Shown one piece after another: positions 1 to 64,000 of a stretch of 64,000 nucleotides of DNA; position 1 is the first letter of the stretch, and every line of letters begins with the position of its first letter. The stretch is from NCBI RefSeq assembly GCF_000682755.1, contig NZ_AWFF01000076.1, forward strand, positions 62,001-126,000, written 5' to 3'. The stretch is from Hyphomonas beringensis (GTDB lineage: Bacteria; Pseudomonadota; Alphaproteobacteria; Caulobacterales; Hyphomonadaceae). The notes beneath the pieces are model-generated. The model was not told the origin of the DNA and ran no database searches. It saw only the letters and a program-made list of their open reading frames with translations. Made by a program: the position numbers and the translations under genes.

Positions 1-1331
1 CGGTGGGGGACATCATCAAGCCCGAGACCGGGTTCGCCCAAGCGGCTCATCGTCATGCCTGATACTTTTGCGACACCGGGGCCGCGCTCTATATCTGCTT
101 CGATCTTGACGGGCTGGACCGCCGGACCATGAGGATCGGGCATCATCGACATGGCACCCATGTCGTGGCCTTTCATGTCGTCCCCGGCCGTCGCGGTGTC
201 CGGACCATGATCCATGCTCCCCATGCCTGACATGCCCGCCATGTCTCCATGGGCCATTCCCATGTCCCGCATGGTCAGCATGGGCACGGGACGAAGCGCA
301 GGCGCATCGGCCCGCATACCGGCACGCGGGCCGAGCGTGGCGACGGCCTGGCCGGAGCGGTCGATCGATTCGGCAACAAAGGCGTAGGCGCGCGCTTCGG
401 TCGGCGCGATGATGACATCATACGTCTCGGCCACGCCCATCTGGAACTCGTCGGTCTCAACCGGCTGGACATTCAGACCGTCGGCCTGGACCACCGTCAT
501 CGGCAAGCCCGGGAGGCGGACATTGAAGAGGGTCATGGCGGAGGCGTTGATAATGCGCAGGCGAACCCGCTCGCCCGGCTGGAAGACCATATTGAAATTA
601 TCGGCCGTCGAATGGCCATTGATCAGGTAGGTGTAGGTTTCGCCGGTCACGTCTGCGAGATCGCGCGGGCTCATTCGCATCTGCCCCCACATGCCGCCAA
701 GCCCGGTTGGGTTCGACAGGGTCGGGCGGTTGAAATTCAGGCTCTCGGCATTCTTCTTGAGCTTGTCGAAGATCCGGTGCGGATGCGTGAAACTCCAGTC
801 GCTGAGGACGAGCACATATTCCCGGTCATAAGCCACTGGATCTGTACCTGCCGGATCTATGACGATCGGACCGTAATGGCCGAGTTGTTCCTGCAGACCA
901 GAATGGGAGTGATACCAGTAAGTGCCATTTTGCGGCACCTTGAACTGATATTTGAACGTTTCGCCCGGTTTGATGCCCGGGAAGCTGACGCCCGGCACGC
1001 CGTCCATATGGAAGGGGACAAGCAGTCCGTGCCAATGGATCGAGGTGTCTTCGGCAAGCCGGTTGGTGACGTTCATTGTAACGTCATCGCCCTCGCGCAA
1101 ACGCAAGAGCGGGCCGGGAAGTGTGCCATTGATTCCGGTTGCCATACCGACTTTGCCGTTGAGCCTGACCGGGAACTGCCCGATTTCGAGGTCGAAGCGC
1201 GTGCCCGAAAGTGAGGGCACACCAAGGTTTCCGTTGCTGGAAGATTTTGCCCAAGCGGGCAGGAGGCTGCTTGCCCCCCAGGCTGCGCCGGTGCCGAGCA
1301 CCGTCTGCAGCATATGTCGTCTGTTCAACAT
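1..1331 (-). CDS. copA: Copper resistance multicopper oxidase CopA (3' part missing)
   Basis: Reads from ATG at 1331 off the left edge, so about 443 N-terminal residues of a family usually near 600 are seen. CopA is a periplasmic multicopper oxidase that oxidises or sequesters copper. A twin-arginine signal begins MLNRRHMLQTVLG. The first cupredoxin domain carries IHWHG and YWYHSHSG, two type 2/3 copper-binding motifs. A methionine- and histidine-rich stretch (MRDMGMAHGDMAGMSGMG) matches the Met-rich insert typical of CopA. A GGAG lies six bases before the ATG and fixes the start. It follows the small secreted protein at 1390-1785 by 58 bp and probably shares its promoter and CsoR-type operator. 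The C-terminal copper motifs lie outside the window, so completeness cannot be judged. Confidence 0.93.
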   Translation of the reverse strand, partial: MLNRRHMLQTVLGTGAAWGASSLLPAWAKSSSNGNLGVPSLSGTRFDLEIGQFPVRLNGKVGMATGINGTLPGPLLRLREGDDVTMNVTNRLAEDTSIHWHGLLVPFHMDGVPGVSFPGIKPGETFKYQFKVPQNGTYWYHSHSGLQEQLGHYGPIVIDPAGTDPVAYDREYVLVLSDWSFTHPHRIFDKLKKNAESLNFNRPTLSNPTGLGGMWGQMRMSPRDLADVTGETYTYLINGHSTADNFNMVFQPGERVRLRIINASAMTLFNVRLPGLPMTVVQADGLNVQPVETDEFQMGVAETYDVIIAPTEARAYAFVAESIDRSGQAVATLGPRAGMRADAPALRPVPMLTMRDMGMAHGDMAGMSGMGSMDHGPDTATAGDDMKGHDMGAMSMMPDPHGPAVQPVKIEADIERGPGVAKVSGMTMSRLGEPGLGLDDVPH

Positions 1332-1389
1332 AATCGTCTCCGTGAGGTGAATTTATGCAATCGGGCTGCTAATGCAGCGACGCACGAAA

Positions 1390-1785
1390 TCAGCTCAGGG
1401 AACGCACCTTTAATGTGACTGGCGTTTGTTGCAGCAGGTAACTTCGGACCTCAGGCCAGGGCGTGCGGACATTGACGACGCGCTTCCATGCGTGTTGCCA
1501 TGAGGGTGTAGCAAGCCCGATGGGCGTCGTATCGCCTGATACGTGCTGGACCGGGTTCGCCGTCTTGTCGGCTTGGGCGACCGTTGCTGTCTGAAGCTTG
1601 CAGTGATCAGTCTCATCATCGCAGGGCGCCTCAGGCCCATCGGCGGGCGCCTGGTGAGAATGAGCGGTGAACTCGGTTGCCATGCTGTTCGTCGCCGACA
1701 TATCGACGGGACACGCGCAGAGCACCTGCGACAGGCTGAAAAATACAGTCACGAGAGTTGCGACAACAAAGTTCATGACCACCAT
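1390..1785 (-). CDS. Small secreted cysteine-containing protein of the copper operon
   Basis: 131 residues, or 128 if translation starts at the fourth codon (ATG at 1776). The N-terminus is a hydrophobic signal peptide (MNFVVATLVTVFFSLSQV) followed by CACP. The mature part has further Cys (CDDE, HCK) and several His, which suits a periplasmic metal-contact protein, but I recognise no family. It lies directly upstream of copA on the same strand. The ATG at 1785 sits inside the palindrome 1785-1807, so the promoter/operator overlaps the start and the ATG at 1776 may be the true one. Reading frame, signal peptide and context argue that it is real; its function is unknown. Confidence 0.6.
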   Translation of the reverse strand: MVVMNFVVATLVTVFFSLSQVLCACPVDMSATNSMATEFTAHSHQAPADGPEAPCDDETDHCKLQTATVAQADKTANPVQHVSGDTTPIGLATPSWQHAWKRVVNVRTPWPEVRSYLLQQTPVTLKVRSLS

Positions 1786-1807
1786 TTATACCCCACAGGG
1801 GTTTAAA
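1785..1807. promoter_or_regulatory. CsoR-type palindromic operator
   Basis: Arms TTTATACCCC and GGGGTTTAAA around ACA match at nine of ten positions. The TACCCC...GGGGT core resembles operators of the copper sensor CsoR/RcnR family. It overlaps the start of the gene at 1390-1785, ahead of copA. On the minus strand it also contains TATAAA, which could be a -10 box. No csoR gene is visible in the window. Confidence 0.5.
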
Positions 1808-2031
1808 TCAATAAAGAACCTCTGAGCTCTCGAAATAGGCCTGTGCCGGGCAGAGCGAACGCACAACCACCGGATAAACTCTCGGCGAACAAGTATGCGA
1901 CGCGTTACACAAAGCGTTTCGCGCACAGACCCGCCCAATTATGATTGATCCAGGCCAGGAATGTTATTGGGGCGAGGTTCAGCAGTAGTGAAGGCGGGCC
2001 AATCTCGGTCACGTTCAGCCTTGTCCTCTCG

Positions 2032-2733
2032 TTACGATTGTGTCCTCACATAGCGCGCGATGAGCCACCACAGTATCGCCCAGGCCGCGCCAAATCCCCA
2101 ACCGGCCACAACGTCGCTTGGCCAGTGGACACCAAGGTAGACACGACTGCATCCAACCAGAATCGAAATGAAAATCGCGCTCGCGATCAGAAATACTTTC
2201 AGGCGTTTATGGCTTTCCGCCTGAGCGAGAAGGAGGCCGAGCGTGAGATAGACCAGTGCCGAACTGGCGGCGTGTCCGCTCGGAAAGCTTGAACTCGAGG
2301 CGTGTGTCAAATGATCGACGAGGTCCGGGCGCGGCCGGTCGAAGCCGAGCTTCAGTAAAGAAATCAGAAGCGTGCCCGAAATGATCGAACAGACCAATAG
2401 CAGAGCTGTCCGGATCCTGTGCTCAAGGAGCAGGTAAAGTGTTGAAAGCACCACAATCAGAGTCAGGACCGCGTATCCACCAAGCGAGGTCATATCTCCC
2501 ATTGCAAATTGCAGCCATGCCGGACCTATCGGGTCGCTGGTATCGCCCGCCTGTCTCAGCGCGAGCAAAAGTGTCTCATCGACCTGGTGGCTCTCGCCTT
2601 CAAGGACATCTTCTGCAATGGCCCCGAACAGCAATAGTCCACCAACCATGATGCCAAAAGCCACGATGACCTGGAGTTCGAATGCCGTGCCGGCGAACCG
2701 ATGTCGCAGCCACGAAGAGAGCGCGCGAATCAT
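2032..2733 (-). CDS. PAP2-family membrane phosphatase
   Basis: 233 residues with about six membrane helices. The three phosphatase signature motifs of the PAP2 superfamily are present: KLGFDRPRP at 128-136 (K-x6-RP), SGH at 152-154 (acid/base His), and SRVYLGVH at 196-203 (SR-x5-H, nucleophile His). Family members dephosphorylate phosphatidate, undecaprenyl diphosphate or similar lipid phosphates at the membrane. The ATG overlaps the stop of the RND pump gene by 4 bp (ATGA), so it is the last gene of the efflux operon. A link between envelope lipid turnover and the pump is inference from the coupling only. Confidence 0.9.
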   Translation of the reverse strand: MIRALSSWLRHRFAGTAFELQVIVAFGIMVGGLLLFGAIAEDVLEGESHQVDETLLLALRQAGDTSDPIGPAWLQFAMGDMTSLGGYAVLTLIVVLSTLYLLLEHRIRTALLLVCSIISGTLLISLLKLGFDRPRPDLVDHLTHASSSSFPSGHAASSALVYLTLGLLLAQAESHKRLKVFLIASAIFISILVGCSRVYLGVHWPSDVVAGWGFGAAWAILWWLIARYVRTQS

Positions 2734-5700
2734 GGCGCTGCCACGCTCCTGCGGCTTAGCGCTGCGTGGATTAATGGCGCGGCAATCAGAACGAGCGGCG
2801 CACCGACGATCAGTCCCGATATGATCGCGGTGGCCATCGGCGCGAGCAGGGCGGATCCTTGGCCGACCTTCAGAGCCAGGGGGGCAAGCGCCAGAATAGC
2901 AATGAGCGCAGACATCAAAATTGGGCGTAATCGGGCCTGGCCGGCAGAGATTCGGTCATCATGGGTCGCGCCATCGCCTTCGAGTTCTGCAAAATAGAAG
3001 ACGCCGAGCTCGGCGATGATCCCGATCACCATGGTCAGGCCCATCATGGCTGAGATGTTGAGTTCCGTTCCTGTCAGGACCAGTCCGGTCAGGACCCCTG
3101 CAACCGACAGTCCGACAACGCCCAGGATGGAAACGGCCTGGGACAGGCTCTTGAAGAGGAAGAGGAGGAGGAGGCCGGACAGCAGGAAGGCTGCCGCGAA
3201 CACGGCCATCAGGTCGTTGAACGATTTTTGCTGCTCTGCATAGAGTCCGCCAAATTCGTAGCGCACACCCGCGGGCAGGGCGAGGGCCCCGATCGCCTGC
3301 CGGACATCAACCATGGCCGACCCCATATCGCGTCCTTCAAGGCGGCCCGTCACGGCGGTCATCGGCTGCAAATTCTCACGGCTCGACTGGGCCTGACCGG
3401 ACACGGTCTCGACGCTGGCGACGCGTTCGAGCGGTACGAGATGGCCGTCAGGCGCGCGCAGCATGAGATCCTCGATCTGCGGCACGCGTTGCCGGAGTTC
3501 GGGTGGCGACCAGAGGCGGATATTCAGACTGCGTTGCCCGGCGAGAATAGCGCCGGCAGATCGTCCCCCGACCAGCGTTTGAAGCTGCGCGCCCACGTCT
3601 GCGGGATCGAGGCCTTCAAAGGCCAGCGCGGTTCGGTCAAGCCTCACGACGATCGCATCGCCGGCTGTGCGATCTGATTTCCTGACCTCGACAACGCCTC
3701 GGACGCCTTCGAGCGCTAACAAGGCCTGGTCGGCCGCGATGGAGAGGGAACCTGGATCGTTGCCGTACAGTTTGACTTCAATAGGCTGCGGCACTGCCGT
3801 GAGATCACCGATCAGATCGCCCATGAGCTGTATGGTCTCAATCTCGAGCCCGGGAACGCTTTCGGCTACCCGCTGGCGGACTTCAGACATGACGGCTTCG
3901 ATTGGTCGGCGGGGAAAGGGCGTGAGGCGGATAAACATGTCGCCTTCATTCGCCTCGGTGAGGCCGCCGCCCAGTTGGACGCCGGTGCGCCGCGAGTAGC
4001 TCGCAACATCGGGAATAGTCTGGATGATCTCTTCCATCTGCGACACAAGTCGGTCGGTTTCAGTAAGGGACAGGCCGGGCGGCGCGACATAGTCCAAAAC
4101 GAATCCACCCTCATCCATTTGCGGCATGAAGCCGGACGCGATCCGGCTGGACGATAGGGTACCGGCACCAAGTGCCGCCACCACAAGCAAAAACGCCGCG
4201 ACACGCGCATGGCCGAGCAGTTTTCGCATCAGTCCGGCATAGGCCCGCGCCAGCCCATCGAGCCAGCCAGCGGCGCCTTCGGCCCGGATGGCATCTTCCT
4301 TTCGTGCAAGCGTGCGGGCCAGGACCGGAACGACGGTCATGGCAAAGATCATGGAGAGAACCAGGCTTGAGGCCATGGTGATCGCCAGCGCTTTGAAGAA
4401 TCCGCCCGTCACGCCTGACAGGAAGGCGAGCGGTGTAAACACAACAATTGTTGCGAATGAGGAGCCGACAAGCGGCTGTAGCATTTCGGAGGCTGCCTCG
4501 AGAACACCCTTTGTACCTTCGGCGAGACGCCGCGCGACATGTTCGAGCATGACCACGATATCATCGACGATCAGTCCGACCGCGGCCGCCATGCCGCCAA
4601 GCGTCATGATGTTGAGGCTCTGTCCCATGACCATCAAAAGCAGGGCCGTCGCGGCCAGTACAGATGGCAGCAGAATGGCCACGATCAGGACCAGCCTCAG
4701 ACTGCGAAGGAAGAACAGCAAAACGAGACCCGCCAGCAGCGTCCCGATCAGAATGGCGTCACGGACGCTCCCGGCGGCGGATACAACAAGGTCTGACTGG
4801 TCATAATAGGACGTTAGGGTCAGATCCTTGGGAAACGCTACACGCTCCCTCGCGATCGTATTCTTGACGGCGGTGGTCAGGGCCAACGAGTTTGCGTCCG
4901 GCGACTGTCGGATGTTTAAAAGAACGGCCGGTTTCCCGTCGGCGGTCACCCGCGTCCAGTCCGGCGCTACGGCAAGGCGAATGTCGGCCACATCGGAGAC
5001 TTCGACCGCGCCGCCACCGGCCAGGCTTTTCAGCACAATGTTGCCGATGTCTTCGGCGCCAGTAAGCTGATCGTCAACAATGGTCAGATAGAGCCGCGAC
5101 TGGTCCTCAAGGCGGCCTGAGGCCGAAACGATGTTCGACGTGGAAATGGCGGTTTCGACATCCAGCACGGACAGGTCCCGCGCCTTCAGCCTCGCCGGAT
5201 CGACGAGCACCTCATACTCAGCGTCGCGCCCGCCAAGCACGGAGACTTCGACGACGCCGTCAATTGACGCAATGAGAGGCCGCAGAGTGAATTGTGCGAA
5301 CGTCTTCATCTCGACCTGGGACAGTGTGTCGGATGTCAGGGAATAGCCCATGACCGGAAAGATGGTCGGATCCATGCGGCGGATCTGGAAGGCAAAGCCC
5401 GGCGGCAGGGACGGCGCCAGCCTGGCGAGTTCTGATTCCGACTGGAGGGCTGCTGTTACGATGTCTCCCCCCCAGTCGAAGGTGACCGAAACCTCAGCAG
5501 AGCCTCGGCTGGTTTGCGAGCGGATATTGCGCACGCCGGGAACGGCGCGGAGCGCATCCTCGACGGGCCGGGTCACCAGCGCTTCCATCTGGTCGACCGG
5601 GCGGTCTCCAGCTTCCAGCGACACGGCAAGCCGGGGAAACTGGATGGTCGGAAACAGGCTGACAGGCAGCTGGGTCAGCGCGAAGCCTCCGCCTGCGGTC

Positions 5701-5756
5701 AGCAGACAAAACGCGGCAAGGATGAACCGCGCCTGCTGGCTCAGCCACCGGCTCAT
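2730..5756 (-). CDS. RND-family efflux permease
   Basis: 1008 residues, the usual size of an inner-membrane resistance-nodulation-division pump. It has one N-terminal helix, a large periplasmic porter region with PTIQFPRL and the RPVEDALRAVPGV repeat region, a block of helices around 325-480, a second porter domain, and a last helix block. The TM4 segment around residue 400 reads AVGLIVDDIVVMLE with the two proton-relay Asp residues in place. The form is closer to HAE/CusA-like branches than to SecDF. It overlaps the fusion protein gene upstream and PAP2 downstream by 4 bp each. The substrate cannot be told from sequence; nearby copA makes a metal or biocide possible but unproven. Confidence 0.92.
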   Translation of the reverse strand: MSRWLSQQARFILAAFCLLTAGGGFALTQLPVSLFPTIQFPRLAVSLEAGDRPVDQMEALVTRPVEDALRAVPGVRNIRSQTSRGSAEVSVTFDWGGDIVTAALQSESELARLAPSLPPGFAFQIRRMDPTIFPVMGYSLTSDTLSQVEMKTFAQFTLRPLIASIDGVVEVSVLGGRDAEYEVLVDPARLKARDLSVLDVETAISTSNIVSASGRLEDQSRLYLTIVDDQLTGAEDIGNIVLKSLAGGGAVEVSDVADIRLAVAPDWTRVTADGKPAVLLNIRQSPDANSLALTTAVKNTIARERVAFPKDLTLTSYYDQSDLVVSAAGSVRDAILIGTLLAGLVLLFFLRSLRLVLIVAILLPSVLAATALLLMVMGQSLNIMTLGGMAAAVGLIVDDIVVMLEHVARRLAEGTKGVLEAASEMLQPLVGSSFATIVVFTPLAFLSGVTGGFFKALAITMASSLVLSMIFAMTVVPVLARTLARKEDAIRAEGAAGWLDGLARAYAGLMRKLLGHARVAAFLLVVAALGAGTLSSSRIASGFMPQMDEGGFVLDYVAPPGLSLTETDRLVSQMEEIIQTIPDVASYSRRTGVQLGGGLTEANEGDMFIRLTPFPRRPIEAVMSEVRQRVAESVPGLEIETIQLMGDLIGDLTAVPQPIEVKLYGNDPGSLSIAADQALLALEGVRGVVEVRKSDRTAGDAIVVRLDRTALAFEGLDPADVGAQLQTLVGGRSAGAILAGQRSLNIRLWSPPELRQRVPQIEDLMLRAPDGHLVPLERVASVETVSGQAQSSRENLQPMTAVTGRLEGRDMGSAMVDVRQAIGALALPAGVRYEFGGLYAEQQKSFNDLMAVFAAAFLLSGLLLLFLFKSLSQAVSILGVVGLSVAGVLTGLVLTGTELNISAMMGLTMVIGIIAELGVFYFAELEGDGATHDDRISAGQARLRPILMSALIAILALAPLALKVGQGSALLAPMATAIISGLIVGAPLVLIAAPLIHAALSRRSVAAP

Positions 5757-6829
5757 TTCGGTGCTTCCGGATTAACTGCCTGGCCGGTTGCGGTGTCGCC
5801 AGAGGTCAACTTCATCCCATCCGACAGAATTGCGCCGCCTTTAATGACCACCTGTTCGCCTTCCGAAACTCCAGAGACAATCTCTGTGAGGTCTCCATTC
5901 GTCTCGCCACTCTCGACCCTTCGGCGCTCCGCTTTGCCTTGTTGATCAATGAAGACATAGTCGCCCTGTTCGTCTGTAAACACCGCGCTGCGTGGCGTGA
6001 GAATGACTTGGGATTTTGTGTCCCCAACAGCCGTGGCGCGCACGGCCTCGCCCGCCAGGAACCCATTACCAGGAGGCAGCGGAACAATGATAGAGGTCAT
6101 GCGCGTTGCCGGGTCGACCCGCAGGTCTATGGTCGCAATCGCCGCATCCGTCAGATGAGTTCCGCCATCAAGGCCTGTGAGATGAACGACATCGCCGCTT
6201 GCCAGCCGTGTCGCGTCTTCCAGTTCGAAATTGATCCGGGCCTGTATCGCATCCGGCTCTGACAATCTGACAAGCGGGCTACCCGCCGGAACCACGTCGC
6301 CGGGTGAAACGAGTACAGCATCGACCACGCCGCTCGATTGAGCCGATAGGGTCCGGACGTCACCGATATTCCTGCTCAACGTATTGGCTCTTGCCGTGAG
6401 ATCATTCGCGCTCGTCTGTGCCCGCTCCACATCGCCGTCGCTTGCCAGGCCATCGGCCCGCAATCTTTGCTGGCGGGCCAGTTCATCCCGGGCGCCCGCG
6501 GCATCAGCCAGTGCCTGGGTCAGATCGAGGCTGGACGCCGAAGAGGGGGCGAGGCGTAGGAGTGGTGACCCCGCATCCACAGTCGCACCCGGCTGGACAA
6601 GGGTTTCTGCGACGCGGGACTCGATCTGGGTCGTCAGGACCTGCTGGCGCGAGGGATCAAATTGCACCGTGCCGTAACCGATGACATTGAGCGGGAGATC
6701 GCCGCGCACGGCGGGCGCCGTTGAGACACGGGCGACCGGCTCGGCGACAGGGGGCTCAGACGGCTTCGAGCATCCAGCTAGCAGGGAAAGTGTCAGGATG
6801 GCGATAGAAGGAAACAGGCGCTTTTTCAT
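5753..6829 (-). CDS. RND efflux periplasmic adaptor (membrane fusion lipoprotein)
   Basis: 358 residues. The signal ends in lipobox LLAGC with Cys20, so it is likely a lipoprotein anchored in the inner membrane. A barrel/lipoyl half-motif (ESRVAETLVQPGATVDAGSP), a short alpha-hairpin (about 100-150), the second lipoyl half (SGVVDAVLVSPGDVVPAGSP) and a beta-barrel domain follow in the HlyD/AcrA order. It bridges the RND pump and the TolC-type channel. Start and stop overlap the neighbours by 4 bp (ATGA), showing tight translational coupling in the operon. Confidence 0.92.
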   Translation of the reverse strand: MKKRLFPSIAILTLSLLAGCSKPSEPPVAEPVARVSTAPAVRGDLPLNVIGYGTVQFDPSRQQVLTTQIESRVAETLVQPGATVDAGSPLLRLAPSSASSLDLTQALADAAGARDELARQQRLRADGLASDGDVERAQTSANDLTARANTLSRNIGDVRTLSAQSSGVVDAVLVSPGDVVPAGSPLVRLSEPDAIQARINFELEDATRLASGDVVHLTGLDGGTHLTDAAIATIDLRVDPATRMTSIIVPLPPGNGFLAGEAVRATAVGDTKSQVILTPRSAVFTDEQGDYVFIDQQGKAERRRVESGETNGDLTEIVSGVSEGEQVVIKGGAILSDGMKLTSGDTATGQAVNPEAPK

Positions 6830-8190
6830 TTGTTTGTGTCCAGTGGCTGGCCGAGCGCTGTTTCCAGCGCGATTGATGCTTCGGCAGCCGAGAGTGCCAG
6901 CGTGTCTGCGAGGATTTCCTTGTCGAGTGCGGCCAGGCGTGTCGCAGCGGCAGATGTCTCGGCGATGTCGCCTCGGGCAGCTGCGGCCTCGGTTCGGGCA
7001 GCCTGGTCAGCGATACCCGACAGGCCTCTTATGACGTCAGCGCGTTGCCGGCGCGCAATCTCGAAAGCTGACACGGCTGATCCGATGTCCGCGCGAACGG
7101 TTTCGGCGCGCGCCTGATATTGCGCTTCCAGCACCGACAGGTCGGCCTCGGCCACTGCAATATCGCCGCGCGCCTGGTTCCAGACGGGAAGCGTGAACGT
7201 CACGGCCGGTCCAAGGGTACGGATGTTGCCTGTGTCTCGCCCGGCATTGATGGCAATTGAAGGTAGCGGGAAGCGGGACGCGTCGGCGACAGCAACCCCT
7301 GCGCTGGCCGCGCTCAAACCGTCCCGCAGACCTTTCAGGTCTGCGCGCAGCTCCAGAGCGCGCGCAAAGAGGTCCGGCATCGCGGGAAGATCGGCACTGA
7401 ACGCTGGCGGCTTTTCTACAAGAATCGTGAGGCTTGGCGAGACGCCGAGCAGGCGATTTAAATCGAGGCGCGCTGCGGCAAGCTGGCTCTCTGCTGTGCG
7501 GTCCCGATCGGCGGCATCTGCGGCGCTCAGCCGCCGGGCATCGACCTCAACGGCGGCGATGTCGCCGCGCCCAGCTGCGCGCAGGGTGCGATCGAGGTCC
7601 TGATCGGCGACTTGCCGATATTGGATCGTCTTTTGCCGCACCTCTTCGAGCCATGATATCCGGCAGGCCAGCAGCTTGGCATTCTGCCGTGTTAGCCATT
7701 CAGCCCAGACTATGTCCTGGCGAACACTGGCCGCATTGGCTTTGGCTGCCTCAAGCCTGGCAGGTCGGGTCGAAAGTCCTGCCAGATCAAGTCCCAGAGA
7801 CCCCGCGATGGCGAGGACTTCATTGGTTCCGTTCAGCGGCGCATCCACACCCAGGCTAAGGCTGGGATCGGGCAGTAGCCCTGCGGCAAAGATCTGGGCC
7901 TCGGCAAGGCCGGCCCGCGCCCGCATGGCATTCAGGTCTGGATTACCGAGCACGGCAAGCCCGGCGAGCTCGTCTGAAGCAAGAGGTGCGGCCGTCGACA
8001 TCGAAGCGCCCGTGTCGGAAATCTGAGGCGCTGTGTAAGTCTGTACAGGCGTCGCGCAGGCGGCCAGGATAAGAAAAACTGGCAGGACCATAGGTGTTTT
8101 GATCGCGCTTCGTAAGCTTGGTTTGGTCACGGACCGAAACCCGCAAGCGTTTCGGTATAGTCGAGGGCTCCCCCTGTGCCGATCAAACAT
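6826..8190 (-). CDS. TolC-family outer membrane efflux lipoprotein
   Basis: 454 residues. Two long coiled-coil halves rich in Ala, Arg and Glu form the outer membrane factor fold. A lipobox-like LAAC (Cys45) follows a hydrophobic segment. The ATG at 8190 is backed by a strong AGGAGG five bases upstream, so the long, basic N-terminus before the lipobox seems to be translated; a GTG at codon 21 would give a more usual signal length. The start overlaps the end of the small membrane gene by 8 bp and the stop overlaps the adaptor gene by 4 bp. It provides the outer-membrane exit duct for the RND pump. Confidence 0.9.
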   Translation of the reverse strand: MFDRHRGSPRLYRNACGFRSVTKPSLRSAIKTPMVLPVFLILAACATPVQTYTAPQISDTGASMSTAAPLASDELAGLAVLGNPDLNAMRARAGLAEAQIFAAGLLPDPSLSLGVDAPLNGTNEVLAIAGSLGLDLAGLSTRPARLEAAKANAASVRQDIVWAEWLTRQNAKLLACRISWLEEVRQKTIQYRQVADQDLDRTLRAAGRGDIAAVEVDARRLSAADAADRDRTAESQLAAARLDLNRLLGVSPSLTILVEKPPAFSADLPAMPDLFARALELRADLKGLRDGLSAASAGVAVADASRFPLPSIAINAGRDTGNIRTLGPAVTFTLPVWNQARGDIAVAEADLSVLEAQYQARAETVRADIGSAVSAFEIARRQRADVIRGLSGIADQAARTEAAAARGDIAETSAAATRLAALDKEILADTLALSAAEASIALETALGQPLDTNK

Positions 8191-8473
8191 TATCGCCTCC
8201 TAGGATAAGGGTTTTGAGCCAATGCGGCGCCATTCGATCCAATCTGGGGTGCCGGTTGATTTGTCTTGCCATCCACTGCTTACCCTGGCGTGAGTTGCGG
8301 GCCAGCAAAGCCGCGCCCGCCACGCCAATTCCAACGCCGATCGGTATGAATGGAAACGGCGTCAGGATCGCGATAGGAACAGACAGGATGAGAAGCAGTA
8401 CGCCCGTCCCCGCCAGACTGACTCGCCAGACGGATACTCTCTTGCGGGGGCTGTTTTGTACTTGCTCAGTCAC
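8183..8473 (-). CDS. Small two-helix membrane protein
   Basis: 96 residues. A basic N-terminus is followed by two hydrophobic stretches (about 18-38 and 42-58) and a basic amphipathic tail (ARQINRHPRLDRMAPHW). I do not recognise a characterised family; the helix-hairpin layout resembles small proteins of the PGPGW/DUF454 type, but the diagnostic motif is not seen. It overlaps the histidine kinase gene by 8 bp and the TolC-type gene by 8 bp, so it is clearly part of the operon and might modulate the kinase or the pump. Confidence 0.75.
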   Translation of the reverse strand: MTEQVQNSPRKRVSVWRVSLAGTGVLLLILSVPIAILTPFPFIPIGVGIGVAGAALLARNSRQGKQWMARQINRHPRLDRMAPHWLKTLILGGDNV

Positions 8474-9848
8474 GTGATTTCAACGCCTCCGAAAATGGTT
8501 TAAATCCCACGCGGACCGCTAGACCAGGCTTTGCATCTGAAAGTCGCAACCCGGCCTTATGCAGGTCGGCAATAGCCTTCACCAGGGCAAGTCCGAGGCC
8601 GGACCCCGGCGTATGTCGCGCCTTGTCGAGACGGTAGAACCGCTCTGTAACCCGCTCATATTCCTCTGGTGGAATGCCCGGTCCATCGTCGGATACGCTA
8701 AGCCAGACGCCATTCAGGCCGGAGCCGGTTTCGAGCCGGATTGTTGCGCCCTGACCCGCGTGCCTGATCGCATTCTCGATAAGGTTGGCGCCAAGTTGGG
8801 TGAGAAGGTCCTGATCACCATGTACGAGCGTGTTGGCATCCATGTTTGAAGAAACCAGTAATGTCTGTCCCGCATCGTCGCAGACTGCAGCATAGGCCTC
8901 GTACAGGGCTGCTGCGATACCGGCGATCGGGACAGCGCGAAATTTGGCCTTGCGGGCCCCCGCTTCGATTTGCGAGATTCGTAACAGCGCATCGAATGTG
9001 TTGGTGATCTGACGGATATTCGACGACGCCTGATTCAGTTTGTCCTGAAGCGCCGGCTGGTTGCTTGCTTCCAGGGTCAGGCTCTCAACCTGGATGCCGA
9101 GACGATTGATGGGCGTGCGCAGGTCATGGGCGATATCAGCGCTGACCTGTTTTATGCCAAGAACGGTGGCCTCCAGTTGTTCAAGCGCATCATTGATACG
9201 CTCGGACAGTCGGCCGAGATCGTCGCTGTGCCCATGCGTTTCTATTCTTTGCTGCATCTCCCCTGCGGCAACCTTGCTCAGAACGCTTGAGATCGCTTCG
9301 ATCCGCAACTGTCCGCGGCGGGACAATATGAAGGCAACCAGTGCCGAAAGGAGCGTTACAATCAGGGTCGCCGCACCGAAGGACTTGAGCACCGTGCGGG
9401 CAATATCGTCTGTATCTTCATAACTGCGCGCGGTAATCAGGCGAAGATCACCGATTTGCCGGCTTGTCAGGAGGTATGTGTCGTCATCGTCCTGTCCCAG
9501 CCGGGTTCCGGACACATCACCGACTGCCAGGTCTTGTGGATCGGGCAGGCGGTGACCGGCGAGAAATGTTCCATCCGCAAGTCCGAGCCAGACGATGTCA
9601 TCCTCAGGGTCTAGTGCAGTAGCACGCGCCCTAGTCGCCTCGACAAGCGCGTCTCTTCCATCTCTCTCAAAGGTGTCAGCCAGTTCGACCGACATCAAGA
9701 CGGCAGCCTGTTCCACGCGGCGATCAAGGTCGTCATGGATCGCCTGGAAGGCAATCCAGCCCGCGCCGAGATTGGCCAAGACGAATAGGCCTGCCAGAAC
9801 CATGGCAAAACGAAAGTACGTGCTTCGAAGAAGATCCCGGCTAAACAC
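8466..9848 (-). CDS. OmpR-class sensor histidine kinase
   Basis: 460 residues. A periplasmic sensor loop lies between two helices (about 13-36 and 155-175), followed by a HAMP linker, a dimerisation/phosphoacceptor motif ADIAHDLRTP with His241, and an ATPase domain. The ATPase domain has N box NLIENAIRHA, G1 DDGPGI and G2 GSGLGLAL. It is a complete membrane kinase. It overlaps the response regulator gene upstream by 8 bp and should phosphorylate it. The sensory domain is acidic (GQDDDD around 118-123), which could bind cations, but this is a guess. It likely controls the downstream efflux genes in the same operon. Confidence 0.95.
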   Translation of the reverse strand: MFSRDLLRSTYFRFAMVLAGLFVLANLGAGWIAFQAIHDDLDRRVEQAAVLMSVELADTFERDGRDALVEATRARATALDPEDDIVWLGLADGTFLAGHRLPDPQDLAVGDVSGTRLGQDDDDTYLLTSRQIGDLRLITARSYEDTDDIARTVLKSFGAATLIVTLLSALVAFILSRRGQLRIEAISSVLSKVAAGEMQQRIETHGHSDDLGRLSERINDALEQLEATVLGIKQVSADIAHDLRTPINRLGIQVESLTLEASNQPALQDKLNQASSNIRQITNTFDALLRISQIEAGARKAKFRAVPIAGIAAALYEAYAAVCDDAGQTLLVSSNMDANTLVHGDQDLLTQLGANLIENAIRHAGQGATIRLETGSGLNGVWLSVSDDGPGIPPEEYERVTERFYRLDKARHTPGSGLGLALVKAIADLHKAGLRLSDAKPGLAVRVGFKPFSEALKSRD

Positions 9849-10512
9849 GAAGCGTGTATCCTACATTCTTGATCGTATGTAGAAGCTCAGTCTCAAAGGG
9901 TTTGTCGATCTTGGCGCGCAAGCGGCTGATATGGGTCTCGACCACTGTCGTCTGAGGGTCGAAATGGAAATCCCAGACCTGCTCGAGCAGCATGGTTCGC
10001 GACAGCACACGCCCTTCGGACCGCATGAAATATTCAAGGAGCTGGAATTCCTTTGTGAGGAGCTCAATAGGTTGTCCGGCGCGCGTCACGGACCGGCGCA
10101 CCAGATCCATTTCGAGATCGGCAACAGTTAGTCGAGTCTGCTCAACTACCTGGGTGGGGCGCCTGCTAATGGCGCCGAGGCGAGCTGAAAGTTCGGAGAA
10201 GGCGAACGGTTTGGTCAGGTAGTCATCGGCGCCGGCTTCCAGGCCTTCGACACGGTCATCAACACCGCTGACCGCCGTGAGGAACAGGACAGGGGTCTGT
10301 ACATTGGCGCCCCGCATCGCTTTCAACATGGACAATCCGTCCATGCCGGGAAGCATGCGGTCGAGGATGGCAGCGTCATACGAAGCGCGAAGCGCCAGGG
10401 TCAGCCCGTCGATGCCGTCTGTAGCATCGTCCACTACGTGTCCGGCGCCGCGGAGGCCATCGAGCACATATTTGCGGGTGACGTCATCATCCTCGACCAG
10501 CAGTATTTTCAT
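9841..10512 (-). CDS. OmpR/PhoB-family response regulator
   Basis: 223 residues. The receiver domain has the acidic pair in LVEDDD, phosphoacceptor Asp51 (ILDRMLPGMDG), Thr79 and Lys101 (YLTKPF). A C-terminal winged helix (TKEFQLLEYFMR ... VVETHISRLRAKID) binds DNA. It is the partner of the kinase encoded directly downstream with an 8-bp overlap. The probable target is its own operon, including the RND pump; repeated TTACCCT-like elements upstream of the PepSY gene are candidate binding sites. Confidence 0.96.
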   Translation of the reverse strand: MKILLVEDDDVTRKYVLDGLRGAGHVVDDATDGIDGLTLALRASYDAAILDRMLPGMDGLSMLKAMRGANVQTPVLFLTAVSGVDDRVEGLEAGADDYLTKPFAFSELSARLGAISRRPTQVVEQTRLTVADLEMDLVRRSVTRAGQPIELLTKEFQLLEYFMRSEGRVLSRTMLLEQVWDFHFDPQTTVVETHISRLRAKIDKPFETELLHTIKNVGYTLRV

Positions 10513-10541
10513 GTTTCAGCCCCCTGCGCCGACCGGTTCTG

Positions 10542-10862
10542 TCAGTCTTCCATCTCGGTTTTCAGCACTTCGCCAGTCGCCGCGTCGATGATCACTTCGA
10601 CTTCTTCATTGTCAGATCGCAGGACCTCTATCGAGTAGGCCCAGTGGCCATCTTCTTCTTCGAACTCACCAGACAAGGCCCGGCCATCGCCAGCTTCTTC
10701 GGCAATGCGCACCGCATCACGAAGCGATACAGTCGAAGCGAGGAATGCTGCAGCCTCGCTTTCGGAATCATCCTCTCGGCTATTTTCGCTGGCAAAGGCC
10801 GCAGTCGTTCCGGAAATCATCACGAGCGCTGCGGCAAAGATCTTAATAGGAGCATTTTTCAT
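10542..10862 (-). CDS. Secreted PepSY-domain protein
   Basis: 106 residues from the ATG at 10862; an ATG at 10874 would add four residues. A signal peptide ending in AAFA precedes an acidic mature part and one PepSY domain (SLRDAVRIAEEAGDGRAL ... YSIEVLR ... VIIDAATGEVL). Small PepSY proteins are often encoded beside two-component systems and are thought to affect sensor input or periplasmic proteases. It is the first gene of the regulator-kinase-efflux operon, 29 bp before the response regulator, and could act as a sensor accessory or stress reporter (inference). Confidence 0.85.
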   Translation of the reverse strand: MKNAPIKIFAAALVMISGTTAAFASENSREDDSESEAAAFLASTVSLRDAVRIAEEAGDGRALSGEFEEEDGHWAYSIEVLRSDNEEVEVIIDAATGEVLKTEMED

Positions 10863-10881
10863 AGTGTGTTCCATATCTTGA

Positions 10882-10916
10882 GATTACCCTCTCAACCCTG
10901 CCGGAGTGATTACCCT
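10882..10916 (-). promoter_or_regulatory. Repeated AGGGTAATC elements upstream of the PepSY/two-component operon
   Basis: GATTACCCT occurs at 10882-10890 and 10908-10916, with a related CAACCCT ending at 10899 between them. Direct repeats just upstream of a regulator operon are what an OmpR-class protein would bind, but the 26-bp spacing is not the usual 10-11 bp helical repeat, so this is only a candidate. Confidence 0.3.
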
Positions 10917-11379
10917 ACTGATCTCAATTACGCCGTTCGGCCAATATACATCGGTGTAAGCTTAGCACGCGCGAAACGCGCGACTGGTGCGCAGGGCTAT
11001 CGTTCATCAGCGCTAGCGTGTCGGGTAGGCTTCTTTTAGCGAGCGAATTTGTATTCTCACGCGAATATTTGCATGGCTTCTGAAGCAGAAACGAAGTTGA
11101 ATGTGTCGTGTAAATTGGGCGCTTGAGACGCAGTTCGGATCAAAGGATCAAGCATGTTGCCGGAATGCACCAAAAGCTTGTCAAGTTTACATATGGCACA
11201 GCCTACATGATTGAAAATCCAGCCAATTTTATTGTCGGAGCCGCTGACGGTAAAAGTTATCCACAATATTCTGCGAACTGCAGTAATTATTGCAGGATAC
11301 GCAACTAGTTCATCATCGAGTGGGAATGATCCAGGATCTCCCGCAAATTAGAAGAGCGGGAAAAGCAACACAGCCTCAA
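10917..11379. other. Intergenic stretch without a supportable gene
   Basis: AT-richer than its surroundings. It holds a short GC hairpin at 10968-10982 (CGCGCG-AAA-CGCGCG) and several short open frames on both strands (up to 61-69 codons) with no recognisable motif, signal peptide or good ribosome site. I see nothing I would call a gene. Confidence 0.5.
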
Positions 11380-11550
11380 GGGCGTGACGTTTGGGAAGAT
11401 GGCGACCGCCTGGCTATTCGCTGACAGTACGCGGGATATGCGCCGAGCTATACTCGAGCCTATGAAAAGGCCGGCAGTAGCGTGCGTTCTCGTCGTAATA
11501 AGGTCGAGTACGTGCGAGTTCTCTGCTCGATTGTTGGAATGACGGCCGGA
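11380..11550 (-). pseudogene. Decayed C-terminal fragment of an IS6-type transposase
   Basis: One minus-strand frame reads GRHSNNRAENSH (about 11512-11547). After a frameshift another frame reads RRERTLLPAF followed by a stop (about 11460-11495). NNRAENSH followed closely by RRRER is the characteristic C-terminal block of IS6/IS26-family DDE transposases, where the Glu of RAENSH is catalytic. No upstream part of the transposase is present: the fragment begins right after the MaoC gene stop. No clear terminal inverted repeat was found. It looks like a truncated, frameshifted relic. Confidence 0.5.
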
Positions 11551-11582
11551 AAAGAATCCCAATGATTTGCGTCGGGCTGCCA

Positions 11583-12068
11583 TTACCAGGCTTCGTATGC
11601 CTGGCCTTCCTGCGCACCCTGAAGCAGACCCAGCCATTCGGCGATCATGGCCGGGCGGTCCCTGTTCTCGATTTCGATATGGTTTTCTGTCTTGATCAGA
11701 TATTGCCTGTCGCCACGGTCGCGAACCTCCAGGAGGCGCATCCGATTCCGTATGCGGCTGCCGACAGGAACAGGCTCGATCCACCTGACGCGGTCGAGGC
11801 CGTAATTGTAGGCATACACTACGTCCTCCGGCAGGAAATCGAGCGCGTGACTGAAATGTGTAAGCAGTGAAAGAGTCAGAAAGCCCTGGCCGATCGTCTG
11901 CCCCACAGGGCCGCGTTTGGCGCGCTCGACATCGATGTGCATCCAGTCGGGGTCAATCGTTACATCGGCGAACCGGTTGACCTGCTCCTGGCTGATCTGC
12001 ACCCACGGCGAAACGCCCAGCTCTTGACCGGTTTTCTCAACAAGCTCTTCAAGTAGTCTTACGCTCAC
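11583..12068 (-). CDS. MaoC-like (R)-specific enoyl-CoA hydratase
   Basis: 161 residues, single hot-dog fold domain. The hydratase motif is clear: the ITIDPDWMHIDVERAK segment followed by GPVGQTIGQGFLTLSLL, with the Asp/His dyad region characteristic of MaoC and NodN dehydratases. It hydrates trans-2-enoyl-CoA to (R)-3-hydroxyacyl-CoA. Translation most likely begins at GTG 12068, seven bases after AGAGGA. It lies 12 bp behind the acyl-CoA ligase and should be co-transcribed, placing it in the TetR-controlled regulon. Together they activate and then partly oxidise a carboxylic acid. Confidence 0.88.
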   Translation of the reverse strand: MSVRLLEELVEKTGQELGVSPWVQISQEQVNRFADVTIDPDWMHIDVERAKRGPVGQTIGQGFLTLSLLTHFSHALDFLPEDVVYAYNYGLDRVRWIEPVPVGSRIRNRMRLLEVRDRGDRQYLIKTENHIEIENRDRPAMIAEWLGLLQGAQEGQAYEAW

Positions 12069-12080
12069 AATAGCATCCTC

Positions 12081-13652
12081 TTACACCGTGTCGCATTCGA
12101 GCATTTCGGCGAGCGCGCCCTTGTCCACCTTGCCAATTGGCAATAGCGGAAACTCTGACAGCGGAACAAATGATTTCGGTATTTTGTAGTTTGCCATGCG
12201 CGTCCCGAGGAAATCCTTGAGCGCGTCTGGCGCGAGTTCGGCTCCGTTTTTCAGACGAATGAAAGCAGCGCCGACTTCCTGGAATTTCGGATCGGGGATG
12301 CCGATCACTACCGCTTCCAGAATGTCCGGGTGTGTCTCGATGGCGAGTTCGACTTCGCGCGGATAAACATTGTAACCGCCGGACTTGAACATGTTCTTCG
12401 ATCGACCGCAGATTTCAACCAGGCCGTCGGCGCGCAGAAAGCCCAAGTCGCCGGTCTTAAGGAATCCATCGGCGGAGAAGGCACCCTTCGTGCTCCTCTC
12501 ATCTTCGAAATAGCCGATGAAGTTGGTCGGTCCGCGAACTTGAAGCTCTCCGACTTCCCCTTGAGAGAGAGGCGCGTCGGTCTCAGGTGCCGCGATCCGG
12601 AGCTCGATCTCGTCAATCGGCGTACCGATCGTCTCGGCCAGTTGGGCTTCGGACGCATCGTCAGGGGTGAAGCAGACATGGCATGACGTCTCGGTCATGC
12701 CGTAAGCCGCTTTCAAGCGCGCGCCTCGCGCTGAGAATTGCCCGACGGCACGCTGGGACATCGCGGCACCACCCCAGAGGACGAGCTCTACGGAAGACAG
12801 ATCGGTCGATCGAAACGCTTTCTGCTCCAGTAGGGCATGAAGCATTGTTGGAACGCCGCCGATAATGGTCAGCTTTTCCTGTTCAATCGTTTCCAGCATC
12901 AGTATCGGGTCGAAGGCCTCCTGAAAAACCAGTGTTCCACCCCCGACCAGGGTCGTTGCACAGATATCCGCAACACAACCGACATGATTGATGGGCAGAT
13001 TGCAGATGATTTTGGGGTCACTGACGGCAAAATGAGCCGTTTGTATCTTTGCGCCAGCCGCGAGCCCGTGGTGAGAAATCAATGCTCCCTTGGGCTTTCC
13101 TGTCGTGCCGGACGTAAAAACGATCAGTGCCGGATCAGAACCGCTTGCCGCGAATCCTTCGCTATCATCTGCCACAGGCGGGTGTGCCGGCTTCAACCGT
13201 TCAAGATTTGCAGACGCGCTGTCTGACGCATGAAGCCGCACCCGTTTCGGGAGTGCGCTGTCTTTGGAAAGCGCCAGTTCTAGCCGCCCCGGACGCTCTC
13301 CATCTGAGACTTCGAGCACCAGCTTGGGACGGGAGAGAGAGGTAACGTGGCTAATTTCCTCTGCGGAATATTTCGGATTGATCCCGACCCAGATAGCGCC
13401 GACCGAAATCGTCGCGAGGAACATGATGTAGAACTCCGGACGCGGCGCGGACATCATGGCGACGCGATCTCCGCGCTCAATTCCTGCCTCGATCAGCCAG
13501 GCGCGCAGAACACACACGCGCTGCTCTAGCTCGAGATATGTCCAGCGCTCGTGCTTGAATATGACGGCCGTCTTCTGAGGGCATGCGATCGAAAGGTCTT
13601 TCAGGGTGGATGGTAAGCTGCCGCTTGTCTCTTTGCTCTCAACGCCGCTCAT
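12081..13652 (-). CDS. Acyl-CoA synthetase / AMP-dependent ligase
   Basis: 523 residues from ATG 13652 (a TTG six bases earlier is possible). The adenylation superfamily motifs are all present: VFTSGTTGKPKG (P-loop), YGMTETS, GDLGFLRADGLVEICGR, GYNVYPREVE and the C-terminal Lys in GKVDKGAL. The enzyme forms an acyl-AMP and then an acyl-CoA from a free acid; chain type cannot be read from the sequence. The operator at 13692-13707 is 40 bp upstream, between it and the divergent TetR gene, so repression by that TetR is likely. It forms an operon with the MaoC hydratase. Confidence 0.93.
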   Translation of the reverse strand: MSGVESKETSGSLPSTLKDLSIACPQKTAVIFKHERWTYLELEQRVCVLRAWLIEAGIERGDRVAMMSAPRPEFYIMFLATISVGAIWVGINPKYSAEEISHVTSLSRPKLVLEVSDGERPGRLELALSKDSALPKRVRLHASDSASANLERLKPAHPPVADDSEGFAASGSDPALIVFTSGTTGKPKGALISHHGLAAGAKIQTAHFAVSDPKIICNLPINHVGCVADICATTLVGGGTLVFQEAFDPILMLETIEQEKLTIIGGVPTMLHALLEQKAFRSTDLSSVELVLWGGAAMSQRAVGQFSARGARLKAAYGMTETSCHVCFTPDDASEAQLAETIGTPIDEIELRIAAPETDAPLSQGEVGELQVRGPTNFIGYFEDERSTKGAFSADGFLKTGDLGFLRADGLVEICGRSKNMFKSGGYNVYPREVELAIETHPDILEAVVIGIPDPKFQEVGAAFIRLKNGAELAPDALKDFLGTRMANYKIPKSFVPLSEFPLLPIGKVDKGALAEMLECDTV

Positions 13653-13691
13653 GACCAATCTCGCTTCTGTGAGTGAACCTCGTAACTTTTT

Positions 13692-13707
13692 TTGATATCT
13701 GTGTCAA
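13692..13707. promoter_or_regulatory. TetR operator candidate, copy 1 of 5
   Basis: TTGATATCTGTGTCAA, matching the 16-bp palindrome TTGAY(N6)RTCAA also found at 18095, 18124, 20270 and 20356. It lies in the divergent promoter region of the acyl-CoA ligase and the TetR gene. A half-site, TTGATATATTTGTG, follows at 13742. Confidence 0.65.
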
Positions 13708-13809
13708 ATTTATATAGCGCCGCCATAATTCCTTGCAAAAATTGATATATTTGTGCATTTTTAAGCTTAATTGGCCTATCCTCGGCCAAGTATATTGAGG
13801 TGGACCACA

Positions 13810-14601
13810 ATGCCCGCAGCCCGCAAAGAATCAGAGAGGACGAAAAGTCCTGTATCGAAAGGCAAATCTGCCATGCCGGTTGCAGACCTGGCTTGCCACC
13901 CTCTATCGTTCGACATGGCCGAAGTGTTCGACGAGCAACAAGACGCGCCAGGTCTGACCAAAGGGCAGCGCACCCTTCTGAAGGTGAAAGCAGCTGTCGC
14001 ACGTGCGCTAGAGCAGACGCCTTACCAGATGCTCCGCATTTCGGATGTCGCTGACCAGGCCCAGATTTCGTACGGACTTTTCTATCACTATTACAAGGAT
14101 AAGGAGCGCGCGACGGTCGAGGTCCTGCTGGACTTCCTGGAGCATCTCGAAAAGACCTATGCGCAGATCCACGTCAGTGACGATGACTACGCGTCGCTGT
14201 ACCAGCCCAATCTGTTCTATCTCGATGTGAATCGCAGAAATGCCGGTCTCATCCGTGCCTGCCTGACTGTTTCGGAGGAAGTCGAATCCTTCCGCGAACA
14301 GTACACTTTGCTCATCGACCGCTGGCACCGCCGAATGGCCCAGTCGATCCGGCGGAACCAGAAAACAACCGACGAGCTCCTGCCGGATGCCGAACTTGTC
14401 GCCTATGGCGTCGGCGGTATGATCGACCAGTATTGTCGGCAGGTTTACGCCCAGCAGAATCCATTTTTGTCTCGGCTCATCGAGAACACCCACCACTTCG
14501 CGGAAACGGTTTCCATCATGTGGTACCGTGCCGTGTACGGGCGATCTCCGACGAAGCAGCAGATCCTGAATTGCCGCCCAGATCATAAATCGGGCGAGTG
14601 A
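13810..14601 (+). CDS. TetR-family transcriptional regulator
   Basis: 263 residues from the ATG at 13810, chosen because GAGG lies nine bases upstream; an earlier in-frame ATG at 13771 lacks this. An N-terminal extension of about 50 residues precedes the helix-turn-helix (MLRISDVADQAQISYGLFYHYYKDKE), followed by a long ligand/dimerisation domain. The HTH form (YGLFYHYYKDK) is typical of TetR proteins. It is divergent from the ligase-MaoC operon and shares an intergenic region with operator copy 1, so autoregulation and control of the flanking catabolic genes are expected. The inducer is probably a substrate or acyl-CoA intermediate of the pathway (inference). Confidence 0.93.
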   Translation: MPAARKESERTKSPVSKGKSAMPVADLACHPLSFDMAEVFDEQQDAPGLTKGQRTLLKVKAAVARALEQTPYQMLRISDVADQAQISYGLFYHYYKDKERATVEVLLDFLEHLEKTYAQIHVSDDDYASLYQPNLFYLDVNRRNAGLIRACLTVSEEVESFREQYTLLIDRWHRRMAQSIRRNQKTTDELLPDAELVAYGVGGMIDQYCRQVYAQQNPFLSRLIENTHHFAETVSIMWYRAVYGRSPTKQQILNCRPDHKSGE

Positions 14602-14632
14602 AGCGCATCATCAGATAACGGGATGATGCGCT
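14602..14632. terminator. Bidirectional hairpin between tetR and aminotransferase
   Basis: Perfect 11-bp stem AGCGCATCATC / GATGATGCGCT with a nine-base loop, filling the gap between two convergent genes. There is no long T-run, so it is a plausible but not classic terminator. Confidence 0.6.
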
Positions 14633-14638
14633 CAGGCC

Positions 14639-15751
14639 TTACTCGGATAGCGCATCACTCAGGGCCTTGCTGAGACAGCTCAATCCCTCGGATAGCTCGT
14701 CGCGTTGAGGCCACGCATAGCCAACGCGAAAATATCGCCTGGACTGTTCAAACCAGTGTCCGGGCCCGACATATGTGCCGTATTTGTCGTTCAATATCTC
14801 GTAGAACCGGTTGATATCGACCTTGATGTCTTCTCGAATTCTGGGGAAACAGACACAGCCTCCCACAGGGCGCACCCATTCGAACCGGTCATCGCCTTCA
14901 ATCCACGCCTCCACGAGACTGAGATGGTCAGCGATCAGTGCATTGTTTTCTGGAAGCCACTCTTCCCGTTGCTCCAGCACTTTCAAGGCAACCGCCTCGT
15001 CGAGGACGCTTCCGCAGATGGTAACCTGCTCTTTGGCGCAGAGCAGCCTGTACATAAAGTCCTTGTCCGTGCTCGCCGCCCAGCCGATGCGGATGCCCGG
15101 CACCCCATAAGTCTTTGACAATGAGGACACAGCGACGGCCATCGGACTGAGAGAGGCTGCGGACGGAAGGACCTGTTCGCTCGCCATTTCCCGGTACGTC
15201 TCGTCAACGAGAACCCGAATTCCGCGCGACTCGCCGAGCGCAAGAATGGATTTCAGGTCATCGACCGAAATCGACGCGCCGGATGGATTGTGGGGAAAGG
15301 TCAGGCTGATGAGCTTGGTCTCTGGGCGCAACAGCGCCTCTAACTTCTCAGCGGATACCTGAAACTTCTCCTCGAAGGCGAGGTCGTAATAGGAAATGTC
15401 GCATTCAAACATGCGCGGAGTTTCAATGTTTGTTGCATAGTTAGGCCGTACAACCACGATGTGGTCTCCGCGCTCCAGCGTCGCCATGGAGATGAAGAAC
15501 AGTGCCGCCGCTGCGCCTGGTGTGATCAGAACGTCTTCTTCATCGATCCCACCGCATACTAGCGCGACCGCCGCCCTGAGTGACTTTTTGCCCAGGTGAT
15601 CATCGTAGCACAGTAGGTCGTCCTGAATCGTTATGCCCAAATCCTTGAGCGAGCGATCGCGCACAGAGCTTTCGGTCAAGTTGTACTTGATGCGCTCATA
15701 TCCGAATTGTTCAGGCGATTCCTGCTCGATCGGCATCCGGACCAGCTTCAT
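14639..15751 (-). CDS. PLP-dependent class I/II aminotransferase
   Basis: 370 residues from ATG 15751, preceded by GGAG at six bases; a TTG at 15763 is less likely. Fold-type I features: the cofactor-binding ITPGAAAALFFIS, the substrate-side SLTFPHNPSG, the LVDETY Asp, and the Schiff-base Lys in SSLSKTYGVPGIRIGW. The C-terminal Arg that holds the substrate carboxylate lies in SRRYFRVGY. It transfers the amino group from an amino acid to a 2-oxo acid, or acts on a related amine. Because the region also encodes an amino-acid permease and a deacylase, it probably processes the released amino acid. No TTGAY palindrome lies directly upstream. Confidence 0.9.
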   Translation of the reverse strand: MKLVRMPIEQESPEQFGYERIKYNLTESSVRDRSLKDLGITIQDDLLCYDDHLGKKSLRAAVALVCGGIDEEDVLITPGAAAALFFISMATLERGDHIVVVRPNYATNIETPRMFECDISYYDLAFEEKFQVSAEKLEALLRPETKLISLTFPHNPSGASISVDDLKSILALGESRGIRVLVDETYREMASEQVLPSAASLSPMAVAVSSLSKTYGVPGIRIGWAASTDKDFMYRLLCAKEQVTICGSVLDEAVALKVLEQREEWLPENNALIADHLSLVEAWIEGDDRFEWVRPVGGCVCFPRIREDIKVDINRFYEILNDKYGTYVGPGHWFEQSRRYFRVGYAWPQRDELSEGLSCLSKALSDALSE

Positions 15752-15826
15752 TTCTGTCTCCAATTCATAGGTCCCTGCACGGAGGAACCGTTCTGAGTTT
15801 CAAAGGTGTTTCGTTAAGAGATGGGG

Positions 15827-15855
15827 CAGGGCATCAGCGCTTCGGCGATGCCCTG
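15827..15855 (-). terminator. Terminator of the TonB receptor gene
   Basis: Nine-bp stem CAGGGCATC / GATGCCCTG with an 11-base loop, 24 bp beyond the receptor stop on the minus strand. The T-tract is short. Confidence 0.5.
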
Positions 15856-15878
15856 TCTCAATTGGCCGCGGCGACTTT

Positions 15879-18080
15879 CTAGAAGTCGAAAGACAGCATG
15901 ACGCCGTATGTCCTCGGCTCGCCATATGTGGCGAAACGCTGCTCGACGCCGATGGTCGATGCGAGATTGCCGCCGTCATAAGCTGCGATCACATAATCTT
16001 CATCGGTGATGTTACGCGCCCAGAAGAATAGAGACACACCATTCTGTGAGGTCACGCCAATTCTGCCGTTCAAAGTCTTGATGGAGTCGAGCGCAGACGT
16101 CGGGTCCAGGCCATCTCCTGGTGTGTCGCTCCGATAGGAGTAATCAAGCCGTCCTGTGGCTTCCAGATTGGCGCTGATCGGACGGGTATACTGGGCCGCC
16201 GCACTGAGCGTCAGGTCCGGTGCATCAAGCCGCGTTCCGCTGAGGTCTACGCCTGGCGCGGCGTCCGGATAGCTTTTGTATTCTGCATCCGCATAACCAA
16301 CCGCGGCCGAGAGATCGAGGCCCTCGGCAGGCCGGGCGGAGAATTCGACTTCAAAGCCCTGGCTGCGTGCCTCTGCTGCGTTCGCCGTCTCGAAACTGCT
16401 CGTCACAGAGTTGAAGCGGGACACCTGGATATCCTCATAACTCATGTGGAAGAGGGCGACATTCAACCGCGCGCGGCGATTGAAGAAATCCGTCTTCAGA
16501 CCGACTTCATAACTGTCGATCGACTCCGCGTCGAAGATGATGTCTTCGGGATCCGGCGAGCTAAGAATGTCTGCGTTCCAGCCGCCGCTTTTGAAGCCGC
16601 GCGCATAACGTGCGTACAGCAAAGTGTGGTCTGTCGGGCTGAAGTTCAGGCCGATCGTAGGCGAAAGATCTTCTTCCTCGATCTCGTCGCTGAAAGGGGC
16701 GATCGTCGGAAGCCCCAGAACATCGATTCCGTCCTGACCGAAGACCAGGTCCTTGCTTTCCTTATTGTAGCGAAGACCACCTTCAAGCTCGAGACGGTCG
16801 GTGATGTCTACACTCAGATTGCCGAAGAGCGCGAACGACTGGGTTTCCACAGTCCCGAAATATGTGAGGTCATTAAGCAAGGCTGGAGGCACGCCAAGTG
16901 CGCCCAGCGTTGACCGCATGTCTGAGCCGAGGACGAGAGATCGGGAGGAATCTGAATCCTGATCCAAATAGTATATCCCGGCGATATAGCGCCAGCGCTG
17001 GTCCTGAGGCGAGGCGAGCCTGATCTCCTGCGTCAACTGGGAGATCTCGTCGATATAGTCTGTGGCAAGATAAGATGCCGGTTCACCATCAAGGTCGGCA
17101 TCCGGCAATCCATATTCGATATTGCGCAGCGCCGAGATGGACGTCAGCTCATAGCCGGAGTCGAACGTGTATTCTGCCGTGAGAGACGTGCCCGACAGAG
17201 TCCGGTCTTCCTTGTTCTTGCCATCAATGGAGACAGTCCTTGGGCCCGGAACATCCCCGACAAGCGGAAGCCCGACGGGATTGCTGAGAATGGCTTCAAC
17301 TTCACCATTCAGCACCCGTCGGTCAGCTGCGGTATAATCGCCCCGCAGAGCGATATCGAGCGCGGGTACCGGTGTGTAGCGAAGCTCGCCGCGAACACCC
17401 CAGGTGTCTTCATTGTTGACTGTTTCTGGTCCGTCCGGATTGATGTTCTCGACGAAACCGTCCCGCTGGCGCACATATCCGGAGAGTTTCGCGGCCAGTA
17501 TACCTTCGACGAGCGGCCCCGACATATAACCTCCGACGTGAACGTGATCGAAGTTGCCATATTCAGCGAAGACGCTGCCCTCAAAATCATCTCCTGGCCG
17601 GCGGGTGACGATATTCAGCGCCCCCGAAACACTATTCTTTCCGAAAAGCGTGCCCTGTGGCCCGCGAAGAACTTCCACGCGTTCGATGTCGTCGAGCTGC
17701 TGATTGAAGCCTGACGTTCGCCCCATATACACGCCGTCGACATATACCCCGAGACTGCTTTCGAATCCGACATTGCGTGCCCCGGAAGAAACGCCTCGGA
17801 TAATGAAGTTCGGATTGAAGTCGGTTTGCGAATAAATTGAGAGATTGGGCACCGCATCTTGCAGGTCGCGCAGCGATTCGGCGCTTCGGTTTCTCAATTC
17901 GGTTTCGGATATGGCGGTAACGGAGATCGGCACATCCTGAATGTTCTCAGCGCGCTTCTGTGATGTGACGACAACCACATCCAGCCCAAGATCATCTTGC
18001 GCTGCAGCGGACAATGCCGGCATCCCTGCAAGTGCGATTGCTACAGCCGAAACTGTCTTAAACAAGTCAGATAACCGCAT
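15879..18080 (-). CDS. TonB-dependent outer membrane receptor
   Basis: 733 residues from ATG 18080, chosen because GGAGG stands five bases upstream and a proper signal peptide (MRLSDLFKTVSAVAIALAG) follows; longer frames would run through two operators. A TonB-box-like VVVTSQKR lies near residue 30. The plug domain carries ERVEVLRGPQGTLFGKNS, and the C-terminal beta-barrel ends in aromatic Phe (LSFDF). It imports a scarce, larger solute across the outer membrane using TonB energy. Operator copies 2 and 3 sit 15 and 44 bp upstream. It is most likely the uptake gate for the substrate of this catabolic cluster; there is no sign it is siderophore-specific. Confidence 0.95.
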   Translation of the reverse strand: MRLSDLFKTVSAVAIALAGMPALSAAAQDDLGLDVVVVTSQKRAENIQDVPISVTAISETELRNRSAESLRDLQDAVPNLSIYSQTDFNPNFIIRGVSSGARNVGFESSLGVYVDGVYMGRTSGFNQQLDDIERVEVLRGPQGTLFGKNSVSGALNIVTRRPGDDFEGSVFAEYGNFDHVHVGGYMSGPLVEGILAAKLSGYVRQRDGFVENINPDGPETVNNEDTWGVRGELRYTPVPALDIALRGDYTAADRRVLNGEVEAILSNPVGLPLVGDVPGPRTVSIDGKNKEDRTLSGTSLTAEYTFDSGYELTSISALRNIEYGLPDADLDGEPASYLATDYIDEISQLTQEIRLASPQDQRWRYIAGIYYLDQDSDSSRSLVLGSDMRSTLGALGVPPALLNDLTYFGTVETQSFALFGNLSVDITDRLELEGGLRYNKESKDLVFGQDGIDVLGLPTIAPFSDEIEEEDLSPTIGLNFSPTDHTLLYARYARGFKSGGWNADILSSPDPEDIIFDAESIDSYEVGLKTDFFNRRARLNVALFHMSYEDIQVSRFNSVTSSFETANAAEARSQGFEVEFSARPAEGLDLSAAVGYADAEYKSYPDAAPGVDLSGTRLDAPDLTLSAAAQYTRPISANLEATGRLDYSYRSDTPGDGLDPTSALDSIKTLNGRIGVTSQNGVSLFFWARNITDEDYVIAAYDGGNLASTIGVEQRFATYGEPRTYGVMLSFDF

Positions 18081-18094
18081 TCCGGCCTCCATAA

Positions 18095-18110
18095 TTGACA
18101 ACAAAGTCAA
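18095..18110. promoter_or_regulatory. TetR operator candidate, copy 2 of 5
   Basis: TTGACAACAAAGTCAA, directly upstream of the TonB receptor ribosome site, where a bound repressor would block the transcription start. Confidence 0.65.
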
Positions 18111-18123
18111 TAATGAAAAGTTT

Positions 18124-18139
18124 TTGATAATTTTGTCAA
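18124..18139. promoter_or_regulatory. TetR operator candidate, copy 3 of 5, over the receptor -35 box
   Basis: TTGATAATTTTGTCAA. Read on the minus strand its first six bases are TTGACA, a consensus -35 box. CATTAT stands 18 bases downstream as a likely -10. The two operators therefore flank this promoter. Confidence 0.65.
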
Positions 18140-18251
18140 CTTTTATAATTGCTGCCCATTGCGCCGTTTTCCGAAGTGACAAATTTACAACAAGTTTATT
18201 TAGGTCGAATCATGTGCCCCCAGGCCGGAAAATGGCCCATGCCTATGCGGA

Positions 18252-20213
18252 TCAGTTTCGCAGCGAAAATACGGGCAGTGTGCCGGCGAAGGCCTCGCGC
18301 ATCGCGCTGTCGCCACCGTCCACCGGAAGGATTACGCGTGTGTCTGCGTCGCCGGTCACTATTGTCCAGGTTGCATCTTCCTGGAGCGGAATACGATCAA
18401 ACAGGCCCTTATCTGCGCCAGCCAGAGAGATTCGGATCCGGTATCCGGCGGGCAGCTCCACGGATGTCGCGAGAAGATCGATACGAAGATCGAAGACCTC
18501 GCTTGGTAAAGCTTCAGCCCCGTCCTCGCGCCAGAAGCCAGGAGGCGGCGTTGGCAATTGATAGGGGGGCTGACGATCTGACGTGCGTCTGTGCAGCAAG
18601 CGCATGACACCCTCGGTAAGGTAGACGACGTCACCGTCCGGCGACACGCCTTCAAGATAGGCAATGACGAGGCCGTCGCTTGCCGTGGTCGACATTTTCA
18701 GGCTGATGGCAGGCGCGCCCGTTATCGTGATGGCGCTCTCCGTCGGTGGCGTTTCGAAAGTAATCCGCGGGCCGTCTGCCAGGGCAGAGGATTTGTAAAC
18801 CACATCGCCGCGGTCCATCTGCGTGTGCCATCGGGTCGAGCCTCCGGTCGATACATCGAAATCGACGCTATACGTCACCTCTTGCTTCGGAGCCTGGCCG
18901 CCGAGGCTTACAGAGACCATGTCGACGCCAGCAGGGGGCCAGACATCGGTTTGCGTCCAGGTGCGGGCGCCCATAGTAAAATAGTGAAGTTCGGACTGGG
19001 GCGGTGCTTGCCGGCCCGGCTGACGCAAGTGCCTATCAAAGAAGTCGGCAACTTGTTCCCATTGCTCTGAAGTGCTTGGTACTGGCGACGTGTCGGTAGG
19101 CGCAAATGGGTCCACATCCTGCTCACCGCCATGTGACCACGCGCCGAGATATACCGTCTGCGGATTGCTGAAGGTCATATATCTGGCAATTGCGCCGTCG
19201 GCGGTCGCTGCATCCATCCATCCTGCCAGGACGAACATGGGCGTATTCGATCTCTCGATTTGGTCTTTCGCTCCGTAGGGGCTGACATCCTTCAGTGACA
19301 GACCGTCAGCGCCCGCCATTTCGTCATCCCTGAATTCGACCGTCTTCAGCGCGTCCAGGACATTGTTGCTGCGCCGCTTCTCAAGAAGTTTCGAAAGCGT
19401 CTTGCCGGACCGGTCCTGATCGACGGGCTTTACGCCGCGGGTCCACCATTTCACGAGAAAGCAGCGCCAGGCGGGCGATTGCGCGAGGAGGCAGATGTCG
19501 TTCTCGTCCAGTGCGGCATTTGCCTGCCCCCATTGCGTAATGAACCCTGTATTAAATGCGCCGCCGGGCATGGCATTGTGAAACTGGGGATCGAAATCGC
19601 TGAAGAGAGGGGCAACGGCTCGCACGGCCGGTGTATTCGTCGTCGCAAGCATCTCGGCGGTGTTTCCTGAGTAGGAGACACCAAGAGCGCCGACGGCTCC
19701 GTTAGACCAGGGCTGCCTCGCGGCCCATTCGCCAATTTCTCCGAAATCCTCGATTTCTCGCGGGGACCATTCACTCTGGCGGTCACCGCCTGAGGCGCCT
19801 GTGCCGCGTGCATCAACCTTGATGACGATGAAGTCCCGCCGGTTGAGCGCATTGACGATAGTCGACTCGTCTGGCGAGGTGTCCAGCAAGCCGGCTCCGA
19901 AAGCTGCGCGCTGCAGCCAGCCTATATGTTCGGCCCGCCAATAACGGGTCATGGTCATCAGAACCGGAAGGTCTTGCTGCGGCTGGATGTCGGCGGGGAA
20001 CCAGATGTCGATGGCGATGTCGGTGCCATCGGACATCTCGACATATTGCGCGATATTGCGCGGCATGCCGATCGCCGTTTCCCTTTCCCCGGTAAGCTTC
20101 GTGAAGGCGACGAGGCAGAGAACAATCACGCTCGTCAGCAGTAGGATAATAAGCATCAGGGCGCCGGCCGCTTGAATAACCGAACGAAAGAGAGGCCGTT
20201 TCAGAGAAGGCAT
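18252..20213 (-). CDS. CocE/NonD-type alpha/beta hydrolase (S15 X-Pro peptidase/esterase family), membrane anchored
   Basis: 653 residues. An N-terminal membrane segment (about 12-38) anchors it or serves as an uncleaved signal. The catalytic domain has DARGTGASGG and nucleophile motif GVSYSG with Ser180. The Asp is probably in LAGWMDAAT and the His in LGAWSHGG. The C-terminal third is the beta-jellyroll of X-Pro dipeptidyl-peptidase and cocaine-esterase type enzymes. Family members cleave peptide, ester or amide bonds; the exact bond here is unknown. It is divergent from the APC permease gene, with operator copies 4 and 5 between them. In this cluster it would act in the periplasm on the imported substrate (inference). 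Confidence 0.92.
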   Translation of the reverse strand: MPSLKRPLFRSVIQAAGALMLIILLLTSVIVLCLVAFTKLTGERETAIGMPRNIAQYVEMSDGTDIAIDIWFPADIQPQQDLPVLMTMTRYWRAEHIGWLQRAAFGAGLLDTSPDESTIVNALNRRDFIVIKVDARGTGASGGDRQSEWSPREIEDFGEIGEWAARQPWSNGAVGALGVSYSGNTAEMLATTNTPAVRAVAPLFSDFDPQFHNAMPGGAFNTGFITQWGQANAALDENDICLLAQSPAWRCFLVKWWTRGVKPVDQDRSGKTLSKLLEKRRSNNVLDALKTVEFRDDEMAGADGLSLKDVSPYGAKDQIERSNTPMFVLAGWMDAATADGAIARYMTFSNPQTVYLGAWSHGGEQDVDPFAPTDTSPVPSTSEQWEQVADFFDRHLRQPGRQAPPQSELHYFTMGARTWTQTDVWPPAGVDMVSVSLGGQAPKQEVTYSVDFDVSTGGSTRWHTQMDRGDVVYKSSALADGPRITFETPPTESAITITGAPAISLKMSTTASDGLVIAYLEGVSPDGDVVYLTEGVMRLLHRRTSDRQPPYQLPTPPPGFWREDGAEALPSEVFDLRIDLLATSVELPAGYRIRISLAGADKGLFDRIPLQEDATWTIVTGDADTRVILPVDGGDSAMREAFAGTLPVFSLRN

Positions 20214-20269
20214 GACGTCGCCCCTTCGTTTGACTGGAAATCAGCGTATTGAACGCCCGCTATCATTTA

Positions 20270-20285
20270 TTGACTTTTGTATCAA
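20270..20285. promoter_or_regulatory. TetR operator candidate, copy 4 of 5
   Basis: TTGACTTTTGTATCAA, 57 bp upstream of the S15-type hydrolase gene on its side of the divergent promoter region. Confidence 0.65.
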
Positions 20286-20355
20286 TTATTGATGCCTAGC
20301 CAAGTTGTGAAATATTTTTGCTTGCAGAAGAAAGAGAGTCTTCCAAATGAATTAA

Positions 20356-20371
20356 TTGACATTGGTATCAA
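20356..20371. promoter_or_regulatory. TetR operator candidate, copy 5 of 5
   Basis: TTGACATTGGTATCAA, 63 bp ahead of the chosen permease start. TTGACA can also be a -35 box. Because an open frame beginning with this TTG exists, the operator argues that translation starts downstream, at 20434. Confidence 0.65.
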
Positions 20372-20433
20372 TTTTATTCAAGGTGGCGATAAGGGCGCTC
20401 GGGGGCGCTGGAGCAAGAAGGTCGAGCCGATCG

Positions 20434-21735
20434 ATGAAAGCCGAAATCAGTTTAACAGGCGCCGTCTTCATCATTGTCGGCTTCGTCATCGGCGCTTCGA
20501 TCTATGTGTTGCCGGGCGACCTCTATGAACTTGCCGGCCCATTTCTCATCATTTCCTTTCTGGTCGCAGCCATACCGGCCGCAATGTCATGTCTACTTGC
20601 GGCCTGCATAGGCTCCGCCTTTCCCAGTGAGGCAGCGAACATAAAAGTGGTTCGGAGGGCTTTGTCTCCTTTTCTGGCGGGAATGACGGCTTGGGGCTTC
20701 GTCGGCGCCTCAATCGTAGGCACGTCTCTTCTTGCCTATGGTTTTTCCGATTACTTGATCACACTTTTCCCAAGCATTGGAGCAGGGCGCGCGGCAGTGG
20801 CCGCCGCTCTCGTCGTCGTGTTTGGAATGATCAATTTCTTTGGGGTGCGAAGCTCTGCCCGAATACAGACCTTGTTGGTCAGTCTGCTAATCATCGCGCT
20901 CTCGGGGTTTGTTGCATTCGGCGTCAAAGATTTTTCGGCGGACAACTTCATCCCATTCAGCGAGAAATCCCCGAATGGCGCAATTCTGGCGATCATTCCT
21001 TCGTTTTTCGCATTCCTGGGTTTCTCTATGGTCGTGGAGATTTCAGGGGACGTCCGGGACCCTGAGCGCAACGTGCCGCTTTCACTGGCTTGGGCGATGG
21101 CCATCATCGTCATGCTGTACATGGCGGCTATTGTGGTTGTGGTAGGTGTCGTGCCTGGCGACCTGCTCGCCGAAAGCAATTCGGCAATCGGTACAGCCGC
21201 TGAGATCATCTCGCCCGGCGTGTTCGCCTTCATCATCAAAGTCAGCGCTCTTCTGGCGGCAGCCACCTCGGTGAACGCGCTTATTTTGTTGTCATCACGG
21301 GATGCGCTCGCGTTCTTCCATATGACGAAACGTGCCGACCGGATCGAGCCTCACGAGAGCCGCCGATCCGAAGGGCTTGCCGTGATCGGCGTGAGTGCGG
21401 CAAGCATCCTCTGCATTCTCTCAGGACTGGATATCGCGACTTATGCCATCATTACGGTAGTCGGATTTCTGCTGTCGCAGATCATCATATGCCTTGCTGC
21501 GATGCGTCTGCCTGACCTTGCAGGCACGCGCTATGAGACGCTGCCTTTTCGTCTTTCGCCTTTGATGCTGCGATCGATTTGCTGGGCGCTGCTGATCTGC
21601 TGCGTTGCCTTCATCGGGGTGAGCTTGCTCGGCAGCGCAGGCCCCGCCATCGCGACGGCTATTTTCTTTGCCGCCGGCGCCGCCTTCTTCAAACTTATCC
21701 AGAAGCAAGATTCATCAGGAAATTTGCATGTTTAA
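20434..21735 (+). CDS. APC-superfamily amino acid permease
   Basis: 433 residues from ATG 20434, which opens directly into TM1. About 12 membrane helices are visible. TM1 reads FVIGASIYVLPG, the unwound Gly-rich substrate-binding segment of APC transporters, and TM6 region reads FFAFLGFSMVVEISGDVRDPERNVP, the conserved stretch after the substrate site. It imports an amino acid or small amide across the inner membrane with protons. It heads a three-gene operon with the S12 hydrolase (8-bp overlap) and the deacylase. Operator copy 5 is in its promoter region. The start is chosen by topology and operator position; the ribosome site is weak. Confidence 0.9.
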   Translation: MKAEISLTGAVFIIVGFVIGASIYVLPGDLYELAGPFLIISFLVAAIPAAMSCLLAACIGSAFPSEAANIKVVRRALSPFLAGMTAWGFVGASIVGTSLLAYGFSDYLITLFPSIGAGRAAVAAALVVVFGMINFFGVRSSARIQTLLVSLLIIALSGFVAFGVKDFSADNFIPFSEKSPNGAILAIIPSFFAFLGFSMVVEISGDVRDPERNVPLSLAWAMAIIVMLYMAAIVVVVGVVPGDLLAESNSAIGTAAEIISPGVFAFIIKVSALLAAATSVNALILLSSRDALAFFHMTKRADRIEPHESRRSEGLAVIGVSAASILCILSGLDIATYAIITVVGFLLSQIIICLAAMRLPDLAGTRYETLPFRLSPLMLRSICWALLICCVAFIGVSLLGSAGPAIATAIFFAAGAAFFKLIQKQDSSGNLHV

Positions 21736-23704
21736 ACTCGGTATCGCGTTCAAGATTATAGCAGCTCTGGGGCTTTGCGCGGTCTTGTTCGCGTTCGGCT
21801 GCAGCTCCTTTGCACAAGGTTCTGACGCCACCGCCACTGCAGAGGGGGCCGTGCCGCCCAATAGCAAACTGGTGGAGAGTTTTCTCGAAGCGCGACTGGA
21901 ACCGCTGGTCGAAGAGGGCGTAATCCCGGGCGCGGTAATCACCATCGTGGAGGGCGACAGGATCACTGTGCTGCGTGGTCTCGGTTATGCCGATATCGAA
22001 CGCCGCATACCGCTTGATCCTCGCCGCACGCTTGTCCGCATCGGCTCCATTTCAAAGTCGTTCACGGCGGTTGCAATACACCAACTCATTCAGGAGGGGC
22101 GCATCAGCCTGGACGCTGATGCCAATGAATACCTCCGTACTGAACACATCCCCGAAAAATTCGGCGCTCCGGTGACAGTCCGTGATCTTCTTAGCCATCA
22201 AGCCGGTTTCGATGGCAATATCTCTTACGTCTCGTCGACGAGGAGAGATGAAACGCAGCCCGGGCAAGGGTGGATATCACGCCAGCTGAGACGGCTTCGG
22301 CCCGCGGGGCAGGTCTTCGCCTATGATAATAGCGCCTATGCCGTACTTGGGCAGATCCTCGTGGATCAGGAGGGGATGCCATATGGTGATGTCATCAAGA
22401 AGCGTATCTTCGAGCCGCTTGGCATGCGCAACAGCGTTATCGGTATCCCGGTAGACCGGGAGGGCGAGATCGCGACCTGTTACAATCGTGCGAGCGGAGA
22501 GCTCGTCGTGTGCGAGCATCAACTGCTCATGGAAACCTATGGCGCGGCCGGCGACATCAGCCTCACCGGTGAGGACATGGGCAAGTTCCTCATTGCTCTG
22601 CTCAATAAGGGCGAAGCGAATGGCGCCCGAATCCTGGAAGACGCTGAATTCAATGCGTTCAGCTCCATTTCCAGCCGGCTGCATGAGGACGGCCCAGGTG
22701 TCGCGCTAGGTGCCTATGAAATGGGACCGCCAGGACACCACGTGTTCGGCCATTCTGGCGGCATCCGCGGGGGCAGTTCGTTTTACGCCGTCATGCCTGA
22801 AGAAGACATCGCGGTCTTCGTCTCCATAAATGCAAGCCTGTCGACCGATGTCATATCGACCCTGAGCGGAATCGTCAGTCTCGCGACGGCGCCTTCGGTC
22901 GAGAACAATTTCGATCCTGGCGATCTGATGACGTATGAGTTTCCGGCGGCGGTGCCGGGCCTCTTCAACAGCGTGCCCGACACCGGCGTGTCTGAACAAC
23001 ACTGTGCGCTTGGAGAGCTGGAAGGCGAGTATCAATATTTGCGGGCGACGATGTTTTCCAGCCTGACCATGCGCCTCCTGGGCCCCCTAGCGCTCACGCC
23101 TGTCGAGGTTGAACGGCTGGAAGATGGCAGCTGGCGTATCGAAGGCGAGGGGCCGTATGACGAGATTTCGCCATGCCTCTTCAAGCTGCGGGGCGCCTCT
23201 TACGCTGACGGTCAGATGTCCACGCTGATTGGCTTCACGAAAACAGAAGACGGCACGATCATTGGCGGCAGCCACCCACTTGCCGCCTGGGCCAAGGTTC
23301 CCTGGCACGCCTCGGCAATGATCAGTGTCGTGCCGTATTTCGTCTCAATACTCGGGCTGATCATTATTGGCCTTGCCGGTAGCGTGTTCTCCAGCGCCTC
23401 AAGACGCCTCCATGTTGCAGCCCTGGGCGGTGGCGTGCTGCTTCTTCTGGGCCTTGTCTGCGAGATGCAATTCGAGACGCCAGTCTACCAGTATGGAGGC
23501 CATGTCCTACCTGTCCTAGCCTGGCGCATCGCGCTCAATATCGGCCTCGTCCTGATTGCATTTTCGGTGATTTTGGCGGTGAGGCGGATGGTGTCGCGGG
23601 GCAGGGGGGTGCCGGGACGGATCACAGTCTTCCTGATCGTGACCGCGGGCGTGATCAGCCTTTTGTTGAGCGCCTATTGGGGCGTGCTCGGAAAATTCCT
23701 CTGA
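21728..23704 (+). CDS. Class C beta-lactamase-type serine hydrolase (S12) with C-terminal membrane domain
   Basis: 658 residues. The signal peptide ends near AFGCSSFAQ and could be a lipobox. The penicillin-binding fold has the SxxK motif SISK (Ser107, Lys110), the YxN motif YDN (199-201), and HSGG in place of KTG. The S12 family contains D-aminopeptidases, D-Ala carboxypeptidases, esterases and beta-lactamases, so this is a hydrolase of unknown substrate. After a linker of about 100 residues come four membrane helices (about 525-655), which places the active domain in the periplasm. ATG overlaps the permease stop by 8 bp. In context a D-peptidase or amidase role is attractive but unproven. 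Confidence 0.9.
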   Translation: MFKLGIAFKIIAALGLCAVLFAFGCSSFAQGSDATATAEGAVPPNSKLVESFLEARLEPLVEEGVIPGAVITIVEGDRITVLRGLGYADIERRIPLDPRRTLVRIGSISKSFTAVAIHQLIQEGRISLDADANEYLRTEHIPEKFGAPVTVRDLLSHQAGFDGNISYVSSTRRDETQPGQGWISRQLRRLRPAGQVFAYDNSAYAVLGQILVDQEGMPYGDVIKKRIFEPLGMRNSVIGIPVDREGEIATCYNRASGELVVCEHQLLMETYGAAGDISLTGEDMGKFLIALLNKGEANGARILEDAEFNAFSSISSRLHEDGPGVALGAYEMGPPGHHVFGHSGGIRGGSSFYAVMPEEDIAVFVSINASLSTDVISTLSGIVSLATAPSVENNFDPGDLMTYEFPAAVPGLFNSVPDTGVSEQHCALGELEGEYQYLRATMFSSLTMRLLGPLALTPVEVERLEDGSWRIEGEGPYDEISPCLFKLRGASYADGQMSTLIGFTKTEDGTIIGGSHPLAAWAKVPWHASAMISVVPYFVSILGLIIIGLAGSVFSSASRRLHVAALGGGVLLLLGLVCEMQFETPVYQYGGHVLPVLAWRIALNIGLVLIAFSVILAVRRMVSRGRGVPGRITVFLIVTAGVISLLLSAYWGVLGKFL

Positions 23705-23723
23705 TTGCTGATGGAAGTGTGCG

Positions 23724-25427
23724 ATGACGAGACATAGTGGATTTACGCGGCGAGCGGCGCTGCTTTCAGGTGCAGTCACGCTTGCAGGGTGCGCGTCACT
23801 GCCAATCAGAAGGCAGCCCGACATTCTGATCAGGAACGGGCTGGTTCTGGATGGAACAGGGCGCGATGGCGTTCGAGCAGATATCGCCATTCATGGCGAT
23901 ACAATTTCGGCCATCGGTAATCTCGCGGATGTACAGGCGAACTCGGTTATCGACGCGAGCGACCTTGTGGTCTGCCCCGGCTTCGTCAATTCGCTGAGCT
24001 GGTCGACAAACACGCTTTTCGCTGATCCACGATGCATGAGTGATGTGATGCAGGGCGTCACCACGCAGGTGGTCGGCGAAGGCACGTCGATGGGGCCCCT
24101 GAACACATCCCTGCGCGACCAGCTCGCGAACGAGCCTTTCATCGGCGCTGATGATATCGCGTGGTCGACGCTCGGAGGTTTTCTGTCGACGGTGGAAGCT
24201 CGCGGGCTGTCACCAAATATAGTCTCCTTCGTGGGAGCCGCGTCTGTTCGCCGTATCGCGATTGGTGATGACAACCGTTCGGCGACGGCAGACGAGCTGC
24301 AGCAGATGGAGCGACTGGTTCGGCAGGCGATGGCCGACGGTGCGATTGGCGTGTCCTCTTCGCTGATTTACCCGCCTGCAACCTCAGCCGACCTTCAAGA
24401 GCTTTCGGCACTTGCGGCTGCTAGCGCGCCCTCCGGTGGTCTGTACGCGACCCATATGCGCAGCGAAGGCGACAATATTCTGGACGCCCTGGATGAAACG
24501 CTGGCCATCGCCTCATCCGCTGGCGTGTGCGCAGAGATCTTTCATTTGAAGGTTGCCGGCGTTCGCAACTGGCCAAAGGCGCAGCAGGTATTGGACAAGA
24601 TCAACGCTGCCCGCGAGGAGGGCGTCTGCGTCGCGGCTAGCCTCTATCCTTATGTTGCCGGCGCAACCTCCCTGGCTGCCATGTTTCCCCCTTGGGCGTG
24701 GGATGGTGGCTTTGGAGCGCTGCTGGACAGGCTCGATGACAGCGAGACACGCCGGAAGATCGACAAGGAGGTTGAGAGTCAGAACACCGAATGGGAAAGT
24801 CTCTATGCGCTGTGTGGCGGCGCTGATGGCGTGGAGGTTCTAGACCATGGAAATGTCTTGCCTGTTGCGCTTCAAGGGGAGCGGCTTTCGACCATCGCCC
24901 GCCACCTGGAGATGTCGCCGGTTGAAAGTGCCATGCACCTCATCCGGCAAAGCGGTGAGCCGCTGGAGGCGGCCTATTTCGCGATGAACGAAGAGACAGT
25001 CCGAAAAATCCTTGTTCAGCCCTGGGTGAGCATATGTTCCGATAGCGGAGCGCCATCCATCGAGCCGCCATTTACGGAGCAGAGCGTGCATCCGAGGGCA
25101 TTTGGGGCATTTGCGCGGATCCTTGAACGCTATGTTCGTAATGAGGGGATCATCTCGTTGCCCGACGCGGTGCACAGGATGACGGGTCTACCGGCATCGA
25201 AGTTTGGTCTGAGCCGGCGCGGCATTCTTCGCGCGGGAAACTTTGCCGACATCACGATCTTCGACCCAGCCGGCGTTCGCGAACGGGCCACATTCACGCG
25301 CCCTTATGCCTATGCTGAAGGCATTCAGCACGTTCTCACCAACGGCGTGCCAATCGTCGAACTTGGCCAGCATACCGGCCAACTGCCGGGCCGGGCTCTG
25401 CGCGGCGGCGGATTTGTTTCCGCTTAA
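23724..25427 (+). CDS. N-acyl-D-amino-acid deacylase-like amidohydrolase with altered metal site
   Basis: 567 residues. The N-terminus combines a twin-arginine-like FTRRAALLSG with lipobox LAGC, so it is probably an exported lipoprotein. The amidohydrolase barrel follows: ILIRNGLVLDGTGRDG, QGVTTQVVGEGTSMGP, THMRSEGDNI and EIFHLKVAG (the two metal His of D-aminoacylases), and ICSDSGAP (catalytic Asp). The HxH motif expected after the first strand (normally DxHxH) is replaced by NSLSWSTN, so the alpha-metal site is missing. The family hydrolyses N-acyl-D-amino acids. It lies 19 bp after the S12 hydrolase gene in the same operon. It may be active with one metal, since known D-aminoacylases use a single tight zinc; an inactive role is also possible. 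Confidence 0.88.
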   Translation: MTRHSGFTRRAALLSGAVTLAGCASLPIRRQPDILIRNGLVLDGTGRDGVRADIAIHGDTISAIGNLADVQANSVIDASDLVVCPGFVNSLSWSTNTLFADPRCMSDVMQGVTTQVVGEGTSMGPLNTSLRDQLANEPFIGADDIAWSTLGGFLSTVEARGLSPNIVSFVGAASVRRIAIGDDNRSATADELQQMERLVRQAMADGAIGVSSSLIYPPATSADLQELSALAAASAPSGGLYATHMRSEGDNILDALDETLAIASSAGVCAEIFHLKVAGVRNWPKAQQVLDKINAAREEGVCVAASLYPYVAGATSLAAMFPPWAWDGGFGALLDRLDDSETRRKIDKEVESQNTEWESLYALCGGADGVEVLDHGNVLPVALQGERLSTIARHLEMSPVESAMHLIRQSGEPLEAAYFAMNEETVRKILVQPWVSICSDSGAPSIEPPFTEQSVHPRAFGAFARILERYVRNEGIISLPDAVHRMTGLPASKFGLSRRGILRAGNFADITIFDPAGVRERATFTRPYAYAEGIQHVLTNGVPIVELGQHTGQLPGRALRGGGFVSA

Positions 25428-25429
25428 GA

Positions 25430-25594
25430 CAAGTCACACATCATGGAGATACAGAAACCATACGTCCTGTTACCTTTCAGGCCCGCAACTCCAAGGCCTA
25501 TGAGGTAGAACTTCTCGGCGCGCCTTCGCGCGAGCAAACGATGAGCCAACATGACAAATCGCGTCCGGTGCTCCTTCCGGAGATTGCAGATTGA
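25430..25594 (+). other. Short open stretch after the deacylase, possible gene remnant
   Basis: A frame ending with TGA at 25592 reads as convincing protein (for example RPVTFQARNSKAYEVELL and RPVLLPEIAD). It has no start codon except ATG 25541, 17 codons from the end. It may be the tail of a lost gene. I do not recognise it. Confidence 0.3.
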
Positions 25595-25645
25595 GGCGGT
25601 TTTTCATAATCGAGTGGAAATAGCGTTCCACAGTCACAAATCAGC

Positions 25646-25681
25646 AAAGCGCCGTCGAGTTCTAGGCGATGGCGCTTTTTC
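25646..25681 (+). terminator. Rho-independent terminator of the permease-hydrolase-deacylase operon
   Basis: Stem AAGCGCCGTCG / CGATGGCGCTT (one G-T pair) with a nine-base loop and a TTTTT tail. It is the strongest terminator in this part of the window and closes the plus-strand operon. Confidence 0.85.
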
Positions 25682-26178
25682 TTATGCCTTGGGGGTAAAC
25701 TCGCAGCCAGAAAACGTCCTTAAAGGGAAAGGTTGTTTTCCGAGCTTGCTTTGCCATTTCCATGATAGAGGGAAATTATCCCATCACTAGCTATTTCTGC
25801 GTATCAATTTGGGATGGATGTGCAGATTTCACGATGTACTTCACCCATTCTGAAGTTTACGCTCTTCTCAGACGCTGCAAAAAGCCTGCTTGAAGAATTG
25901 GCCACGCAGCTGTCGCTCAGGGAGGTCAGGAAGTTTCTGGCAAGCAGCCTCAGAGCGTTAGAGGATGGATAGATATATCGCGGAAGCACAAGGACGGATC
26001 CTTCAGAATCTCTGGAGAGATGTGTCACCATTGCTCAGGGACAGAACGGGCAACCTTCGGCAGTTATACGACCCAAGCGAATCTGGCGGAGTTCCTTTTC
26101 CGCGGATCACAATACGCAACTACAGAAACAGGCATCGAAAACTGTCGCGACACAGCGGACCATCTTGGAGCCATATGA
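25682..26178. other. Intergenic region upstream of the sigma factor gene
   Basis: About 500 bp, somewhat AT-rich, before the FecI-like gene. It holds two 52-codon frames (25814-25972 and 26020-26178, the second ending at the base before the sigma ATG) with protein-like composition but weak or misplaced ribosome sites. The promoter of the sigma operon must lie here, but I cannot point to it. Confidence 0.4.
25814..25972 (+). CDS. Possible small protein, uncertain
   Basis: 52 residues from ATG 25814. The second half (SDAAKSLLEELATQLSLREV and on to the end) has a clear amphipathic helical pattern. No family is recognised, and there is no strong ribosome site, so it may be chance or a remnant. 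Confidence 0.22.
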   Translation: MDVQISRCTSPILKFTLFSDAAKSLLEELATQLSLREVRKFLASSLRALEDG

Positions 26179-26754
26179 ATGAGTTCAGACATTTCAGGCC
26201 GCAAGAGGAAGGGCACAGGCGGCATCTTTTCGGTTTTCCGCGAACAGGAGGCCGGGTTACGCCGCTTCCTTCGGCGGATATCACCCTCAAGCTCCGACAT
26301 TGATGACATCACCCAGGAAACGATCCTGAGGGCGCTGCAGGCAGAGCGTGAACGGGAGATTCTGCAGCCCAAAGCCTATCTCTACACAATCGCCCGTAAT
26401 GTCGTCCGGGACTCTCTGGATAAAAAATCACGCTCGGTGATAGATTTCATAGAGGATTTTGCGCCGGAAACCGTCTCATCAAATGAGCCTCTGGTAGAAG
26501 ACCAGGTAGATGGCCGTCAGCGCATGCTCCTGTTCTGGGAGGCTGTGGCCACGTTGCCTGAGCAGTGTCAGCAGGTGTTTGTATTGAAAAAGGTGTATGG
26601 CTATTCTCATGCAGAAATATCCAAAGAACTCGGCATATCTGTCAGCACGACTGAAAAGCATGTTGCAGCAGGCCTGAGGCGCTGCAGTGAGTTTCTGGAT
26701 AAGCGGTCGGTACGCTTCGGCAAAGAGTCTGAAAGCGCCAGTCTGCAAGGTTGA
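26179..26754 (+). CDS. FecI-like ECF sigma factor
   Basis: 191 residues. Region 2 has DIDDITQETILRAL and YLYTIARNVVRDSL, and region 4 has LPEQCQQVFVLKKVYGYSHAEISKELGISVSTTEKHV, which is the typical helix-turn-helix of FecI-group sigma factors. With the downstream FecR-like protein and STN-containing receptor it forms a complete cell-surface signalling set: substrate binding at the receptor releases the sigma factor, which then transcribes the receptor genes. The gene begins one base after the stop of a short upstream frame. Confidence 0.95.
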   Translation: MSSDISGRKRKGTGGIFSVFREQEAGLRRFLRRISPSSSDIDDITQETILRALQAEREREILQPKAYLYTIARNVVRDSLDKKSRSVIDFIEDFAPETVSSNEPLVEDQVDGRQRMLLFWEAVATLPEQCQQVFVLKKVYGYSHAEISKELGISVSTTEKHVAAGLRRCSEFLDKRSVRFGKESESASLQG

Positions 26755-26796
26755 GGATGTTGTGCCTGCTACGTCAGGCGCTGTGATTGGTGCGAA

Positions 26797-27876
26797 ATGA
26801 AACAGAAAGACGTGCTCTCTTCCACCGCACCCGACCTTACGGCGGAGGCGGCTGCGTGGCTCGCGCAGTTGGAGACGGGCAAACTGTCGAGTGAAGACAT
26901 GGCCGCTTTCCGCGAATGGATTCAGCGCAGCCCAAGACATTATGCTGAAATCCGCCGGCTGGCCGGAGTGTCACTGGAGACCAATGTGCTGGCCGGCATG
27001 GCCGAGCCATTAAGGACGGCGGCCAGTAATCGCAAGCATTTGAAACGCATAGAAAAACCGTCTCGCGGTCGTTCCTTCAAAGTGCCATTAGGCGTTGCCG
27101 GCATGCTCACCGCGTGTGCCTTGGCCGTGGCATTCTATATACAGCAACCGGTCACTTCATCTACACCTGATGAGCCGATACATGCGGCGACGGAGGTCGG
27201 TCAGACGGAGGAAATCGCTCTGCAGGATGGCTCGCGTATAAATCTGAACACGGACAGCAAACTCGACGTGGCATTCGTCAAAGCTGAGCGGAGCGTCTAT
27301 CTGGAGAAAGGGGAGGCGTTTTTTGATGTCGCCCATGATCCGGATCGCCCCTTTACCGTCTATGCTGGCACGCATTCCGTCACCGCTGTAGGTACGGCGT
27401 TTTCTGTCCGCTGGACCGACGATGAGCTGATCGTCACCGTTTCTGAAGGTAAGGTCGTCTACGATGACGGTCCACCCGAAAAGGCGGCGGAGGGGCTGAA
27501 GACTGCCGCCAGCAAGACCGCGAAGCCTGTCGCGCAGAAGACTTTTCTGGCAGCCGGTGAACGACTTGAGATATCTCCTGTCAGTCAGCAGGAGAAGATT
27601 CAGCAATTACCGGATCAAACCCTTTCACGAGAACTTGCTTGGAGATCCGGCTTCCTGGACTTCGAAGACGCACAGCTACGGGACGTTGTTCGGGAAATGC
27701 AGAGATACACACCGATGCGTATCGAGATCGCCGATGAAGACCTGGCAGAACTGCGTTTTGGCGGGGTTTTCCGGATCGGGGAAACCGATGCGTTCTTTGA
27801 GGCACTTGAGCTGTCTTTCGATGTGCAGGTTGAGGAAGCCGGGGACGGGCGCCTGATACTGACCTCGGCAAAATGA
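26797..27876 (+). CDS. FecR-family transmembrane sigma regulator
   Basis: 359 residues. The cytoplasmic N-terminal DUF4880 domain (AAAWLAQLETGKLSSEDMAA ... REWIQRSPRHYAEIRRLA) binds the sigma factor. One membrane helix (about 99-117) follows, then the periplasmic FecR domain (GQTEEIALQDGSRINLNTDS, YLEKGEAFFDVAHD) and a C-terminal STN-like segment (DFEDAQLRDVVREMQRYT). It relays occupancy of the TonB receptor to the sigma factor encoded 42 bp upstream. It is intact and in the normal FecI-FecR order. Confidence 0.95.
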   Translation: MKQKDVLSSTAPDLTAEAAAWLAQLETGKLSSEDMAAFREWIQRSPRHYAEIRRLAGVSLETNVLAGMAEPLRTAASNRKHLKRIEKPSRGRSFKVPLGVAGMLTACALAVAFYIQQPVTSSTPDEPIHAATEVGQTEEIALQDGSRINLNTDSKLDVAFVKAERSVYLEKGEAFFDVAHDPDRPFTVYAGTHSVTAVGTAFSVRWTDDELIVTVSEGKVVYDDGPPEKAAEGLKTAASKTAKPVAQKTFLAAGERLEISPVSQQEKIQQLPDQTLSRELAWRSGFLDFEDAQLRDVVREMQRYTPMRIEIADEDLAELRFGGVFRIGETDAFFEALELSFDVQVEEAGDGRLILTSAK

Positions 27877-28076
27877 TCCCGGATCGGACTATGATCCATG
27901 AGGTCGAAGGCCAGCGGAATGTGATAGAAATACAACATCGCCACATATGATGAAAAAAAGTTCCAAAAAAATAGCAAAATGTATAGCGGGTTTTTGTCTG
28001 CGGTCAGTCTTACCAATGAGACGGCCAATTGGGGCAATCGACGTTTGTCGTGACGAGGAGGAAGGGGAGCTGAAAT

Positions 28077-31000
28077 ATGCCAAATGAGGCTGTACGCATG
28101 GCGTGCTGTCTCGCGGCGCTGGTTGTTATGTCAGCCGGCGTGTCGGTGGCGCAGGAAGCGTATGAAGTGGACATATCTTCGGTTCGCGCCGCAGATGCCA
28201 TCAAATCGCTGTCCTTCCAAACCGGGCACTCAGTTCTCTTTCAGACAGAAGATGTCGGCTCGATCAGAACGAACGCGATAAAGGGGAGGATGACCCTTCG
28301 CGAAGCCATGGATGCGCTTTTCGAAGGTACAGCTCTAACCGGCGGTCTTACGGACAGCGGGATCATCACGATCTCGTTGGACGATGGTCAAAACCAAGAT
28401 CGTTTGGAGAGCGATGTGAGCATAAAGAATTCAAAGAAAACCCTTATGGCGACTGTATCTGCCATGGTGTTTGGGGTCGCGGGTGCAAATGCCCAGGACG
28501 CTACCGCCGCCGCAGATGACACGCGTCGTGAGGAAGTTGTCGTCGTCGTCGGCAGCCGGATTTCAGGCGCGGATGTCGCTGGGGCGTTGCCGGTGACGGT
28601 CGTCGGCGCTGATGAGATCGAAGCCATCGGCGCAGTGTCTGGTGAGGATTTGTTCCTGGCCATTCCGCAATTTGGCGATGTCAGCTTCAACCAGACCTCT
28701 GGCCAGGTCAGCAGCAACTTCGCACGCGGCGATGTTGGCTCTGTTGACCTTCGCAATCTAGGCGTTGGCAGCACGCTGGTCCTTATCAATGGCCGTCGCG
28801 GTGTGAACTATCCAAGCAGCCAGGCAAGCGATACGCTGGCCCCGGTCCTGACATTCAATTCTAACACGGTGCCAGTGAACGGAATCAAGCGCGTTGAAGT
28901 GCTGCGCGACGGCGCGGGCGCCATTTACGGCTCCGACGCTGTGGCGGGTGTCGTAAACATGGTGCTGCAGGATGATTTCGAAGGCGCCCGTCTGGAAGCG
29001 CAATATGGCGGCGCACCGGACACCAATCTGGACGAACTGACACTGAATGGTCTGTTCGGAACGGCATTCAACGGGGGGCGTGGCAATGTCACCCTGTTTG
29101 CGAACTATACAGACCGCTCTGCGCTGTTGGCGAGCGATCAGGATTTCTCTGCGTCTGCGGATCTTCGGCCTTTCTTTGTCGGCACGGAGTTTGAAGGCAG
29201 CAATTCTCTTCTGAACAGCAGCACGACAACGCCATGGGGCGTCTTCAGAACCGTAGACGGCGTACCTGTTCTGCAAAACGGTGCGCGGATCACCAGCGGC
29301 AGCGGCAGCTTCCACCTGCAGCCCGGCACCAATGCGGGCTGCCTGTCCGATATTGGAAACGATATCTGCATTGATGATGGTAATCCGTCGACGACCGGAG
29401 CAGATGTGAATTTGCGCTGGGATGCACGTCAGAACTACCCAATTTCCATCACGCCAGACCTTGAACGCATCAACCTTTTTGCCACGAGCAAATATGATCT
29501 GGGTAATGGCATGGAGCTGTTCGGGGAGGCCGCCTACTACCGCGCCGAAACCGAAAGCGTGCAGGATTCTATCTTCACCATCGGCTCAGTCAAAATGACC
29601 ATCCCGGCTTCAAACTACTGGAACCCGTTTGGCCCAGTCCGCTTTGAAGACGGCACCCTGAACCCGAACCGTCTGCCTGGCATTGATGCGCCAGCAGAAG
29701 GTGTTCCGCTTGTATTGCAGACCCTGCGCTTTTCAGACCTTGGCCCGACCACGGTACGCGTGACGGCAGAGCAATATCGCGCACTTGCCGGCCTGCGCGG
29801 CGATTTCAATGGCTGGGATTGGGAAACCGCGCTTCTCTACAGCGAAGCAACTGTGGATGATCGTCAGGAAGGCATTGATGCAACGGCATTCCAGGCCAAT
29901 CTGGCACTGTCAACGCCGGATGCTTTCAACCCCTTCGATGGTGGTAACCCGCTAAACCCTGGCAGCGATAATACTTTCAGCTCTCAAGCAACCATCGACG
30001 CCATCATGTTTGAGACGAACCGGAAGAATAAAACCACGCTGTTCCAGTGGGATGCGAGCATCTCACGATCAGACCTTTTCCAGACGTGGGCCGGTGATGT
30101 CGGCATGGCTGCCGGTATCGAGTTCCGCCGCGAAACTCAGCTAGATGATCGCGACCCCAATGTTGACGGCACGATCACTTGGTATGACACCGTTCTGGAC
30201 GTCACCCAGGAAAGCAACATGTTCGGTGTCAGTCCGACCCCTGACAATAGTGGCTCGCGCAATGTTACTTCGGTATATACCGAATTTGCCATTCCACTCG
30301 TCTCGGAGGAGATGAACATACCGCTAGTACAAGCGCTGAACCTGCAGCTTGCCGGCCGCTACGAAGACTATAGCGACTTCGGCAGCGTCGCGAAACCGAA
30401 GGTCGCCCTCTCGTGGGATGTCGTCGATGGCTTGAGACTGCGCGGCGCGTATTCTGAAGGCTTCCGGGCACCGAACCTGGAGCAGGTTAACGCCACGGTC
30501 GTCACACGCGGAAACACCCGCACAGACTGGGTGCTGTGCGAGGCAGACCTGCGCGCCGGCCGCATCACTTCGTTTGATGATTGTAACGCGTCTGTTGTGG
30601 CCACAGGCCGCAGGGCAGGGAACCCGGATCTTGAAGCCGAAGAATCGACGAACTGGACGGTGGGAACTGTGTTCCAGCCGCAGGGCATGGCTGACTTCCT
30701 GGGTAATATGACCTTCACGGTTGATTACTGGTCCATTGAACAGACCGGCCTGGTCGGTGTGTTCGGCGGAGGCAATGCGCTGATTGTCGATTATCTCAAC
30801 CGTGTTGAGGGTTCGAGCAATCCAAATGTGATCCGCCTCGATCCAACGTCTGATGATATTGCCCGCTTTGCAGGAACAGGCCTCGACCCTGTCGGTCAGG
30901 TTCTTTATGTGGATGATATCTATCAGAACCTTCAGCCCCAGACCGTCGAAGGTGTCGACCTTGGATTCATGTGGAGCCTGGATGACACGCGTGCAGGTGA

Positions 31001-31484
31001 CTTCGATTTCAGCCTGAATGCGTCCCGTCTACTGACATATGAGCGTGGGGTGTCTCCTGATATCGAAGCGATGTATGCGGCACGTGAGGCTGGCCTGATC
31101 AACGAGTTGACCGAGCTGCCGGAGTCAGAAGACCTGATTGAGCAGAACGGCAATCCGAAATGGCGTCTGTCTTCCACGCTGACCTGGACCTTTGATCAGT
31201 TCCGCGTTGGTGCCAGCGCCACTTATGTTGGCGGCATTGACGACACGTCACTTTCGAACGGCGCAGGCAACTACTACCGTGTGGATGACCACACATTGGT
31301 CAATCTGTATGCGCAATACAGCTTTGAGCAGGACGGTCTGTTCGGCAACAGCCGCATTCGTGTTGGTGCACGCAACCTATTTGACCAGGCCCCGCCGCTT
31401 GCAGATGAAACATACGGATATAGAGGATCGCTCTACCCAGCGACCCCACGTTATCTGTATGTAAGTGTTCAGAAGGAATTCTAG
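28077..31484 (+). CDS. TonB-dependent transducer with N-terminal STN domain
   Basis: 1135 residues. It has signal peptide 1-26 (AGVSVAQ), then an STN signalling domain about 27-105 that contacts the FecR protein. A second signal-peptide-like stretch lies at 117-140 (ATVSAMVFGVAGANAQ), followed by TonB box EEVVVVVGSR, the plug (RVEVLRDGAGAIYGSDAVAG), and a large barrel ending YVSVQKEF. GGGGAG stands ahead of ATG 28077. The internal signal-like stretch has its own GTG (28416) and GGAG six bases upstream, so a shorter receptor without STN could be made. It is the outer-membrane part of the FecIR system; the substrate is unknown, and the following amidohydrolases suggest a peptide or cyclic amide (inference). 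Confidence 0.95.
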   Translation: MPNEAVRMACCLAALVVMSAGVSVAQEAYEVDISSVRAADAIKSLSFQTGHSVLFQTEDVGSIRTNAIKGRMTLREAMDALFEGTALTGGLTDSGIITISLDDGQNQDRLESDVSIKNSKKTLMATVSAMVFGVAGANAQDATAAADDTRREEVVVVVGSRISGADVAGALPVTVVGADEIEAIGAVSGEDLFLAIPQFGDVSFNQTSGQVSSNFARGDVGSVDLRNLGVGSTLVLINGRRGVNYPSSQASDTLAPVLTFNSNTVPVNGIKRVEVLRDGAGAIYGSDAVAGVVNMVLQDDFEGARLEAQYGGAPDTNLDELTLNGLFGTAFNGGRGNVTLFANYTDRSALLASDQDFSASADLRPFFVGTEFEGSNSLLNSSTTTPWGVFRTVDGVPVLQNGARITSGSGSFHLQPGTNAGCLSDIGNDICIDDGNPSTTGADVNLRWDARQNYPISITPDLERINLFATSKYDLGNGMELFGEAAYYRAETESVQDSIFTIGSVKMTIPASNYWNPFGPVRFEDGTLNPNRLPGIDAPAEGVPLVLQTLRFSDLGPTTVRVTAEQYRALAGLRGDFNGWDWETALLYSEATVDDRQEGIDATAFQANLALSTPDAFNPFDGGNPLNPGSDNTFSSQATIDAIMFETNRKNKTTLFQWDASISRSDLFQTWAGDVGMAAGIEFRRETQLDDRDPNVDGTITWYDTVLDVTQESNMFGVSPTPDNSGSRNVTSVYTEFAIPLVSEEMNIPLVQALNLQLAGRYEDYSDFGSVAKPKVALSWDVVDGLRLRGAYSEGFRAPNLEQVNATVVTRGNTRTDWVLCEADLRAGRITSFDDCNASVVATGRRAGNPDLEAEESTNWTVGTVFQPQGMADFLGNMTFTVDYWSIEQTGLVGVFGGGNALIVDYLNRVEGSSNPNVIRLDPTSDDIARFAGTGLDPVGQVLYVDDIYQNLQPQTVEGVDLGFMWSLDDTRAGDFDFSLNASRLLTYERGVSPDIEAMYAAREAGLINELTELPESEDLIEQNGNPKWRLSSTLTWTFDQFRVGASATYVGGIDDTSLSNGAGNYYRVDDHTLVNLYAQYSFEQDGLFGNSRIRVGARNLFDQAPPLADETYGYRGSLYPATPRYLYVSVQKEF

Positions 31485-31491
31485 CACTTGC

Positions 31492-31528
31492 AGGCCCGGC
31501 GTAGCTTCCCCCGCGCCGGGCCTTTTTT
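31492..31528 (+). terminator. Rho-independent terminator after the STN receptor
   Basis: Perfect 10-bp stem AGGCCCGGCG / CGCCGGGCCT and a TTTTTT tail, eight bases after the stop. It partly separates the receptor from the amidohydrolase pair, which may be expressed by read-through or its own promoter. Confidence 0.9.
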
Positions 31529-31560
31529 CTCCACATGAATTCAACAGAAGGGCCCGGATC

Positions 31561-32898
31561 ATGACTCCGCGTGTCTTGGTACTTATAGCATCATTGGTGC
31601 TTGGCTTTTGTCAGGCATGGGCCGCACCTGAAGCGCCATACCCATCAACATACAAGCCTGCTGATTCCCAACCTACGCTCATAAAGCGCGCAAATATCCT
31701 TACGGCAGATGGCCCGGTTCAAGAGAACGCGGACCTTCTGATACAGGACGGGAAGATTGTTGCCATCGGACAGAACCTAAGTGCGCCTGCAAACGCAATC
31801 ATCATGGATGCTGGCGGAAAGTGGGTTACCCCGGGAATAATCGACATTCACTCACACCTTGGCGTGTTCTCATCACCAGGTGTGCCGTCGATGCGCAATG
31901 GAAACGAGAAAACGGGCAAGAATACTGCCGAAGTCTGGGCCGAGCACTCCATTTGGCCGCAAGACCCCGGCTTTGAGCTTGCACGCAAGGGAGGTGTTAC
32001 AACACTCGCAATTCTGCCAGGATCTGCCAATCTTTTTGGGGGGCGCTCTGTCACCGTAAAGAACGTCCCCTCTGTCAGTGTACAGGGTATGAAGTTTCCG
32101 GATGCGCCCTATGGATTGAAAATGGCCTGCGGTGAAAACCCGATCTTTTATGCATCACGAGGCAATGACCCATTTACCCGTATGGGAAATATGGCGGGTT
32201 ATCGTAGTGCCTTTATTGATGCGCAGGCATATCTGGATAAACAGAAGCGCGGCGAGAAACAGAAGCGGGATTTGCGCCTTGAAACTCTGGCCGGTGTACT
32301 GTCTGGCGAGATCACGACCCATATTCACTGTTACCGTGCGGATGAAATGATGCAGATGATCGACCTCTCTAAGGAGTTCGGTTTCAAGATTGGTACATTC
32401 CATCACGCCACAGAAGCTTACAAGATTGCCGATAAGCTCGCGGAAGAGGGCATTGCTGTTGCTACCTGGGCAGATCGCTGGGGCTTCAAACTTGAAGCCT
32501 ATGACGCCATACCCCTGAACGTGGCAGCCCTGGAGTGGGCAGGTGTACATACAATGCTGCACTCAGACAGCGCAATCCTGGTGCAGCGCCTGAATCTGGA
32601 GGCAGGTATGGCCATGGCATCCGCCAGACATGCAAACCGTCAAATCAGCCGCGAAGAAGCAATCCGCTGGATCACGATCAATCCCGCCATCAAACTGGGT
32701 ATTGATGACCGAACGGGCAGTCTCAAGGAGGGGAAGATGGCAGACGTTGTGCTGTGGTCTGATGATCCGTTCAGTGTTTATGCCATCGCAGAGAAAGTCT
32801 TTATTGACGGGGTGTTACTTGTGGACCGGGAGGCTGAAGAATCAGAGCCGGAGTCTGACTTCCTTGTCGGCCAATCAGTCAGGGAGATGGCCCAATGA
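31561..32898 (+). CDS. Secreted amidohydrolase with intact metal site
   Basis: 445 residues from ATG 31561 with a signal peptide ending AWA. Motifs of the imidazolonepropionase-like amidohydrolase group: TPGIIDIHSHLG (first-strand HxH), ARKGGVTTLAILPGS, THIHCYRADEM, FHHATEAYK and MLHSDSA (catalytic Asp), then GSLKEGKMADVVLW at the C-terminus. Such enzymes hydrolyse amide bonds of cyclic amides or dipeptides. It lies just after the FecIR-controlled receptor and overlaps the next amidohydrolase gene by 4 bp. Export and location fit processing of the receptor's substrate in the periplasm. Confidence 0.92.
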   Translation: MTPRVLVLIASLVLGFCQAWAAPEAPYPSTYKPADSQPTLIKRANILTADGPVQENADLLIQDGKIVAIGQNLSAPANAIIMDAGGKWVTPGIIDIHSHLGVFSSPGVPSMRNGNEKTGKNTAEVWAEHSIWPQDPGFELARKGGVTTLAILPGSANLFGGRSVTVKNVPSVSVQGMKFPDAPYGLKMACGENPIFYASRGNDPFTRMGNMAGYRSAFIDAQAYLDKQKRGEKQKRDLRLETLAGVLSGEITTHIHCYRADEMMQMIDLSKEFGFKIGTFHHATEAYKIADKLAEEGIAVATWADRWGFKLEAYDAIPLNVAALEWAGVHTMLHSDSAILVQRLNLEAGMAMASARHANRQISREEAIRWITINPAIKLGIDDRTGSLKEGKMADVVLWSDDPFSVYAIAEKVFIDGVLLVDREAEESEPESDFLVGQSVREMAQ

Positions 32899-34139
32899 AT
32901 TTGAAGTCTATATTGTTTTCAACAGCTCTGCTTGTCATGGGACAGGTGGCGTCCGCTGAAACCATTGCTTTGCGCAATTCCACAATTATGACTGCCGATA
33001 CGCAAGGCCAAATCGAGAATGGAACAATACTGATCGAAAACAGCCGCATTGTCGCTGTTGGGCAGAATGTCAGCGTTCCGTCTGATGCGCGCATTGTGGA
33101 CCTATCAGGCATGACCGTCACACCGGGCTTTATCGTGACCGACACTCTGTTGGGCATAGTCGAGATCAGTGGAGGGGCGAATGCCGCTGAAACATCCAGC
33201 CAGACGAGTGATATCAGCGCCGGCTATAACGTTCAGCATTCAATCAACCCTCTTTCCACTGCCATCCCGGTCGCACGGAAAGGCGGCGTAACTCGCGCCG
33301 TGGTCATGCCGTATCCCGGCGCAGATGGTGCAACATTCGCAGGTCAGGCTGCCATCCTGGACCTTAATGGAAACCTGGAAGGAAACATTTCCGGGCCTGT
33401 TGGAATAGTCTGGGATATGCGCACCAAGGAGTATGGTCGCGGTGCAACCTTTACACAATTGCAGGCTGATCTTGATGATGTGCGCAAATATGTCCGCGAT
33501 GCCTCATCGCTGCAGAAAGGCAAGCTTTTGTCGCGCGATTGGTCGCGTGCAGATCTGGACGCGCTTTCCCCCGTGGTGAAAGGAGATATGCCGCTCACAG
33601 TCAGAGTGGACCGAGCCTCAGATATCCTGACACTTCTGAATCTCGCAAAGGCACAGAAAATACGCCTCGTGGTCGTCGGAGCTTCTGAAGGGTGGCTCGT
33701 CGCAAAGCAAATTGCCGATGCAGGCGTGCCGGTTGCGGTCGACCCGTCAGATAATTTGCCTGGCAGCTTCGATGCAGTGGGTGCCATGTCAGACAATATT
33801 GCCAGGCTGTATGAGGCGGGCGTTCGCCTGATCATTCGCGGTGGATCTTCCGCGCATGATGCGGGCAAGCTTCGCTACTTTGCCGGTATGTCGGTCGCCA
33901 AGGGGGTGCCTAGCAATGAAGCCTTGAAGGCAGTTACATCCACACCCGCAGGGGTTTGGGGCGACGGAACTTTCGGGATGATCAAAGCCGGCATGGTGGC
34001 GGATATTGCCGTCTGGACGGGTGACCCGTTCGAGCCAATGACTGACCTTTCATCCTTATATATAAGTGGCGTGGAGCAAAAGCTCGAAAGCCGGCAGGAC
34101 GCTCTGGCGCAGAAATATATTCCTTTTGCAAAACAGTAA
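32895..34139 (+). CDS. Secreted amidohydrolase paralogue lacking the HxH metal motif
   Basis: 414 residues with signal peptide MNLKSILFSTALLVMGQVASA. It shares the overall plan of the gene before it: TIMTADTQGQIENGTILIEN, VTPGFIV, VARKGGVTRAVVMPY, GMIKAGMVADIAVWTGDP. The HxH after GFI is replaced by VTDTLLG, and I find no counterparts of the two downstream metal His; one HD (SSAHDAG) lies near the end of the barrel. It is probably inactive alone and may be a partner subunit of the first enzyme. The ATG overlaps the previous stop (ATGA), indicating equal co-production. Confidence 0.88.
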   Translation: MNLKSILFSTALLVMGQVASAETIALRNSTIMTADTQGQIENGTILIENSRIVAVGQNVSVPSDARIVDLSGMTVTPGFIVTDTLLGIVEISGGANAAETSSQTSDISAGYNVQHSINPLSTAIPVARKGGVTRAVVMPYPGADGATFAGQAAILDLNGNLEGNISGPVGIVWDMRTKEYGRGATFTQLQADLDDVRKYVRDASSLQKGKLLSRDWSRADLDALSPVVKGDMPLTVRVDRASDILTLLNLAKAQKIRLVVVGASEGWLVAKQIADAGVPVAVDPSDNLPGSFDAVGAMSDNIARLYEAGVRLIIRGGSSAHDAGKLRYFAGMSVAKGVPSNEALKAVTSTPAGVWGDGTFGMIKAGMVADIAVWTGDPFEPMTDLSSLYISGVEQKLESRQDALAQKYIPFAKQ

Positions 34140-34173
34140 GTCTCAACCTGGCTGATAAGTATATATCGATCTG

Positions 34174-34215
34174 GATGCCCCTGATTTTGGACCATGATCT
34201 GAGAGCAGGGGCATC
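34174..34215. terminator. Inverted repeat between convergent amidohydrolase and MpaB genes
   Basis: Perfect 10-bp arms GATGCCCCTG / CAGGGGCATC around a 22-base loop. No T-tract, so a terminator role is probable only from its position between converging genes. Confidence 0.4.
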
Positions 34216-34293
34216 TGCATTTCTATCGGAGTTCAAAGTTGAGATTCAGAGTCGCTTCGCCTGATTTAGGTAAGCTGGAGTCTTAAAGCGACC

Positions 34294-35181
34294 TCAGTTT
34301 TCCAGAATGTCTGCTTGAGCTGCAGGACTCTTCCACGCAAAGCTTCGCGGAAGACCTAGTCGAAGTGCGGCGTCCCATGGCGGGCTTTTGGGGATGGGGA
34401 CGCGATTGGCCCAGCTGCCCAATGCCTGGGTCATTCGTCTACCCCGGTCCGTGAGATTGTATTCTGGGCCCAAATTCAGTCTTTCCCGTACGGCGCCAGG
34501 CAAGATGCTGACGGCCGCATGCACAACCATGCTCTGCATACCGCGCGGCACAAAACTGGCGGCGCGGCCAGACTTCATGATGGTGAGAAACTCTTCGTTG
34601 ATGGGGTGTGGCTCAAACCCGGGCATCAATTGCTCAAGAAGTGTATGGAATTCTGTCAGAGAGGCGAGGGGGTGTTCAACACCATAAAGCCGGGTGATCG
34701 GCAAGGATTCCTGAAGGAAACGATCTGTGTCCTCCACACTTAGCGGTTCGACAAACCGATCATAGGCCGTCAGAAATCCATAGCTGGCCGTGGCGCTTAC
34801 CCAGGCAAGCAATACCGGTTCGCGGGCGCTATAGGCTACACCATCAGGCGTGAGCCCACTTACCTGTGCGTGCATGTTGGTAACGCCCTGTATCACACGA
34901 CGCGCTGCGCTTTGCGGGCCATAGACGCCCACCATCGCCGCAATGCCAGTTCTCTTGGAGCGCCCGACAGGGTCTGTTTTGAATGTCGAGTGCTCCCACA
35001 CTCCAGTGCGTATTCTCGGGTCCGCGAATTCGAGCAGCACGGCGCAGATACCGCCAATAGCCAGCGCCACTGGATTTTTGAAAATACGCCAGGAGACGGA
35101 ATCCGGCTTTGTAAAGGCTGGCTCCCCAAAAGGTTGAGTGAAATCAACATTCCAGCCGAGATATGTTGACGGTCCAAGCAT
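34294..35181 (-). CDS. Oxygenase MpaB/DUF2236 family protein
   Basis: 295 residues. Characteristic pattern of the latex-clearing-protein and MpaB-like family (DUF2236): PVALAIGGICAVLLEFADPR near the start, then RRVIQGVTNMHAQV, and REPVLLAWVSATASYGFLTAYD, with conserved His and Arg that bind haem b in studied members. These are haem-dependent oxygenases or related proteins of unclear substrate. It is divergent from a TetR gene 150 bp away that probably controls it. Nothing else in the sequence shows its substrate. Confidence 0.87.
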   Translation of the reverse strand: MLGPSTYLGWNVDFTQPFGEPAFTKPDSVSWRIFKNPVALAIGGICAVLLEFADPRIRTGVWEHSTFKTDPVGRSKRTGIAAMVGVYGPQSAARRVIQGVTNMHAQVSGLTPDGVAYSAREPVLLAWVSATASYGFLTAYDRFVEPLSVEDTDRFLQESLPITRLYGVEHPLASLTEFHTLLEQLMPGFEPHPINEEFLTIMKSGRAASFVPRGMQSMVVHAAVSILPGAVRERLNLGPEYNLTDRGRRMTQALGSWANRVPIPKSPPWDAALRLGLPRSFAWKSPAAQADILEN

Positions 35182-35331
35182 GGTAAAATTTTCCTTAAAA
35201 CGACCGATATGTAATTATTTCTACCTTTGCGACACAAAAATGCTATCTTGGATATACCATGCAGGGGCCATTGTTGACACTCGTTCTCGGGACGTCGATA
35301 GCTGTTGCAGGTGGGAGACAAGGATAGTTTC

Positions 35332-35976
35332 GTGCCGGAAAAACAACTCAGAAGAGTTGATGCAAAAGGCGTCCAGAATGAGACCGCCGAGCGCATCATA
35401 ATGACGTCGATCCGTCTTTTCAGTCGCTATGGCTATGATGGCACCAGCACGACTGCTGTGGCGCGCGAAAGCGGTGTGTCCCAACCGACCATACATTATC
35501 ATTTTTCAGACAAGCTGACCCTTTGGAAAAGGGCCATGAGGCACATGCTGTTGAACATGATGAAGGACAACTCCCACACGGAGATGCTTCTTCAGGAGAA
35601 AGATCCGCTGAAGCGCCTGCGTCTCAGAATGGTCGCGCTGATGGAGGCTGTCCGTGTACACAAAGCTTTCGGCCGCGTTGTGATGTTGGAGGGCATATCC
35701 GGAGGACCTCGCCTGAACTGGCTAATTAGAGAAGCGCTATCGCCATTCTATCAACAGTTCGTAGCGGACATCGAAGCCTGTCAGGCCAGCGGAAAAATGA
35801 GGCGGGTCGAGGTTTCCAAACTGGTTATCATTCTACATTCCGTGGCAACCATGTATCACAACGTAGCTCCACTCGTTCGCGAGACCTTCAATGAAGACCC
35901 CAGCGATATGGAAGAGACAGAGCGCTATCAGAAAATGGCTCTGGACATCATTTTCAGAGGGCTCGCACCGGAATAA
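35332..35976 (+). CDS. TetR-family transcriptional regulator
   Basis: 214 residues from GTG 35332, which has AAGGA seven bases upstream; an upstream TTG is less likely. The helix-turn-helix reads STTAVARESGVSQPTIHYHFSD, followed by the KLTLWKRAM segment and a C-terminal ligand domain. It lies divergent from the MpaB-type gene and 80 bp before the enoyl-CoA hydratase on the same strand, so it may control both. No clear palindrome was found in the divergent region. Confidence 0.93.
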   Translation: MPEKQLRRVDAKGVQNETAERIIMTSIRLFSRYGYDGTSTTAVARESGVSQPTIHYHFSDKLTLWKRAMRHMLLNMMKDNSHTEMLLQEKDPLKRLRLRMVALMEAVRVHKAFGRVVMLEGISGGPRLNWLIREALSPFYQQFVADIEACQASGKMRRVEVSKLVIILHSVATMYHNVAPLVRETFNEDPSDMEETERYQKMALDIIFRGLAPE

Positions 35977-36056
35977 CGACGCAACGTACCGTCTGGACAC
36001 TCCGCGCCAAGACTGCCAGCTAGGCATGAAACGGAATCCAGGAAAGGAAAGCCCTG

Positions 36057-36854
36057 ATGTCGATTATTCTGCTGGAGAAGCGCGGGCCCATTATGGTCAT
36101 GACGCTCAACCGCCCAGACGCGATGAACGCGCTGGGGGAAGAGGGGGATGGACCTGCGATTGCGGCAGCCTGCAACGAGATCGTCGCCGATCCTGAAATC
36201 CGTTGCGCCGTCCTGACCGGAGCAGGGCGCGCCTTCTCGGCCGGGGGTAACGTCAAAGCGATGAAAGAGAAGACCGGAGCTTTTTCCGGCAAACCTCACA
36301 TTGTGCGCAATGGCTATCGCAACAACATCCACATGATCGTGAAGTCGCTCTACAATATGGAAGTGCCGTTGATCTCTGCCATCAACGGTCCTGCTATCGG
36401 GCTCGGCTGTGATGTCGCCTGCATGGCGGATATCCGTATCGCGTCCGAGAAGGCAAAGATGGGTGTAACCTTCCTCAAGCTGGGTCTCATACCCGGTGAT
36501 GGTGGAGCATGGCTGATGCCGCGCCTGATTGGTGCGTCCCGCGCCGCAGAACTACTGTTCACGGGTGACGTTATCGACGCGCACAAGGCTGCTGAATGGG
36601 GCCTGGTTTCAAAAGTCGTGCCTGCTGACGAGTTGATGGACGAAGCCATGGCGCTCGCCGAACGGATCGCGCAGCAACCACCACAGGCGCTACGCCTGGC
36701 AAAGACGCTGATGCGCCACGGCAATACCGCCTCCTATGAGACCATCATGGAGATGTCTGCCGCAGCTCAGGCCCTCATGCACGAGACGGAAGATCACCTC
36801 GAAGGGGTCGACGCAATCCTCGAAAAGCGCACGCCGGACTTCAAAGGGCGCTAG
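36057..36854 (+). CDS. Enoyl-CoA hydratase/isomerase (crotonase family)
   Basis: 265 residues. Crotonase fold with the oxyanion hole GRAFSAGGNVKAM and INGPAIGLGCDVACMADIRIAS, and the acid/base region LGLIPGDGGAWLMPRLIG; the family Glu at the second catalytic position is Asp in PGDGG. It adds water to, or isomerises, an enoyl-CoA in a beta-oxidation-like path. An AGGAAAGGAAAG stretch precedes the ATG. Its stop overlaps the stop of the converging CoA transferase gene (36851-36854). Confidence 0.93.
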   Translation: MSIILLEKRGPIMVMTLNRPDAMNALGEEGDGPAIAAACNEIVADPEIRCAVLTGAGRAFSAGGNVKAMKEKTGAFSGKPHIVRNGYRNNIHMIVKSLYNMEVPLISAINGPAIGLGCDVACMADIRIASEKAKMGVTFLKLGLIPGDGGAWLMPRLIGASRAAELLFTGDVIDAHKAAEWGLVSKVVPADELMDEAMALAERIAQQPPQALRLAKTLMRHGNTASYETIMEMSAAAQALMHETEDHLEGVDAILEKRTPDFKGR

Positions 36855-38056
36855 CCAACCTTGATCGTGCCGTCTTCAATCATGTCTGCGATCTGCGCCT
36901 CGGAGTAGCCAAGTGCTCCCATGACGTCGCGCGTATGCTCGCCCGGTGCGGGCGATGGTCCCTTTGGTCCGTCGTCAGCGCCGGGGAAGCGGACTGGCGA
37001 GGCGGGGGAGGGGTAGGTCGAGCCGTCCCCCTTCGCGCTTGGCGTCTGAACGATGGCCCCTGCAGCATGTGCCTGTGGATCTTTTGCGACCTCTGCCAGC
37101 GTCTGCACCGGCGCCCAGGCGAGAGACTGGGCATCGAGACGCTCGGCAATTTCGTCTTTTGTGTATTTCGCGAACCCCTCATCTATTATGTCGACCACTT
37201 CGGCACGATGTTTCCGCCGCCCTTTGGCGGAGGTGAAGCGGGGGTCCTCTATCAGGTCTTCCCGATCAATGGCCCGGCAAATCGGGCCCCAATCGACTTC
37301 GCCCTGGCGTGAGACCAGACAAATCCAGGCGCCATCGCTGGTCTGGAAGAAATTCGTGATGGGCACATTCTGATCATGTCGCGGCTTGGTGGAGGCCACG
37401 CGGTCAAACATGAGCTGAATGGCAAAATCAGAGCCAAGCGCATAGAGTCCGGCGCGGAAGAGGGAGGCCTCAACCAGGCGGCCTTTGCCTGTCCGGCCAG
37501 CTTCGACGAGCGCGGCGCAAATGCCTGCGGCCGCTGACATGGAAGTCGTGTGGTCGCCAAAGGCCGTCCGATTGGCAAACAATTCTTCGCCCTTGGGCAC
37601 TGTCAGGCGCGCAACGCCCGTGCGGCTCCAGAAGCTTGCAATGTCAAAGCCGGGGCGGTCGGCATCAGGGCCCTGAAGGCCGTATCCCGTGAGGGAGCAG
37701 TAAACGAGCTTTGGGTTGAGGGATTTGAGGCTGTCATAGTCCAGCCCTGAGCGTTCAAGCCCGCCCGGGCGGACATTGGTGAGAAACACATCGGCATCCG
37801 CCACGAGTTTGCGGATGATCTCCTGGCCCTCATCTTTGGAGGTATCAACGATGATCGACTTCTTGCCGCGATTATCGAAATCAAAGACCGGATTGTCCTG
37901 AAGGTCTGTGCCGATCGTGCGAAAGAAAAGGCGTACCGGATCGCCGCCGGGAGGCTCAATCTTGACGACATCTGCTCCCCAGTCCCGCAATATCGCGCCC
38001 GCACCGGGGGCAGCCATGTAGGTGGCATATTCGACGACCTTGATGCCTTCGAGCAT
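36851..38056 (-). CDS. Family III CoA transferase (CaiB/BaiF)
   Basis: 401 residues. It starts GIKVVEYATYMAAPGAGAILRD and contains DWGADVVKIEPPGGD, LTGYGLQGPDADRPGFDI and FGDHTTSMSAAAGICAAL with the probable catalytic Asp, all standard for formyl-CoA/CaiB-type transferases that move CoA between carboxylates. An AAGGAGG stands before ATG 38056. A large perfect palindrome and a second weaker site lie between it and the divergent TetR gene, so it is the obvious target of that regulator. Partner substrates are unknown. Confidence 0.93.
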   Translation of the reverse strand: MLEGIKVVEYATYMAAPGAGAILRDWGADVVKIEPPGGDPVRLFFRTIGTDLQDNPVFDFDNRGKKSIIVDTSKDEGQEIIRKLVADADVFLTNVRPGGLERSGLDYDSLKSLNPKLVYCSLTGYGLQGPDADRPGFDIASFWSRTGVARLTVPKGEELFANRTAFGDHTTSMSAAAGICAALVEAGRTGKGRLVEASLFRAGLYALGSDFAIQLMFDRVASTKPRHDQNVPITNFFQTSDGAWICLVSRQGEVDWGPICRAIDREDLIEDPRFTSAKGRRKHRAEVVDIIDEGFAKYTKDEIAERLDAQSLAWAPVQTLAEVAKDPQAHAAGAIVQTPSAKGDGSTYPSPASPVRFPGADDGPKGPSPAPGEHTRDVMGALGYSEAQIADMIEDGTIKVG

Positions 38057-38152
38057 TCCGCTTCCTCCTTTTTATCTTGCTTAAGCCAAAACTGGCGCAT
38101 TCGCTCCGCAATAGCCAGACCTGCCGGCAGGAGAAGCAGCCGCTCTCTAGAC

Positions 38153-38177
38153 ATATTTAGACCGCCAGTCTAAATAT
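38153..38177. promoter_or_regulatory. TetR operator between CoA transferase and tetR
   Basis: Perfect palindrome with 10-bp arms ATATTTAGAC / GTCTAAATAT and a 5-bp spacer. A related site, TAGAC CAGCG GTCCA with the same spacing, follows at 38186-38200. This is the expected form and place for a TetR binding site controlling both divergent genes. Confidence 0.75.
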
Positions 38178-38185
38178 TGCAGGAT

Positions 38186-38200
38186 TAGACCAGCGGTCCA
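38186..38200. promoter_or_regulatory. Second, weaker operator copy
   Basis: TAGACCAGCGGTCCA keeps the TAGAC-N5-GTCYA core of the first palindrome with one mismatch, 14 bp upstream of the TetR ATG. Confidence 0.5.
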
Positions 38201-38213
38201 CGGGCTTTGTTAC

Positions 38214-38912
38214 ATGCAGACTTCAGCGTCTTCACCAATCAGCAAACAGCGCCAGCGCTTCCTCGCCTTAAGTCCGGAGCAACAGGCAGGATGGCTGGAT
38301 CCTGCCGAAAAAGAGTTTTCTCAACATGGCTTTACAACAGCATCCATGAATCGGATTCTGCTTGAGGCTGGCGCAAGCAAGGGGCAATCCTATTACTATT
38401 TCCAGGACAAGGCAGACCTTTACAGGGCTGTGATCGAGCGTGCTTTCGCGCAATTCCTGGAACTGGCTGATCTGAAATATCCAAAGCCCTCCTCACCAGA
38501 AGATTTCTGGCACCAGTCTGCTGCCAACATGGCGACGGTGTCAGCGATCATGAATCAGGACGCTCGCCTGGCCGATCTGGCGAGGGGCATTCATCAGGAT
38601 CTTGCCGCTCAGCAAGCGCTCGCCGATTTCATGCAAATGCTGACACAGCGCCTGACCTTGCTGATTATCATAGGCAGGGAAGTGGGGGCCGTGCGCCAGG
38701 ACCTGCCTCTGGATCTCCTTGTATCTACTGCGTTTTCCACTATGCGCGAAGTCGACAACTGGTTCGCTCATCACATGGAGTCTGTCGCGCCAGCCGAGCG
38801 GGGAGCTCTCAATCTGCGCGCAACTCAGCTCATCTTCATGATGTTGGCGCCTGCCGACATGTCAGCCAGGCTCACCCAAACACTTTCACCGAAATCAGGA
38901 GATCAGACATGA
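38214..38912 (+). CDS. TetR-family transcriptional regulator
   Basis: 232 residues. The helix-turn-helix lies at FTTASMNRILLEAGASKGQSYYYFQDKADLY, the usual TetR form ending in a Tyr-rich recognition helix. The C-terminal domain is large and helical. It is divergent from the CoA transferase gene, with the palindromes at 38153-38200 between them, and overlaps a small membrane protein gene by 4 bp at its 3' end. It likely represses itself, the transferase and the membrane protein gene. Confidence 0.93.
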   Translation: MQTSASSPISKQRQRFLALSPEQQAGWLDPAEKEFSQHGFTTASMNRILLEAGASKGQSYYYFQDKADLYRAVIERAFAQFLELADLKYPKPSSPEDFWHQSAANMATVSAIMNQDARLADLARGIHQDLAAQQALADFMQMLTQRLTLLIIIGREVGAVRQDLPLDLLVSTAFSTMREVDNWFAHHMESVAPAERGALNLRATQLIFMMLAPADMSARLTQTLSPKSGDQT

Positions 38913-39412
38913 TGAAAACCCTGCACTGGGGCATTGTTGCCCTGCTTGTCGCTTCAGCTGCCAATCTTTGCGTCATGGTCCCGGGGGGACCGATTGAGGA
39001 GCGGGATTTCAGCGCCATCTCTCCCATCATTCTAGGCAGCTTCAATCTATTCCTCACCCTGCTGGGGCTCAGCAGCTTTGCGCTTGCATACCTGATCGCA
39101 TCGAAACGCTACAACGGATATATTCTGGCAAGCCTGATTGGTCTTGGATATTTCGCCGTATATGCGCTGGATCTGGCTTTCATTTTTCCGAAATCGCCAA
39201 CGCCGATGCCTGAATTGCTCTTCAAGCTGGAGTGGCTGGGCATTTTCCTCGCGATTCCGCTGATCCTGGGAGCTGCGATGATGTCAAAGCAGACTGCACA
39301 GCACGAGCCTGCCGCCAGAGGGGCAACGTTCACATTGCCAGTTATTCTGGGAGCCGGAGTGCTGATCGTGGCGATTGTGACCTTCTCGACCTATTCGGCG
39401 ATGGGGCTTTAA
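38909..39412 (+). CDS. Small multi-pass membrane protein
   Basis: 167 residues with about five hydrophobic segments (7-27, 41-65, 74-93, 110-126, 142-163). No catalytic motif or family is recognised. It overlaps the TetR gene by 4 bp (ATGATG), so both are made together and the protein may be linked to the same stimulus. Confidence 0.75.
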   Translation: MMKTLHWGIVALLVASAANLCVMVPGGPIEERDFSAISPIILGSFNLFLTLLGLSSFALAYLIASKRYNGYILASLIGLGYFAVYALDLAFIFPKSPTPMPELLFKLEWLGIFLAIPLILGAAMMSKQTAQHEPAARGATFTLPVILGAGVLIVAIVTFSTYSAMGL

Positions 39413-39433
39413 AGGCAGCGATTTGCATAAGAG

Positions 39434-39523
<90 letters not shown>

Positions 39524-39747
39524 AGAGACGCGCTGTTTCGGACAAGGCGGCGCGTTTTGCAAGCCCTAATCTGTGCATCATGCAGCGAAACATGCGCGTA
39601 AAGGTATGGTTAAAATGAAGGCCTAAACTGGTTAATCTGGTTCATCCTGTGTCCACCCAAGCGTGGTAAACAAGGAAGGTACGGCAGAAAAGCCGAAGAT
39701 CTGGCGCAAAGCGCCAATGATGAACTCAGAACGAGGTTGCCAAGCGA

Positions 39748-41001
39748 ATGTTCGCCAAACCAGAGTCCAGCTCCCTTCATTTTTCCTCCCTCATGGCCAT
39801 CGCCATGGTTGCCTTTACTGTAGCCGGTACAGCTGAGGCAGGAAAAGGAAACCCTGCGCCTATCGTTTACAAGGGCCAGTCCGTCGGTGGCGGACGCATC
39901 TCCAGTGAGCGCGAGACCGTTTTCATCTCTCCTGACCAGGCCCACGTGGATCGCGATAAGGCTCGCGCCCGAGTTCAGTTTAACTATCCGGGGCAGGGCG
40001 CCAGCACCTCTGCTGCGCAGACACCAAAGCCCGCCAAACGTGAATATGCCAGCATCAGCGCGCCGCTGAGCTCTATGCAGGCACCGGTCTATGACCCGAC
40101 GGTCAACCAGAAGAGCTTCGATGCGAAAGCCGCTGCGGCGCAGATTGTGCCTCAGCAGACCGAACCTTCTGTCGAAACCGAAGCCCTGCCCGCACTTGCT
40201 GCTCCCGCGCCGACAGAGCAGGGGGCCGCGCAACCGGTTCCGCCGCGCGCACAACAGCAGACACCTGCTACCGCTCAGGCGATTTCACTGGACCCTGTCC
40301 CGGTCTTTGACGAAACGGGGCTGGCCACGATCTTTGGCGATGAGTTCGAGGGGCTGCCAACTGCCAATGGCGAGACCTTCAGTCAGAATGATCTGGTTGC
40401 CGCGCACCCGAGCCTGCCGCTGCCCAGCCTTGTGGAGGTCATCAACCCGCAAACGAATGCCCGAATTATCGTTCGCGTAAACGATCGTGGGCCGTTTGAA
40501 GAAGGCGCCATGTTGCAAGTCTCCAAACGTGCCGCCAACGAGCTTGGTCTCAATGGAGCAGGGGGTGGCAACATCAAGCTCCGCTATCTGGGGGCTGCAC
40601 CCGCCATTGCGCCGAAAGCGCATGCTGAGACTCCTGCGGCGACCTATCGGACAGCTTCTGCAGAGATTCCGCAGGATGCTACACCGGCGCCTGTCTACAC
40701 ATACACGCCTGTCGCCACGAAGCCGACACCAACTGCGACAGCGCCTGGCCGCTATCAACCGCAAGCCATGGGCGACTATTATGTCCAGGTCGGCGCATTC
40801 TCTGATATTTCGAATGCGCAGTATCTCGAAAGAAGCCTGCCGGCTGGCATGGCAACTGTGGTGGTGCCTGCCCGCGTAAATGGTGCAGACTATTTCCGCG
40901 TCCGCGTCGGGCCCTTCATGAGCCGTGATAGCGCGCAGCGTGTCCAAGCAGACCTGCGCGCTGATGGCTTTGGTAATGGCCGGGTTGTCACCGCCGACTA
41001 A
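39748..41001 (+). CDS. rlpA: RlpA-like septal lytic transglycosylase with SPOR domain
   Basis: 417 residues. A signal peptide ending AGTAEA and a long Pro/Ala/Gln-rich linker are followed by the double-psi beta-barrel (about 190-285: ATIFGDEFEGLPTANGETF, VRVNDRGPF). A C-terminal SPOR domain (about 340-415: YYVQVGAFSDISNAQYLE ... FRVRVGPF) binds denuded septal glycan. RlpA enzymes cleave such glycan strands during division. It is the first gene of the cell-wall/DNA run and ends at a strong hairpin before the carboxypeptidase gene. Confidence 0.93.
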   Translation: MFAKPESSSLHFSSLMAIAMVAFTVAGTAEAGKGNPAPIVYKGQSVGGGRISSERETVFISPDQAHVDRDKARARVQFNYPGQGASTSAAQTPKPAKREYASISAPLSSMQAPVYDPTVNQKSFDAKAAAAQIVPQQTEPSVETEALPALAAPAPTEQGAAQPVPPRAQQQTPATAQAISLDPVPVFDETGLATIFGDEFEGLPTANGETFSQNDLVAAHPSLPLPSLVEVINPQTNARIIVRVNDRGPFEEGAMLQVSKRAANELGLNGAGGGNIKLRYLGAAPAIAPKAHAETPAATYRTASAEIPQDATPAPVYTYTPVATKPTPTATAPGRYQPQAMGDYYVQVGAFSDISNAQYLERSLPAGMATVVVPARVNGADYFRVRVGPFMSRDSAQRVQADLRADGFGNGRVVTAD

Positions 41002-41037
41002 AGAAAACACTTCACTGCCACCATTGACGCTGACCAC

Positions 41038-41081
41038 AAACCGGCCCTTTTTCCTGTATAGACAGGACGAAGGGCCGGTTT
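41038..41081 (+). terminator. Nested hairpin between rlpA and the D,D-carboxypeptidase
   Basis: Outer perfect 12-bp stem AAACCGGCCCTT / AAGGGCCGGTTT encloses an inner hairpin TCCTGT-ATAG-ACAGGA. The T-tract after it is short. It ends the rlpA transcript or attenuates read-through to the downstream gene. Confidence 0.7.
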
Positions 41082-41122
41082 CCTGTTTCGGCCCGGACAT
41101 CAGCACATTCCGGAGGCCAGAC

Positions 41123-42274
41123 ATGCTGCCGAAAGCGAAGATTTTTTCCGCAATGCTCGCCACTGCCCTGATTGTGTCAGGTGCACGCGCGCAGATCATG
41201 GACACCCCGGCCTCGCATGCCGTCATCATGGATCATGCGACCGGCACCATACTCTTCTCGAAAGACGGCGCGGAACCTATGATCCCGGCGTCCATGACGA
41301 AGATGATGACCGCCTATCTGGTCTTCGAACTTATTGACCGGGGTGAAATTTCTCTGACCGACCGGCTTACCGTCAGCGAGGACGCCTGGCGCCGTGGCGG
41401 CTTCCCTTCTGGCACGTCCACGATGGGCCTTGCCCCCGGCGACACGCCCACGGTCGAGGAATTGCTGCACGGTGTCATCATCATGTCCGGCAATGACGCG
41501 TGCATGGTGCTGGCCGAAGGTATTTCCGGATCTGAGGAAGCTTTTGCGCGCCGCATGACCGCCCTGGCCCATGAACTGGGTTTGAACTCGGCCAACTTCA
41601 AAAATGCCACTGGTCTGGAAGCTGTTGGCCATGTCATCTCCGCAGAAGATCTGGCCAAGCTCGCCAAGCTGACCATCGACAACTATCCGCAATATTATGA
41701 GTGGTACGACATGCCGTCATATACATGGCGTGACTACACTCAGGCCAATCGTAATCCACTGCTTGAGATTCCTGGCGCGGATGGGCTGAAAACAGGGCAC
41801 CTGGACGAGTCCGGGTATGGCCTGACCGGGTCCGCTATACGCGATGGCATCCGCCGCACGATTGTGATCAACGGTCTCGAAAGCAAGGCCGCACGGGCCC
41901 AGGAAGGCGAACGCATGATGCGCATGGCCTTTCAGAGTTATGACCTGAAGGTGATTACGCCTGAAAGCGTCGTCTTGCCGGAAGTGAAAGTCTGGCTCGG
42001 CGAGCGCAGCACTGTTCCTGTCTCACTGGCAAGCCAGATGACCATTGCCGGTCACAAGGCTGTGCTGGAGAAAGCCAAGACAGAAATCGTGCTGGACAAT
42101 GCGTTGGAAGCGCCCATCAAGGAAGGCGATACGGTGGGCAAGCTGGTCGTCACTATCGATGGCCAGCCACCCGTTGAAGCCCCAATCGTGGCCGAGGCCG
42201 GCGTCAAGAAACTGGGTTTCTTTGGCCGCGCAGTCGAAGGCCTCAGCCAGATGATCTCTGGTGGCAATGGCTGA
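41123..42274 (+). CDS. D-alanyl-D-alanine carboxypeptidase (PBP5-type)
   Basis: 383 residues from ATG 41123 with GGAGG upstream and a signal peptide ending GARA. Penicillin-binding motifs: SMTK (nucleophile Ser), SGND (SxN motif) and KTG in GLKTGHLDESGYG. A beta-rich C-terminal domain and an amphipathic tail (GFFGRAVEGLSQMI) that anchors it to the membrane follow. It trims the terminal D-Ala from peptidoglycan pentapeptides in the periplasm. Its stop overlaps the tmk start. Confidence 0.95.
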   Translation: MLPKAKIFSAMLATALIVSGARAQIMDTPASHAVIMDHATGTILFSKDGAEPMIPASMTKMMTAYLVFELIDRGEISLTDRLTVSEDAWRRGGFPSGTSTMGLAPGDTPTVEELLHGVIIMSGNDACMVLAEGISGSEEAFARRMTALAHELGLNSANFKNATGLEAVGHVISAEDLAKLAKLTIDNYPQYYEWYDMPSYTWRDYTQANRNPLLEIPGADGLKTGHLDESGYGLTGSAIRDGIRRTIVINGLESKAARAQEGERMMRMAFQSYDLKVITPESVVLPEVKVWLGERSTVPVSLASQMTIAGHKAVLEKAKTEIVLDNALEAPIKEGDTVGKLVVTIDGQPPVEAPIVAEAGVKKLGFFGRAVEGLSQMISGGNG

Positions 42275-42920
42275 TACGGCGCAAACCCGATTCATCACGC
42301 TTGAAGGCGGTGAAGGCACCGGCAAGTCTACCTTGCAGCGCGCTATAGCGGAGAAACTTGTCGCGACCGGCGGCGAAGTTGTCACGACGCGCGAGCCTGG
42401 TGGAACACCTCTGGCTGAGGCAGTCCGGGAATTGGCGCTGCATCCGCCAGAGGGTGATTCCTGGTCGGCTATGGCTGAAGCCCTGCTGATGAATGCCGCG
42501 CGAAGCGACCATCTGGACAAGCTGATCCGGCCTGCGTTGAAAGACGGAAAATGGGTGATCTGTGATCGCTTTGCTGATTCCACACGCGTCTATCAAAGCG
42601 TCAAAGGCGGTGTGGCTGAGGCCATTCTCCGGAATATGGAAGCCTCTGTTCTCGCTGGCACAATACCTAGCCTCACGCTGGTACTCGATGCGCCCCTAGA
42701 GACAACATCAGACCGACGCTCGCAACGCGGCGGCGCGAAAGATTCGTTCGAGAAGCGGAATGATGACTTTCACCACGCGGTGCGGCAGGCTTTCATAACG
42801 CTCGCGCGGTCTGAACCTGAGCGCTGCGTGCTGATTGATGCTTCGCGAGATATCGACAGTGTCTTTGAGGCGGCGTGGACGGCGATCTCCAAGCGCTTTG
42901 ACTTGAAGGCTCACGCCTGA
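42267..42920 (+). CDS. tmk: Thymidylate kinase
   Basis: 217 residues from ATG 42267, which overlaps the preceding stop; a GTG two codons earlier is possible. P-loop EGGEGTGKST, DR(Y/F) motif CDRFADST, and a LID-like region with RRSQRGGAKDSFEKR are all typical. It phosphorylates dTMP to dTDP in the cytoplasm. In many alphaproteobacteria it is followed by holB and TatD, as here; the gene ends by sharing one base with holB. Confidence 0.96.
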   Translation: MADTAQTRFITLEGGEGTGKSTLQRAIAEKLVATGGEVVTTREPGGTPLAEAVRELALHPPEGDSWSAMAEALLMNAARSDHLDKLIRPALKDGKWVICDRFADSTRVYQSVKGGVAEAILRNMEASVLAGTIPSLTLVLDAPLETTSDRRSQRGGAKDSFEKRNDDFHHAVRQAFITLARSEPERCVLIDASRDIDSVFEAAWTAISKRFDLKAHA

Positions 42921-43855
42921 TGGGCATCGCTTGGCCTCTCTTCGGACATCGCGCGGCTGAGATGTCTTTCCACGCTGCGGCTGTCAGCGGAAAGCTGCAT
43001 CATGGTTGGCTGATCGAGGGACCGTCGGGCATTGGCAAAGCGCGGCTCGCGCAGCGGCTCGCGGCCTACATGCTCGGCGCGCGTGGCCCGGAAGATGCGC
43101 CCTTTGATATCAGCGATGATGACCCGGTGGCACGCATTTGCCTGTCAGGCGGCCATCCGGACTTGCGTATTGTGCACCGGGAACTCAACGACAAGGGCAA
43201 GCTGCGCCAGGACATCTCAGTCGAGCAGATTCGCGAACTGACGCATTTCTTCTCTCTGAAGCCGGCCCAGGGCGGGTGGCGCATCGGCATCATTGATGCG
43301 CTGGACGAACTCAATCGCAACGGCGCGAACGCCCTACTGAAGACACTTGAAGAACCGCCAGAGCACAGCGTGCTGTTCCTGGTCAATCACGGCACCATGC
43401 CCATCCTGCCGACCATTCGCTCACGCTGCCGGGTGCTGCGCCTCGGCCGTCTCAGCGATGATGATGTGAAAGCTGCGCTCGATTTGGCGGACGCGCCAAG
43501 AGAAGCCGTATCTCTCGCAAAAGGCCGACCAGGTCTCGGCGTCAGGCTTTCCACGCCGTCCGGACTGGCCTCCGCAAATGCCGCACGGGCTCTACTACGC
43601 AGCTTGCCGAAACCCAATGATGCGCTGGTTACAGATGCCATGCAGTCTGCCAGTCAGGATGAGACGGCTTTGCAGGCTTTCCTGGAAGAGATTCTGGCAT
43701 GGCTGGCCGATCGCGCAGAGACGGATGCCCATGCCGCAAAAGTGTGGCTTGAGACGTCACGGCTCTCCGGTCAGGCCCGTGAATTGAAGATGGATGCAGC
43801 ACAGACCGCGTCCAAGCTGATTGCCGGCCTTTATGGCGTCGCCAGAACGCACTAA
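42920..43855 (+). CDS. holB: DNA polymerase III delta' subunit
   Basis: 311 residues of an AAA+ clamp-loader subunit. Conserved parts: FGHRAAEMSF at the start, LIEGPSGIGKARLAQRLA (P-loop region), SVEQIRELTHFFSLKP, NANALLKTLEEPP-like NGANALLKTLEEPPEHSVLF, and the SRC motif IRSRCRVLRLG, which supplies the Arg finger. It is the delta' part of the clamp loader. It sits between tmk and the TatD nuclease gene. Confidence 0.95.
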   Translation: MGIAWPLFGHRAAEMSFHAAAVSGKLHHGWLIEGPSGIGKARLAQRLAAYMLGARGPEDAPFDISDDDPVARICLSGGHPDLRIVHRELNDKGKLRQDISVEQIRELTHFFSLKPAQGGWRIGIIDALDELNRNGANALLKTLEEPPEHSVLFLVNHGTMPILPTIRSRCRVLRLGRLSDDDVKAALDLADAPREAVSLAKGRPGLGVRLSTPSGLASANAARALLRSLPKPNDALVTDAMQSASQDETALQAFLEEILAWLADRAETDAHAAKVWLETSRLSGQARELKMDAAQTASKLIAGLYGVARTH

Positions 43856-43864
43856 GTCGCAGAC

Positions 43865-44641
43865 ATGTTTGATACCCACGTAAATCTGCACGGCGAGCCC
43901 TACGAGGAAGACTTGCAAGACGTGCTTGCGCGCGCCCGCGAAAGCGGTGTCCAGCGCATGTTGGCGATCTGTGACCGCCTCGACAACTTTCCGGCTGTCC
44001 TGCGGATCGCAGAGGCGCAGCCGGATATCTGGTGCTCCATTGGCGTCCATCCACACCATAGCAAGGACTTCACTGATTTGACGGTCGACGCGCTGGTCGA
44101 GGGCGCAAAGAGCGCGAAAGTTGTGGCGATCGGAGAAACCGGACTGGACTTCCATTATGGCTACAGCCCGGAAGATGCCCAAGTCAAAAGTCTGAAAACC
44201 CATATTGAGGCGGCGCGGCAGACCGATCTGCCGCTCATCCTGCACACACGTGAAGCCGACGATATGATGGGCGACATACTGGAAGAAGAATTCGCGCGCG
44301 GTGAGTTCGTGCCTCTGTTGCATTGCTATACGGGCGGCTTGCGACTTGCGCAGCGAGGCCTGGCGCTCGGTGGGTTTGTCTCTGTATCGGGCATCCTGTC
44401 ATTCAAGAGCGCGCGCGAGGTTCGAGCCGTCATCGCCGAAGTGCCGATGGAGCGCATCATCCTGGAAACCGATTGCCCGTATCTGGCGCCTGTGCCGATG
44501 CGGGGCCGGCGCAACGAGCCTTCATATCTGCGCCACGTCGCAGAAGCGCTGGCGACCTTGAAGGACATACCGGTTGATGAGGTCATCGCCATGACAGACG
44601 AGAACGCTCAGCGACTGTTCTCCAAGGTTCGCGCAAAATGA
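43865..44641 (+). CDS. TatD-family metal-dependent DNase/hydrolase
   Basis: 258 residues. The TIM-barrel signatures are GVHPHHSKD, AIGETGLDFHY, LILHTREADDDM-like region, LLHCYTGG and ILETDCPYLAP. The first-strand motif is DTHVNLHG rather than DxHxH; TatD itself of E. coli also has an Asn-type variant there. Members are 3'-5' exonucleases or D-aminoacyl-tRNA-type hydrolases. It lies in the tmk-holB run and overlaps the MBL gene by 4 bp. Confidence 0.93.
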   Translation: MFDTHVNLHGEPYEEDLQDVLARARESGVQRMLAICDRLDNFPAVLRIAEAQPDIWCSIGVHPHHSKDFTDLTVDALVEGAKSAKVVAIGETGLDFHYGYSPEDAQVKSLKTHIEAARQTDLPLILHTREADDMMGDILEEEFARGEFVPLLHCYTGGLRLAQRGLALGGFVSVSGILSFKSAREVRAVIAEVPMERIILETDCPYLAPVPMRGRRNEPSYLRHVAEALATLKDIPVDEVIAMTDENAQRLFSKVRAK

Positions 44642-45441
44642 CCAGGAATGTGTTCACTTTGCTCGGCACCGGCTCTTCTGGCGGTGTGCCACGGGTTGGG
44701 GGCGATTGGGGCGCGTGTGACCCGGCGGACCCACGCAATCGGCGAACACGCTGCTCAGCCATGGTGCAGCGCTTTGACGATGCGGGCAATGTAACGAATG
44801 TCCTGATCGACACGTCGCCGGACCTGCGCCAGCAACTTCTGGACGCCCAGATTGGGCATCTCGACGCGATCCTTTACACACACGACCATGCGGACCAGAG
44901 CCACGGCATCGATGATGTCCGGCCGCTATTTATTAAGATGCGGAAACCCATTCCGACCTATATGAGCGCAGAAGCGCGCAGCACACTGACCAAGCGGTTC
45001 GCATATTGTTTTGAGGGGAAGGGCGGCTACCCGGCGATTCTGGACCTTCAGGATGATCTGGAGCCTCTCCAGTCTGTTACCGTTAGTGGTGCAGCTGGCG
45101 GCTTTGATGTTCTCCCCATCGACATGGAGCACGGCCGCATCCGCTGCATGGGTTTTCGGATCGGCAATCTCGCCTATTGCAATGATTTGAACGGCCTGCC
45201 TCAGGAGAGCCTGGAAGCCCTCAAGGGTGTCGATACATTCATCATCGATGCGCTACGCTACACAGAGCATCCATCGCACGCCAATCTGGATCAGGCGCTT
45301 GAATGGATCCGCGAGATCAATCCAAGGCTGGCTGTACTAACGAATATGCACGTGGACCTGGATTACAGGACGCTGGAGCGGGAATTACCCGGAGGCGTCA
45401 TTCCGGGATTTGACGGCTTAAGCCTTGAATTCACTATATAA
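44638..45441 (+). CDS. Metallo-beta-lactamase fold hydrolase (PhnP-like)
   Basis: 267 residues. LLGTGSSGGVPRVGGDWGAC near the start and TRCSAMVQ are the form seen in PhnP-like phosphodiesterases. The metal motif is THDHADQSHGIDD, with further ligands in DMEHGR, FIIDALRY and LTNMHVDLDY. It is probably a cytoplasmic phosphodiesterase acting on a cyclic or small nucleotide substrate. The start overlaps the TatD stop by 4 bp, a common pairing in Alphaproteobacteria. Confidence 0.93.
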   Translation: MTRNVFTLLGTGSSGGVPRVGGDWGACDPADPRNRRTRCSAMVQRFDDAGNVTNVLIDTSPDLRQQLLDAQIGHLDAILYTHDHADQSHGIDDVRPLFIKMRKPIPTYMSAEARSTLTKRFAYCFEGKGGYPAILDLQDDLEPLQSVTVSGAAGGFDVLPIDMEHGRIRCMGFRIGNLAYCNDLNGLPQESLEALKGVDTFIIDALRYTEHPSHANLDQALEWIREINPRLAVLTNMHVDLDYRTLERELPGGVIPGFDGLSLEFTI

Positions 45442-45447
45442 GTATGA

Positions 45448-45468
45448 AACATTATTTCCCATAATGTT
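45448..45468 (+). terminator. AT-rich hairpin after the MBL gene
   Basis: Perfect 8-bp stem AACATTAT / ATAATGTT with loop TTCCC, six bases after the stop. It probably marks the end of the plus-strand run, without a T-tail. The rest of the gap to 45645 shows no gene. Confidence 0.4.
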
Positions 45469-45645
45469 GATTATGCGACTCGCAGATCAAAACTTTCGGG
45501 CCCGTATACTAAGCTGAACGTCTGTGCTTTGGCGCTGCTCAGATACCGCTTCCTTCCGCATACGGCTCACGCGTTGATCTACTGGCTGCCGTGGTGTCGT
45601 AGGTGTGCCGTCAGAGTAAGAGTTCGTTTACCCCTATTCCGCCTC

Positions 45646-46581
45646 TTAAAGCCTGAACTCCGGCATCCAGCTCGACAGGAGTTCCTGCTTCTCTTTCTGG
45701 TCCACGGCCGCTTCAGCTGGGGCCCTCTTCAGGAACATGACGGAGTCGCCAGGTCTGATCTGGCCCATCAGGTGCCGGTCAGAGCGGTTGACCTGCAGGA
45801 TGTGCGGATAGCCGCCGGTTGTCTGACAGTCAGGAAGCAAGAGGAACCCCCTTCCCTGTGGCGGCAATTGCAAGGCGCCCGGGAAAATGCCGGCACTGGG
45901 CAAATTGCGGTTTGACTCAATCGCAGGAAAATTACCGTCGAGTTCGATACCAATACGACTGGCCCGTCGTGTGGCCGAAAAATTCTGTTCCCAGATCTCG
46001 ATCTCATTCTCAGGCAGGTCTGGGCCGGGCGTTGCACGCAAAGCAAAGGCATTCGTAAACGGCAAACGTAACTCAGACGGCGTTTTGAGCATCTCGTCTG
46101 CCCCTTTGGCGCTCGCTTCGCTTATCGCCAGCATATCCCCCTGCTTCAGAGCCCGACCATCAACCCCGCCGAGATGCGCTGGAAGATATGTAGACGGACT
46201 GGAGGCGAATACTTCTCCTTCGAAACCTCCGGCCACAGACACATAGGTTCGCAATCCGGCTGTAGGATGACCGAGCTTCAAGGTTTGACCCGTACCGACT
46301 GTCAGCGTCTCATGAAATGCAACAGGCTGGTCAGAAACACTCGCCTCTGAAATGGCGCCTGTCAGGCTGATGCGGGCATTACAGCGAAAAGTGGCTTCAA
46401 AAGGTCCATACGTGATTTCGATAGACGCACAGCTGGTATCATTCCCGACAAGTCGCGCGCCCAGCGCGTGGGACAGCGGATCAGCCGCGCCAGAGGCCGG
46501 AATGCCGATATGGCGCATTCCGTTTCTGGACGTCGCCTGAAGCGTGCTTTGCGGACCAGCTTGCAGGATTTCAAGGCTCAT
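45646..46581 (-). CDS. pxpC: 5-oxoprolinase subunit C (biotin-dependent carboxyltransferase family)
   Basis: 311 residues. Family features: GIPASGAADPLSHALGARLVGN near the start, GGFEGEVFASSPSTYLPAHLGG, and LLLPDCQTTGGYPHILQVNRSD. With PxpA and PxpB it forms the ATP-dependent 5-oxoprolinase that opens pyroglutamate to glutamate in the cytoplasm, a repair and salvage reaction. Its start overlaps pxpB by 4 bp. Confidence 0.94.
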   Translation of the reverse strand: MSLEILQAGPQSTLQATSRNGMRHIGIPASGAADPLSHALGARLVGNDTSCASIEITYGPFEATFRCNARISLTGAISEASVSDQPVAFHETLTVGTGQTLKLGHPTAGLRTYVSVAGGFEGEVFASSPSTYLPAHLGGVDGRALKQGDMLAISEASAKGADEMLKTPSELRLPFTNAFALRATPGPDLPENEIEIWEQNFSATRRASRIGIELDGNFPAIESNRNLPSAGIFPGALQLPPQGRGFLLLPDCQTTGGYPHILQVNRSDRHLMGQIRPGDSVMFLKRAPAEAAVDQKEKQELLSSWMPEFRL

Positions 46582-47207
46582 TGCGACACTTCCAGTTTTA
46601 TACGCGTGCCAGGCGCGAGCAGAACCGGATCCTGCGAGGTCTTGTCAAACAGGCGCTCTGATATCCGGCCTATAACGGGCCAGCCCCCTGGACCATCCAA
46701 GGCGTAAATCCCCAAGAAGCCCTGAATGAAGCCGACTGATCCTGCATGTGTTAGCTGGCGAGGATGCTCAAGTCTTTGCCCGGCGAGAGTGTCATCAACG
46801 CCAGAGACATATGCAAAGCCCGGCGCAAAGCCCAGCATGTCCACTATAAGGTCAGACCGGGTAATCCGATCAAGGAATGCGTCCACGGGCAGACCATTGG
46901 CTTTTGCACAGGCGGCGAGTTCTGGCGCGCTCTTTTCATCAATCCGCATACGTAAAGTAATGGAGCTGCCGATCTCTTGCTGCGCAAGGTCCGCTTGGTC
47001 CATAGCGCTGAGGATATGCGTCCTGGCCACCTCTGGCGGCGTTTCGCATGGATCATATTGGACGGTCACGCTCTCTCGCCCGACGACCACTTCATCCCAA
47101 ACGTCACTACTGCGGAGCGCTTCCGCAATCGAATGTCGCTGATGATTATCTGACGGGATCAGCCTGTAGGCATCATCGCCGCACGCAATGATTTTCTGAG
47201 CGGTCAT
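46578..47207 (-). CDS. pxpB: 5-oxoprolinase subunit B (KipI family)
   Basis: 209 residues. Contains VQYDPCETPPE, LDRITRSDLIVDMLGFAPGFAY and GSVGFIQGFLGIYALDGPGGWPVIGR, the conserved stretch of KipI/allophanate hydrolase subunit 1 proteins. It pairs with PxpC in the kinase-like part of the 5-oxoprolinase. It overlaps pxpA and pxpC by 4 bp each, so three subunits are produced together. Confidence 0.95.
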   Translation of the reverse strand: MTAQKIIACGDDAYRLIPSDNHQRHSIAEALRSSDVWDEVVVGRESVTVQYDPCETPPEVARTHILSAMDQADLAQQEIGSSITLRMRIDEKSAPELAACAKANGLPVDAFLDRITRSDLIVDMLGFAPGFAYVSGVDDTLAGQRLEHPRQLTHAGSVGFIQGFLGIYALDGPGGWPVIGRISERLFDKTSQDPVLLAPGTRIKLEVSQ

Positions 47208-47965
47208 AAGGCGGGGGTTTCAATCTCTATATCGTGGGCATGCAAGGCAGCACGCAATGTCAGCGCGCTTTGTATAGCGCCTGGAGTGTCACCATGAAGG
47301 CAGATAGTGCGCACTTTAAGCTGGACCCGTTCTCCCGTCGCTACTTGGACAGAGCCATTATCGACAAACTCCATAACCTGACTAATCTGGTCCTTGATAT
47401 CGCTAAGCACGGCGCCCGCCTCAGAGCGCGGCATCAGGCTTCCATCCACCTGATAGCGGCGGTCCGCAAACCCTTCTGGAAGATAGCTCAACCGGAACTC
47501 TGCGGCGGCACGAGAAAGCTCGCTGTCCGGAGGTCCCACCAACACCTTCAGCCGCGCTTCGCGCGCCACAGCCGCGACTATGGAAGCAAGGCCTGCATCA
47601 CGCGCGGCGTCATTATAAAGTGCGCCATGAGGTTTGAGATGTTCAACGGGCGCACCGATATCCCGCGCAATGCTCAGAAATGTCCGCACTTGCTGGCGCA
47701 GAGTGTCTTTCAAGTCCTCTGATGACATGGACATGCTGACACGTCCGAAATTCTCCTGGTCGGGATAAGACGGGTGCGCGCCAGCGATGACATTGCGAGC
47801 CTTGGCCGCCTTGAGTGTCTGGCTCATGCTGGTTTCATCACCTGCATGGCCGCCACACGCGATGTTGCAGCGGCTGACAACATCCAGAATGGCGCGGTCC
47901 ATCGCGCGGCCGTTCTGCCCAGGCAATTCTCCAATATCAGCGTTGAGGCAGATTGTGCGGGTCAT
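47204..47965 (-). CDS. pxpA: 5-oxoprolinase subunit A (LamB/YcsF family)
   Basis: 253 residues from ATG 47965, whose ATGA overlaps the end of the transporter gene; a longer frame to 48016 would be unusual. It has CLNADIGE, SRCNIACGGHAGDE, GAHPSYPD, HLKPHGALYNDAA and ICLHGDTPGA, the metal-binding barrel motifs of LamB/YcsF proteins. It is the hydrolytic subunit of 5-oxoprolinase. Gene order here is transporter-pxpA-pxpB-pxpC. Confidence 0.96.
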   Translation of the reverse strand: MTRTICLNADIGELPGQNGRAMDRAILDVVSRCNIACGGHAGDETSMSQTLKAAKARNVIAGAHPSYPDQENFGRVSMSMSSEDLKDTLRQQVRTFLSIARDIGAPVEHLKPHGALYNDAARDAGLASIVAAVAREARLKVLVGPPDSELSRAAAEFRLSYLPEGFADRRYQVDGSLMPRSEAGAVLSDIKDQISQVMEFVDNGSVQVATGERVQLKVRTICLHGDTPGAIQSALTLRAALHAHDIEIETPAL

Positions 47966-49176
47966 GGCCAGACATTTAAGGCGCGCAGCACCAGTCTCAA
48001 GCCAAGGCCGAAACATATTATCACGACCGACACGCCAATCAGATTGGCTGGAAGACTATTGGTATGTGCCCCCAGTAATGCCTTTCGGTTCATCAGGATC
48101 AAAAGGAAGCTCGCCAGGACTGGAAGGAGGAGGCCATTTGCGATCTGGGCAAACATGATGACACTGACGGGCCTGATGCCTGAGAGCGCCACCAAAGTCC
48201 CAATCAATAATACGGCAAGGGCAATGAGACGGAAGCCTCGTCCATTGCGCTTCCATTTCATGATTTCGCTCATGGCGTAGGCAGTGGCCAAAGGTGCCGT
48301 GATAGAAGACGAGAGCCCCGCCGCAAATAATCCTGCGCCAACCAGATAGCGCGCGACCGGGCCATATGCAGGTTCAATGGCAATCGCCATATCGCTGGCC
48401 GAGTTGATTGTCTGCTCAGTACCGTACAGGCTTGCTGCAGCGGTGGTCAGCACAAGGATGGAGATCAGGCCGCCCAGTCCAATAGATAATCCGGTATCTC
48501 TTCGGGCTTCCCTCATAGCGGCGTCTGTGTCGCCAGGCCATTTCTCTCTTACTGAAGACGAGTGCAGGAAAAGATTATATGGCACGATTGTCGTACCAAT
48601 CAGCGCAACGGCCGTGAAGAGCCCGGTCTCGGGAATGCCTGGCTTCAGACCTGCCAGCAAGTCACCTACATCTGGCCGCGTTATGAAGACACTTCCGGCG
48701 AAGGCGAGGCTCATCAGAATAACAAGGCCAATGAGAAGCTTCTCGATATGCCCGTACTTTCCGAAATAGAGGAGCAGGCCGGCCAGAAGACTGAGTCCCA
48801 TGACCACGAAATATCTGGATGTTTCAGAGTCCCCGGTGATGGCTTGAATACCAAGCGCACCGCCTGCAAGGTTTCCGGCTTCATAGGCAGCATTGCCGAC
48901 CGCAAGTGCCGACACGCTTAGCAGGATGGCGATCGAGCGAAAGACCATTCCATTCGATGGATGCACGAGCGCAGCGCCTAGCCCCATTCCGGCGGCAAGC
49001 CCCAGTCGCGCCGACATCTCCTGTAGTATGATGGTCGCAAGGGTCGCGAAGACGAGTGTCCAGATGAGCGCATAGCCAAAGCTTGCGCCTGCCACGGTGC
49101 ACACCGTCACTGTACCCGGGCCGATAAAGGCGGCTGCCACGAGTGCGCCCGGACCGATTGGCAGTTTCAGGCGCAC
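47962..49176 (-). CDS. Nramp-related transporter with changed metal motifs
   Basis: 404 residues with about eleven helices, starting from a GTG at 49176 behind AAGGGGA. The Nramp fold is clear, but the TM1 motif DPGN is replaced by IGPGTVTVCT and the TM6 motif MPH by IVPYNLFLHS. In Mn/Fe transporters the Asp, Asn and Met bind the metal, so the usual metal site is absent. Position in front of pxpA and the 4-bp overlap suggest that it serves the 5-oxoproline pathway, perhaps as an importer of that compound (inference). Annotation as a manganese transporter would be unsafe. Confidence 0.85.
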   Translation of the reverse strand: MRLKLPIGPGALVAAAFIGPGTVTVCTVAGASFGYALIWTLVFATLATIILQEMSARLGLAAGMGLGAALVHPSNGMVFRSIAILLSVSALAVGNAAYEAGNLAGGALGIQAITGDSETSRYFVVMGLSLLAGLLLYFGKYGHIEKLLIGLVILMSLAFAGSVFITRPDVGDLLAGLKPGIPETGLFTAVALIGTTIVPYNLFLHSSSVREKWPGDTDAAMREARRDTGLSIGLGGLISILVLTTAAASLYGTEQTINSASDMAIAIEPAYGPVARYLVGAGLFAAGLSSSITAPLATAYAMSEIMKWKRNGRGFRLIALAVLLIGTLVALSGIRPVSVIMFAQIANGLLLPVLASFLLILMNRKALLGAHTNSLPANLIGVSVVIICFGLGLRLVLRALNVWP

Positions 49177-49210
49177 TGTTTCCCCTTATGGCTATGTCTC
49201 AGGACAGGTA

Positions 49211-50626
49211 TCAGACGTGTATGACGCGTCCTTCGGCATCAAGAACCGATTCATGCATCGTTTCAGAAATGGTTGGGTGCGGGAAGATCGTGTGTATGAG
49301 ATCCTGCTCTGTCAGTTCACCCTGACGCGCGATGACATAGCCCTGGATCAGTTCAGTTACCTCAGCTCCGATCATGTGCGCCCCCAGCAATTCGCCGGTC
49401 TTCTTGTCAAAGATGGTTTTAACGAGGCCTTCGCTGGCGCCCATAGCAATCGCCTTGCCGTTGCCGATGAAAGGAAAACGGCCAACCTTGATGTCGTAGC
49501 CTTTCTCCTTAGCGACCTTTTCGGTGAGGCCGACGCTGGCGACCTGCGGATGGGAATAGGTGCAACCCGGAACATTCCATGGGTCAAACGGCTCAGCGTG
49601 CTCTGCACCTGCAATGCCTTCCACGCAGACCACGCCTTCATGAGATGCCTTGTGCGCGAGCCATGGCGGGCCGGTCAAATCGCCAATGGCGTAAAGGCCT
49701 TTGACACCTGTGCGTCCAAAATTGTCGACGGTGACATGCGTCTTCTCGAATTTGACGCCCAGGTCTTCCAAGCCGAGATTTTCGACATTTCCAACAATCC
49801 CCACAGCGAGGATCGCGCGGTCGAATTCCTTCTTTTCCTTCTTACCGGATTTATCGGTGATCTCGGCTGTCACCGTATTCTTGCCGGCCTTCAGGTTTTC
49901 GACCTTCGCACCCGTTACAATGTTCAGGCCTTGTTTCTTGAAATCCTTTTCGGCGAGTTTCGAAATCTCTTCGTCCTCAACTGGCAGGATACGATCCATG
50001 ACCTCGGCCACAGTCACCTCTGCGCCAAGTTCATGATAGAAGCTGGCGAATTCAATGCCGATGGCGCCTGAGCCGATGACAAGTAGGCGCTTGGGCATAA
50101 CGTCCGGGGTCATCGCTTCGCGGTAGGTCCAGATCAGCTTCTTGTCGGCAACAAGGCCAGCCTGAGGAATATCGCGCGCGCGAGCGCCAGTGGCCAGCAT
50201 CACATGCTTTGACTGATAGCTCGTTTCCTTGTCGTCCTTGCCTTTGACTATGACCTTCGGCGCAGGCGTGCCCTTTTCGAGACGGGCCGTGCCTTCGATG
50301 ACATCGATCTTGTTCTTCTTCATCAGGAACTTCACACCGGTAGACAACTGGTTGGCTACACCGCGCGAGCGCTTCACCACAGCATCCAGATCAAAATCGG
50401 CCTTGTCGATCTTCAGGCCAAAATCCTTGGCATGGTTCGCAAGATGCAGAACTTCTGCAGATCGCAGAAGTGCCTTTGTCGGGATGCAGCCCCAGTTCAG
50501 GCAAATGCCGCCAAGGCTTTCCCGCTCGACTATGGCCGTCTTCATGCCTAGCTGGGTTGCGCGGATCGCGGCGACGTAACCACCGGGGCCGGAGCCGATA
50601 ACGATGAGGTCGTATTGGTTGCTCAT
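49211..50626 (-). CDS. lpdA: Dihydrolipoyl dehydrogenase (E3)
   Basis: 471 residues from ATG 50626, which overlaps the upstream stop (ATGA). FAD-binding VIGSGPGGYVAAIRA, redox disulfide GGICLNWGCIPTK, NAD-binding VIGSGAIGIEFASF, second FAD part YAIGDLTGPPWLAHKASHEG, and C-terminal HTIFPHPTISE with the catalytic His are present. It reoxidises the lipoyl groups of the pyruvate dehydrogenase complex. It is the last pdh gene; the transporter gene begins 34 bp downstream. Confidence 0.97.
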   Translation of the reverse strand: MSNQYDLIVIGSGPGGYVAAIRATQLGMKTAIVERESLGGICLNWGCIPTKALLRSAEVLHLANHAKDFGLKIDKADFDLDAVVKRSRGVANQLSTGVKFLMKKNKIDVIEGTARLEKGTPAPKVIVKGKDDKETSYQSKHVMLATGARARDIPQAGLVADKKLIWTYREAMTPDVMPKRLLVIGSGAIGIEFASFYHELGAEVTVAEVMDRILPVEDEEISKLAEKDFKKQGLNIVTGAKVENLKAGKNTVTAEITDKSGKKEKKEFDRAILAVGIVGNVENLGLEDLGVKFEKTHVTVDNFGRTGVKGLYAIGDLTGPPWLAHKASHEGVVCVEGIAGAEHAEPFDPWNVPGCTYSHPQVASVGLTEKVAKEKGYDIKVGRFPFIGNGKAIAMGASEGLVKTIFDKKTGELLGAHMIGAEVTELIQGYVIARQGELTEQDLIHTIFPHPTISETMHESVLDAEGRVIHV

Positions 50627-51009
50627 TGAGTAATTCCTCTCATCTCGTCCCATTTCTTTTGGGCCTCGGCGACCCGAATGGATGAACCTTCGAACATTTC
50701 CGGTGTGCAGATATATTCCGGTTCCTCAGTACTGATCTTGTTCATCATCGTGACGCTGTCAGCCGCGATGCTCTCTCTCACTTCTTTGGAAATCCCGCTA
50801 TGGCGTAGCTCTTCCATGAAGGTGCTGAGATTGTCATCACCGCTGGCTTCGCAAAGTAAATTCATGCCTCTTTCGATGGCGAGGTCATTCGCGATGAGGC
50901 GAACTTCCGTTTCGTTGATCCCTGCGGAGGATTGTGTCCCTGATATATCCTGCCGGCAGTTTGCAACTGCCAGCAGGCACATCAATGCAGCGGGCACGCT
51001 CCGGATCAA
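50623..51009 (-). CDS. Small exported lipoprotein-like protein within the pdh operon
   Basis: About 128 residues if started at TTG 51009, where TTGA overlaps the pdhC stop and GGAGG lies ten bases upstream. The N-terminus MIRSVPAALMCLLAVANC looks like a lipoprotein or secretion signal. The mature part is acidic with Cys residues (NLLCEAS, EYICTPEM). I recognise no domain. It overlaps both pdhC and lpdA by 4 bp, so it is translated with the complex although it seems to be exported, which is odd. Confidence 0.6.
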   Translation of the reverse strand: MIRSVPAALMCLLAVANCRQDISGTQSSAGINETEVRLIANDLAIERGMNLLCEASGDDNLSTFMEELRHSGISKEVRESIAADSVTMMNKISTEEPEYICTPEMFEGSSIRVAEAQKKWDEMRGITQ

Positions 51010-52349
51010 AGCAGCATCGCCTCCGGCGTTTCGACATAGCGTTTGAAGGCCTGCAGCCATTTCGCGCCTTCCGCCCCGCCAATGACGCGGTGATCACAGG
51101 TGAGGGTAACGGTCATGATAGTACGGGCTGCGATGCCGCCCTTGTCATCAACCACAGCGCGTTTCTCCCCTGCCCCGACAGACAGGATCATGCCCTCGGG
51201 CGGATTGATAATGGAGGCGAAGTTCTTGATGCCGAACATGCCGAGATTGGAGATGCTGAATGTGCCGCCCGTATATTCCTGCGGTTTCAGCTTGCGATCG
51301 CGTGCACGGCTGGCAAGATCTTTCATCTCTTCAGAAATCTCGGCGAGACCTTTGGTTTCCGCCTTGAACACAACAGGCGTAATCAGGCCGCCATCAATAG
51401 CCACGGCGACAGAGACATTCGCATGCTTGTGATATGCAATGCCATCATCTGTATAGGACGCGTTGCAATCCGGCTCAGCTTTTAGAGCCAAGGCAGCGGC
51501 CTTGATCAGCATGTCATTCACAGAGATTTTTATGCCGTCCTTGGCGGCGGCATTAATCGCCGCCCGACTGCTGAGCAGTTTGTCGAGTTCAATATCCACA
51601 TTCAGCGGGAAGTGCGGCACCTGCATGAAGCTGGTCGTCAGGCGCTTGGCCACGGTCTTGCGCATGCCATCCAGCGGCACAAGCTCATATGTATCCGGAG
51701 CATAGACACGGTCATCAAGCACTTGCGGCAGGATCAGGCCATCTGGCTGAGCCGTCGTCCCGGAGGATTTCGATGCGGCAGGTTTGGCGCTCTCGACATC
51801 ACGTTTGATAATGCGACCGCGTGGGCCGGTCCCCTCAAGACTTTTGAGGTCAATCCCCTTCATATCAGCGATGCGCCGAGCCAGCGGACTGGCTTTGATG
51901 CGACCATTATCCGTGTTCGCAGATGGAAGAGGTGTAGAGGCGAGTTGCTTGGTGCCGGAAGGTGCTTCGGACTTGGACGACTCTTGCTTCTTTTCTTTGG
52001 GCTTTGACTCCTCGGCAGGTTTCTCTGCCTTGGCGTCTTCCTTTTTGGGCTCTTCTTTCTTTGGCGCGTCTGTCTTAGCGGGTGCCTCAATCGAGGAGGC
52101 ATCTTCGCCCTCTTCCGCGAGCAACGCGATCACTTCATTGACCTTGACGCCTTCAGTCCCGGCCTCAACAAGGATCTTCGCCATAGTGCCTTCGTCGACA
52201 GCCTCGACTTCCATCGTCGCCTTGTCGGTTTCGATTTCCGCGATGACATCACCGGAAGAGATCGTGTCACCTTCCTTTACGAGCCATTTCGACAGAGTGC
52301 CCTCTTCCATCGTGGGAGATAGGGCGGGCATGGTGATATTGATCGGCAT
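51006..52349 (-). CDS. pdhC: Pyruvate dehydrogenase E2, dihydrolipoamide acetyltransferase
   Basis: 447 residues. The N-terminal lipoyl domain has the modified Lys in [12 protein letters not shown]. An acidic/Lys/Pro linker, the peripheral-subunit-binding domain (KASPLARRIADMKGIDLKSL) and the acetyltransferase domain with the HRVIGGAEGA motif (catalytic His) and FSISNLGMFGI follow. It forms the core of the complex. The lipoyl-coding DNA is nearly identical to that in pdhB. Confidence 0.96.
   Translation of the reverse strand: MPINITMPALSPTMEEGTLSKWLVKEGDTISSGDVIAEIETDKATMEVEAVDEGTMAKILVEAGTEGVKVNEVIALLAEEGEDASSIEAPAKTDAPKKEEPKKEDAKAEKPAEESKPKEKKQESSKSEAPSGTKQLASTPLPSANTDNGRIKASPLARRIADMKGIDLKSLEGTGPRGRIIKRDVESAKPAASKSSGTTAQPDGLILPQVLDDRVYAPDTYELVPLDGMRKTVAKRLTTSFMQVPHFPLNVDIELDKLLSSRAAINAAAKDGIKISVNDMLIKAAALALKAEPDCNASYTDDGIAYHKHANVSVAVAIDGGLITPVVFKAETKGLAEISEEMKDLASRARDRKLKPQEYTGGTFSISNLGMFGIKNFASIINPPEGMILSVGAGEKRAVVDDKGGIAARTIMTVTLTCDHRVIGGAEGAKWLQAFKRYVETPEAMLL
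52117..52349 (-). repeat. Lipoyl-domain coding repeat, pdhC copy
   Basis: The first roughly 230 bp of pdhC repeat the first 230 bp of pdhB (53527-53759) with few base changes, including silent sites. This indicates recent duplication or gene conversion between the two lipoyl domains. Confidence 0.8.
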
Positions 52350-52358
52350 GTCTGTCTC

Positions 52359-53759
52359 CTAGTCCACGTAGCAAACCTTGCGGGCGGCGGCGACAATGTC
52401 GTCAGCATCCGGAAGGCTCATGGCTTCGAGGTTGGCAGCGTATGGCAGCGGCACATCTTTCTGGTGTACGCGGGCCGGCGGGGCGTCGAGATAGTCGAAG
52501 GCTTCTGCAGTCACCGTCGCGGCGATCTCAGCGCCAACACCAAAGAAGCGCCAGCCTTCCTCACAGCAAACGATGCGGTTCGTTTTCTTCACGCTTTCGA
52601 CCACTGTGTCGGTGTCCAGCGGGCGAATGGTTCGCAGATCGATTACTTCAGCATCGATCCCCTGCTCTGCCAGAATATTGGCCGCTTCCAGCGCAAAGCC
52701 AACCATGCGCGAATGTGCAACCAAAGTAACATCAGTGCCTTCACGTTTGATAGCTGCCTTGCCGATCGGCAAGACATGGTCATCAAGATCAGGAACGGGG
52801 AAGCTGTTCCCGTAGAGAAGCTCATGCTCAAGGAACACAACAGGGTTCGGATCGCGGATCGCTGCTTTCAGCAGGCCCTTGGCATCAGCCGCATCATAAG
52901 GCGCGACGACTTTCAGGCCCGGGACGTGACCATACCACGCAGCATAGTCCTGGCTGTGCTGAGCGCCTACGCGGGACGCTGCGCCATTCGGGCCGCGGAA
53001 CACAATCGGACAGCCCATCTGACCACCAGACATGTACAGCGTCTTGCCTGCCGAGTTGATGATCTGGTCAATCGCCTGCATGGCGAAGTTGAAGGTCATG
53101 AACTCCACAATTGGCTTGAGGCCCGCAAAAGCAGCGCCGACACCAAGACCTGCAAAACCATGCTCTGTAATCGGCGTATCAACGACGCGCTTCGAGCCAA
53201 ACTCCTGAAGCAGTTCACGGGTCACCTTGTAGGCGCCCTGGTATTCGGCAACCTCCTCGCCCATGACAAAGACCGCTTCGTCGCGGCGCATCTCTTCTGC
53301 CATCGCATCACGAAGGGCGTCACGAACGGTCGTATCTGTGAAAGAGGTTCCTTCCGGAATGCTCGGATCGTTTAGCACTTTTGCCTTGGGCGCTTCAGCC
53401 TCATCGGCCTTGTCTGCTGAATCACTAGCAGCCTCTTCCTTGTCGGAAGAAGAAGTGTCTTCTTTGGCATCAGCGCTCGCCGCATCGCCTTTCGCTTCGA
53501 CGGAATCGGCGTCTTCGCCCTCTTCCGCCAGCACGGCGATCACGGCATTGACCTTCACGCCTTCGGTTCCTTCCGCAACAAGTATCTTGGCGAGGGTGCC
53601 TTCATCGACGGCCTCAACTTCCATCGTGGCCTTGTCGGTTTCAATTTCAGCAATGACATCACCGGAAGAGATCGTGTCCCCTTCCTTTTTGAGCCATTTG
53701 GACAGAGTGCCCTCTTCCATGGTCGGAGACAGGGCGGGCATAAGAATATCAACGGACAT
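52359..53759 (-). CDS. pdhB: Pyruvate dehydrogenase E1 beta with N-terminal lipoyl domain
   Basis: 466 residues. A lipoyl domain (1-80, [12 protein letters not shown]) and a flexible Ala/Asp/Glu/Ser linker precede the transketolase-like beta subunit ([45 protein letters not shown]). The extra lipoyl domain on E1 beta is a known trait of Alphaproteobacteria. It combines with PdhA to decarboxylate pyruvate using thiamine diphosphate. Confidence 0.97.
53527..53759 (-). repeat. Lipoyl-domain coding repeat, pdhB copy
   Basis: Partner of the repeat at 52117-52349; long runs (such as the stretch encoding [17 protein letters not shown]) match at the DNA level. Confidence 0.8.
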
Positions 53760-53814
53760 TAATTGGCTCCGGAAAACAGAATGACTATCAGACGCGACGT
53801 TTGTTCCAGAGGCA

Positions 53815-54828
53815 TCAGGCGACCTCTACGTCTTTGAGGACATCCGTCCAGAGTTCGGAAGGATCAGGCTCCGGGCTCTCAAGCGAGAAGTCCGCAGCGT
53901 CCTTCACAATAGCCTTGATCTCTTTGTCGATGTCCTTGAGTTCGTCTTCTGTGGCGTGGCCATGCTCAAGAATCTGGCCTTTCAGGCCTTCGATCGGGTC
54001 GTGATGGGAGCGAATATCATCAACTTCCTCGCGTTTACGATATTTCGCCGGATCGGACATGGAGTGACCGCGATAGCGGTAGGTCTTCATTTCGAGAATG
54101 TATGGCCCCTTGCCGGAGCGGGCATACTTCACGGCCTTCTCACCTGCTTCGCGGACAGCCAGAACATCCATGCCGTCGACTTCCTCACCTTCGATTTCGA
54201 AGGAGATGCCGCGCTTGAAAAGTTCGGTCTCAGAAGCATGTCGGGCAACGCTTGTGCCCATTGCGTACATGTTATTCTCGATCACGTAGACGACAGGCAG
54301 ATCCCAGAGGGAGGCCATATTGAAGGCCTCGTAAACCTGGCCCTGGTTTGCGGCGCCATCCCCGAAATAAGCGACGGCAACGTTGTCCGTACCGCGATAC
54401 TTGTTCGCGAATCCAAGACCCGTACCAATGGGCACTTGGGCGCCCACAATCCCATGGCCCCCATAGAAATTCTTTTCCTTGGAGAACATGTGCATTGAGC
54501 CGCCCTTCCCTTTGGAATAGCCGCCAGAACGTCCTGTCAGTTCCGCCATGACGCCCTTAGGTTCCATGTCACACGCCAGCATGTGGCCGTGGTCGCGGTA
54601 GCCGGTGATGATCTGATCGCCCTCTTTGAGACAGGACTGCATACCCGTCACAACGGCTTCCTGCCCGATATAAAGGTGGCAGAAGCCCGCGATCTTCCCC
54701 ATGCCGTAAAGTTGTCCAGCTTTCTCTTCGAAACGCCGGATCAGCAGCATGTCGCGGTAGTATTTCAGCATCTCGGCCTTGCTGGCCTTAGAGGGTGCTT
54801 TTTTGGTACTCTTAGACTTTGTCGCCAT
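53815..54828 (-). CDS. pdhA: Pyruvate dehydrogenase E1 alpha
   Basis: 337 residues from ATG 54828, with GGAG six bases upstream. The basic N-terminus ([17 protein letters not shown]) is followed by [31 protein letters not shown] and the thiamine-diphosphate motif [23 protein letters not shown]. The phosphorylation-loop region [15 protein letters not shown] is also present. It is first in pdhA-pdhB-pdhC and lies 67 bp behind ftsB. Confidence 0.97.
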
Positions 54829-54895
54829 AAATCGCTCCATCCCTTTACCGACTTATGTAGGCGCAGATACGCAACGACAAGTCAGATCAACTATG

Positions 54896-55195
54896 TCAAT
54901 TTGCAGAGGTGCGTTCAGACGTGAGCAAAACGACCTCATTCGGGTAGACGAATGCAAGCTTTTCGCGAGCCATTGCCTCTACAAAATCCGGGTCGACAGA
55001 GCCTGGGGTAAGGCGACGGATATCCGTCTGAAGGCGGGTAATTTCCGTCTCGATCCGGGCCAGTTCCGCCTTGCGGTCTTCCAAGTCTATCTGGGCATCT
55101 GACCAACGGCCAAGCCCCTTCTCCCCCGCAAAGGCGTGGTAAGCAAAGTAGAGCACAAGAAGAGAAAGGCCAGCGGCCCCGAATCGCGATTTCAT
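54896..55195 (-). CDS. ftsB: FtsB/DivIC-type cell division protein
   Basis: 99 residues: one N-terminal membrane helix (about 7-23), then a heptad coiled coil (DLEDRKAELARIETEITRLQ) and a short C-terminal part (PDFVEAMAREKLAFVYPNEVV) typical of septum formation initiators. It forms a trimeric complex with FtsQ and FtsL at the division site. Between eno and pdhA, as in many relatives. Confidence 0.9.
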   Translation of the reverse strand: MKSRFGAAGLSLLVLYFAYHAFAGEKGLGRWSDAQIDLEDRKAELARIETEITRLQTDIRRLTPGSVDPDFVEAMAREKLAFVYPNEVVLLTSERTSAN

Positions 55196-55224
55196 ACCTA
55201 ATAGCTAATACAGCTATGGTTAAG

Positions 55225-55258
55225 AGACCGTGACAGCGCACAAAGGCCGTCACGGTCT
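55225..55258 (-). terminator. Terminator-like hairpin after eno
   Basis: Perfect 10-bp arms AGACCGTGAC / GTCACGGTCT with a 14-base loop, in the eno-ftsB gap on the downstream side of eno. The tail is CTCTTAA, so it is weak. Confidence 0.55.
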
Positions 55259-55268
55259 GATATAGTTT

Positions 55269-56654
<1,386 letters not shown>

Positions 56655-56840
56655 TTAGATATCGTCGCGCGGTTCAAGGACCTGGCGGCCGCGGTACATG
56701 CCGGTCTTCAGATCGACATGGTGCGGGCGACGCAGCTCACCGGAGTCTGCGTCTTCAATGTATGTGTTCATGTCGAGACGGTCGTGGGCGCGGCGCATGC
56801 CACGGCGAGACTTCGACTTTTTACTCTTGGGGACTGCCAT
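56655..56840 (-). CDS. rpmF: 50S ribosomal protein L32
   Basis: 61 residues, the typical size. [20 protein letters not shown] is the standard L32 start, followed by CGELRRPHH-like [17 protein letters not shown]. It lacks the zinc-binding Cys found in some relatives. It is a single gene ended by a strong terminator at 56580-56610. Confidence 0.97.
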
Positions 56841-56967
56841 GACAGGTATCCGGTGGTTTGGCGCGAAAATGCGCGTGAATTGGAAAGGGGCCTCATACAG
56901 AGACCGAAAAGGGTTTGCAAGGCATCAACCTCATTGGGCACCGAATTTCTTCAGCGCCCTGTTGTGA

Positions 56968-58221
56968 TCACTGCTCCTTGGCGGCTTCAACCTCACGCAT
57001 AACACGCAGCATGTTTCCGCTCCAGATCTTCTCAAGATCCTCTTCAGTATAGCCCTCTTCCAGAAGGCGCGCCGTTACCTTCGGCAGGAAAGAAACATCC
57101 TCCATGCCCTCAACGCCGCCACCACCATCCCAGTCGGCCCCCATGCCGACATGGTCTGGTCCAACCAGTTTCAGGGCATACAGCATCTGATCCATGAACA
57201 CGTCAAAAGTAGACATTGGCGGTGGGAATTCAGCGTCAATCGCCTCATAGCGCTCGCGGAATTCGGCCATCTGCTCATCTGTCAGACCTTCCTTCATTGC
57301 CTCGGCATATTCCTCTTGGATGGCTTCGATGGCCGCTTTACGTTCCGGCGTTGGCTCCAAATCATCGATATAGGACCCATAGGCGTTAATCTGGATAACG
57401 CCGCCATCATCAGCGACCTTCTTGAGCAGCTCATCCGTCACGTTACGCGGGTGGTCATAGAGGGCACGCACGCCCGTGTGTGACAGGAAGATCGGCGTCG
57501 TCGAGATGGCCATGATGTCTTCCACGGTCGAATCAGCTGCGTGAGAGCCATCAATCATCATGCCCAGGCGATTCGCTTCCCGAATCAGCTCTTCGCCCAG
57601 AGGGGACAAACCGCCATAGTCATTGGCTTCCAAATCGGTTGAGCTGTCAGCGAACTGGTTGTCACGGAAATGGACCGGCCCAATCAGACGTACGCCCTTG
57701 TCGTAAAAGGTCTGCAACATTGAGATGTCGGTGCCGAGTGGATAGCTATTCTCTATGGACTGATACACAACGCGCTTGCCATCGCCGACAATGCGCGCCG
57801 CATCATCAGCCGTATAAGCCAACTCGAAATTATCAGGATGCGATTCGACCATCTGGATGATCTCGTCGGAGCGGTGCAGGGCGGCATTCTTGGCAGCCTC
57901 GTACGAGGCTGCATCGAGCGGCCCCTGAGGTGTGAAGATCACCCAAAAGCCCCCATCCAGGCCACCGCGCTTCATTTTCGGCAGATCTACCTGCACCTGC
58001 CCCAGCTTGGAGGGGTTGTCGGCCATGATATCGAAATCAGGCTTTGAGAAATTTGCGGGCGTGTCCAGGTGCGAATCGAGCACAATCAATCGCTCGTGAA
58101 TTTCCGCTGGCGTCGCCACCGCTGCTTGTTCCGCCGCAGGGACAGGGTCAGACTTAGGGTCTGACGGGCTGCATGCGGCGAGGGCAAGGATGGATGCGCC
58201 AAGGGTGAGATGTTTGATCAT
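56968..58221 (-). CDS. Membrane dipeptidase (peptidase M19), lipoprotein
   Basis: 417 residues. Lipobox LAAC near residue 17 marks it as a lipoprotein. The zinc site has SHLDTP (H-x-D), the bridging Glu in VYQSIENSYPLG, MIDGSHAADS and FLSHTGVRALYDHPRN. It resembles renal-dipeptidase-type enzymes that cleave dipeptides, including some with D-residues, at the cell envelope. It stands alone on the minus strand. Confidence 0.94.
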   Translation of the reverse strand: MIKHLTLGASILALAACSPSDPKSDPVPAAEQAAVATPAEIHERLIVLDSHLDTPANFSKPDFDIMADNPSKLGQVQVDLPKMKRGGLDGGFWVIFTPQGPLDAASYEAAKNAALHRSDEIIQMVESHPDNFELAYTADDAARIVGDGKRVVYQSIENSYPLGTDISMLQTFYDKGVRLIGPVHFRDNQFADSSTDLEANDYGGLSPLGEELIREANRLGMMIDGSHAADSTVEDIMAISTTPIFLSHTGVRALYDHPRNVTDELLKKVADDGGVIQINAYGSYIDDLEPTPERKAAIEAIQEEYAEAMKEGLTDEQMAEFRERYEAIDAEFPPPMSTFDVFMDQMLYALKLVGPDHVGMGADWDGGGGVEGMEDVSFLPKVTARLLEEGYTEEDLEKIWSGNMLRVMREVEAAKEQ

Positions 58222-58280
58222 CTGTAATATATTCTCCAGTCTTTGAACCGGACCCTAAGCCTTGTGAGCGCTGACGCAAG

Positions 58281-58307
58281 AAAAATGGCCGCCCGTTGGG
58301 GCGGCCA
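58281..58307 (-). terminator. Rho-independent terminator after the histidine phosphatase gene
   Basis: Perfect 9-bp stem TGGCCGCCC / GGGCGGCCA with loop GTTG; read on the minus strand it is followed by TTTTT. It closes the racemase-phosphatase operon. The rest of the 58308-58446 stretch has another 6-bp CCCGAG / CTCGGG pair and no gene. Confidence 0.85.
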
Positions 58308-58446
58308 AGTTCAGCAAGAAGGACGTTAGACCAAAACCCGAGGCATTTGCCTAAAGCTCGGGCCTAACAGGTATTATTAATAACAGATCTATCTGAATGG
58401 GTGCGCGCAGGTGTGTTGTACGCCATTCATGTTCGCTGAGAGCCTT

Positions 58447-59181
58447 TTAGTCTTCAGCGCGCGTGAAGATGGCCTCCAGACTGCGTAGATTCATACCATT
58501 CTTGAGATAATTGGCCGGTGTCAGGTTTACGGCCTTTATCACGCCGCGCTCTACCCTGGTGCCCTTGCCGTCGGCGTCCGGCACCAGGTCGAAGTCGATG
58601 ATGTTGATGCATCCAGTATCCTGCTCAAAGCCAGAGCATGCCCCAAGTGGAGCACCAATCACTGAAGCCAGCACCATGCGGTTGACCACTTCATGCGCCA
58701 CCACCAAGGCGCAGGCCCAGTCAGGCCGGTGCAGCAGTGCGTACAAACCTTCTTCGATGCGCACCATGGCGTCAGAAAATTTCTCACCTCCAGGCAGGAA
58801 AGTCGCGTCAGGCTCTCCAGCCCCCTCAAAAGTGAAGGTCATGGTCGCAGCCAGATGTTCTGCTGATTTAAAGTCTATGTACTGCCCAGAGCGAAGCTCC
58901 CCAAATCGCGCATCCTCTTCAAGCGCCGGGGCATTGGGATGCTCCGCCAGCACAATTTCTGCGGTTTGACGCGTCCGGCGCAGCCCTGAGCAGATTGCGA
59001 GGTCAAACTCGACTTCCGACAGAGCGACGCCTGCAGAGCGGGCTTCCGCCTGCCCCTGCTCCGTCAGATGCGCCACGGATGGATCTCGTGTTTGGCGCAC
59101 CTCTTTGGAGGTGTAATCCACAAATCCATGACGCATCAGATAGATGCGGCGCCTACCGGTTGTTCCCGGCAGAGCGCTCAT
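58447..59181 (-). CDS. Histidine phosphatase family protein
   Basis: 244 residues. LMRHGF (phosphorylated His and Arg), the SGLRRTRQTAEIVL Arg motif and the second catalytic His in LVVAHEVVNR identify the phosphoglycerate-mutase-like phosphatase fold. It is more likely a small-molecule phosphatase than a glycolytic mutase. The start shares one base with the stop of the racemase gene, so it may act on an acyl-related phosphate (inference). Confidence 0.92.
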   Translation of the reverse strand: MSALPGTTGRRRIYLMRHGFVDYTSKEVRQTRDPSVAHLTEQGQAEARSAGVALSEVEFDLAICSGLRRTRQTAEIVLAEHPNAPALEEDARFGELRSGQYIDFKSAEHLAATMTFTFEGAGEPDATFLPGGEKFSDAMVRIEEGLYALLHRPDWACALVVAHEVVNRMVLASVIGAPLGACSGFEQDTGCINIIDFDLVPDADGKGTRVERGVIKAVNLTPANYLKNGMNLRSLEAIFTRAED

Positions 59182-60278
59182 TACCGACTCACGTCCCAGT
59201 CCTTCAGGATCTCGTCTGTGTGCTCGCCAAGACCTGCCGGACGTCCCTGAATGGCGCCTGGTGTCGCAGAAAATCTTGGTGCGGGCGCAGGCTGCATAAC
59301 GCCTTCGATTTCAACAAAGGTCTCGCGGTCGGCATTGTGCTTGTAGGTCGGGGCCTCGGACATGGAGAGAACCGGCGCGAAGCAGATGTCTGTGCCTTCC
59401 ATGATCTCGCACCATTCATCCCGTGTCTTCGTTTTGATGACATCCATGATCTTCTGCTTCAGCTCAGGCCATTTGGACCTGTCCATTTGGGCATCGAAAG
59501 CCGGATCGGTCAGACCGGCCTTCTCACGCAGGATGGCGTAGAATTGCGGTTCGATGGACCCTATCGATACCCACTTGCCGTCTGAACATTCGTACGTGTC
59601 ATAGAAATGCGCCCCGCCATCCAGAAGGTTCGCTTCCCGGTCATCCGTCCAGATGCCGGCAGCTTTCATTCCATAAAACATCGTTGCGAGTGACGCGGCA
59701 CCATCCGACATTGCAACGTCAATCACTTGGCCTTCACCACCATTCTTGACGTTCAGAATACCTGCCAGCATGCCCATGGCGAGATAAAGCGCCCCGCCGC
59801 CATAATCGCCAACGAGGTTCAGGGGCGGACGCGGGCGGCCATCTCCCTCCCCCATCGCATGAAGCGCGCCCGTAATGGCGATATAGTTGAGGTCGTGGCC
59901 AGCAGAGTGAGAAAGTGAGCCATGCTGGCCCCAGCCTGTCATGCGGCCATAGACAAGCTTTGGATTTCGCTTGAGCGCGTCGTCCGGCCCGAGCCCATTA
60001 CGTTCCATGACACCCGGGCGGTAGCCTTCGATCAGGCCGTCAGCCTTCTCCAGAAGCTTCAGCGCGACTTCGACATCAGCTGGATCCTTGAGATTCAGCC
60101 CGATGGAACGGCGCCCCCGCCCCATGACGTCAGCAGGACGGCCCGGACGACCGTCACCTGGGCGATCTATGCGGATCACATCTGCACCAAGGTCTGACAG
60201 AAGCATGCCACAAAACGGGCCCGGCCCAATTCCGGCAAACTCTACAATGCGAACACCATTAAGAGGTCCCTGGCCCAT
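59181..60278 (-). CDS. Alpha-methylacyl-CoA racemase (CoA transferase family III)
   Basis: 365 residues. GVRIVEFAGIGPGPFCGMLLSDLGADVIRIDRP, GHDLNYIAITGAL with the catalytic His, NLVGDYGGGALYLAMG with the catalytic Asp, and GPGPFCG match the AMACR/Mcr branch. It interconverts (2R)- and (2S)-methylacyl-CoA in branched-chain or sterol side-chain breakdown. It forms a two-gene operon with the histidine phosphatase. Confidence 0.93.
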   Translation of the reverse strand: MGQGPLNGVRIVEFAGIGPGPFCGMLLSDLGADVIRIDRPGDGRPGRPADVMGRGRRSIGLNLKDPADVEVALKLLEKADGLIEGYRPGVMERNGLGPDDALKRNPKLVYGRMTGWGQHGSLSHSAGHDLNYIAITGALHAMGEGDGRPRPPLNLVGDYGGGALYLAMGMLAGILNVKNGGEGQVIDVAMSDGAASLATMFYGMKAAGIWTDDREANLLDGGAHFYDTYECSDGKWVSIGSIEPQFYAILREKAGLTDPAFDAQMDRSKWPELKQKIMDVIKTKTRDEWCEIMEGTDICFAPVLSMSEAPTYKHNADRETFVEIEGVMQPAPAPRFSATPGAIQGRPAGLGEHTDEILKDWDVSR

Positions 60279-60314
60279 AATATTTCCTACCCTTACTCAT
60301 TGTTGATCTTGAGA

Positions 60315-60329
60315 TTAGCAGATCATTAA
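60315..60329 (+). promoter_or_regulatory. Possible CtrA box upstream of the PopA-like gene
   Basis: TTAG-CAGATCA-TTAA matches the CtrA consensus TTAA-N7-TTAA at seven of eight positions, 66 bp before the ATG. Confidence 0.35.
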
Positions 60330-60395
60330 GCGGCGCACCCACAAAAGGAAGGGGTACCGCAACGTCGCCTTCTCCCCACGAGAGTTTAGCCTTTT

Positions 60396-61649
60396 ATGCC
60401 TGACCTGTCTTATCTGGACCCCCCTATCGAAGTGGCGGCAGAAAGCCCCAGACTGGAAATGATCCAGTCGCGGCTCCGGTCGGGTCGCATGCGACCCTAC
60501 AGGGCTAGCACGCCTATAGCGCGCAACTGTTCCGAACCGCTTCTGGTCGATCTGGAAAGCGCAGACCCGGAAAGTCTTCGGATTCTCTCCAGCTCAAACG
60601 TCTCTCGGCCTTTGGTAATTCTCGGAGAAGATACAGAAGGGCGTACGCTCTTCGATGCGCTCATAATAGACCGTGACAAAGACATCCCCCTATTGAGAGG
60701 GCGATTGACGGCCATGTCCCGCCGCAACGCGCGGGCAACGGAACTGAACTTGAGGCGCGAGACGGCCTATGAATTTGGCGTGGAATTTCCATCCTCTTCA
60801 TTAGAGGTTGTTCCAGACCTGCTCTACCTGGGAGACGGGTCCACACGCTTTCTTGCCCTTCAGGCAGCCTTGAATGAGCGTGGTGTATCTGTCACCGCGG
60901 CACTCAGCGTTCATACGGCGACCGACTATATCAAGCATCGACGCTTCTCGGCAGTTCTGTTTGATGTCAGATCTGCCTCAAAGGGGCGTGCCAGTCTCGC
61001 ACAATGGATATCCTCTGGCGAAGCAGCTTTCTCCCACGTACCACTCTTTGCCCTGGTCGATTCCCTGCAGAGTCTGGATGAGTCCGAGCGCATTATGCTT
61101 GCCTCGACCTCAGAGATTCTGGAGCATGGTGCCGCTGCGAAGCAGCTGGCGGAACATATCGATGTGACCAGTCGCAAATATCTTCCCCAGGACTTGTTTG
61201 ACGTGTCGCTGGATTATCCCGCCGAGGTGATGGATTCTGAGACACGGCTTCACGCCCGCCCATATTTCGAAGCACATCTGGAAAAACAGATTGAAGTTTC
61301 TACGCAGCGGGCCGAACCCCTGTCACTGCTAATTGTAAAACATACAGATGGCGGACATTTTGATTTGAAACAACGCCAGCGCTTGGCTGAAATCCTGTCA
61401 AACAGCTTGCGCGATACAGACATGCCAGCCGTTCTGGGAGTGGACTCGTTTGCCATCAGCATGCCGGCAACCCCCTATCGGGGTGCAGTGACTCTCTGCG
61501 AACGCTTCCTGCGATCGATTGAAGAACACGAACCGCATCTTGCGGCACAGATTGGCTGGCGCATCATGGAAAAGCGCACATACCATACGGCGCGCACATT
61601 GGTGGCAAACACTGCCGCCGGCATATTCCAGCGACTTCGTGTCGCCTAG
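60396..61649 (+). CDS. PopA/PleD-like protein with degenerate GGDEF domain
   Basis: 417 residues. Two receiver-like regions (about 45-130 and 140-255; the second ends in a VPLFALV-type beta strand) lack the standard acidic pocket. A GGDEF fold follows from about 278: SETRLHARPYFEAHLEKQIE, AEPLSLLIVKH, and MPATPYRGAVTLCERFLRSIE. The active-site GGDEF is GVDSF (348-352), so it is not a cyclase. The inhibitory-site motif RxxD is kept as RDTD (339-342), five residues before, exactly the right spacing. It is therefore likely a c-di-GMP receptor like Caulobacter PopA, which helps destroy CtrA. The stop overlaps the converging mfd gene. Confidence 0.8.
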   Translation: MPDLSYLDPPIEVAAESPRLEMIQSRLRSGRMRPYRASTPIARNCSEPLLVDLESADPESLRILSSSNVSRPLVILGEDTEGRTLFDALIIDRDKDIPLLRGRLTAMSRRNARATELNLRRETAYEFGVEFPSSSLEVVPDLLYLGDGSTRFLALQAALNERGVSVTAALSVHTATDYIKHRRFSAVLFDVRSASKGRASLAQWISSGEAAFSHVPLFALVDSLQSLDESERIMLASTSEILEHGAAAKQLAEHIDVTSRKYLPQDLFDVSLDYPAEVMDSETRLHARPYFEAHLEKQIEVSTQRAEPLSLLIVKHTDGGHFDLKQRQRLAEILSNSLRDTDMPAVLGVDSFAISMPATPYRGAVTLCERFLRSIEEHEPHLAAQIGWRIMEKRTYHTARTLVANTAAGIFQRLRVA

Positions 61650-64000
61650 ACGGGCACGAGCCCGGCAGCGGCCTCCAGCTCTTTAAGGAAGCTCCGTATA
61701 CGTGTCAGGCGCTGCTCAGGTGTGCCGCCAAGGCCGGAATGCACAAGCTTTGAGTCGGGACGGATACGCAAAGCGGATGGGCGGCTGCGGACGACCTCCA
61801 ACAGCTTGCCTGGATCAAGCACCGTGTCATCGCGAAACGCGAACACAGCCCCCTTCTCACCGGCATCCAGCTTGCTGATGCCAAGGGCCTTGCATTGCAC
61901 CTTGATCGCTGTGACTTCCAGCAATTGCTTGGTCTCTTCAGGAAGAGGACCGAAACGGTCAATCAGTTCAGCTGCAAAGGCTTCACGTTCCTGAGCCGTC
62001 GAGATCTCTGACAGGCGGCGATACAGCGACAGTCTGATGTTGAGGTCTTCAACATAGCTTTCCGGGATCAGTACGGCCGCGCCGATATTGATCTGCGGAG
62101 ACCATTCGTCCGCGAAGTCTTCGTCCTCATTTGCACCGGCCTTCAGGGCATTGACGGCATCCTCAAGCATGGACTGGTACAGTTCCACGCCGACTTCCTT
62201 GACGTGGCCGGATTGCTGGTCGCCCAGCAAATTACCTGAGCCGCGCATATCCAGGTCATGGCTGGCGAGTTGGAAACCGGCCCCAAGCGAATCGAGGGAT
62301 TGCAGGATTTTCAGCCTACGGTCGGCGCTATCCGTGATGACCTTATCCTTGGGGGTCGTGAAATAAGCATAGGCGCGCAGTTTCGAGCGCCCCACACGCC
62401 CGCGCAGCTGATAGAGTTGTGCAAGCCCGAACATGTCTGCCCGGTGGATGATCAGCGTGTTGGCGCGAGGAATATCCAGACCGCTTTCCACAATCGTGGT
62501 CGACAGCAGAACATCATATTTACCTTCATAAAAGGCAGTCATGATGTCTTCGAGCTCTCCGGCAGCCATCTGGCCGTGCGCAACAATGAAGGAGACTTCC
62601 GGCACATTGTCCGACAGGAAGCGTTCCAGCTTGTCCAGATCCTGAATACGCGGTGCCACGAAGAAGGCCTGTCCACCGCGATATTTCTCGCGCAGCAGGG
62701 CTTCTCTCAGTGTCACGGTATCTTCTTCCGTGATGTAGGTTCTGACCGAGAGTCGGTCGACCGGAGGCGTCGCAATGATCGACAGATCGCGAATGCCTGT
62801 AAGCGCCATTTGAAGTGTGCGCGGAATGGGCGTCGCCGACAGAGTCAGCACGTGAACGTCTGACTTCAATTCCTTGAGTCGTTCCTTGTGCTTAACGCCA
62901 AAGCGCTGTTCTTCATCGACGACCAACAAGCCGAGACGCTTGAATTCAATCGTCTTGGTAAGGAGGGCATGCGTGCCGACAACAACGTCAACGCTGCCAC
63001 TAGCCAGCCCGTCGCGGGTCTCTGCTGCTTCACGCTGGCCGACCAGACGCGACAGCGGACGCACATTGAGCGGCCACCCGGCAAATCTTTCGGCAAAGGT
63101 CTTGTAGTGCTGACGCGCCAGCAATGTTGTAGGCGCAATAACGGCGACCTGCTTGCCGCTCATCGCCGCGACGAACGCCGCACGCAGGGCAACCTCGGTT
63201 TTTCCGAAACCAACATCACCACAAACAAGACGGTCCATGGGCCTGCCGGAACCGAGGTCGCTGAGAACATCCTCGATGGCGTTCAACTGGTCATCTGTCT
63301 CTTCATACGGAAAGCGCGCGGCGAATTCCTCGTAGAGCCCCTGCCCCGCATTGACGGCTTCCGCACGCTTCAGCTCCCGCGCAGCGGCGATGTGCATCAA
63401 CTCGGCCGCCATCTCCAGGATGCGCTTCTTGGCCTTGGCCTTGCGTGTCTGCCAGCCCGCACCGCCCAGCTTGTCCAGTTGGCTTTCATCATCTTCCGAG
63501 CCATAGCGGCTCACCAGGTCGATATTCTCGACCGGCAGGAAGATCGTATCGCCACCGGAATATTCGATCTGCAGACAATCGTGTGGCGCGCCGGTCACTT
63601 CCAGCGTCTTCAAGCCGATATAGCGTCCGACCCCATGATCGATATGGACCACGAGATCGCCAGCATTCAGTGTCGCAGCATCTGAAATGAAATTGGCAGA
63701 CTTCCGCTTCCGGCGCGGGGCGGCCAATCTGTCTCCAAGAATATCGGCTTCAGAGATGAGGGCAAAATCCGGCGTTTCGAACCCGGCTTCGATTGGAATT
63801 TCAACAACAGTGAAATCTGTCTTACTAGCCGCTTCGAGGCTATGCACCAGCGCCAGGTCGGTCAGGCCATGGTCTGCCATGACATTGATCAGACGGTCTG
63901 CCGACCCGCCTGACCAGGCAGCGAACGCAACAGGGCGACCTGAGCTGTTCAGGGCTTTCGCATGCGCGATTGCGGCTTCGAAAATGTTGCTATCGGTGTT
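61646..64000 (-). CDS. mfd: Transcription-repair coupling factor Mfd (5' part missing)
   Basis: The open frame runs to the right window edge; about 784 C-terminal residues of an enzyme near 1150 are seen. The RNA-polymerase-interaction (CarD-like) domain [19 protein letters not shown] is followed by the motor with [15 protein letters not shown] (Walker A), [16 protein letters not shown] (DEEQ box) and [14 protein letters not shown]. The RG-rich region [16 protein letters not shown] and the C-terminal TRCF domain ([11 protein letters not shown]) come last. It removes stalled RNA polymerase and recruits excision repair. An ATG at 63880 is internal, because coding continues upstream. Confidence 0.96.

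Follow-up and report, generated by a model that had tools for sequence, protein, structure and literature searches.

Which regulator reads a 16-bp palindrome that recurs at the promoters of one gene cluster in Hyphomonas beringensis, and what do the genes under it do together? An earlier note on this DNA proposed that five copies of the palindrome, TTGAY-N6-RTCAA, define a local regulon belonging to the tetR gene at 13810. We examined this proposal in the 64-kb stretch of DNA that carries the cluster (the window), in the whole 3.80-Mb genome, and in the genomes of relatives.

The gene cluster

The cluster comprises the following genes, with functions predicted as indicated:

11583–12068, minus strand: MaoC-like enoyl-CoA hydratase, 12 bp after the ligase (domain search)
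12081–13653, minus strand: acyl-CoA ligase, AMP-binding (domain search)
13810–14601, plus strand: tetR regulator, 263 aa (Pfam PF00440; PDB 6EL2, E=1e-6)
14639–15751, minus strand: PLP aminotransferase (domain search)
15879–18080, minus strand: TonB-dependent receptor (domain search)
18252–20213, minus strand: membrane-anchored S15/CocE-NonD hydrolase, cocaine-esterase-like (sequence matches)
20434–21735, plus strand: APC amino-acid permease (domain search)
21728–23704, plus strand: S12 serine hydrolase, beta-lactamase fold (PDB matches include ClbP and D-amino acid amidase)
23724–25427, plus strand: N-acyl-D-amino-acid deacylase family, D-aminoacylase (E=1.4e-73), with a Tat/lipoprotein-like N-terminus

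These form the units ligase-MaoC (minus), tetR (plus), receptor-aminotransferase (minus), S15 hydrolase (minus), and permease-S12 hydrolase-deacylase (plus). Within the last unit, the permease and S12 hydrolase genes overlap by 8 bp, and 19 bp separate the S12 hydrolase from the deacylase. The S12 hydrolase (21728–23704) has several C-terminal hydrophobic segments, a layout recalling ClbP-like D-peptidases. Two further TetR-type genes lie on the same contig, at window positions 35395 and 38295.

A palindrome confined to the cluster

A pattern search of the window placed TTGAY-N6-RTCAA at 13692, 18095, 18124, 20270, and 20356, all intergenic and each at exactly the coordinate first reported. 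Together with a degenerate copy considered below, the candidate operators are:

13692–13707, operator 1, TTGATATCTGTGTCAA: ligase/tetR divergent region; pattern and profile
13742–13757, operator 2, probable and degenerate, TTGATATATTTGTGCA: tetR side; profile
18095–18110, operator 3, TTGACAACAAAGTCAA: directly downstream of the receptor -10; pattern and profile
18124–18139, operator 4, TTGATAATTTTGTCAA: contains the receptor -35 TTGACA, minus strand; pattern and profile
20270–20285, operator 5, TTGACTTTTGTATCAA: S15 hydrolase/permease divergent region; pattern and profile
20356–20371, operator 6, TTGACATTGGTATCAA: 62 bp upstream of the permease start; pattern and profile

The window holds six matches to the pattern, against 0.27 expected; the remaining one, at 53056, lies in a coding frame. 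The whole genome holds 31. Each match was put in context, and all 26 outside the cluster fall in open coding frames, including two that a simple gene finder had left open and that lie in frames of 512 and 313 aa. Intergenic location is thus 5/5 in the cluster versus 0/26 elsewhere (Fisher p = 6e-6), and a gathering of at least five of the 31 in any 6.7 kb has a probability of roughly 8e-6 after scan correction. The narrower form TTGAYA-N4-TRTCAA, proposed in the earlier note for a genome scan, has three exact matches, none of them outside the cluster; the 18095 and 20270 sites each depart from it by one mismatch. Between 13692 and 20371, the two arms differ in four of the five strong sites, which join TTGAC to TATCAA and are thus asymmetric, and the commonest form among the copies is TTGAC(A/T)-N4-TATCAA.

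A symmetric profile built from the five sites scores them at 25.8–29.4 bits. When each is left out in turn, the other four recover it above every non-site in the window. Similarly, a whole-genome scan with a sequence model of the five ranks the same five at the top (E 0.02–0.18); the next place is on another contig, C51, at 582–600 (E 1.4). The profile's best further place in the window is 13742–13757 (19.8 bits), 50 bp away from the 13692 site towards tetR; all remaining non-sites score at most 10.1. This place is weak under an AT-rich background, where 0.014 such places are expected in intergenic DNA, and under the sequence model it reaches only 7.3 bits (E 0.83). The sites probably number six rather than five: the original five are all real, and their count appears to have missed 13742–13757. 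Should this copy be real, all three control regions would contain paired sites, with centre distances of 50, 29, and 86 bp.

In the genome scans, then, the operator stands at the cluster's promoters and is absent from other promoters, which is good support for the proposal of a local regulon. The operator set is real and local, and the system is of an ordinary kind.

Operators and predicted promoters

The clearest promoter match belongs to the receptor: TTGACA (18139–18134), an 18-bp spacer, and CATTAT, with 10/12 matches. Its -35 lies inside one site, the overlap that the earlier note had pointed out correctly, and its -10 abuts the other. Predicted promoters of the ligase, tetR, S15 hydrolase, and permease are weaker, and either overlap sites or fall between two. 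Across the region as a whole, sigma-70 matches do not outnumber those in shuffles, so individual promoter positions are indicative only. Even so, the placing of these mostly weak predicted promoters, overlapped by sites or flanked by them, is as expected for repression.

The aminotransferase gene, 127 bp after the receptor, has neither a promoter-like match nor a site of its own. Unit-by-unit inspection bears out the claim that every promoter region except this one carries a site, and the exception is probably explained by read-through from the receptor. A hairpin, GGGCATC-AGCGCTTCGGC-GATGCCC, lies between these two genes at 15821–15860, without a clear T-run.

The permease start is a related matter. 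The longest in-frame start, TTG 20356, begins at the very base where an operator begins. The start at 20434, favoured in the earlier note, is plausible on this account and because the amino-acid permease domain begins at residue 5; its ribosome-binding site is weak.

The regulator at 13810

The tetR gene at 13810 is the only gene for a regulator or DNA-binding protein found between 11583 and 25427, and operators adjoin it (13692 and 13742, between ligase and tetR). Its ATG is preceded by GAGGTGG. The protein has a long N-terminal extension, a TetR_N helix-turn-helix (PF00440, 25.2 bits against a cut-off of 24), and the recognition helix SYGLFYHYY. The genome contains 33 TetR_N matches; the recognition-helix segment, ISYGLFYHYYKDK, is unlike those of the 30 other TetRs read, none of which has YGLFY. 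A degenerate DNA pattern for this helix has one match in this genome, and none in the other 397 genomes of a 398-genome phylum sample. The only regulator gene of the cluster, sites at its own promoter, and a distinctive helix: together these make the 13810 TetR the likely owner of the palindromes.

By sequence, its best PDB relative is 6EL2 (E=1e-6), which we take to be FadR of Sulfolobus acidocaldarius (FadR-Sa; also 6EN8). The alignment runs past the helix-turn-helix to residue 204; a single-sequence AlphaFold model is poor (pLDDT 41). The recognition helices are nearly identical, AYGLFYFYF in FadR-Sa and SYGLFYHYY here. In FadR-Sa, Tyr47, Gly48, Leu49, Tyr51, and Phe52 touch bases (PMC6449355), which fits the matched chain's VAYGLFYFYFKSK at the recognition helix. 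The 13810 TetR keeps the first four of these residues and has His in place of Phe52. The FadR-Sa operator is a 16-bp dyad; from four such sites the protein silences a single cluster of 23 genes, and acyl-CoA frees it from the DNA (PMC6449355). Both systems thus have a 16-bp dyad that occurs at few sites, within a single gene cluster and among acyl-CoA genes. The likeness resides in the helix and dyad length; overall similarity is weak, and FadR-Sa comes from a different domain of life. Cluster content differs too: lipases and full beta-oxidation under FadR-Sa, peptide- or N-acyl-amino-acid-like functions here.

Taken together, these observations make it likely that the palindromes are the local operator set of a TetR-family repressor encoded at 13810. 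We propose that a TetR dimer binds TTGAY-N6-RTCAA, at two sites per control region, and blocks the promoters of ligase-MaoC, tetR itself, the TonB receptor, the S15 hydrolase, and permease-S12 hydrolase-deacylase; the aminotransferase would be silenced with the receptor, from which it is probably read through. Among the titles listed in literature searches, none was a clear match for a TetR with this operator.

Other readings of the sites

Could the palindromes be accidents of composition? TTGAC resembles a -35 box, and promoter DNA in the cluster is only 38–44% GC, so AT-rich sequence built around -35 elements might yield such dyads. Arms and spacing are fixed, however, the genome's other matches are all coding, and a genome-wide profile scan returned C51 alone among unrelated promoters. 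Moreover, a family-wise dyad test that allows for post hoc choice of motif (any 5-bp half-site, one transition, spacer 0–20) found five copies in the cluster's intergenic DNA; the maximum among 300 shuffles of the same DNA was four, reached once, and five copies of any dyad appeared in 0/300. Chance is thus a highly improbable explanation. A resemblance of the half-sites TTGAT/ATCAA to those of FNR brings FNR/CRP-type boxes to mind, but TTGAT-N4-ATCAA is absent from the control regions, even with one mismatch, and no Crp/FNR gene was found in the cluster. FNR boxes proper are ruled out because their spacing is N4 and that of the cluster sites N6, and we give this whole class almost no credence.

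A regulator encoded elsewhere might instead read the sites, placing an acquired cluster under a resident repressor. The first candidate is a TetR encoded on contig C51, which belongs to the core genome and is present in 40/42 genomes of the genus. Like the cluster TetR, it sits at a divergent promoter: TTGACATTTTTGTCAG, which ranks next after the cluster sites in the whole-genome profile scan, lies on C51 (586–601), at the start of its tetR gene and between that gene and a divergent ORF (315 aa). This sequence is conserved letter for letter in 23–24 of 29 relative loci inspected. It is nevertheless a single, perfect, genus-conserved palindrome, TGACA-N4-TGTCA, both arms of which occur in no cluster site (four of five have the TATCAA arm), and its TetR has a recognition helix, VANATVLHHFG, unlike that of the cluster TetR. 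The cluster sites, furthermore, gather around a different tetR gene. The relatives' genomes that carry the conserved TTGACATTTTTGTCAG have no close match to the cluster TetR or permease, which argues that the C51 site has its own owner. Some cross-binding between the C51 TetR and the cluster sites may occur; ownership by this or another distant regulator seems unlikely. Alternatively, the 13810 TetR might bind the sites and activate, or both activate and repress, at some promoters. TetR-family activators exist, and weak promoters with paired sites spaced 29, 50, and 86 bp could suit one. Yet the sites coincide with -35, -10, or start regions and do not lie upstream of the -35, and activation by this protein is a quite unlikely reading. 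Repression by the 13810 TetR, presumably with autoregulation through the sites at its own promoter, is the reading that we carry forward.

Origin and possible function of the cluster

Neither the cluster TetR nor the permease has an orthologue in 105 genomes of the family. Across 398 genomes of the order, no TetR orthologue was found; the identity of relatives does not exceed 33%, the recognition helices differ in those read, and no such site lies near those within the family. In 385 genomes of the class the permease lacks a counterpart, a plasmid search gave no close counterpart of the TetR, and a TetR pattern scan of 84,980 genomes gave one weak match only (23%, Ureibacillus). The left flank, in turn, is common to two species of the genus from 2758 to 10513 at about 70% DNA identity, and the likeness stops there, just to the left of the cluster (for one of the two species, the contig and with it the comparison stretch end shortly past 10513). 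The lack of close counterparts and the end of colinearity at 10513 together mark the cluster as accessory and probably acquired. The regulation is of an ordinary bacterial kind; the controlled cluster is unusual, found in no relative searched.

The operators delimit a set of genes that are probably regulated together: those for the receptor, the S15 and S12 hydrolases, the deacylase, the permease, the aminotransferase, the ligase, and the hydratase. Such shared control is the best available argument that the genes act on one substrate. Their predicted functions suggest that N-acyl-D-amino-acid or lipopeptide-like compounds are taken up and degraded, and the enzyme set would suit a pathway that imports an N-acylated compound containing D-amino acids and breaks it down stepwise. 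Any inducer would presumably derive from the pathway. The ligase beside tetR and the likeness to FadR point most simply to an acyl-CoA, which the ligase would make from a fatty acid released by the deacylase; the neighbouring ligase and MaoC genes likewise suggest that the 13810 TetR may bind acyl-CoA. More tentatively, one may imagine an acyl-CoA-sensing TetR with a FadR-Sa-like helix, acting at asymmetric operators arranged in pairs. The cluster under its control would have arrived by horizontal transfer and would serve to scavenge or detoxify N-acyl-D-amino-acid or lipopeptide compounds, a pathway for which no description as a unit is known. We consider this full scheme possible rather than probable. 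For a direct test, the palindromes narrow the choice of duplexes and candidate inducers to a few.

Comparable arrangements are known. EdcR of the estradiol edc cluster in Caenibius (PMC8700777) and AtuR/RdmA (PMC9973270) are local TetR repressors of catabolic clusters, with operators at the promoters of their own clusters; their operator sequences and substrates differ from those here. With pathways built on D-aminoacylases and ClbP-like D-peptidases, the cluster appears to share a D-aminoacylase-family deacylase and an S12 hydrolase with predicted C-terminal membrane segments.
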